The notes beneath the pieces were generated by a model. The model did no database searches. It saw only the letters and a program-made list of their open reading frames with translations, and had not been told where the DNA came from. The position numbers were made by a program, and so were the translations under genes. From the NCBI GenBank assembly GCA_012960345.1, contig DUBL01000050.1, positions 1 to 35,502 on the forward strand: 35,502 nt of DNA. The letters run 5' to 3'. The stretch is from Gammaproteobacteria bacterium. GTDB lineage: Bacteria; Pseudomonadota; Gammaproteobacteria; Arenicellales; UBA868. Shown in pieces: positions 1 to 35,502 of this stretch (positions are counted from its first letter, which is position 1; the number at the start of each line of letters is the position of its first letter).

Positions 1-1
1 A

Positions 2-109
2 GGGTGTGATCGATGTTACCGGCGTCGCCATTGTTCAAACCAATGCATGGCGCGTATCGACGTGAGCAAGGTTGTTGCCGTGGTGAAGCAGGTTCTGGGG
101 GCTGCTTAA
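2..109 (+). other. Possible 3' end of a plus-strand gene, unidentified
   Basis: A reading frame open from the window edge ends in TAA at 107-109 with the C-terminus ARIDVSKVVAVVKQVLGAA. Its stop overlaps the trkH stop on the other strand (106-108), which would make a tight convergent pair. The last 20 or so codons look coding-like, but the part before about base 46 (Cys- and Arg-rich) does not. Over that stretch frame 3 looks better (GVIDVTGVAIVQTN) and then stops at 63-65. One gene tail broken by a single-base deletion near 43-50 would fit both. I do not recognise the family. Confidence 0.3.
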
Positions 110-1557
110 CTTCGCCAGAAGGCTGGCGTCAGTAGGACCAGCAGCGTGAATAGCTCAAGTCGACCCATCAACATCGCGCCGCTGAGAATCCACTTTCCCG
201 CTGGATCGATTGAGGCATAGTTTTTGGCCACAGCGCCAAGTCCTGGGCCTAGATTGTTTAGACAGGCTGTGACCGCTGAGAATGCGGTTAATGGATCAGC
301 ACCCGTTGCGGTCATCGCTAGTGACAGTACTAGGTAACTAAAAATGTAGAGTGCAAAAAACCCCCAGATCGCATTGATGACATTGTCCGGTACGGGTTTG
401 CCGCCGAGTTTGATGGGGAAAAAGGCACTGGGGTGAATCAATTGGTTAATCTCTCTTCGCCCCTGTTTGTAGAGCAAAATCATACGGATTACTTTGACAC
501 CTCCAGCGGTGGAACCCGCGCATCCGCCGATGCCGCTCATCATGATCAGCAATACAGGCAGTAAAGAAGGCCACCAATGAAATCCAGAGGTGGTGAAGCC
601 GGTGGTGGTTCCGATCGAAATCACCTGGAAGACCCCATGCCAGAGGGTGGTGGTGGCGTCACTAAATGTATTCGTCGACCACAGTACGCCACAGGTGAGC
701 ACTGTGACGAAAAGAAGAAACCCAAGGAAAACGCGAACCTCAGTATCTTGCAGGTAAACAAGGAAGTTACGCTGCCTGAGGGCAAGGAAATGCAACGCAA
801 AATTCATTCCGGCCGCAATCATGAAGAGAGAAGCAATGGCAGCAATTAAGGGGCTGTCGAAGAAGCCGATGCTGAGATCATGCGTTGAAAATCCGCCAAT
901 AGCGACGGTGGAGAAACTGTGACCGATAGCATCAAATACGGTCATACCCGCCAGCCAGTAACCTATTGCACAGGCAACTGTGAGTCCCAGGTAGATATAC
1001 CATAGGGCCTTAGCCGTTTCAGTAATGCGCGGTGTTAGTTTGGAATTCTTTATTGGGCCTGGTGTTTCAGCCCGATAAAGTTGCATGCCGCCAATGCCCA
1101 GCATGGGCATGACAGCGACCGCCAGCACGACGATGCCCATGCCTCCTAACCATTGGAGTTGCTGGCGATAGTAACGAACCGAGATCGGAAGGTCATCGAT
1201 ACCTACAAGGACTGTGGCGCCCGTAGTGGTGAGTCCTGACATAGATTCGAAAAACGCATCGGTTAGGCTCATTGCCGGATTGTTGGACAGAAACAGTGGC
1301 AGTGCGCCGAAGCTTGCCAGCACCGTCCAGAACAGGACCACGATTAGAAAACCATCGCGCAGTCTGAGGTCTCGCCCCTGATGTCGCGTTGGTAGGTAAC
1401 AAGCGAGCCCCGTAGCAAGGGTTACAAGATAGGCTACTAGGAATGCGGTGGTGGTGTTGTCTGAATAGATAAGCGACAACGCCAATGGTGGCAGAAGGCT
1501 GGTGCTGAAGAGTGCTAACAGTATTCCAAGAATATTTAGGATGATCTGGAGGCGCAC
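106..1557 (-). CDS. trkH: Trk potassium uptake protein, membrane subunit TrkH
   Basis: This is the potassium-translocating inner-membrane subunit of the Trk system, which takes up K+ with the cytoplasmic gating protein TrkA. At 483 residues it has the family's usual length. Four pore-loop repeats are visible, each with a selectivity-filter-like motif: TTTGAT at about 110-115, TVAIGGFS at 217-224, TTTGFT at 317-322 and NNLGPG at 434-439. Hydrophobic helices run along the whole chain, including the N-terminal LGILLALFSTSLLPPLAL. The conserved GCAGSTAGGVKVIR segment after the third loop (about residue 345) is present. The gene follows trkA by 19 bases on the same strand, so the two are almost certainly cotranscribed. 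The stop codon overlaps a possible convergent frame. Confidence 0.96.
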   Translation of the reverse strand: MRLQIILNILGILLALFSTSLLPPLALSLIYSDNTTTAFLVAYLVTLATGLACYLPTRHQGRDLRLRDGFLIVVLFWTVLASFGALPLFLSNNPAMSLTDAFFESMSGLTTTGATVLVGIDDLPISVRYYRQQLQWLGGMGIVVLAVAVMPMLGIGGMQLYRAETPGPIKNSKLTPRITETAKALWYIYLGLTVACAIGYWLAGMTVFDAIGHSFSTVAIGGFSTHDLSIGFFDSPLIAAIASLFMIAAGMNFALHFLALRQRNFLVYLQDTEVRVFLGFLLFVTVLTCGVLWSTNTFSDATTTLWHGVFQVISIGTTTGFTTSGFHWWPSLLPVLLIMMSGIGGCAGSTAGGVKVIRMILLYKQGRREINQLIHPSAFFPIKLGGKPVPDNVINAIWGFFALYIFSYLVLSLAMTATGADPLTAFSAVTACLNNLGPGLGAVAKNYASIDPAGKWILSGAMLMGRLELFTLLVLLTPAFWRS

Positions 1558-1576
1558 GCAGACAAGATCCTTGGTA

Positions 1577-2953
1577 TTAGATAAAGGTTGCAGCGACCTG
1601 AAACAAGCGTTCCACTTCGGGAATGCGTTGTTTGTCGATCACAAAGACGATGACATGATCTTCTGCTTCGATCACGGTACTTCCCTTAGCGATAATGACA
1701 TCGTCTCCACGCACGAGGGCGCTTAGCGTGGTTCCCGGTGGCAACGAAATTTCGTCTATGCGGCGTCCCACCACCTGGGATGTTGCCGGGTCACCATGGG
1801 CGATAGCCTCGATCGCTTCGGCGGCACCTCGTCGGAGGGAGTGGACTGCAACCATGTCGCCTCGTCGGATATGGGTAAGCAGCGTTCCAACGGTTGCCAG
1901 TTGCGGCGAGATCGCAACATCCAGGACGCTACTCTCAATCAAGTCAACGTAGGCGGATCGGCTCACTAGCGCAATAGCGTGTTTTGCACCCAGGCGTTTC
2001 GCCAGCATGCCCGACAAAATATTGGCTTCATCCGCATTGGTTAATGCACAGAAGACTTCTGTCTGGTCAATATTCTCCTGCCAGAGAAGTTCTTGGTCAG
2101 CGGCATCGCCGTGCAGCACGACAGTGTCTTCCAGAAGATTAGCGACCTCCCGGATTCGTTCGGGGTTGCGCTCGATGAGTTTGACCCGATAATCGTTGTC
2201 TTCTAGCGTGCGGGCGAGACGCAGTCCGATATTGCCAGCGCCGGCGAGAATGACCCGGCGACCCGGGGTTTCGACACTGCGTAACTCGCTCATGACTTCG
2301 CGAATATGGGCTTTGGCCGCGATAAAGAAGACCTCATCATCAGGTTCAATGATTGTCTCGCCCAGTGGAATGATAGGACGATCATGCCGGTACACTGCGG
2401 CGACCCGGGTATTAATCATCGGCAGGTGTTTGCGCAGATCCCGCAGTTCGTGGCCAACCAGCGGGCCACCAAAGTAGGCACGGACTCCGACCAGTTGAAT
2501 TCGTCCGCCGGCGAATTCTACTACTTGCAGTGCACCAGGGTTTTCGATCAAGGCCAGAATCTGCTGTGTAATGATCTGCTCAGGACTGATAATGAAATCA
2601 ATCGGAATAGATTCGTTACAGAAAATTTCGGGATGTGTAAGATATTCAGTCGCACGAATGCGAGCAATCTTTTTGGGCGTTCTGTAGAGGGTGTGAGCAA
2701 TTTGGCAGGCTGCCATATTGACCTCGTCATGATCCGTGACGGCCAGGAGCAGATCTGCATCTTCAATGCCTGCCTGCTCGAGGATGTTGGGATGAGGGCC
2801 GTTTCCGATGATCGTACGGATATCGAGTCGGTCCTGCAGACCCTCTAATTGATTTGGGTTGCGATCAATCAGCGTGATATCGTTGGCTTCGAGTGACAAG
2901 ATTTCAGCCATCGATGTGCCAACTTGGCCAGCGCCGAGAATAACGATTTTCAT
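1577..2953 (-). CDS. trkA: Trk potassium uptake protein, NAD-binding subunit TrkA
   Basis: This is the peripheral cytoplasmic subunit that binds nucleotide and gates TrkH. Its 458 residues show the expected duplicated layout: Rossmann/RCK_N with GAGQVG at 7-12 and an acidic strand end (LID, D30), a TrkA_C domain around 140-220, a second RCK_N with GAGNIG at 238-243, and a second TrkA_C from about 375 to the end. The two glycine motifs are intact in both halves, as in enterobacterial TrkA. It lies 36 bases after the ntrX-like gene and 19 bases before trkH. The ntrY-ntrX-trkA order is seen in many proteobacteria. Confidence 0.97.
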   Translation of the reverse strand: MKIVILGAGQVGTSMAEILSLEANDITLIDRNPNQLEGLQDRLDIRTIIGNGPHPNILEQAGIEDADLLLAVTDHDEVNMAACQIAHTLYRTPKKIARIRATEYLTHPEIFCNESIPIDFIISPEQIITQQILALIENPGALQVVEFAGGRIQLVGVRAYFGGPLVGHELRDLRKHLPMINTRVAAVYRHDRPIIPLGETIIEPDDEVFFIAAKAHIREVMSELRSVETPGRRVILAGAGNIGLRLARTLEDNDYRVKLIERNPERIREVANLLEDTVVLHGDAADQELLWQENIDQTEVFCALTNADEANILSGMLAKRLGAKHAIALVSRSAYVDLIESSVLDVAISPQLATVGTLLTHIRRGDMVAVHSLRRGAAEAIEAIAHGDPATSQVVGRRIDEISLPPGTTLSALVRGDDVIIAKGSTVIEAEDHVIVFVIDKQRIPEVERLFQVAATFI

Positions 2954-2989
2954 GCGTTTATTGACTCGTGTCCTTCTGGATAAGCGGGT

Positions 2990-4375
2990 TCAGATATGTT
3001 CGGTGAGGGTTCGTGGGGCGCGTGGATCGATACCGAGACCCTTGAGTTTTCGATACAGGTGGGTTCGTTCCATCCCAGATCGACGGGCCAGTTCCGAAAT
3101 GCTGCCACCGGCGGCACCCAGATGGTGACGGAAATAGGCTTGTTCAAAAGCCTCTCGAGCTTCTCGTAGCGGTTGGTCAAGACCAACGTCCGGCCGGTGC
3201 GCTACCGTTTCCTTACCCGTATTTGTGTCTCCGAGGGAAAATCTGAGTTCGGCCAATTCAATATCCCCTGCATTGGCGCTGATCAGTAGTCGTTGGACGA
3301 TGTTTCGAAGTTCGCGAACATTGCCAGGCCAGCGCTGATTTCGAAGATGATTAAGTGCCGCTGTTGAAAATCGTCGAAAGGGTAGTTGCCATTGAGCGAT
3401 AATGGAGTGAACGAAAAAGTCCACGAGATCAGGTACGTCTTCCAGGTGCTCCCGCAACGGGGCAACCGTTATCGGGACGACGTTTAGGCGGTAATAAAGA
3501 TCTTTTCGGAAAGTGCCGTTTCGAGTTTTGGCTTCAAGGTTGTGATGGGTCGTGGCTATGATGCGCAGATCCATCTCTACCCGGTCTTTTCCACCGAGTC
3601 GGAAAAAATGATTTTCCTCCAAAGCGCTGACTAGAGTGCCTTGAAGCGTCAGGTCAAGATCGCCGACTTCGTCTAGAACGAGGGTTCCGCCGTTTGCCTT
3701 TTCGAAATGTCCAGGCGTTAGTCCGTTGCCGGTTTCACGACCAAATAGTTCGGTGGCAATGTTCTCGGAAGGAATCGCGGCTAGGTTGGCCTCAACGTAC
3801 GGGCCGGAACCACGTGTGCTGTGTTGATGAATAGCTCGACTGGTCACGCCTTTCCCAGCGCCGGCCTCACCGTTAACCATGATCCAACTCAGGGTTGGTG
3901 CCACGCGTTGGATATCGTCCCGCAGCGTACGGATCAGTGGACTGTGACCCACCAGCGTGCTGTTGAACCCGGATTGGTCTCGCAACAGGGAGTTTTCGAT
4001 CTTCAACTGACGCGTTTCTAGGGCTTTTGCTATCGTCACCAGCAAGCGGGCGGTGGATAATGGTTTTTCCAGGAAATCCTCAGCCCCAGAGTGCAGGGCC
4101 TCGACTGCGGAATCGACTGTGCCGTGACCGGACATCATGATGACCGGTGGCAAGGCCCCACGGTCGGCCCAACGCTGGAGTAGTGTGATGCCATCGACGT
4201 CGGGCATCCAGATGTCAAGGAGTACCAGATCGGGTTGGCCTGTGTTGTATTCCGCCTCGGCCTGCACTGCATTACCCGCGAGGGTAACCTGATAACCTTC
4301 GTCATCGAGAATATCAGCCACAACCTGGCGGATATCTGGTTCGTCGTCAACGACAAGTATGTGTTTTGCGCTCAA
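2990..4375 (-). CDS. ntrX: NtrX-like response regulator (AAA+, Fis-type HTH) without GAFTGA loop
   Basis: This is a two-component transcription regulator paired with the kinase encoded 7 bases upstream. Domains of the 461 residues: receiver 1-120 with D10/D11, phospho-acceptor D54 and K104; AAA+ domain about 140-370 with a Walker A variant GEAGAGKG (K175) and Walker B TLVLDEVGDL (D235, E236); and a Fis-type helix-turn-helix at about 423-450 (SISELARRSGMERTHLYRKL). The GAFTGA loop that contacts sigma-54 is absent. After ELFGRE the sequence goes TGNGLTPGHFEKANGG, shorter than in canonical activators. From family knowledge, some NtrX proteins also lack this loop and act with sigma-70. Nitrogen control should therefore not be assumed. 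The gene order (rsmB, DUF4390, kinase, this gene, trkA) supports NtrX over NtrC or AlgB. Confidence 0.88.
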   Translation of the reverse strand: MSAKHILVVDDEPDIRQVVADILDDEGYQVTLAGNAVQAEAEYNTGQPDLVLLDIWMPDVDGITLLQRWADRGALPPVIMMSGHGTVDSAVEALHSGAEDFLEKPLSTARLLVTIAKALETRQLKIENSLLRDQSGFNSTLVGHSPLIRTLRDDIQRVAPTLSWIMVNGEAGAGKGVTSRAIHQHSTRGSGPYVEANLAAIPSENIATELFGRETGNGLTPGHFEKANGGTLVLDEVGDLDLTLQGTLVSALEENHFFRLGGKDRVEMDLRIIATTHHNLEAKTRNGTFRKDLYYRLNVVPITVAPLREHLEDVPDLVDFFVHSIIAQWQLPFRRFSTAALNHLRNQRWPGNVRELRNIVQRLLISANAGDIELAELRFSLGDTNTGKETVAHRPDVGLDQPLREAREAFEQAYFRHHLGAAGGSISELARRSGMERTHLYRKLKGLGIDPRAPRTLTEHI

Positions 4376-4382
4376 GTGATCT

Positions 4383-6623
4383 TCAATGGGATGAGGCGGT
4401 GTTTGTGATCCCCTCCAGAGGTCCGGTGGGTTTCGTATCTAAGCTTACCGGCAGTTGGATTATAACGAGTGCACCGCCGGCGGGATCATTTTCGGCCTGA
4501 ATCGACCCTCCTTGTTCTTCTATGATGCGCCGTGCAATGGCGAGTCCAAGGCCTGTGCCTTTTGTTTTTGTCGTGACGTAGGGGTCGAAAATACTCCCCA
4601 GTAGTTCCTGTGGGAAACCAGGTCCGGTATCTCGCACTTCCAGGGTTACAGAGCGGTCCTTGGATCGAGTCGCTTGGTGAGTACGCAGCGTCAATCGACC
4701 ATTGGGTATACCGACCATTGCATCGGCCGCATTGATCACTAGGTTATTGAGGACTTGTCGTATGCCCGCCGGGTCGATATGAACCAAGGGCACGGTGTCG
4801 TCGAGATCCAACTCAAATGTGTTGATCTTTTTGTTTTGCCGATGCAATTCAATGATGTCTTGTAGTAACCGATTCAGCTCTGTGGTAACAGGTTTCAATT
4901 GCATAGGTTGAGCATAGTGTGAAAACGCGTTGACCAACGCTTTCATCAAGTCCACTTGGGCGATAATAGTGCGGGTGGCTCGGTCCAGCGTTGCCTGATC
5001 GTCACCAGCTAGGTGTTTTAGATATTTGGCCCGAATACGTTCGGCCGATAGTTGGATGGGGGTGAGTGGGTTCTTAATTTCATGGGCCAGTCGGCGGGCG
5101 ACTTCGCCCCAGGCTGCGTCACGTTGTGCCCGAATCAGCGCGCTGACATCGTCAAATACGATGACATAACCCGACAGAGTTTCGGTGGTTTCGGGTAACC
5201 GAGTGCCTCGACAGATAAGAGTCTGGCGTCCATACGGGGAAGCGAGGACGATTTGATCCTGCCAGTCCTGGTCATTATGTTGGGTGTGGCGTGTAATTGC
5301 TGAGGACAGGGGGGCCAATTGACTGTGTGTGTCTCCTAGCGTGGTAATTGGACGTTGTTCGAAAGCGGTCAGATCAACGGCAAGAATACTTTCGGCAATG
5401 GTGTTGTGAGTGCGCAGCGTACCGTCTTTGGCCAGCGACAGTACCCCAGAGGAAAGGTGAGTGAGTACCGTCTCAAGATAAGTACGCTGGGCTTCTGTTT
5501 GCTGTTGGCTGTCAGCTGTCGCCTCTTGCGCGAGACGGATTTGGTTAGTCATCTGATTGAAGGAACTGACCAGTACGCCGAGTTCGTCGCCACTGTGCAC
5601 GGGTAACTGTTTCAGGTAGTTGCCGCTCGCTACCGCACGGGTTCCTTCGGCCAGTTCGCGCAACGGCGCCACTAGTCTTCGAGTTGAATAAATAGCTAAC
5701 CACAGTGCAATCAAAGCGGTCATTAAAGTGACCAGGGTTAATGTGATGACAAAATTTAGTTTTAACGGTTGACGCAGAAATTTGAGGCGGTTGTATTCGT
5801 CTGACGCGGATTGAACGCTCTCACCCAAACGCGAGTACCGTAGTGGCAGAGGATAGAGCCCTTGAAGCAGTCGCACTGGGTCCCCCATACGGTCGCTGAT
5901 GACGGGCACTGCAATCCGTAGTTGTAGTCCTCCGTCAAATAGTGGTTCGACCTGTGCATAAGTTTTACGTTGGCGAATACGTGCAAAGACAGTATCGTCA
6001 GGCGCGGAAGGGGTCAGCGAAATCGCATCACTACTGCTTGAAGCAATCACTCGGCCGGACAGGCTGTGCAGGCTCATCTCGGAAAAATCGCCTTCCCCTC
6101 GCAGATCCTCCAATAACTTGATTATGCCGAAGGGTGAAGTCGTTTGTGCAACTTGTGCCGCATCCCGCTGCAAGCGGATAACTACGTCAGTTTTGGTGGC
6201 TTCAAGTGAGGTTTGACCCAGCAACAGTGCATCGTCGAGTGCCTGTTCGATGCGCACATCGAACCAACTGTCCACACCACGACTGAGGAAATAAACGGAA
6301 AAATAGTAGACAAGCGATAATGGGATGATGGCAAGAAGCGCAAAGATGACGACGAAACGGAGCGCCAATCTGGCGCCCAGCACCTGCGCTCTGAACTGGC
6401 GAATCAAGCGATAGACATTGATGGCTGTCAGGGTCGTCATGATGACGATGCCGATGATATTTAGCGCAACCAAGCCTCCGTAAAAGTCACCGAGAAGTCC
6501 CTTGTTCTCGACAGCCGGCGTGAGAAGCAGTGACGCCGCGAGGAAAATGATAGACAGCCCAATTGCTGGGCCTGGCCGGAGCGCGCGACGAAAGTTCATT
6601 ATTGGACGGGCCATTCGTGCCAT
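4383..6623 (-). CDS. ntrY: NtrY-like membrane sensor histidine kinase
   Basis: This large membrane kinase (746 residues) is the likely phosphodonor for the NtrX-like regulator encoded just downstream. Visible parts: transmembrane helices at about 20-36, 48-70 and 88-112; an extracytoplasmic region of about 190 residues; a fourth helix at about 300-322; a HAMP-type linker to about 375 (RRLVAPLRELAEGTRAVASG); a PAS-like region at about 385-500; the dimerisation/phosphotransfer motif RLAHEIKNPLTP with H514; an N box (NNLVINAADAM); and G boxes DTGPGF and GTGLGLAI. The frame allows ATG codons at 6623, 6611 and 6599. The one at 6599 overlaps the TAA of the DUF4390 gene as TAATG and may be the true, translationally coupled start. 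Its stimulus cannot be read from sequence. Confidence 0.93.
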   Translation of the reverse strand: MARMARPIMNFRRALRPGPAIGLSIIFLAASLLLTPAVENKGLLGDFYGGLVALNIIGIVIMTTLTAINVYRLIRQFRAQVLGARLALRFVVIFALLAIIPLSLVYYFSVYFLSRGVDSWFDVRIEQALDDALLLGQTSLEATKTDVVIRLQRDAAQVAQTTSPFGIIKLLEDLRGEGDFSEMSLHSLSGRVIASSSSDAISLTPSAPDDTVFARIRQRKTYAQVEPLFDGGLQLRIAVPVISDRMGDPVRLLQGLYPLPLRYSRLGESVQSASDEYNRLKFLRQPLKLNFVITLTLVTLMTALIALWLAIYSTRRLVAPLRELAEGTRAVASGNYLKQLPVHSGDELGVLVSSFNQMTNQIRLAQEATADSQQQTEAQRTYLETVLTHLSSGVLSLAKDGTLRTHNTIAESILAVDLTAFEQRPITTLGDTHSQLAPLSSAITRHTQHNDQDWQDQIVLASPYGRQTLICRGTRLPETTETLSGYVIVFDDVSALIRAQRDAAWGEVARRLAHEIKNPLTPIQLSAERIRAKYLKHLAGDDQATLDRATRTIIAQVDLMKALVNAFSHYAQPMQLKPVTTELNRLLQDIIELHRQNKKINTFELDLDDTVPLVHIDPAGIRQVLNNLVINAADAMVGIPNGRLTLRTHQATRSKDRSVTLEVRDTGPGFPQELLGSIFDPYVTTKTKGTGLGLAIARRIIEEQGGSIQAENDPAGGALVIIQLPVSLDTKPTGPLEGITNTASSH

Positions 6624-7129
6624 TGGCTTTGTTCATTCCATGGCGGTAATAATGCTGATATGAGCCGTAGCGGAGCTGGTAAGGATTCCGTGTCAATGCG
6701 CGCGCGTATCCGCACGACGAGATTCTGTTTTTTCGCGATCGTGGCAGGCAAGGCTTCGATTACGCTAAATCGATCCAGTTGTCGGAGTGCTTCGCCCAGA
6801 GTGTGGAAAACCGCAGTAGATTTTTTTCTTTGGTCTGTGACAGTAAATCGACGGGACAGTGAATGATAGCTAAGTTTCACAGGGTAGCGCCATTCCAGAA
6901 ATGTTGTTGACCACGGCCACAGTTTGTTTTGCACCAGCTCAAGGTCGATACAGATAATGATGGGAATGCCATTGGCAATCGCTGTGGCAGATCGCGGATC
7001 TAGCGATAAATCTAACGTGGCATGACTGCTGAGATGTTGATCCGTTATCTGTGCGCCGCCCCCCACGATTTTGAAATCTGCAGTGGTTATGGTCGATGCC
7101 AGCAACACGGTGAACGCGAATACAAACAA
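6599..7129 (-). CDS. DUF4390 secreted/envelope protein
   Basis: This is a protein of the DUF4390 family, function unknown, usually found between rsmB and ntrY as here. After a hydrophobic segment ending near STITTA it has a beta-rich body with WPWSTTFLEWRYPVKLSYHSLSRRF and a C-terminal PAPLRLISALLPPW stretch, both typical of the family. The only ordinary start in the open frame is TTG at 7129, used here as the minimal start. That would begin inside the signal-peptide hydrophobic core and drop its positively charged n-region. A CTG at 7177, nine bases after an AGGCAGGAG Shine-Dalgarno sequence, would add MLTRALTSRKSPRILT and complete a normal signal peptide. The downstream kinase start overlaps this stop. 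Link to NtrY signalling is inferred from context only. Confidence 0.82.
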   Translation of the reverse strand: MFVFAFTVLLASTITTADFKIVGGGAQITDQHLSSHATLDLSLDPRSATAIANGIPIIICIDLELVQNKLWPWSTTFLEWRYPVKLSYHSLSRRFTVTDQRKKSTAVFHTLGEALRQLDRFSVIEALPATIAKKQNLVVRIRARIDTESLPAPLRLISALLPPWNEQSQWHEWPVQ

Positions 7130-7210
7130 CGTGAGTATGCGCGGTGATTTGCGACTTGTCAGAGCACGGGTTAGCAGACGATAGCGCTCCTGCCTTGCAG
7201 TATTACCGTA

Positions 7211-8539
7211 TTATAAACCTGTTGAGGCGATTGCGTGCTGTTGATGATCGGGTCGTCGTTCAAGTCGAGCGAAATAGAAACCATCCCCCCCACCGTCACC
7301 GGGAAGCAGCTGCCAACCGCGCCGTGTCGAGCGCCCCCAGGCACTTTGTATTTTTGTGGTTTGTGCGTCGACGTGATTTGTCAGAAAACTGTCGACGACC
7401 TTGTCATTTTCTTGCTCGAGTACTGAGCAGGTCACGTAGAGTAGCCGTCCACCGGGTTTCAGAAGTGTCCACAGCGCCGATAGAAGTTTGATTTGTGTAG
7501 CGACACTCGCGGACAAATCCTCTGGTCTGCGGTGGAGGCGAATGTCGGGGTGCCGACGGATAATGCCGGCGCCGCTGCAAGGCGCATCAACCAGGATGGC
7601 ATCGAACCGTTCTCCGTCCCACCAGGCATCGGGTTGTGACGCATCGCCTGCGACCAGTACTGCCTCAACGCCTAGGCGTCTCAAATTTTGCTCGATTAGG
7701 GGAATTCGTTCAGGCAGGTCAATGGCCCACAAAGCGGCCATGTTGGGTTCTGATTCCAGTAGGTGGCACGTTTTACTCCCCGGGGCGGCACAGGCATCAA
7801 GAACGCGTTGCCCTGTCACGGGGCCAAGAAACCAAGGCATGAGCTGTGCTGCGGCATCCTGGATTGACACAAACCCTTCATCAAATCCTGGAATCTGATG
7901 CACCGGGCGAGGTCGATGTAACGTGAGCGCCGACGAACTGAGTGGTGAGATGGAAACTGGAATGCCTTCTCGACATAACTGGGTGATGTAGGCGCCCCTA
8001 GCAAGTTGCCGATGATTAACACGCAGTGTTTGCGGCGGGCGTTGATTGCTCTCAGTCGCGATTTGTTGCCATTTGTCTGGCCAACTTTGGCGAAATTCGT
8101 TGAGCAGCCAGTGCGGCGTGGCGGCATATCCGTTTTGGTCAAGGCGTTTATGTCCTCCTTGGCGTAGGTGTTTTCGAAGTACCGCATTGACCAACGATCG
8201 ATACATCGGTCGTTTCAGGTGAGTGCACGCATCGACACTGCTTGAGGTAACGGCGAAATCTGGAGCAGAATGAAACTCATACTGATAACACGCACACAAC
8301 AGTAACGCTTCGAGTACGCGGTCATTCTTGCGTAGAGGTTGATATAAAAGTTGATTAATTAGCGGTTCATAACGGAAGTACCAGCGCACCGTTCCCCAGA
8401 TAAGTTCTCTGGTTTCGGCGTGTCGAGTGGATTCAAGCTTGGCAAGTGGCTCTTGGATTGCTTTTGCCAGTGACTGACCTTGTCGTGTGACACGGTCAAT
8501 CGCACAAGCTGCTGTGGCACAGACTTCAGCGCTTGGCAT
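7211..8539 (-). CDS. rsmB: 16S rRNA (cytosine(967)-C5)-methyltransferase RsmB
   Basis: This enzyme transfers a methyl group from S-adenosylmethionine to C967 of 16S rRNA. In its 442 residues the N-terminal third is a NusB-like RNA-binding domain (about 5-135, with the conserved HAETRELIWGTVRWYFRY and PMYRSLVNAVLR). The C-terminal part is the Rossmann methyltransferase with the SAM motif VLDACAAPGSK at 246-256. The two catalytic cysteines are both present: C321 in DAPCSG and C371 in VTCSVLEQEN. Its start lies 14 bases inside the end of fmt, so the genes are translationally coupled. Its TAA (7211-7213) is in the same frame as the DUF4390 gene. Confidence 0.97.
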   Translation of the reverse strand: MPSAEVCATAACAIDRVTRQGQSLAKAIQEPLAKLESTRHAETRELIWGTVRWYFRYEPLINQLLYQPLRKNDRVLEALLLCACYQYEFHSAPDFAVTSSSVDACTHLKRPMYRSLVNAVLRKHLRQGGHKRLDQNGYAATPHWLLNEFRQSWPDKWQQIATESNQRPPQTLRVNHRQLARGAYITQLCREGIPVSISPLSSSALTLHRPRPVHQIPGFDEGFVSIQDAAAQLMPWFLGPVTGQRVLDACAAPGSKTCHLLESEPNMAALWAIDLPERIPLIEQNLRRLGVEAVLVAGDASQPDAWWDGERFDAILVDAPCSGAGIIRRHPDIRLHRRPEDLSASVATQIKLLSALWTLLKPGGRLLYVTCSVLEQENDKVVDSFLTNHVDAQTTKIQSAWGRSTRRGWQLLPGDGGGDGFYFARLERRPDHQQHAIASTGL

Positions 8540-9476
8540 AGAAGGCCTTGGGAGTAGAAAAGCGTTGTCCGGGTCGTACTGAAAATCCGTTTACCAGCGA
8601 TTTTGCTGACACAGGCTTACGCCCGGCGAGTTGGAGGGTAGACAGATTGATGGTTCCATCGATCGTCTGCACCTGTATTCCTTCCTGAGAGAGTCCAATG
8701 ATGGTCCCTGGGGCTGCACTAAGCGTGTTGGAACCCAGTGTTGCACTATGAACGATAACGAGTCGGTCTAACAGAATGGATCGGGCGAGGGGTATTGGAA
8801 AATAGGCTCGAATTTGTCGTTCCAGTGTTACCGCTGATTGGGTCCAGTCGAGCCATGATTCCTCCTTGGTGAGTTTGTCAGCGTAAGAGGCTTGTAACGG
8901 ATTTTGCGGAATCGCCTGCCCGATATGAGCTTCAGGCGCTACCAGTAGTCGCGCCAGCGCTTCAGCACCAAGATCTGCCAGGCGTGTTCCCAGCGTTGCG
9001 GCTGAATCGATATCGGAGATAGGAGTTTCTATCTGTCGCAGTACATCACCGGTATCGAGGCCTTGATCCATACGCATCAGCGTGATGCCGCTGATGCGGT
9101 CTCCGGCCTCGATAGCTCGTTGTATGGGTGCGGCACCTCGCCAGCGCGGTAGTAGCGAGGCATGAATGTTGATGCATCCAAGTCGAGGCAGGTTAAGGAT
9201 TTCAGCAGATAAGATTTGGCCGTAAGCCACGACCGCAAATAAATCTGGTGCCAGTGACCTAAGAAAGTCCAGATCGTCGTCCAGTCGTAGCGGTTGGCGA
9301 AGTGGTAAGCCGCCGGCCCTAGCGGCTAGTTTAACGGGGCTCTTCGAGATTCGTCTACCACGGCCAGCTGGTCGATCGGGCTGAGTGTAGACCGCCACCA
9401 GTTCGACACTCGAACGCATAACCGTTTGCAGTGCGGGCACTGCGAAAGAAGGTGTACCGGCAAATACGACGCGCAA
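8526..9476 (-). CDS. fmt: Methionyl-tRNA formyltransferase
   Basis: This enzyme formylates initiator Met-tRNA using 10-formyltetrahydrofolate, so it acts directly upstream of the deformylase encoded next to it. The 316 residues begin with the family signature MRVVFAGTPSFAVPAL. The hydrolase-fold catalytic residues are visible: N103 and H105 in CINIHASLLPRWRGAAP, and D141 in DQGLDTGDV. The C-terminal OB-like tRNA-binding domain spans about 205-316. It follows def by 40 bases and overlaps rsmB by 14, the widespread def-fmt-rsmB order. Confidence 0.98.
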   Translation of the reverse strand: MRVVFAGTPSFAVPALQTVMRSSVELVAVYTQPDRPAGRGRRISKSPVKLAARAGGLPLRQPLRLDDDLDFLRSLAPDLFAVVAYGQILSAEILNLPRLGCINIHASLLPRWRGAAPIQRAIEAGDRISGITLMRMDQGLDTGDVLRQIETPISDIDSAATLGTRLADLGAEALARLLVAPEAHIGQAIPQNPLQASYADKLTKEESWLDWTQSAVTLERQIRAYFPIPLARSILLDRLVIVHSATLGSNTLSAAPGTIIGLSQEGIQVQTIDGTINLSTLQLAGRKPVSAKSLVNGFSVRPGQRFSTPKAFYAKR

Positions 9477-9516
9477 GGCTAATCGCTCCGAAGCGGTTCG
9501 TTGGATATGTGCAGGG

Positions 9517-10047
9517 CTATATTATAGAGGCGCCCGTATGGAGCACGGTTTGTTCGTGTTGTTCCTTCAACAAGCGCTTTCGAATGCGGTCGTGTTTCAG
9601 TCGTGAAAGGTAGTCGACCATCACCTTGCCATTCAGATGGTCGATCTCGTGCTGAATACAGATTGCCAGAAGTCCGTCAGTCACTAGCGTGAAATCCTCA
9701 CCGAGTCGATCTTTTGCACTAAGCGTAATACTTTCTAACCGTATCACTGGAGCTCGGATGCCGGGCAGAGAAAGGCAACCTTCCTCTGTTTCAGCTTCTC
9801 CTTGGCCAGAGTCGATAATCGGGTTGATGAACACTCTGAGGTCGTTTCGTTCTTCGGATATATCGATCACGAGGATGCGTTGGTGAACGTTGACCTGGGT
9901 CGCAGCGAGGCCGATTCCTGGCGCGGCATACATGGTTTCTGCCATGTCATCGATGAGTTGGCGAATATCCTCGGTTACCTGCTTCACCGGCTTTGCCTGT
10001 TTCCGCAGGCGTGGGTCGGGATAGAGCAATATGTCTAGCAGTGGCAT
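9517..10047 (-). CDS. def: Peptide deformylase
   Basis: This metalloenzyme removes the N-formyl group from nascent proteins. All three signature motifs are present in 176 residues: GIGLAATQ at 44-51, EEGCLSLPG at 88-96 (metal ligand C91) and QHEIDHLNG at 132-140 (ligands H133 and H137, catalytic E134). Length and N-terminus ([15 protein letters not shown]) fit type 1 deformylases. It is the first gene of the minus-strand run and diverges from the LysM gene across a 142-base intergenic region. Any promoter for this operon must lie there. Confidence 0.98.
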
Positions 10048-10083
10048 AGGGAAATCGGCCTTCGTCCGCAGTTGCGTTCAATC

Positions 10084-10099
10084 TGTGACAAAGATCACT
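10084..10099. promoter_or_regulatory. CRP/Vfr-like operator
   Basis: The sequence TGTGA-CAAAGA-TCACT matches the CRP-family palindrome TGTGA-N6-TCACA at nine of ten half-site positions. It lies between def and lysM. Its centre (10091.5) is about 42-44 bases upstream of the start point predicted from the promoter at 10099-10128, which is the class II activator position. No crp gene is in the window, so the binding protein is inferred. Confidence 0.5.
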
Positions 10100-10128
10100 T
10101 GGAATCAATCAGCCTGCGCCCATACAAT
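10099..10128 (+). promoter_or_regulatory. Predicted sigma-70 promoter for lysM-dprA
   Basis: A -35 element TTGGAA (10099-10104, four of six matches) is followed after 18 bases by a -10 element TACAAT (10123-10128, five of six). Transcription should start near 10134-10136, giving a leader of about 55 bases before the ATG at 10190. The weak -35 overlaps the end of the CRP-like site, as expected for an activator-dependent promoter. Confidence 0.45.
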
Positions 10129-10189
10129 GGCGGCAAAGCTGCTCATTAGTGACCTTAGCTCCGATAACCCGTAGTGTAGCGGATGACTT

Positions 10190-11272
10190 ATGAAGATATC
10201 GACATTGAACGTAACGATTAGATCGAACGATTTTAGCGGCAACGTTCGATTTGGCCAACGTGTGTGGCGGGCAGTGGTTTCGGTCGTTTCGGTGTTTGTG
10301 TTGTTCAGCACCGCTTGGGCAGAGAGCCGAATCGCCGTCGACCTGACCGAGGGGTTCCCGCGGAGTTATACAGTGCGCGAGGGCGACACCTTGTGGGATA
10401 TCGCGTCCCAGTTTCTGCGCCGACCATGGCAATGGGTTGAGGTATGGCAGGAGGGTGATGCGCTTTATCCGGGAGATGTTCTGATTATCAGTGCAGGGAA
10501 AAACGGACCTCGGATTAAAGTGCTAAAGGTTGAAAAGCGTGGTCCCCGGGTGCGGGTGATAACGACTGCGCAACCGGTGCCGACCATTGCACCGGATACT
10601 GTTCGTCCTTTTCTAGAAGGGCCAATGATTATGGATCCAGTCGAGCTCAGTCAGGCGGGTCAGGTGGTGGCAGGTATTAGGGACAACGTCGTGCTCGGCC
10701 AGCACGATAGGTTTTTCGCCGCCGGACTACCGACTTCTGCAAGCGGGCTTTATCGAGTGTTTCGAATGGCCGAATCTGTCATTGACCCAGACACTGGCGA
10801 AACGCTAGGCAGTCAGACAATCGATTTGGGTACGGCCCGATTAGTGTCTGAGGGTTTGATGCCAACATTGGAACTGGTTACATCGCATCGGGAAGTCTCT
10901 CGCGGTGACTTGCTGGTAGCCACCAATGCTGAGCAGAACAAGTTATCGCATTTCACTCTGCGTCGGCCAATACAGGATGTTACCGGCCGGATTGTGAGCT
11001 CGACTACGGGCCTCGGTGAATTCTCCCGACTTGATACAGTCATGCTGTCATTGGGTAAACGAGACAGGTTGCGCGAGGGAGATGTGCTAGAGATTTGGCG
11101 CCCAGGAAGATCGGTGACTAATCCGACGACGGGCACGTTAGTGACCACGCCTAGCGGATCGGTTGGTTATGTGATGGCCTATCGAGTGTACGACAAGTTT
11201 AGCCATGGATTGATTTTGGAATGTCGCGAGCCGGCGCAGATGTACGATTACGTTCGTCGCCCCGATGCCTGA
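10190..11272 (+). CDS. Secreted LysM peptidoglycan-binding protein
   Basis: This is a predicted exported protein of 360 residues with one LysM domain, which binds N-acetylglucosamine-containing peptidoglycan. The N-terminus has a basic stretch and a hydrophobic core (VVSVVSVFVLF) with a likely signal peptidase site after AWA (residue 44). The LysM domain is at about 59-100 (SYTVREGDTLWDIASQF, then YPGDVLII). The remaining 260 residues form repeated short beta-rich segments of unknown function, as in the LysM protein often encoded between def and dprA in gammaproteobacteria. The last codons overlap an ATG at 11265 (ATGCCTGA), which may be the real start of dprA. It is probably cotranscribed with dprA from the promoter at about 10099-10128. 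Confidence 0.9.
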   Translation: MKISTLNVTIRSNDFSGNVRFGQRVWRAVVSVVSVFVLFSTAWAESRIAVDLTEGFPRSYTVREGDTLWDIASQFLRRPWQWVEVWQEGDALYPGDVLIISAGKNGPRIKVLKVEKRGPRVRVITTAQPVPTIAPDTVRPFLEGPMIMDPVELSQAGQVVAGIRDNVVLGQHDRFFAAGLPTSASGLYRVFRMAESVIDPDTGETLGSQTIDLGTARLVSEGLMPTLELVTSHREVSRGDLLVATNAEQNKLSHFTLRRPIQDVTGRIVSSTTGLGEFSRLDTVMLSLGKRDRLREGDVLEIWRPGRSVTNPTTGTLVTTPSGSVGYVMAYRVYDKFSHGLILECREPAQMYDYVRRPDA

Positions 11273-11302
11273 GACGACGCTGCAACGGTTCGTTCATGGC
11301 GT

Positions 11303-12307
11303 TTGGTCAATGGGCCACCACGACTCGCTGTGGACAGTTGTTTTCGAAGCCCTTCAAGTCAGTCCTCACATCGCGCGTTAACGTTGCAATCAGCCGAACG
11401 CGACAATGTTTGGTTGAGTGGGCGAGATCGTTCGATTGTTGGGCTTAACGAAGCGTCATACCCCTTTCTTCTCAGCCAGATTCCAGATCCCCCGCTACGG
11501 TTATATGTTGAAGGCCAAGTGAGTGACTGGCTGCGGCCAGCGGTCGCTGTTGTTGGCAGTCGTAACCCAACCGCTGCTGGAGAAGAGTTCGCATTCCACC
11601 TCGCTCATGGCCTTGCCGAACACGGTATCGTTGTTGTCAGCGGGCTGGCACTCGGGATCGACAGTGCCGCCCATAAAGGCGCTATGGCGGCGGGTGGCAT
11701 GACCATCGCGGTGTGCGGAACGGGGTTGGACATTGTTTACCCCCGACAGAACCGCACTTTGGCTGATCAGATCAGGACAACTGGCGGCTTGGTGTCTGAA
11801 TTTTGTATCGGCACGGGAGTTAGGGCACATCACTTCCCGAGACGTAACCGGCTTATCAGTGGGCTGGCTTTGGGCACGGTGGTAGTTGAAGCAGGTCGTC
11901 GAAGCGGAAGTTTGATTACGGCGAGACATGCCGCGGAGCAGGGTAGGGAGGTTTTTGCAGTGCCGGGTCCGGTTTTTTCTCCATTGTCGCGGGGACCCAA
12001 TGCGCTGATTCGAGACGGTGCACGACTGGTAGAAAGCGTGTCTGATATCACTGAGGAACTTTCCTTGATTCTTCCCCGGGGCAGAAACAAAGCCATGACA
12101 ACTGAGTTAAGTTTGCAACCTATGGGGTTACTGGCTGCCATTGGAGAGGTACCGACCCCAGTAAATCAACTGATTGATCGTACTGGATTGACGGTTGCAG
12201 AGGTTTCATCCATGCTGATAACAATGGAACTAGAGGGCGTAGTCACTCGTGTAGGCGGCGGCTTTATCAGAAGGGTTGTTACGTCACAGATTCAGGATGA
12301 CGTATGA
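11303..12307 (+). CDS. dprA: DNA-processing protein DprA, N-terminus uncertain
   Basis: DprA protects incoming single-stranded DNA and loads RecA during natural transformation. The Rossmann-like core is intact: VAVVGSRNPTAAG, VVSGLALGIDSAAHKGAM, GTGLDIVYPRQN, FPRRNRLISGLA and GRRSGSLITARHAAEQGREVFAVPG. A C-terminal winged-helix domain (about 270-325) follows. The N-terminal region is abnormal. No ATG exists in this frame before the core; the options are TTG 11303, GTG 11330 or TTG 11384, none with a clear ribosome site. The first 27 residues are Ser/Arg-rich and do not resemble the family's N-terminal helical domain. Frame 3 carries an ATG (11265) overlapping the lysM stop and reads 38 codons to TAA at 11379, so a one-base deletion near 11370-11380 or a real -1 shift is possible. 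The core call is firm; the start is not. Confidence 0.88.
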   Translation: MVNGPPRLAVDSCFRSPSSQSSHRALTLQSAERDNVWLSGRDRSIVGLNEASYPFLLSQIPDPPLRLYVEGQVSDWLRPAVAVVGSRNPTAAGEEFAFHLAHGLAEHGIVVVSGLALGIDSAAHKGAMAAGGMTIAVCGTGLDIVYPRQNRTLADQIRTTGGLVSEFCIGTGVRAHHFPRRNRLISGLALGTVVVEAGRRSGSLITARHAAEQGREVFAVPGPVFSPLSRGPNALIRDGARLVESVSDITEELSLILPRGRNKAMTTELSLQPMGLLAAIGEVPTPVNQLIDRTGLTVAEVSSMLITMELEGVVTRVGGGFIRRVVTSQIQDDV

Positions 12308-12483
12308 ACTGTGGTTTCATTAATGCTGTTGGCCGATTGAAGTACGATGTTTGCCCGTCTTATCTAATTCACCAGCATGGGATCGATGCATGAAGGTGCA
12401 AATGGAAGTAATCATTTTGCTCACACGATGGGCCACCACCGACTGCGTTAGAACTTGGCCGGTTGTGAGTTGGATTGAGATTT
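12308..12483. other. Intergenic region dprA-topA
   Basis: These 176 bases hold no recognised gene. The smg/DUF494 gene often found here in gammaproteobacteria is absent. A -10-like TCTAAT (12363-12368) has no good -35 at normal spacing. A short ATG frame at 12377-12451 encodes 24 residues with five histidines (MGSMHEGANGSNHFAHTMGH and on); nothing shows it is translated. The topA promoter presumably lies here. Confidence 0.4.
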
Positions 12484-15219
12484 ATGGGTAAGTCATTAGT
12501 GATTGTAGAGTCGCCGGCCAAGGCGAAAACGATCAACAGATATCTGGGCCGTGACTTTATTGTCAAGTCAAGTGTCGGGCATGTGCGGGATTTACCGGTC
12601 AGTGGCTCAAGAAAGAAGATCGATCCAAAAGAGAGGGCAAAACAGGCGGCTAAAACACGCAAAATGGCGCCAGATGTCAAAGCAAAATACAAGAAGGAAA
12701 AAGCCCATACCAATCTTGTTAACAGTATGGGTGTAGATCCCGACAATGATTGGTGCGCGAGTTACCAAATTTTGCCGGATAAAACCAAAGTGGTAGCAGA
12801 ACTTCAAAAACTTGCGATGAACGCGGACGCGATCTATCTTGCCACAGACCTAGACCGTGAAGGGGAAGCGATCGCATGGCATCTCAAAGAAGTTATTGGT
12901 GGTGATGAAAGCCGTTATCACCGGGTTGTTTTTAACGAAATTACCAAGAAGGCGATTGAGCGGGCATTTGAGGAGCCGGGTGCTTTGAATCAGCACAAGG
13001 TCGAAGCACAGCAGACACGTCGCTTTCTGGATCGTGTGGTGGGATTCATGCTTTCTCCTTTACTGTGGGCGAAAATCGCACGCGGCCTCTCGGCCGGTAG
13101 GGTGCAGTCGGTAGCTGTTCGTTTGTTGGTGGAGCGCGAACGCGAGGTGCGTGTCTTTGTTTCTGAAGAATATTGGGAAATTTTCGCGGATACCACAGCA
13201 GGCAAGGCGGAACTGCGTTTGCAGGTGACTAAGGATCACGGAAAAAACTTCCGACCCACCAGTAAGGACGAGGCAGACGCTGCGTTGGCCCTGTTGAAGC
13301 AACACGCGTACACGGTCACCGCGCGCGAAGACAAACCGACCAAGTCCAGGCCCAATGCCCCCCTGATTACTTCTACGTTACAGCAGGCGGCGAGCACGCG
13401 ACTTGGGTTTTCTGTGAAAAAAACCATGACACTGGCCCAGCGCCTTTACGAAGCCGGGTTTATCACCTACATGCGCACAGATTCCACTAACTTGAGTATT
13501 GATGCGGTGGTCAATTGCCGTAGTTTGATTGACAAGGTTTATGGCAAGAAATACTTACCGGCTCAGCCAATTGTCTACGCCAGTAAGGAAGGTGCTCAGG
13601 AGGCCCATGAGGCAATCCGCCCAACTGATGCGTATCAGCGAGGCTCCACCATTTTGGTAGAGCGGGACCAGCAGCGTCTTTACGATCTAATTCGCGACTA
13701 TTTCCTGGCTTGCCAGATGACAGATGCACAGTATTTAAGTTCCACATTAACGGTTATGTGCGGTGAGTTTGAGCTGAGGGCCAAGGGGCGAATTCTTGTG
13801 TTTGATGGGCATACGCGTGTTTTGCCACCGGCAGGTAAGCAGGACAATGTGGAACTACCTGACTTAGAAGTGGGGCAGCTACTGTCGTTGCAGCAACTTG
13901 TCCCCAAGCAGAATTTCACTAAGCCACCGGCGAGATATACCGAAGCAAGCCTGGTAAAAGAGCTTGAGAAACGGGGCATCGGCCGACCTTCTACTTATGC
14001 ATCGATTATCTCTACGATCCAGGACCGCGGTTATGCCACCATCAACAATCGACGGTTTTTCGCTGAGAAAATTGGTGAAATCGTGACGGACCGTCTATAT
14101 GAGAATTTTAGTCATCTCATGGACTACGGATTCACGGCTGATATGGAAGAGACGTTGGATCAAATTGCTAGCGGGGGCAAGGATTGGAAGGTGGTCCTGA
14201 ATGAGTTTTATGCCGATTTTAGGCGAAAACTGGAGGCGGCGACTGGAGAGGGGGAAGGTAAAACTGCCGTAGGTGGAATGCGGACCAACTCGCCGACCAA
14301 TACGGATATTGAGTGCCAGAATTGTGGGCGTTATATGCAAATTCGTAATGGGGCTACCGGGGTTTTTCTGGGTTGCTCAGGGTATGGGCTAACACCCAAA
14401 GAACGTTGTACGAAAACCTTAAACCTCGTGCCTGGCGAAGAGATAGAAGATTCTGCTCTGGATGAGGAAGCGGAGGCTAGGTTGTTGGTTAGCAAACGCC
14501 GTTGTTCTGTTTGTCGTAGTGCGATGGAGAGTTATTTAATTGATGAAAAAAGAAAGATGCATATCTGTGGTGACAATCCAGACTGTTCCGGCTATGAAAT
14601 CGAGTGGGGACAATTCCGACTAAAAGGTTACGACGGACCGATCGTGGAATGTGACAAGTGCGGGTCAGACATGCAGTTAAAGAGCGGGCGTTTCGGAAAG
14701 TATTTTGGTTGTACCAAAGACGAATGCAAGAATACGCGGAAATTGCTACGAAACGGCGAGGCAGCGCCCCCCAAGGCGGATCCTATCCCGATGCCCCATT
14801 TGCAATGTGAGAGGGTGGATGATTTTTATCTTTTACGCGATGGTGCGTCCGGTATCTTTCTGGCGGCCAGCCAGTTCCCTAAAAATCGGGAAACACGGGC
14901 GCCATTGGTCGAAGAAATTCTGAGTGTTAAGGATCAACTTGACCCCAAGTATCAGTTCCTGGCGACGGCGCCTATTATGGATCCTGACGGAAACAAGGCA
15001 CAGATTCGTTTTAGTCGAAAAACGAAAGAACAGTATGTGTTGACTGAGATTGAAAAGAAGGCCTCGGGCTGGAAAGCGTTTTATCGTGAAGGCCAATGGA
15101 AGGTGGAGGTCAAAGAGAAAAGCAGGACAGCAGTGAAGAAGAAAACCAACACCTCGACGCGAAAGAAAAAAGCGATAGGTAAGAAGTCGGGAAAATCCAA
15201 GGCAGGCAGGCCAACTTAA
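12484..15219 (+). CDS. topA: DNA topoisomerase I (type IA)
   Basis: This enzyme relaxes negative supercoils by a single-strand passage mechanism. The Toprim domain starts [17 protein letters not shown] and carries the metal motif D122-x-D124-x-E126 ([13 protein letters not shown]). The active-site tyrosine is Y329 in [11 protein letters not shown], matching Y319 of the E. coli enzyme. Three C-terminal four-cysteine zinc-ribbon units follow (starting [18 protein letters not shown] and CDKCGSDMQ), and the chain ends in a lysine-rich tail. Total length is 911 residues, including a basic insertion near residue 45 as in gammaproteobacterial TopA. I chose the ATG at 12484, because the earlier TTG at 12475 adds only three residues before the conserved N-terminus. 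It converges on mrcA with 33 bases between stops. Confidence 0.98.
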
Positions 15220-15252
15220 TCCTTTGTCTGGGTGTTGGTTTCACAGGAATTC

Positions 15253-17628
15253 TCAGAAAAGTTTCTCCACGTTGCTTTCGGTATCATCGCGGGACGTCCG
15301 AGTGATCGGTGTGCCGACAGACAACTGTGCCTGGGGTTCGCTGCCCATCACGAAGTATTCGTCTATGCCATCGGGATCGGTTTGATCGGTGACTTGGCCT
15401 GAGTGGCGGTTAATACGTGCTACGACGATGTTTTCTGGAATGCTTGCCGGATGTATTGGTTTGTCCTTCAACGCGATCGTCATGTAGTCGATCCAGATTG
15501 GCAATGCCGCACGACTTCCTGACTCACGTCGTCCAAGTTCTTTCGGTTGGTCGAAGCCAATCCAAACACTGGCTGTGATGTCACGATTAAATCCAGTAAA
15601 CCAGGCATCGCGAAAGTTGTTGGTGGTGCCGGTCTTACCCGACAGATCCGTACGTCCTAACGACAGTGACTTACGACCCGTGCCGGTGGTCATGACTTCG
15701 TTCATTAGACTAGTCATCAAGTATGCATTCTCAGGTGAGATTGCGCGTCTCGCGTAGCGTCGGTCGCGAATTATCCCGGATCCGATTTGCACTGATGGCG
15801 ACTGATTTGGCCGACAGGCAGGGCAGAGTATGGTGTGATTTGCGTAACGCACTATCCGTCCATCACGGTTTTCAATGCGAGCAATAAAGTAGGGCTCTAT
15901 TAAGTAGCCGCCGTTAGCGAAGACTGCATAGCCCCGTGCGATTTCCATCGGTGTAGTGCTCGCGGAGCCTAGTGCGAGCGACAATCCCGTTGACAGTCGA
16001 TCTCGAGAGAACCCGAAACGCTCCAGATGATCTGTCACCAGGGGGATTCCAAGCGAACGTGTGATGCGTACGGACACTAAATTAAGTGACAGACTGAGCG
16101 CTCGTCGGAGTCGAGTAGGACCAAAGAATTTCTTGTTGTAGTTCTCGGGTTTCCAGGTGTTTCCCAGTGTGTCTTCAATAACGACTGGAGCGGCACTGAT
16201 CATGGACGCAGCTGAAAAGCCATTATCTAACGCGGCAGAATAAATGAATGGCTTTATGTTTGAACCAGGTTGCCGCAGAGCTTGCGTTACGTGATTCAGT
16301 TTATTCCGTGCGAAATCAAACCCTCCGACCAACGCAAGTACGGCACCATCGTGCGGATTGAGGGAGACCAGTGCACCGTCGATTTCTGGTCGTTGTGCCA
16401 GCAGCAGGCCGTCTAAGCTATCAATAACATAGATCAGATCACCGGGGTTCACCACCGCATCTATTGATTTCTTTGTCCAGCGCCATGAACTTGGTCCCAG
16501 AACAACTCTCTTGGTATCGGCAAGCGCCAGGCTAACCGCATCGGGTGCTACATTCAGGACAATGGCCGGGATAAGAGGTGACGGCGCGTTGGCGTTGGCA
16601 AGTGCCGTAGCAACATATGATGAGTCGACTAAGCGGGCAGTGTCCAGGGTGTTAGCGGGGCCGCGGTAACCGTGACGCCGGTCATACGCCAAAAGCCCGT
16701 GCCGAAGGGCGCGATTGGCAGCGGCCTGGTGGGTGCTGTCAATGGACGTGTAGACGCGATAGCCGTCGGTATAGGCTGCCTGCCCAAATTCTGATACCAA
16801 GCTGGAGCGCACCATTTCAGCAATATGGTGCGCATCAACCTCTGTCACCAGAAGCGACTTGCTTGCAGTCACGGGTTTCTTGGCAGTGGCCTGGTAAGTT
16901 TTTCTGTCAATATGACCGAGCGTGTACATTCGGTATAACACGTAGTTTCGGCGTTTCAGTGCACGCTCAGGATTGGTCACGGGATTATTGCGTGAGGGAG
17001 CTTTTGGCAGACCTGCGAGTACAGCTAATTGACCGAGCGACAATTGTTCTAGGGGCTTGTCGTAATAGATTGCTGCCGCAGCCGCAAATCCGTAGGCGCG
17101 GTGGCCAAGAAAGATTTTGTTTATGTAGAGTTCGAGAATTTTTTCTTTGGATAATTGCTGTTCTAATTTGATGGCCAACAGAATTTCTTTGACCTTGCGA
17201 ATATAGGTTTTCTCTCTTGAGAGAAAATAGTTCCGGGCAACCTGCATGGTGATGGTGCTTGCGCCTTGACTGATGTCTCCCGATCGGATGTTCGCAATCA
17301 GGGCGCGGGCAACGCCGGTTATGTCGATCCCGTAGTGATGAAAAAATCGGTCGTCCTCAGCAGCGGTAATGGCGTTGATCAAAGTTTTGGGAACGTGATC
17401 AATAGTCACTGGGATTCGTTTGTGATTGCCAAATTGCGCTATCAGACGACCATCGATGGTGTAGACCTCAAGCGGGACTTTCAAGCGGATATTGCGAATG
17501 TTCTCGATGGCTGGCAAATCAGACATCAGCGTCCCCACCAAAACCGTTCCCGAGATGCCCCCTGCCAGGGTTAGGAGGCCTGCCGAGATCAGGACTAGTC
17601 GAAAGAATTTTTTCAAGGGTGCCGGCAA
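15253..17628 (-). CDS. mrcA: Penicillin-binding protein 1A (class A, bifunctional)
   Basis: This inner-membrane enzyme polymerises glycan strands and cross-links the peptides of peptidoglycan. The 791 residues contain an N-terminal anchor (about 9-34). The GT51 transglycosylase has catalytic E91 in EDDRFFHHYG and the GASTITMQVARN motif at 122-132. An OB-like insert is followed by the transpeptidase with SNIK (nucleophile S456, K459), SLN (514-516) and KTG (665-667). A CPAC pair sits near residue 602 in the transpeptidase insertion. It is transcribed divergently from pilM, the ponA/pilM arrangement known from Pseudomonas and relatives. Confidence 0.97.
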   Translation of the reverse strand: MPAPLKKFFRLVLISAGLLTLAGGISGTVLVGTLMSDLPAIENIRNIRLKVPLEVYTIDGRLIAQFGNHKRIPVTIDHVPKTLINAITAAEDDRFFHHYGIDITGVARALIANIRSGDISQGASTITMQVARNYFLSREKTYIRKVKEILLAIKLEQQLSKEKILELYINKIFLGHRAYGFAAAAAIYYDKPLEQLSLGQLAVLAGLPKAPSRNNPVTNPERALKRRNYVLYRMYTLGHIDRKTYQATAKKPVTASKSLLVTEVDAHHIAEMVRSSLVSEFGQAAYTDGYRVYTSIDSTHQAAANRALRHGLLAYDRRHGYRGPANTLDTARLVDSSYVATALANANAPSPLIPAIVLNVAPDAVSLALADTKRVVLGPSSWRWTKKSIDAVVNPGDLIYVIDSLDGLLLAQRPEIDGALVSLNPHDGAVLALVGGFDFARNKLNHVTQALRQPGSNIKPFIYSAALDNGFSAASMISAAPVVIEDTLGNTWKPENYNKKFFGPTRLRRALSLSLNLVSVRITRSLGIPLVTDHLERFGFSRDRLSTGLSLALGSASTTPMEIARGYAVFANGGYLIEPYFIARIENRDGRIVRYANHTILCPACRPNQSPSVQIGSGIIRDRRYARRAISPENAYLMTSLMNEVMTTGTGRKSLSLGRTDLSGKTGTTNNFRDAWFTGFNRDITASVWIGFDQPKELGRRESGSRAALPIWIDYMTIALKDKPIHPASIPENIVVARINRHSGQVTDQTDPDGIDEYFVMGSEPQAQLSVGTPITRTSRDDTESNVEKLF

Positions 17629-17764
17629 GTATCGAGCGGGCCGCGCTGGCCGATAAGTCGGTCAGTGTATCGCCTGAATCGGTATTCTATCTGTCTAGTG
17701 GGGATGAATCCTGCCTGTTTCCGAGTTTTGATTAGCTGCGGCTTCGTGATTCGACGCGCGGTGG

Positions 17765-17793
17765 TGACAATGTGTCAGGTCGACAAGGTGTCA
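17765..17793. promoter_or_regulatory. Inverted and direct TGTCA repeats between mrcA and pilM
   Basis: A perfect inverted repeat TGACA-ATG-TGTCA lies at 17765-17777. A third TGTCA at 17789-17793 starts 16 bases after the previous one, and TGTC-AGGTC-GACA at 17773-17785 forms a second, overlapping dyad. They lie about 75-100 bases before pilM, in the 237-base divergent region, upstream of a possible -10 TATAGT at 17831-17836 that lacks a good -35. This could be an operator for pilM or mrcA; no binding protein can be named. Confidence 0.3.
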
Positions 17794-17865
17794 TCCCGTC
17801 TCCGAGGTGTGGTTTCCCCGCAAGTTTCGGTATAGTTCGGGGAATATTCAAGGTAAATTAAACCA

Positions 17866-18990
17866 GTGGCACTGTTTTCTCGAAAAGGGCGCGGTCTACC
17901 GCGTTCAGAATCGTCCGGCAAGGGTGCTAACACAGCTGACGCTAATCAACCGCGTTACAGTGCTATTGGCGTTGATATCAGTACGTCTGCCGTTAAAGTG
18001 CTTGAGATGAACCGCGGCCGAGATGGCTATAAAGCGACCCATATTGGCATCGAACCATTGCCTCGGGACGCGATCGTTGAGCGTGCAATCAGTAATCTCG
18101 ATGCGGTGGGCGAAGCACTAGCGGCCGCCCTAAAGCGGTCAAGGAGCAAGCGGAAAAACGCGATAGTTGCGGTGGCTTCGTCTCACGTTGTTACCCGAAC
18201 AATCTATCTTCCCGCCGAGTTAAGCGACAGCGAGCTTGAAGAGCAGGTTGGGCTAGAGGCAGTTCACCATATTCCCTATTCACTGGACGAGGTGAATATG
18301 GATTATCTGGTGGTGGGACCATCGCCTGCAGATCCAAATGAAAATGAAATTCTTTTGTCAGCCTGTCGGCGAGAAATTGTTGAAGATTATGCTGGCGTAG
18401 TGGCTAGCGCGGGGTTACAGCCGGTTATCATTGATGTGGATTCGTTTGCAGTAGAGCGCGCTTATTCACTAGTGACACAGGCCTTTGGTGATTCAATTCA
18501 GGGTAAAGTGATTGGGTTGTTGGATTATGGTGATACCACCACTCACCTGGACGTCTTCATAGACGGGAAAATTGTGTATAGCCGTGACCATGCGTTTGGT
18601 GGACGGATACTGACGGAAAATATCAGAACGCGCTTTGCAAGCAGTCATGAAGATGCGGAGGCCATGAAATTGGCTTCGGATCTGCCAGAAAACTATCTGA
18701 CTGATCTACTGGAGCCGTTCAAGGCATCGATGGCGCAAGAAGCTAACCGTGCGATTGAGTTCTTTGCTTCCTCTAGTCGCAGTAACGAAGGGGTCGACGC
18801 AATTTTCCTCACCGGTGGCTGCGCTGCAATCGATGGTGCCACAGATGTTATTCAGCAGGTGACCGGTTTTGACACGTTTGTTGCCAATCCATTTGCAGGC
18901 AGTGAGTCGCGCGGCAAGAGTCAATCGCTGGGTCGTCAGACACCATTGTTATTTAAGGCTTGCGGATTGGCAATGCGAGGTGCCGGGTGA
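17866..18990 (+). CDS. pilM: Type IV pilus inner-membrane assembly protein PilM
   Basis: PilM is a cytoplasmic actin-like ATP-binding protein that docks onto the N-terminus of PilN, linking the cytoplasmic and periplasmic parts of the pilus machine. The 374 residues show the actin/FtsA-like phosphate-1 motif GVDISTSAVKVLEM at about 34, a second phosphate loop in the LLDYGDTTTHLDVFIDG region, and the adenosine-type motif FLTGGCAAIDG near 305. The start is a GTG at 17866. Its TGA overlaps the GTG of pilN (GTGA). It is the first gene of pilMNOPQ. Confidence 0.95.
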   Translation: MALFSRKGRGLPRSESSGKGANTADANQPRYSAIGVDISTSAVKVLEMNRGRDGYKATHIGIEPLPRDAIVERAISNLDAVGEALAAALKRSRSKRKNAIVAVASSHVVTRTIYLPAELSDSELEEQVGLEAVHHIPYSLDEVNMDYLVVGPSPADPNENEILLSACRREIVEDYAGVVASAGLQPVIIDVDSFAVERAYSLVTQAFGDSIQGKVIGLLDYGDTTTHLDVFIDGKIVYSRDHAFGGRILTENIRTRFASSHEDAEAMKLASDLPENYLTDLLEPFKASMAQEANRAIEFFASSSRSNEGVDAIFLTGGCAAIDGATDVIQQVTGFDTFVANPFAGSESRGKSQSLGRQTPLLFKACGLAMRGAG

Positions 18991-19544
18991 GAGGCCTTAA
19001 TCTGCTGCCTTGGCGCCAGGAGCGCCGACGTAAGCAGCAACAAGTGCGTTTATCGATGGTTGGCTTTATTGCGGGGTGCGCAGTTTTCCTTGTCGCGATG
19101 GGCTGGTGGTGGATGGATGGTCAGATTGACCATCAACAAGCGCGCAACGATTTCTTGGAGACAGAGATTGAGTACGCCAATCAAAAGATCGGCAAAATTA
19201 GGAGCATTAAAGAAAGCAAGAAAGAAGTGCTCGCGCGTATGGGTATTATCACGCAACTCAAGCATGAACGAGTCACTATAGTGAAAGCATTGGATGCATT
19301 AGCGCGCCGCCGGCCCGAGGGTATGTACTTTACCGAGATGAGAAAGAACGAGGGACTGATTGCTCTAAACGGAGTTGCGGAATCCAATAAGCGTGTCAGT
19401 GATCTAATGGATAACCTCAAGGGCTCCAGTAGTTTTGATGCGGCGGATATCAAGGCTGTCAAGTCAGGCAGCGGCGACGCATCATCACTGATGGATTTCG
19501 AATTACTGGTGACTGAGACGCTAATCATTCCGGAGTCTGGATAG
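18987..19544 (+). CDS. pilN: Type IV pilus alignment protein PilN
   Basis: PilN is a bitopic inner-membrane protein that binds PilM through its short cytoplasmic tail and forms heterodimers with PilO in the periplasm. The N-terminus MRGLNLLPWRQERRR contains the NLLPWR motif that inserts into PilM. A single transmembrane helix (about 23-43), a coiled-coil-like stretch and a ferredoxin-like periplasmic domain follow. I chose the GTG at 18987, which overlaps the pilM stop as GTGA and puts the NLLPWR motif at the very N-terminus. The open frame extends further upstream, but only inside pilM. Confidence 0.95.
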   Translation: MRGLNLLPWRQERRRKQQQVRLSMVGFIAGCAVFLVAMGWWWMDGQIDHQQARNDFLETEIEYANQKIGKIRSIKESKKEVLARMGIITQLKHERVTIVKALDALARRRPEGMYFTEMRKNEGLIALNGVAESNKRVSDLMDNLKGSSSFDAADIKAVKSGSGDASSLMDFELLVTETLIIPESG

Positions 19545-19640
19545 GTGATCACAGAATACGACCATTGCAGTGGGTCGTTTGTCCCTAAGGCATTGGGTTG
19601 GGGGATGACTGTGCCAGCAGAGCACCGGCATTAGAACGTA

Positions 19641-20255
19641 ATGATTGATCTTGACGAACTGCAGGAAATTGACATCCAGGATCCCATGGTGTGGCCGCCG
19701 TGGTTTACCTGGTTGATGGGGGTTGTTGCTGCCCTCGCGCTCGTGGGAGCTGGATGGTATTTCGTGTTACAGGATCAGCAGAACGCGCTGGTTTCTAAGC
19801 AGCGGGAAGAAACGACTCTAACGCAAACTTATAAATCTAAGGCGGCGATGGTCGCCTCATTGCCGGCTTATGAAAAACAGATGGAGCAAGTTAAGAAAAT
19901 GCTTGCTGAGATGGAGTACGCGCTTCCTGATAGCCAGGCGATGGCTTCTCTTCTGACGGAGATAACAAATGCAGTGCTTTCTCAAGGACTGACGATCACG
20001 CTGTTTCAACCACGCGCTGAAGTGCCCTATGGGGTCTATGCGATGGTGCCAATCGATATTGAAGTGATGGGGGGTTTCCATCAGGTAGCGGAATTCGTCA
20101 GTACGATTTCAGCCATGGATCGAATTGTGACCGTGCGTAATCTTTCGATGCAGATCACCGGGGACGATACAGCGGATCAGTTAACTGCCAGCGCCAGTTT
20201 GGTGACCTACCGATACGTTGGAGCTGAGGCTATTAAACAGGACAAATCAGGCTGA
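19641..20255 (+). CDS. pilO: Type IV pilus alignment protein PilO
   Basis: PilO is the inner-membrane partner of PilN; the dimer also contacts PilP. The 204 residues have a short cytoplasmic tail with the conserved WPPW just before the transmembrane helix (about 25-43), a coiled coil (about 47-95) and a periplasmic ferredoxin-like domain with ITLFQPRAE and FHQVAEFVSTISAMDRIVTV. It begins 96 bases after pilN, which is unusual because these genes normally abut or overlap. The frame is closed by TAG at 19632-19634, so the start cannot lie further upstream. It overlaps pilP by one base (TGATG). Confidence 0.95.
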   Translation: MIDLDELQEIDIQDPMVWPPWFTWLMGVVAALALVGAGWYFVLQDQQNALVSKQREETTLTQTYKSKAAMVASLPAYEKQMEQVKKMLAEMEYALPDSQAMASLLTEITNAVLSQGLTITLFQPRAEVPYGVYAMVPIDIEVMGGFHQVAEFVSTISAMDRIVTVRNLSMQITGDDTADQLTASASLVTYRYVGAEAIKQDKSG

Positions 20256-20896
20256 TGGCCGGTCAAATGCGTTTGTCTGTGTTGGTTGCACGTTGGTTCT
20301 TACTTGGGTGTGTGGGGATCCTGCTGACCGCTTGTCAGGGGAGTGATTTAGGCCAGTTATTTGGTAGTGTCACTCAGGAAAGAACCCTAGCTGATCTTGA
20401 GGAATTGAAGAGGGAGCAAGAAGCGGCGCCCGGGCGGAAGCCCGCCCCTTTGCCTAAGATTCCCCATGTCGAGCCGTTCCAGTACAGCGCGGGTTCGCTA
20501 AATGACCCGTTTTCGCGTGATAATGTTGCCCGGCCGTGGGAAGCCAAGGTCCAGGTAACCTTGGCGGATGATAAAGTGGAAGACTTGGGTCCCGATCCAC
20601 TCGCTCCGGATTTGACGAGGGAAAGACAGCCGTTGGAAGAGTTTCCGCTGGATTCGATGACGTTTGTGGGAGTGTTAGTGGCGATGGGGGAGACCAGCGG
20701 TATCCTATTGTTGCAGGGCACTGGGCAGACGCATGAAGTTAGGGTGGGGGACTATATTGGACAAGATTATGGTCAGGTCGGTGCCATTGAACTCGGTACG
20801 GGCACTATTGTGATTAACGAAGTAAAGCTTGGTATAAGTGGACGTTGGCAACAGAACGAAGAGACCTTAACCTTGCCAGGCGCTGCGGTTGATTGA
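20255..20896 (+). CDS. pilP: Type IV pilus lipoprotein PilP
   Basis: PilP is an inner-membrane lipoprotein that joins the PilN/PilO dimer to the secretin PilQ. The 213 residues show a signal peptide with the lipobox LLTAC (lipidated C27), a long flexible proline- and acid-rich linker (about 30-115), and a compact C-terminal beta domain with MTFVGVLVAMGETSGILLLQ and VRVGDYIGQDYGQVGAI, typical of PilP. It overlaps pilO by one base and its stop directly abuts the pilQ start. Confidence 0.96.
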   Translation: MAGQMRLSVLVARWFLLGCVGILLTACQGSDLGQLFGSVTQERTLADLEELKREQEAAPGRKPAPLPKIPHVEPFQYSAGSLNDPFSRDNVARPWEAKVQVTLADDKVEDLGPDPLAPDLTRERQPLEEFPLDSMTFVGVLVAMGETSGILLLQGTGQTHEVRVGDYIGQDYGQVGAIELGTGTIVINEVKLGISGRWQQNEETLTLPGAAVD

Positions 20897-23140
20897 GTGG
20901 CGGGCAATAGACAGGTGATGCCACGAGTGAAGAGTAAAAACCCGGATGGATTTGATTTAGTGAAAGCGACTCGAAAGTATTTCGTCTGTTGGTCTATCGC
21001 TGTCTTTTTCTTGTGTGGCGCTTTTGCACAGGCGGCCAGTCCGATTCTGGATGATATCCAATACGGGACGTTGGTCGATGGTCGAGTGTCGGTCGAATTA
21101 GCGTTTTCGGGGAATCCGGGCGACCCGAAAATGTTTCGCACGGTCAATCCCCCTCGGTTTATCCTCGACTTCTTTGGCGTGAGACTAGGAAAGATTGTGA
21201 AGTCGATCCCGGTCAAGCGAGGTATGCTTGACGATATCGTTACCATTGATGGTGAAGACCGAACCCGTGTGATATTCAATTTGCTTGGGGCGGCGACGGT
21301 TAGTCAAGCGTCATCTCCAGGCGTTGTGAGCGTTAGTTTTGGCTCGCCGCAACCCGCGACCGCGGCGGCCACTGGTGTTAGGGCGTTGGTTGAACCCCAA
21401 CCACAGAAAGAAACGTCGTCTAGTCAAACCGCTGGTGATGGCCGCGATGAAGTGGCACATATTGACTTTCGGCGTGGGTCAGGTGGTAGCGGGCGAGTTA
21501 TTGTGCAGCTTGGCGAGGGTGTGGCTGGCGTTGATGTTCGGGAGGAGAACAGTGAAATCGTTCTTGAGGTTAGCCGAGCATCACTTGCGCCCGGCCTTGA
21601 GAAACGGCTGGATGTAATCGATTTTGCAACGCCAGTTCATTATGTCGATGCGTTCAATGTCGGATCAAAAGTTCGAATTGTGGTGAGTGCAGAGTTCGGA
21701 TATCAGCAGTCCGCTTACCAGGTGGGGGACATTTTCACTCTTGATGTGTCTATGCCTGTTGAAAGTGAGGATGAGGATGGGGTGAATGAGTTTGGTTATT
21801 CGGGAGAACACGTCAGGCTGGATTTTCAAACCATCCCGATTCGTCGTGCCTTGGACATTCTTCAGCGTCAGTCTGGTAAGAACTTCGTCATCAGTCCAGA
21901 TGTTAGTGGTGATTTGACTATGCGCTTGATTGACGTGCCCTGGGATCAGGCGCTCGATATAATTTTGCAGACTAATGGGTTGGCCCAGCGTGTTCGTGGT
22001 GATGTGATTTGGATCGCTCCCAGCGAGGTGATTACGGAATTTGAACAGAAAAAGTTAGAAGCAGCCCAAGGCCAGCGACAACTGCAGGCGCTGGTTTCTG
22101 AATTGATCGAGATCAATTACGCTAAGGCGGAAGATATTGCTGATATTCTGAAGTCGGTCCGTGCGGTTGATACCGGTATTTCCAGCACGGGTAGCGGAAG
22201 TGTCAACGTTTCCGAAGTGCCAACGGAGACCAACAGTCTCTTGTCCGAACGGGGCAGTGTTTCGGTAGATAAGCGAACTAATGCGCTCCTCGTGCAGGAT
22301 ACCGCGTCTAAGATTCGTGAGATTCGAAAGTTGATTTCCGCACTTGATAAACCAGTAAAGCAGGTTTTGATAGAGACGCGGATCGTACAGGCAACAGATA
22401 GCTTCAGCCGTAATATTGGCATCAGACTCGGTTTCAACACCCTGAACACAGGCTACGATCTGGGTACGGTAATGGGTTCTGGGTCGTTGACGGGCACTGA
22501 GGGTATTCGAACAGCCGGGATGAATGCGGCAGACAGGCCTCTTGCTGTTGACCTATTCGCGGGGTCTCCGGCAGATTCCGTCGCTAGTCCTGCGGCTTAT
22601 GCCTTCACGCTTGCCAAGGCAGGAGCGGATTATGCGAATCTTATTGATCTGGAGATCTCGGCGCTGGAGGCAGAAAATAGAGGCAAGGTGATCGCAAACC
22701 CGAGGCTGCTCACCGCCGACAAGAAAGAGGCTAAGATTGAGCAAGGTGAAGAGCGCGTGTTCATGACCTCATCAGCCGGTTCAACGAGCACATCGAGCAG
22801 GAAAGCGGTCCTCGGCTTAACGGTCACGCCCCAGATCACTCCGGACGATCGCGTGATACTCGATGTTTTTGTTACCCAGGACAGTTGGGCACCGGGAACG
22901 ACGCAGAATATGAATACCAATCAGATCACAACGCAGGTGCTGCTCCATAATGGCGAGACGGTAATCATTGGGGGCATCTACAATCAGCAGCTAACTGAAT
23001 CAGTGGAGAAAGTACCCTTGTTGGGCGATTTGCCGATTTTGGGTAGTTTGTTTCGGCAGAAGGCGATGAATGATAAGCGTACAGAACTGCTTGTTTTTCT
23101 CACACCCCGTATCATCAAGCCTGTTAGCTCATCAAACTAA
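20897..23140 (+). CDS. pilQ: Type IV pilus outer-membrane secretin PilQ
   Basis: PilQ forms the gated outer-membrane channel through which the pilus passes and, in competent species, DNA enters. In 747 residues I see a signal peptide (core about 28-45, cleavage after AQA), two AMIN domains that bind peptidoglycan (about 49-128 and 175-280), an STN/N0 domain (about 308-375), a secretin N1 domain with a Ser/Gly-rich loop (about 400-480), and the secretin beta-domain to the end, including KVIANPRLLT and VPLLGDLPILGSLFR. The frame starts at GTG 20897, touching the pilP stop. An ATG at 20918 would give a shorter signal peptide and is an equally possible start. Confidence 0.97.
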   Translation: MAGNRQVMPRVKSKNPDGFDLVKATRKYFVCWSIAVFFLCGAFAQAASPILDDIQYGTLVDGRVSVELAFSGNPGDPKMFRTVNPPRFILDFFGVRLGKIVKSIPVKRGMLDDIVTIDGEDRTRVIFNLLGAATVSQASSPGVVSVSFGSPQPATAAATGVRALVEPQPQKETSSSQTAGDGRDEVAHIDFRRGSGGSGRVIVQLGEGVAGVDVREENSEIVLEVSRASLAPGLEKRLDVIDFATPVHYVDAFNVGSKVRIVVSAEFGYQQSAYQVGDIFTLDVSMPVESEDEDGVNEFGYSGEHVRLDFQTIPIRRALDILQRQSGKNFVISPDVSGDLTMRLIDVPWDQALDIILQTNGLAQRVRGDVIWIAPSEVITEFEQKKLEAAQGQRQLQALVSELIEINYAKAEDIADILKSVRAVDTGISSTGSGSVNVSEVPTETNSLLSERGSVSVDKRTNALLVQDTASKIREIRKLISALDKPVKQVLIETRIVQATDSFSRNIGIRLGFNTLNTGYDLGTVMGSGSLTGTEGIRTAGMNAADRPLAVDLFAGSPADSVASPAAYAFTLAKAGADYANLIDLEISALEAENRGKVIANPRLLTADKKEAKIEQGEERVFMTSSAGSTSTSSRKAVLGLTVTPQITPDDRVILDVFVTQDSWAPGTTQNMNTNQITTQVLLHNGETVIIGGIYNQQLTESVEKVPLLGDLPILGSLFRQKAMNDKRTELLVFLTPRIIKPVSSSN

Positions 23141-23231
23141 CTTGTGGGTGTGCTGGATGATGGCGGCTGGGCCAAGGGCCGTGGCTTAGGAAAAACCACG
23201 TAGTCAATCTTCCTGCGCTAACGTTATAACG

Positions 23232-23759
23232 ATGAGCACAGAACAGAATGTTTACCTGATCGGACCGATGGGTGTCGGTAAGACTACCATCGGTAAGTCT
23301 CTTGCGCGCCAACTACGCCTAGAGTTTGTTGATGCCGATCAGGAGATTGAAAAACATACTGGGGTTAGCATCGCCACCATTTTCGATATTGAGGGGGAAG
23401 AAGCGTTCCGCGTTCGAGAAAAAACGATGATCGGAAAGCTTACAACCCGCCGCGGGATTGTCTTGGCTACCGGTGGTGGCGTGATCCTAGATCAAGGGAA
23501 TCGAAACAATCTGCGAAAAAGTGGCACGGTGGTTTACCTGCACGCCTCGGTTGATCTGCAATTTGAACGGACACGTAATAACAAGGATCGTCCGCTGCTT
23601 AATCGGGGAGACGATAGGCGTGCCATTCTTGAATCCCTTATGGCGGAGCGTGATCCCTTCTATAGGCGGGAGGCTGATCATGTGATCGCTACTGACGGAC
23701 AAAGCCCACAGGCGGTCGCCCGGCATATAGCGCGGGAGCTCATGAAGTCATGGCCGTGA
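23232..23759 (+). CDS. aroK: Shikimate kinase
   Basis: This enzyme phosphorylates shikimate at the 3-hydroxyl with ATP, the fifth step of aromatic amino acid synthesis. The 175 residues show a Walker A loop GPMGVGKTT (11-19), the substrate-binding VDADQEIE segment, GGG-containing ATGGGVI, and the lid region NKDRPLL. It starts 91 bases after pilQ and overlaps aroB by 10 bases. The pil-aroK-aroB order is conserved in gammaproteobacteria. Confidence 0.97.
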   Translation: MSTEQNVYLIGPMGVGKTTIGKSLARQLRLEFVDADQEIEKHTGVSIATIFDIEGEEAFRVREKTMIGKLTTRRGIVLATGGGVILDQGNRNNLRKSGTVVYLHASVDLQFERTRNNKDRPLLNRGDDRRAILESLMAERDPFYRREADHVIATDGQSPQAVARHIARELMKSWP

Positions 23760-24832
23760 TGACCGTTGAGTTGGGTGAGCGAAGTTATCCCATCTACGTT
23801 GGTGCTGGTTTGCTGCAGCAGCCAGAGTTGTTGCGGCGCCATATTCGAGCGTCGGAGGTAATGCTGGTGACAAACGAGGTGGTTGCTCCGCTTTATCTCG
23901 AACGCGTTGTGTCGGCGCTTCCAGAATATGACCTCAGCATTGCGACTCTTCCCGATGGAGAAAGCCAAAAGAATTCAGAGCAGTTGAATAAGTTGTATGA
24001 CGAAATGTTGGAAAAGCCATGCAGCCGTCAGACAACAGTGATTGCACTCGGTGGCGGTGTGGTTGGAGATATCGCGGGGTTTGCAGCGGCTTCTTACCAG
24101 CGTGGGATCGATTGTATTCAAATACCCACCACCCTATTGGCGCAGGTGGATTCAGCTGTGGGGGGAAAGACGGCGATCAATCACCCACGCGGTAAGAACA
24201 TGATCGGTGCTTTTCATCAGCCTCGTTGTGTCATTACCGATACCGATACTTTGGCGACGCTTAATCAGCGTGAGTTGTCTGCTGGCTTTGCTGAAGTCGT
24301 TAAGTACGCAGTTATTGGCGACGGGGAGTTTTTCTCGTGGCTTGAACAGCATGTTGACGATGTCGTGTCCGGTGTGCCGGACGCGATGGAAGAAGTAATC
24401 CTGGTCAGTTGTCGACACAAAGCGCGATTTGTTGCAGGCGACGAACGCGAAACACGTGAGCGGGCATTGCTTAATCTGGGTCATACCTTTGGTCATGCGA
24501 TTGAGTCCATAGCGGGCTATGGACAATGGTTGCACGGGGAAGCGGTCGCTGTAGGAATGATTATGGCTGCCGACATGTCAAGACAATTGGGTTGGATGAG
24601 TCGCGAGGCGGTCCATCGTATCGGTCAGTTGCTGACACGGGCCCATCTTCCGGTCTCTCTGGGTACCGGGTTTTCTACTGATGCTTTCCTGCGCCAGATG
24701 ATGATGGATAAAAAAGTGATGAATGGCCGAATTCAGTTGGTTTTGCCAGAAACCATCGGTCGTGCTCGGTTGGTCACGGATTATCCGGATCAAATGTTGC
24801 GCGATGTGCTGGAGTCGTATTGCAGTGGTTAG
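23750..24832 (+). CDS. aroB: 3-dehydroquinate synthase
   Basis: This NAD- and metal-dependent enzyme converts DAHP to 3-dehydroquinate, the second shikimate-pathway step. The 360 residues include the NAD-binding GGGVVGDIAGF (101-111), the substrate loop DSAVGGKTAINHPRGKNMIG, and the metal ligands E182 (AEVVKYAVIG), H245 (LNLGHTFGHA) and H262 (LHGEAVAVG). The ATG at 23750 overlaps the end of aroK. An alternative ATG at 23759 overlaps the aroK stop as TGATG and removes only three residues. No damX/SPOR-domain gene follows, unlike in many relatives. Confidence 0.97.
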   Translation: MAVMTVELGERSYPIYVGAGLLQQPELLRRHIRASEVMLVTNEVVAPLYLERVVSALPEYDLSIATLPDGESQKNSEQLNKLYDEMLEKPCSRQTTVIALGGGVVGDIAGFAAASYQRGIDCIQIPTTLLAQVDSAVGGKTAINHPRGKNMIGAFHQPRCVITDTDTLATLNQRELSAGFAEVVKYAVIGDGEFFSWLEQHVDDVVSGVPDAMEEVILVSCRHKARFVAGDERETRERALLNLGHTFGHAIESIAGYGQWLHGEAVAVGMIMAADMSRQLGWMSREAVHRIGQLLTRAHLPVSLGTGFSTDAFLRQMMMDKKVMNGRIQLVLPETIGRARLVTDYPDQMLRDVLESYCSG

Positions 24833-24900
24833 CGAGCGAGGGACTTGTCTGAGCCAATGTCTGCCTTTCTATGGCAAGAATTTCAATAACTTAGGCCATA

Positions 24901-24932
24901 TTGATTAATATTCCGATAGTTCTGTATATACT
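24901..24932 (+). promoter_or_regulatory. Predicted sigma-70 promoter for gltB operon
   Basis: TTGATT (24901-24906) and TATATA (24925-24930) are separated by 18 bases. TATACT at 24927-24932 is an overlapping alternative -10. The surrounding DNA is distinctly AT-rich compared with the rest of the window. Transcription should start near 24938, leaving a leader of about 110 to 145 bases before gltB. Confidence 0.5.
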
Positions 24933-24939
24933 CTTTCTC

Positions 24940-24984
24940 CAGACTCGCGTCTGAAACGGGTCAGCCTACCCGCAGGTTCACTGC
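24940..24984 (+). promoter_or_regulatory. Tandem hairpins in the gltB leader
   Basis: Directly after the predicted start point come three consecutive dyads: CAGAC-TCGC-GTCTG (24940-24953), CGGGT-CAGCCT-ACCCG (24957-24972) and GCAG-GTTCA-CTGC (24972-24984). The first two are perfect five-pair stems. A T-run (TATTTTT, 24999-25005) follows. They could be a 5' UTR regulatory or stabilising element. They do not match the glnA-type glutamine riboswitch core as I know it. Confidence 0.35.
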
Positions 24985-25047
24985 TGGACACTTCCGGTAT
25001 TTTTCCCGACTCATTCAACGAGGCCCGTGTGGGGACTCTGCGGTTAG

Positions 25048-28000
25048 GTGACGCCGCTCCCGGTTCAGGACGTGTATCGAGCAATGATAGAGCCATTGAT
25101 GAAAGAGCACCGATTATCAGATACCGACGGAGCCCAAGCGCTGCCACGGAGCCTCTACGATCCTCGGTTTGAGCACGACAGTTGCGGGGTCGGTTTCGTA
25201 GCCCACATTCAGGGTAAGCGCAGTCATCAGATTGTGGAAGATGCGAATACCGTCCTGATTAACATGGATCACCGCGGCGCTTGTGGTAGCGAGGAAAATA
25301 CGGGCGATGGTGCCGGTATGTTGACTGCGTTACCCCAGGAGTTCCTTTGCCGGGTGGTCGAGAGAGAAATCGGGGAAAGGTTACCACTAGCCAGTAAATT
25401 TGGTGTTGGTATGGTGTTTATGCCAACCAAGGATGCTGAACGTGCCCACTGCCGACGAGTGATTGAGCGGCTGGTCAAAGACCAGGGTCAGCGGTTGATC
25501 GGATGGCGCAGCGTGCCAACCGATGCGGACGGTGCTGACATTGGGCCTGCCGCACGTAGAGCAGAGCCGGTTGTGGAACAACTTTTCATAGCTGCCGCGC
25601 CAGGTCTTACAGAGGATGCATTTGAGCGCGAACTTTATTTGATTCGCAAACAGTGCACTCGCCGCGTGCGAGATGATGCGTCACTTGAACAGGCGGCTTT
25701 TTTCTATATCTGTTCGTTGTCGACTCAAGTGATTATTTATAAAGGGATGTTACGACCAGAACAGTTGCTCTGTTATTTCCCGGATTTGACGGACTCTACT
25801 TTTACCACGCATCTCGCGATGGTGCATTCGCGTTTTTCAACCAATACGTTTCCCAGTTGGGATCGAGCCCAGCCGAATCGTTTCATGGCCCACAATGGTG
25901 AGATCAACACGCTGTTGGGAAATGTCAATTGGATGCGAGCCCGAGAAGGGGTCATGTCATCCCCGTTCTTCAAGGAACAACTGAGTTTGCTTTTTCCAGT
26001 AGTTGAGCCGCACGGCTCTGATTCTGGAAACTTTGACAATGTCTTGGAATTCTTGCTCATGACCGGACGTACGCTTCAGGAATCGATCATGATGTTGGTT
26101 CCCGAGGCATGGCAGAAGCACGCTGGAATGGATGCGGCACGGCGCGCGTTTTATGAGTACTACTCGTGTCTGATGGAGCCGTGGGACGGGCCGGCCTCCA
26201 TTGCTTTCACCGATGGGCGCTACATTGGGGCTGTATTGGACCGTAACGGACTCCGACCGAGTCGCTATTATCTGACGACCGACAACCGGGTCATTATGGC
26301 TAGTGAAGTGGGCGTGTTACCGGTCGCCCCTGAAATGGTGAAAGAAAAGGGACGTCTGCAGCCGGGTAGGATGTTTCTGATCGACTTTGAACAGGGAAGA
26401 ATGATCCCTGACGAGGAACTGAAACAGCAGTTTTCAAGTCGGCATCCATACGCGAAATGGCTTGATCGTCATCGTATTGATCTGACCGAACTGACCCCCA
26501 AAGCGTCAGCGCCGCCGGATCATAAAGCGACGCTTTTGGCGCGCATGCGCACATTTGGATACACAGTTGAGACATTACAGTTCATGTTGTTACCGCTAGT
26601 GAAGGAAAAGCGGGATCCAATCGGTTCAATGGGCAATGATTCGACCTTGGCCTGTCTGAGTGATCAACCGCGGCTGATCTATGATTATTTTAAGCAGTTG
26701 TTCGCACAGGTCACAAACCCGGCCATCGACTCGATCAGAGAAGATTTGATTATGTCACTTGAGTGTTATATCGGGCCGGAAAAGAACCTCCTGTGTCCCA
26801 CAGAAGAGCACTGTCACCGGCTCAAGGTTACCAACCCAATTTTATTGAATGAGGAATTAATCGCAATACGAGAAATGAAGCAGGAAGGCTGGCAGGCCAC
26901 TACACTCGATATCACTTTCCAAAAAGACGAAGGGGAGTCGGGTCTCGTCACTACTTTGCACCGCATTTGTCGCGAGGCAGAGGCAGCGGTTGATGCGGGC
27001 GCCAGCACTCTGCTGTTGTCAGACCGAAAGACCAGTTCGCGACGAGTTCCAGTCAGTGCTTTGATGGCTTGTGGTGCGGTGCATCACCATCTGGTGCGGA
27101 CGGCGAAACGGACGCGGGTCGCTATCATTATCGAGTCTGCTGAATGTCGTGATGTGCATCATCATTGTTTGCTGATCGGATTTGGTGCGGATGGAATTAA
27201 TCCCTATCTCGTTTACGAAGTTCTTCGGCACGCTCTGCACGATGATCTGCTTGACGCCATGGAATTTGATCATCGTTCGGCAATAGACGCCTATCGGGCC
27301 AGTGCGGTGAAAGGCATCTTGAAGGTGATGGGGAAAATGGGAATCTCCACGCTGCAATCGTACAAAGGAGGACAGATTTTTGAGGCGTTGGGGTTGCGCG
27401 ATGAGGTGATCGATCTTTGTTTCCATATGACTCCGAGTCGACTGCAGGGCGCAGGCTTTGAGGTTCTGGCGCAGGAGTTGTTGCGTCGGCACACGCTCGG
27501 GTTCCCCAATAATGAGGTTAGTAACGGGGGTGGACTGCATAATCCTGGCGAGTTTCATTGGCGCGCTGGTGGTGAACGTCACGGTTGGTCTCCGCGTGTA
27601 ATCGCTGATCTACAGACAGCTGCCCGGACGAATAGCAGGGAGACTTATCAGCAGTTTTCGGCGGCGGTGAATGAGGAGACCAGGAAGCGGCATACCTTGC
27701 GAGGTTTGTTTGAGCTGTGTCCGGAACGGAACGGCGGACCCATCGATATTGAAGAGGTAGAAAGCGCAAGTTCAATAGTCAAGCGGTTTTGTACCGGAGC
27801 GATGAGTTTTGGGTCGATTTCGAGTGAAGCGCACGAAACACTTGCGATCGCGATGAATCGAATGGGGGGGCGTAGTAACACTGGGGAAGGCGGTGAAGAC
27901 TCCGAGCGCTTCAGGCCATTGCCCAATGGTGATTCCAGGCGATCAGCTATTAAGCAGGTAGCATCGGGTCGGTTTGGAGTGACCGCCTGGTACCTGACCA

Positions 28001-29673
28001 ATGCCAATGAACTTCAGATCAAGATCGCGCAGGGGGCAAAGCCCGGGGAGGGTGGGGAACTGCCAGGATCGAAAGTGGATGACACGATTTCTCGTATCCG
28101 CTATTCAACACCCGGGGTCGGGTTGATCAGTCCGCCACCCCATCATGACATTTATTCAATCGAAGATCTCGCGCAACTGATTTACGACCTCAAGAATGCG
28201 AACCCGTCGGCGCGTATTAGCGTTAAGTTGGTTGCGGAGGTTGGAGTTGGCACGATAGCAGCTGGTGTTGCCAAGGCGCACGCCGACCATATTTTGATTT
28301 CAGGTGATAGCGGTGGAACAGGCGCATCGCCACTCACCAGCATTAAGCATGCCGGTCTTCCCTGGGAGTTGGGAATTGCGGAGACTCACCAGACTTTGGT
28401 GATGAATGACCTACGCAGCCGGGTTGTGCTGCAGACCGACGGTGGCATGAAGACAGGTCGTGATGTGGTGGTTGGTGCACTCCTAGGGGCAGAGGAGATT
28501 GGTTTTTCTACCGCGCCGTTAATCGCTCTTGGGTGCATCATGATGAGAAAATGCCATCTTAATACCTGTCCTGTGGGGATTGCGACTCAGGATCCCGAAT
28601 TACGTGCGAAGTTTGCCGGTCAACCGGAAGACGTTGTTAATTATCTGTTTTTGGTTGCAGAGGATACGCGCAGTCTGATGGCAGAGTTGGGGTTTCGCGC
28701 TTTTGATGAAATGGTGGGCCGAGCTGACGTGCTGGATTCCAGCACCGCGATAAAGCATTGGAAGGCAGATGGCATCGATCTGTCACCATTATTGCTACCG
28801 GCGGCTGAACTTAATGGGACGGCCACTCAGTACTGTCAGATTAACCAGGACCACGGGTTGCAGCACAGCCTGGATCAGGTCGTGTTGCTGGAACGTTGCC
28901 GTCCTGCGCTCGACCAGGGAGAGAAAGTGTGCCTTGATTTGTCAATAAAAAATACCAACCGAGCGGTGGGCACGATGTTGGGACACGAGATCATGAAGCG
29001 ATGGGGTGAGTCAGGTTTGCCGGACAACACGATTCAGCTGCGATTTCAGGGCTCTGCAGGGCAGAGTTTCTGTGCGTGGTTGCCCCCGGGTGTGACGGCA
29101 GTGCTTGAAGGTGATGCCAATGATTATGTAGGTAAGGGGTTATCGGGCGGGCGCATTGTGACTTACCCTCCTAACAACAGCACTTTTTTGGCGCAGGACA
29201 ATATTCTGGTCGGTAATGTGGTGTTGTACGGCGCAACGGGTGGCCAAGCCTTTTTTCGAGGGCGTGCCGCCGAGCGTTTTTGTATTCGAAACAGCGGTGC
29301 ATCGGCTGTGGTTGAAGGTGTGGGTGATCATGGCTGTGAATACATGACTGGTGGTCGAGTAGTTATTCTTGGTCCCACGGGTCGCAATTTTGCCGCAGGT
29401 ATGTCCGGTGGAATCGCTTACGTGTGGGCGCCTGAACCGGATATGTTCCGGTCGCGTTGCAATTTGGAGATGGTAGAGTTAGAACGCGTTCACGACGGTG
29501 AGGATATCGCTGAGTTGGCCACGCTGTTGTCGCTACATGCCCATTATACAAATTCACCCGTTGCACTTAATCTGATCGAACAGGGAGAGGAAATCCTGTG
29601 TAATGAGTTTGTCAAAGTGATGCCGATTGACTACAAGCGCGCACTGGCTAAGCAGGCCGCTGGATCCCGGTAG
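25048..29673 (+). CDS. gltB: Glutamate synthase (NADPH) large subunit
   Basis: The large subunit transfers the amide nitrogen of glutamine to 2-oxoglutarate, giving two glutamates. Of up to 1541 residues, the class II glutamine amidotransferase domain begins at the mature N-terminal cysteine in EHDSCGVGF (C46 from this start, after a removable propeptide), with TGDGAGML nearby. The central domain, the FMN-binding synthase domain (about 880-1250) and a GXGXG beta-helix domain follow. The 3Fe-4S cysteines are C1163, C1169 and C1174 ([12 protein letters not shown]). Starts at GTG 25048, ATG 25084 or ATG 25099 are possible; none has a strong ribosome site, and all keep the propeptide cysteine. 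It lies 20 bases before gltD. Confidence 0.98.
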
Positions 29674-29693
29674 TAATCAGGACAATCAACGGA

Positions 29694-31220
29694 ATGGGAA
29701 CGCCAACTGGATTCAAAGAGATTCCTCGTGTGGTGGTTCCTTACCGAGATGCAGCGATACGCGTCACGGACTACGGTGAGATTCATACCGAGGGATTGGT
29801 GGATCAACTGCAGAATCAGGGCAGCCGATGTATGGACTGTGGTGTCCCGTTTTGTCAATCGGAGACGGGTTGCCCAATCGATAACCTCATTCCGGAATGG
29901 AATGATTTGGTTTACCAGGGCCGCTGGCGCGATGCACTTGAGCGACTGCATCAAACCAACAATTTTCCCGAATTCACAGGACGCACTTGTCCGGCACCCT
30001 GCGAGGGTGCGTGTGTGCTCGGTATCATCGAGCCAGCGGTCACAATCAAGAACATAGAAAACGCAATTGTTGACCGGGGGTTCGCTGAAGGATGGATCAA
30101 AGCGGCGCCGCCGTTGATTCGCAGCCGTTACAAGGTTGCCATTGTTGGATCTGGGCCAGCTGGCCTCGCGGCAGCGGCACAGCTCAATGCCGTAGGACAT
30201 CAGGTCACGGTTTATGAGCGTGCGGATCGCATTGGAGGATTGTTGATGTACGGCATCCCCAACATGAAACTTGAAAAGCAGGTGGTTGATCGCCGGGTTG
30301 CATTGCTGCGAGAAGAAGGAGTTGTATTTGAAACACGTACCCAAGTGGGCCCGCAAGAGCCATTTGCCAACGGGCACATTGGACAGATCATGGAGGCGGA
30401 TGGTGAGTCGCTCCGGTATCGGGATCCCGAGAAATTACTGAAATCTCACGACGCTCTGTTACTTGCGACTGGAGCGACGATGCCTCGCGATTTGTCCGTG
30501 CCGGGTAGAGAGCTATCCGGAATTCATTTAGCAATGGATTTCCTGACTCGAAATACGAAAAGTCTTCTGGATTCGAATCTGCAAGACGGAAAATTTATCA
30601 GTGGAGCGGACAAACATGTGGTGGTCATCGGAGGTGGTGATACCGGTGCGGACTGCATCGGGACTGCATTGCGCCACCGGTGCAAGAGTCTAGTTAATTT
30701 CGAGTTGCTTAATTGCCCTCCGGAAAAACGAAATTCCAGTAACCCGTGGCCGCAATGGCCATTGATTTTTCGCGTGGACTATTCTCATGCGGAGTTCGCG
30801 CATCGATTTGGCGAAGATCCAAGAGTTTATGCTGTACTGACAAAGAAGCTTATAGACGATGGCAATGGGTGCGTCAGTGGAATACAGACAGTTGAACTCG
30901 ACTGGTCGGTGCCAGGGTCAGATACACCTTTTAGCGAAATACCAGGTACGGAAAAAGTGTGGCCATGCGACCTGGTTCTTTTATCAATGGGGTTTGTTGG
31001 GCCGGAGAGGTCGATTTCAAATCTGTTGCGTGTGGGGCACGATGAGCGGGGAAATTACGATGCACCGTATGGCCAATTTCTTACCGCTCGCTCCGGTGTG
31101 TTCGCTGCCGGGGATTGCCGTCGAGGACAGTCTCTGGTGGTGTGGGCAATTAATGAAGGACGCAGCGCGGCAAGTGCCGTTGATCAATATTTGAGCGGTG
31201 CTCAAGGTAATGTGGCGTGA
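29694..31220 (+). CDS. gltD: Glutamate synthase (NADPH) small subunit
   Basis: The small subunit oxidises NADPH and passes electrons through FAD and iron-sulphur clusters to GltB. The N-terminal part carries the cysteine clusters [17 protein letters not shown] and [14 protein letters not shown]. The FAD-binding Rossmann motif [17 protein letters not shown] is at about 147-163, and the NADPH-binding motif [15 protein letters not shown] is near 310. [20 protein letters not shown] near the C-terminus closes the FAD site. The length of 508 residues is normal. Its stop overlaps the pyrF GTG (GTGA). Confidence 0.98.
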
Positions 31221-31930
31221 AAGCAATCATCGATAACCAACGACTCATCGTTGCCTTGGATTTTCCATCGACTGATGATGCGCGACGATTAGTGGCGCAA
31301 CTCGATAATAGTGTCAACTTCTACAAAGTTGGCCTGGAGCTTTTCATGGCCGGGGGATATTTCGAGTTTGTCGATGAACTCGCGGCGGCCGGCAAACAGG
31401 TTTTTGTCGATCTAAAGTTTTTTGATGTTCCAGCGACAGTGGGTCGTGCCGTGGAACGGCTCCAACATCGCAACATTAGCTTCGTTACGGTGCATGGCAA
31501 TGACGGTATTATGCAGGCGGCGGCTGCTTCTAAGGGGGATCTTAAGATTCTCGCGGTAACGGTGTTAACTAGCATTGATCGAGGGGATCTTGATGACCTT
31601 GGGTTTCAGTGTGATGTCGAGGAGCTAGTTCTGTCCCGAGCCCGGCGCGCTATCCATTGTGGGTGTGATGGTGTGGTCGCATCTGGACATGAGGCGGCCC
31701 GGTTGCGGGACGAATTGGGTGATCGGTTAATGATTGTTATTCCAGGTATTCGACCAGTCGAGAACATTGATGATCAAAAGAGAACGGTTACGGTCGAGGA
31801 CGCCTTTTCTCACGGAGCGGATTACATCGTAGTGGGTCGACCGATTCGGGATGCTGATAATCCACGCAAAGTTGCCGAGACGATACAGCGGGAGATAGCC
31901 AGCGCGCTAATGTCGGCACGTCCATCGTGA
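31217..31930 (+). CDS. pyrF: Orotidine 5'-phosphate decarboxylase
   Basis: This enzyme makes UMP from OMP, the last step of de novo pyrimidine synthesis. The 237 residues carry D15 (VALDF), K37 (FYKVG), the catalytic array D65-x-K67-x-x-D70 in VDLKFFDVP, the phosphate-binding VIPGIRP (184-190), and VVGRPI near 206-211. Start (GTG) and stop both overlap neighbouring genes by four bases as GTGA, so it is tightly built into the gltD-pyrF-hemE run. That position is not the usual one; in Pseudomonas hemE follows gltD directly. Confidence 0.97.
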
Positions 31931-32976
31931 AAGATCGACTACTGCGCGCGCTAAAGCGTCAACCCGTCGATCGTACACCAGTGTGGGTAATGCGCCAGGC
32001 AGGGCGGTACTTGCCGGAATACCGCGCGGTGCGTGAACAGGCGGGCAGTTTTCTCAACTTGTGTCAGAACCCAGAACTTGCTTGCGAGGTGACACTGCAG
32101 CCGTTACGTCGGTTCGGTCTTGATGGGGCTATTCTTTTTTCCGATATTTTGACTATCCCGGATGCTATGGGTTTGGGTCTAACTGTTAACGAAGGAGAGG
32201 GGCCACGCTTTGCTAGGCCGATTCGACGCGTTAGCCAGATCGATGGATTAACAGTGCCCGATGCAGAAACTGACATTGGTTATGTATTGGAAGCGGTCCG
32301 TTTGATTCGACAACAGCTTGCCGGGACAGTTCCGCTGATTGGGTTCGCAGGGAGCCCGTGGACGTTGGCTACCTATATGATTGAAGGGGAAAGTAGCCGG
32401 GATTTCCGCCATAGCAAAGGGTTGCTGCACACAGAGCCAGGCCGCATGCACCAGTTGCTTGAGGTTTTGACCGAAGCGGTGAGTGGCTACCTTCATGCAC
32501 AGATAGTGGCTGGTGTTCAGGCGGTGATGATTTTTGACACTTGGGGTGGAACACTGGCACACGCCGACTATCAAGAGTTTTCACTGGCCTATTTGAGTCG
32601 GATTGTCGCTACACTGCAGGCTGAACTTGGAGCCGATATCGTACCGATTATTCTTTTCACCAAAGGTGGTGGCCAGTGGCTGTCTGAGATTGCTGATTCG
32701 GGCTGTGATGCCATCGGCATTGACTGGACGCAGTCATTGTTTAGGGCACGTCAACTGGTGTCCGATCGTGTTGCCTTGCAGGGCAATCTCGATCCGGCGG
32801 TTCTCCGAGCTCCGCCAGACACGATTCGAAGAGAAGTTAAGCGTGTGCTGGCTGATTATGGCCCTGGCCCGGGCCACATATTTAATCTAGGCCACGGAAT
32901 CACCCCAGATATTGACCCAGATCATATGGCTGTGATGGTCGATGCAGTGCAGGAATTTGGTCAAAGCACAGTGTGA
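31927..32976 (+). CDS. hemE: Uroporphyrinogen decarboxylase
   Basis: This enzyme decarboxylates the four acetate side chains of uroporphyrinogen III to form coproporphyrinogen III in haem synthesis. The 349 residues begin with the signature [16 protein letters not shown] (R23, R27) and include the catalytic aspartate D73 in [26 protein letters not shown], and the C-terminal [16 protein letters not shown]. The GTG start overlaps the pyrF stop. It ends the operon; a 106-base gap precedes lpxD. Confidence 0.98.
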
Positions 32977-33082
32977 TTGTCAGCCGCATGGGTCAGTGAT
33001 TAATTGCAATTGAGTAGGTTTCGATGATGCGGATACGCTCTTGGTGTACCCTAGCGTGGGTTGCGGCGTGGTGTGAAAAAGG

Positions 33083-34081
33083 ATGAAACTGCAGGAAATC
33101 GCAAGGCGGGTCAACGGGTATTGCCGAGGTGAGGGAGGAGTTGAGATTACCGGGTTAGCGACCCTCGCTAATGCCGAACCTCACCAGCTTTCTTTTTTTG
33201 TTAATTCTCGGCTAAGAGATTGCCTCCAATCGACTCGCGCGGGAGGGGTAATACTGCGGGACGAGGACGTACGCACGTACGGTGGACCCGTAGTAATTTG
33301 TGAGAACCCTTACCTCGCTTATGCACAGGTCGCTGGTTTATTTGATCAAACACCGGTGCCTCAGCCAGGGTGTCATTCGTCTGCGGTGATAGCGCCGGAT
33401 GCAGTGGTTGATGCTACAGCACACGTGGGACCAAACGTAGTTGTTGAGGCGGGTGCATGCCTGGAAGCGGGTGTTGTCATTGGGCCAGGTTCTGTCATCG
33501 GGGAAAATGTCCTAATTGGTCAGTCGTCTCGCCTGTATGCTAACGTCACGATATATCACGGAGTCAAAATCGGCCGTCGTTGCGTCATCCAAGGGGGTGC
33601 AGTGTTGGGTGGCGACGGGTTTGGAAACGCCAAAGACAAAGGTCAGTGGATCCGTATCCCGCAGCTTGGAGCGTTGATCATCGGCGATGATGTTCAGATC
33701 GGCGCGAACACCGCGATCGATCGAGGCAGTATTGAGGACACGCGAGTGGGTAATGGCGTGGTGATCGACAATCTGGTGCAAATTGCTCACAACTGTCAGA
33801 TTGGTGATCACACCGCGATTGCTGGGTGTGTCGGAATTGCCGGCAGCGTAGTTATTGGTCGACGCTGCACTTTGGCAGGTGCCGCTCGCGTCGCTGACAA
33901 TGTTTCGATTGTCGATGATGTCCACTTGACTGTGTCGACAATAGTCACGGCTTCTATTAATAAACCCGGATCCTATTCTTCTGGTATGCCACAAATGGCC
34001 AGTCGTGACTGGTGGCGTAACGTTGCGCGATTTCGCAGGCTAGATGACGTTGTCCGTCGCCTCCGACGATTGGAAAAATAA
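33083..34081 (+). CDS. lpxD: UDP-3-O-(3-hydroxyacyl)glucosamine N-acyltransferase LpxD
   Basis: LpxD adds the second 3-hydroxyacyl chain, from acyl-ACP, in lipid A synthesis. The 332 residues have an N-terminal uridine-binding domain (about 1-100, LSFFVNSRLRDCLQST), a left-handed beta-helix of hexapeptide repeats (about 102-290) with catalytic H236 in QIAHNCQIGDH, and a C-terminal helical tail (RRLDDVVRRLRRLEK). GGDGFGNAKDKGQWIRIPQ matches the family's acyl-binding loop. It is not flanked by bamA, skp, fabZ, lpxA or lpxB, so it may be either the sole relocated LpxD or a second copy. Confidence 0.95.
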   Translation: MKLQEIARRVNGYCRGEGGVEITGLATLANAEPHQLSFFVNSRLRDCLQSTRAGGVILRDEDVRTYGGPVVICENPYLAYAQVAGLFDQTPVPQPGCHSSAVIAPDAVVDATAHVGPNVVVEAGACLEAGVVIGPGSVIGENVLIGQSSRLYANVTIYHGVKIGRRCVIQGGAVLGGDGFGNAKDKGQWIRIPQLGALIIGDDVQIGANTAIDRGSIEDTRVGNGVVIDNLVQIAHNCQIGDHTAIAGCVGIAGSVVIGRRCTLAGAARVADNVSIVDDVHLTVSTIVTASINKPGSYSSGMPQMASRDWWRNVARFRRLDDVVRRLRRLEK

Positions 34082-34093
34082 GCGGGTGTTCGA

Positions 34094-34771
34094 GTGCTGA
34101 CGGATTCACCGGCGCATGGTGTCCGTGCCCGCGATGCGGCGACGCTGATCATCGTACGGGGCTACGCACCCAAACGGGCCATCCTGTTCGGACAGCGGTC
34201 TGCTGTAGCTCGTTTTATGCCGGGTCGTTATGTGTTTCCTGGTGGCGCTGTGGCACCGGGTGACGGGACTATGGCTATTGCCACTCCACTTGATCGTGCC
34301 TGTGTCCGGTCTATGGGGGTTGGCGGGTCTTCGTGTCGAGCTGCTCGATTGGCTCTGGCCGCGGTGCGAGAGACTTATGAAGAGACAGGCCTGATGTTGG
34401 GGCTGCCCGGCCGGACCACCGCGGGTAGCCATTCTTCGTCCTGGCGCCGTTTCAGTGACGAAGGGTTACTTCCAAGTCTTAAGTCGCTCCGCTATGTGGG
34501 TCGGGCGATTACGCCAACCTTTTCAAAAATCCGCTACCACGCGCGTTTTTTTCTTGCTTCGGCGGAACATGTACGAGGAGAGATCGCCGGTGATGGAGAG
34601 CTTGATAACGTACGGTGGATCGATGAGTGCGAAACCCAGGGATTGCAGATGGCTGACGTGACGCGCTTTATGCTCGATAGAGCTTTGGCGCTCACAGACG
34701 GGGCAGTTCCCGAGTTGCCTGCACCGGTTTTTTCCTGGCGTCGAAACAAGCGGTCTGTTGTCTGGCGTTGA
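34094..34771 (+). CDS. Nudix hydrolase, NUDT19-like
   Basis: This is a predicted pyrophosphohydrolase of 225 residues. The Nudix elements are FPGGAVAPGD (about 48-57) and, after an insertion of about 30 residues, AAVRETYEETGL with the metal-binding REtyEEtG core. The long spacer between the two halves is typical of the NUDT19/CoA-diphosphatase-like branch. The substrate is not determinable. The start is a GTG at 34094, twelve bases after lpxD, so the two are probably cotranscribed. It converges on the MBL-fold gene with only three bases between stops. A Nudix gene next to such an MBL gene is a common pairing. Confidence 0.85.
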   Translation: MLTDSPAHGVRARDAATLIIVRGYAPKRAILFGQRSAVARFMPGRYVFPGGAVAPGDGTMAIATPLDRACVRSMGVGGSSCRAARLALAAVRETYEETGLMLGLPGRTTAGSHSSSWRRFSDEGLLPSLKSLRYVGRAITPTFSKIRYHARFFLASAEHVRGEIAGDGELDNVRWIDECETQGLQMADVTRFMLDRALALTDGAVPELPAPVFSWRRNKRSVVWR

Positions 34772-34774
34772 TGT

Positions 34775-35502
34775 TTAAGGGTGGGTTAGTGTGAACTGTG
34801 AGTTCAGATCAGGTTGACTGTCACAGCTAACTTTTCCCAAATCATGTAGGTGAATCAGCGAAGCCAGTGTCGAGCGTCCGGCAGCACCCGTCAATCGTGT
34901 GTCAAGTCCCTGATACAGTGCGGCAACAAGTTCTGGCACGGTTTGTGGTGTTCTTGTTAACTGTTGGATGATTTGCTGTATGCGTTCTTGTCGGTGCCGA
35001 ATCAATGAATGCACGTAGGGTAGCGGCTCGCGTAATGGAGGGCCATGGGTTGGCCAATAGATGGGTTCGATTCGCCTTGTCAGTTTTTTGAGGCTTGTGA
35101 TGTAGTCGGTCATGTTGCCGTCGGGCGGAATCACCACGGTGGTTGACCAGGCCATTATGTGATCCCCAGTAAAAAGTGCCGATGGATTTTCCAGGGCAAA
35201 GCACAGGTGATTGCTGGTGTGTCCAGGTGTGTGGACACACTCAACGCGCCAGCCCAGTCCGTTAATGACATCGCCATGTGCACAGCGGACATCGGGCACA
35301 AAATCCAGGTCAGCCCCTTCCTCAACCGATTCAGACTCTCCCTTGGTCATTTGGCCATGTGGGCCGAACCCGTAGGTTAGGGCACCAGTATGGGATTTCA
35401 GCTCCCGCGCCGCCGGTGAGTGGTCGAGATGACAGTGGGTAACCAAGATATGGGTGACAGTTTCTGCCGAAAGTCCTTCAATCAGGGCCTGAATATGGTC
35501 CG
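34775..35502 (-). CDS. Metallo-beta-lactamase-fold hydrolase, 5' end outside window
   Basis: This protein has an MBL fold resembling the LACTB2/glyoxalase II group. Visible metal-binding motifs are THCHLDH, HTPGHTSNH, TGDHIM and a late WPTHGPP. The C-terminal part is a winged-helix-like tail (VPELVAALYQGLDTRL onward), typical of LACTB2-like proteins. The frame stays open to the last base of the window. Its first visible residues (about DHIQALIEGLSAETVTHIL) lead directly into the catalytic motif, so the gene begins beyond the right edge and the N-terminal part is missing. Substrate unknown; LACTB2 relatives include endoribonucleases. Confidence 0.88.
   Translation of the reverse strand, partial: DHIQALIEGLSAETVTHILVTHCHLDHSPAARELKSHTGALTYGFGPHGQMTKGESESVEEGADLDFVPDVRCAHGDVINGLGWRVECVHTPGHTSNHLCFALENPSALFTGDHIMAWSTTVVIPPDGNMTDYITSLKKLTRRIEPIYWPTHGPPLREPLPYVHSLIRHRQERIQQIIQQLTRTPQTVPELVAALYQGLDTRLTGAAGRSTLASLIHLHDLGKVSCDSQPDLNSQFTLTHP

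Follow-up and report, generated by a model that had tools for sequence, protein, structure and literature searches.

NtrX response regulators are often annotated as sigma-54 activators. The ntrX gene described here lies in a stretch of 35,502 nucleotides (the window; contig DUBL01000050.1 of the gammaproteobacterial assembly GCA_012960345.1) and raises the question of how such a regulator would work when its AAA+ domain has no GAFTGA loop, the element that contacts region I of sigma-54 (PMC7175178). A preliminary description of the sequence had reported the loop as lost and the receiver and Fis-type domains as intact, and Pfam searches agreed on both domains. The open reading frame begins with a TTG codon, and the encoded protein contains SENIATELFGRETGNGLTPGHFEKANGGTLVLDEVG; its features and those of the neighboring genes are collected in Table 1.

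Table 1. Features of the ntrX locus (positions in the window)
Feature	Position	Strand	Evidence
ntrX, NtrX-type response regulator, 461 aa, REC-AAA+-Fis HTH, no GAFTGA loop	2990..4375	-	Pfam Response_reg, Sigma54_activat, AAA_lid_14, HTH_8
Receiver domain, PF00072, residues 6-115; phospho-acceptor D54 at 4214-4216	4031..4360	-	
AAA+ core, residues 141-302	3470..3955	-	PF00158, 159 bits
Walker A GEAGAGKG, Lys175 present	3848..3871	-	
Shortened L1 segment ELFGRETGNGLTPGH, replacing a 20-residue GAFTGA-bearing segment (ELFGRE..GH)	3707..3751	-	
Walker B GTLVLDEVG (D235, E236)	3662..3688	-	
Arginine-finger segment FRKDLYYRL, both Arg present	3485..3511	-	
Sensor II GNVREL	3308..3325	-	
Fis-type HTH, residues 407-445	3041..3157	-	PF02954, 25.2 bits (cut-off 22)
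ntrY, sensor kinase (NtrY_N, HAMP, HisKA, HATPase)	4383..6623	-	NtrY_N, 27.1 bits (cut-off 23.2)
DUF4390 protein (PlrP-like)	6599..7129	-	PF14334, 102 bits
rsmB	7211..8539	-	
trkA	1577..2953	-	
trkH	106..1557	-	

As in other members of the NtrX family, a receiver with a phosphorylatable aspartate (D54) was combined with an AAA+ domain and a Fis-type HTH, and a gene for an NtrY-type kinase lay adjacent. The best NCBIfam model was NF051870 (NtrX), with 452 bits compared to 344 bits for the next family. This score misses the curated cut-off of 600 bits; gene order and tree, rather than membership in the NF051870 equivalog, are the grounds on which the protein is filed as a gamma/beta-type NtrX. 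The genes around it followed the order rsmB-DUF4390-ntrY-ntrX-trkA-trkH, with def and fmt further upstream on the same strand. The DUF4390 gene is called plrP in Bordetella, and the rsmB-plrP-ntrY-ntrX-trkAH cluster is known from beta- and gammaproteobacteria (PMC13001219). Among 321 sampled genomes of the window's class, DUF4390 was present in 211 and an NtrX match (E ≤ 1e-85) in 190. Elsewhere in the window (11303-18990, 20897-23140 and 25048-32976), Pfam identified ordinary chromosomal genes, namely, dprA, topA, a class A penicillin-binding protein gene, pilM, a secretin gene, the glutamate synthase gene, and hemE.

Both by sequence and by fold, the best solved structures were those of Brucella abortus NtrX, determined with ATP and with ADP (5m7n, 5m7o, and 5m7p; E of 8e-104; Z of 36.6 to 37.6 across 424 to 429 residues, with a whole-chain rmsd of about 11 Å). 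The Brucella protein shares the REC-AAA+-HTH order and a loopless L1 of nearly equal length; however, it is only about 42 to 45% identical and alphaproteobacterial, and among our sequences the NF051870 cut-off was passed by alpha-type rows alone. Further fold matches (FleQ, FlrC, LuxO, VpsR, etc.) reflected the common AAA+ fold and nothing more.

The L1 segment, counted from E209 to the residue preceding FEK, comprised 15 residues, whereas that of the NtrC-type paralogue encoded in the same genome comprised 20 and included GAFTGA (ELFGHERGAFTGADAQRHGR). No displaced GAFTGA was found anywhere in the 461 residues, and the loss reported in the preliminary description thus held. Alignment with NtrC1 (1ny5) left a gap at L1, and alignment with Brucella NtrX (5m7n) left a gap of one residue. 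In the AlphaFold2 model (mean pLDDT of 88.5), the L1 region formed a tight beta-hairpin (residues 213 to 220, strands 213 to 215 and 218 to 220) within blocks with a pLDDT of 90 to 94. Three orthologues from the same genus, 91 to 94% identical, had the 15-residue segment too, so the short L1 is no sequencing slip; a displaced motif or a frameshift as its cause was excluded by the open reading frame and by the alignments with congeners and paralogue. The protein thus lacks the GAFTGA motif by which sigma-54 activators (bEBPs) are recognized and resembles the loopless NtrC-type regulators, in which the L1 loop is deleted and the remaining domains are retained.

Whether the whole lineage shares this loss, a point that the preliminary description had raised, was addressed with an alignment of 281 rows: the window protein, 215 further rows from its class, 37 alpha-type rows, 14 f42-f73 rows, nine f44 rows, and five NtrC paralogues. 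The alpha-type rows were those above the NF051870 cut-off, and their alphaproteobacterial assignment is inferred from that model. Duplicates of the window gene and of NtrC (L002, L008, and L209), contig-end fragments (L288, L290, and L296), and two AAA-less proteins (L289 and L292) were left out. GAF.GA occurred in none of the 216 class rows and in none of the 37 alpha-type rows, in 1 of the 14 f42-f73 rows, in all nine f44 rows, and in four of the five NtrC paralogues, rows that are not independent, since the two genome collections may contain identical species. The loss is thus common to the lineage. Of the 216 class rows, 186 had an L1 segment of 15 residues (range in the class, 5 to 16); the segment measured 16 to 20 residues in the alpha type and 20 in f44. 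The loop of the f44 proteins (L193 to L201 and L277 to L279) mostly read GAFPGA or GAFSGA; GAFTGA proper was present in two of the nine rows. We take the f44 proteins, which we guess to be from Zetaproteobacteria, as true NtrX counterparts because the order NtrY-NtrX-TrkA-TrkH was found in all three loci checked and both proteins scanned scored best with the NtrX model.

A tree of 124 rows (representatives at 68% identity, loop columns removed; quick search with SH-aLRT support only) placed the 120 NtrX rows in one clade apart from the four NtrC rows (support, 99). It split into three parts, with the alpha-type rows in one (99), those of the window's class in another (99), and f44 together with f42-f73 in the third (92, not starred). 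The window protein grouped with family f1 and relatives from its own order. Since both the outgroup and f44 have the loop, its presence early in NtrX and later loss is the simplest reading of these sequences. The branching order of the three parts was not resolved, and either one or two events would fit the loss in the alpha and window-class proteins.

A genome search for rpoN, suggested in the preliminary description, returned a complete-looking gene (446 aa with both sigma-54 domains), and the genome content is thus compatible with work through sigma-54. Contig C4 (L285:2859-6780) carried glnA, an NtrB-type kinase gene, and the gene for the GAFTGA-bearing NtrC, with gene names assigned from sequence. 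This NtrC matches the window NtrX in domain order and catalytic residues but differs in its loop, in its glnA-ntrB-ntrC locus, and in sequence (about 35% identity). Sigma-54 is probably in use in this genome and served by NtrC.

For its part, NtrX was found to persist where rpoN was undetectable, which makes the sigma-54-independent role proposed earlier likely. Thus, in two genomes of the window's order (G036, 92% complete, and G046, 88% complete; one genus and hence one lineage), rpoN was not found by PF04552 or PF04963, and the only PF00158 protein at E ≤ 1e-20 was NtrX, loopless and with intact Walker motifs. Two alpha-type genomes, G139 and G239, likewise had no rpoN match and NtrX as their only PF00158 protein. 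Among NtrX-positive f60 genomes, 11 of 14 lacked rpoN, all 11 with two to four further PF00158 proteins. Not every genome with NtrX and without rpoN was counted as evidence. In the set of relatives, such genomes were G036, G046, G001, G024, and G027 (the last three 60 to 70% complete and not used), and G059, which is 99% complete and was omitted because it has a GAFAGA protein. In the class sample, 9 of the 190 NtrX-positive genomes, read by eye, had no PF04552 match (G395, G439, G524, G532, G533, G541, G557, G600, and G651); seven of them were tested with PF04963 and gave no match, and of these, six had 6 to 10 PF00158 proteins and G395 had three, with GAFTGA in the one read per genome, so that their missing rpoN is more probably explained by incomplete drafts. 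As for f44, rpoN was present in 57 of 58 NtrX-positive genomes (compared by eye; the one genome without it, G329, has a completeness of 57%), which counts as a single contrast, f44 being one clade with the loop present where read.

The state of the ATP site was scored from six residues: the Walker A Lys, the Walker B Asp and Glu, the two Arg of FRxDLYxRL, and the sensor II Arg. All six have catalytic roles in this ATPase family. The Walker A motif had previously been called nonstandard, although with its Lys and the Walker B Asp and Glu kept. The latter observation stands, and damage to Walker A is rejected for this protein, since GEAGAGKG fits G-x4-GK and all six residues are present; Walker A and B, the arginine fingers, and sensor II are therefore as in bEBPs. 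The site appears undamaged as far as the residues tell and, with all six in place, the protein is as likely to use ATP as to be simply a DNA binder. The complete set was found in five of five NtrC, 8 of 9 f44, 9 of 14 f42-f73, 34 of 37 alpha-type, and 23 of 25 f1 rows (the last including the window protein); among the 191 class rows outside f1, only 21 had it (4 of 6 f1 representatives versus 13 of 95 others). In those 191 rows, the Walker A Lys was missing from 53, the Walker B Asp from 100, and the second finger Arg from 152, and the tree requires at least 11 changes for the Walker A Lys and at least 24 for the Walker B pair. Two f16 genomes encoded NtrX proteins of 223 and 232 aa with the receiver and HTH but no AAA+ domain, in conserved gene order. 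Eleven loci were fetched from genomes with DUF4390 and no strong NtrX match: four held full-length, divergent, loopless NtrX, two held the AAA-less proteins, and five were cut or ended before NtrX. The phosphorylatable Asp was kept in all 281 aligned rows. The ATPase has thus decayed repeatedly elsewhere in the window's class, with the AAA+ domain absent altogether in one family (f16).

Loss of the loop in NtrX and NtrC relatives, mentioned in the preliminary description, is indeed in print: for NtrX of Caulobacter (PMC10274813) and Thioalkalivibrio (PMC5744179, Table 2) and for NtrC of Rhodobacter capsulatus and Caulobacter. The last two resemble our protein as NtrC-family regulators with GAFTGA deleted, but their losses are in NtrC and of other sizes, whereas the paralogous NtrC of the window genome retains the motif. 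Loopless NtrC proteins act at sigma-70 promoters, that of R. capsulatus through ATP binding, while that of Caulobacter needs the residues for both binding and hydrolysis (PMC10274813). Sinorhizobium meliloti NtrX is phosphorylated at D53 and binds DNA directly when phosphorylated (PMC9223101), and Rhodobacter sphaeroides NtrX was reported as an activator and perhaps a repressor (PMC7240162).

We consider it probable that the window protein belongs to the gamma/beta type of NtrX, acts within an NtrYX system (the PlrP-NtrY-NtrX cluster), and is a phosphorylation-controlled regulator of sigma-70-type promoters which does not open sigma-54 promoters in the usual way and probably still uses ATP. 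NtrY would phosphorylate D54, as the domains and gene order suggest, and phosphorylation would alter oligomerization and DNA binding through the Fis-type HTH. NtrX could then activate or repress sigma-70-type promoters by contact or by site occupancy. The usual sigma-54 power stroke would not be expected, because a short hairpin replaces the GAFTGA loop that contacts sigma-54. Binding of ATP, and perhaps its hydrolysis, probably still controls assembly, since the ATP site in the window's family looks intact; this would be as reported for the loopless NtrC proteins of R. capsulatus and Caulobacter.

Alternatively, the protein might be a phosphorylation-controlled DNA binder whose AAA+ domain acts as a scaffold and nothing more, with ATP having no role and the domain on its way out, a reading that we hold less likely. 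The frequent lack of the Walker A Lys, the Walker B Asp, and the second finger Arg outside f1 speaks for it, as do the AAA-less proteins of f16 with their conserved synteny. The NtrX (PlrR) of betaproteobacteria, which shares the rsmB-plrP(DUF4390)-NtrY-NtrX-trkAH cluster with our locus, is also said to be without AAA+ (PMC13001219), in contrast to the complete domain found here. However, a mere scaffold would not need the six residues that f1 retains almost throughout, and dN/dS values among four congeners (0.17 overall; 0.13 for the receiver, 0.18 for the AAA+ core, 0.12 for the lid, and 0.11 for the HTH) indicate purifying selection on both the AAA+ core and the lid; the 0.32 obtained for the 21 codons around L1 comes from too few codons to weigh.

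That NtrX still serves sigma-54 in an unusual way, through contact by the short hairpin or in mixed oligomers with the GAFTGA-bearing NtrC, appears improbable. Such partners do exist in the window genome, and sigma-54 flagellar genes have been reported as activated in connection with a loopless Caulobacter NtrC whose DNA binding was lost (PMC12421884), so that the absence of GAFTGA alone is not proof against work with sigma-54. Against it stand G036 and G046, which keep NtrX with neither a detectable rpoN nor another PF00158 protein. An error of sequencing or assembly, or a pseudogene in decay, might be suspected in a draft of 309 contigs, but this is refuted by the orthologues, by an L1 that is short in every one of the 216 class rows, and by an open frame under the selection just described, leaving it a negligible chance.

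The NtrX family might in turn record how a sigma-54 activator was converted step by step into an ordinary regulator, a tentative idea that we rate as possible but somewhat short of even. The series would run from f44, with the loop intact, through f42-f73, with the loop eroded but near full length, to the alpha type and f1, with the loop gone and the ATPase kept; ATPase residues would then have been lost many times, and f16 would have lost the AAA+ domain. The window's family would represent a step where sigma-70 promoters are regulated by means of ATP binding or hydrolysis, without contact with sigma-54. In the open literature searched, we found no account of the family-wide distribution of the loop, of its retention in f44, of the uneven ATPase decay, or of retention without rpoN; subscription papers, e.g., Fernandez 2017 on NtrX structure, may contain part of this. 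According to our data, annotating NtrX as a sigma-54 activator is not safe across an entire branch of Proteobacteria. Natural intermediates for studying the change from an ATP-driven sigma-54 activator to a sigma-70 regulator, and the remaining function of the AAA+ domain, are offered by f44, f1, and f16.

Two minor observations concern the ATP domain in other genomes. Among the 216 class rows, 44 had Arg in place of the Walker A Lys (found among L038 to L117 and other rows), several of them from records named Chromatiales, Sedimenticola, or Thiodiazotropha. The AAA-less NtrX genes were located at approximately L289:2961-3630 and L292:2997-3690, downstream of NtrY and DUF4390.
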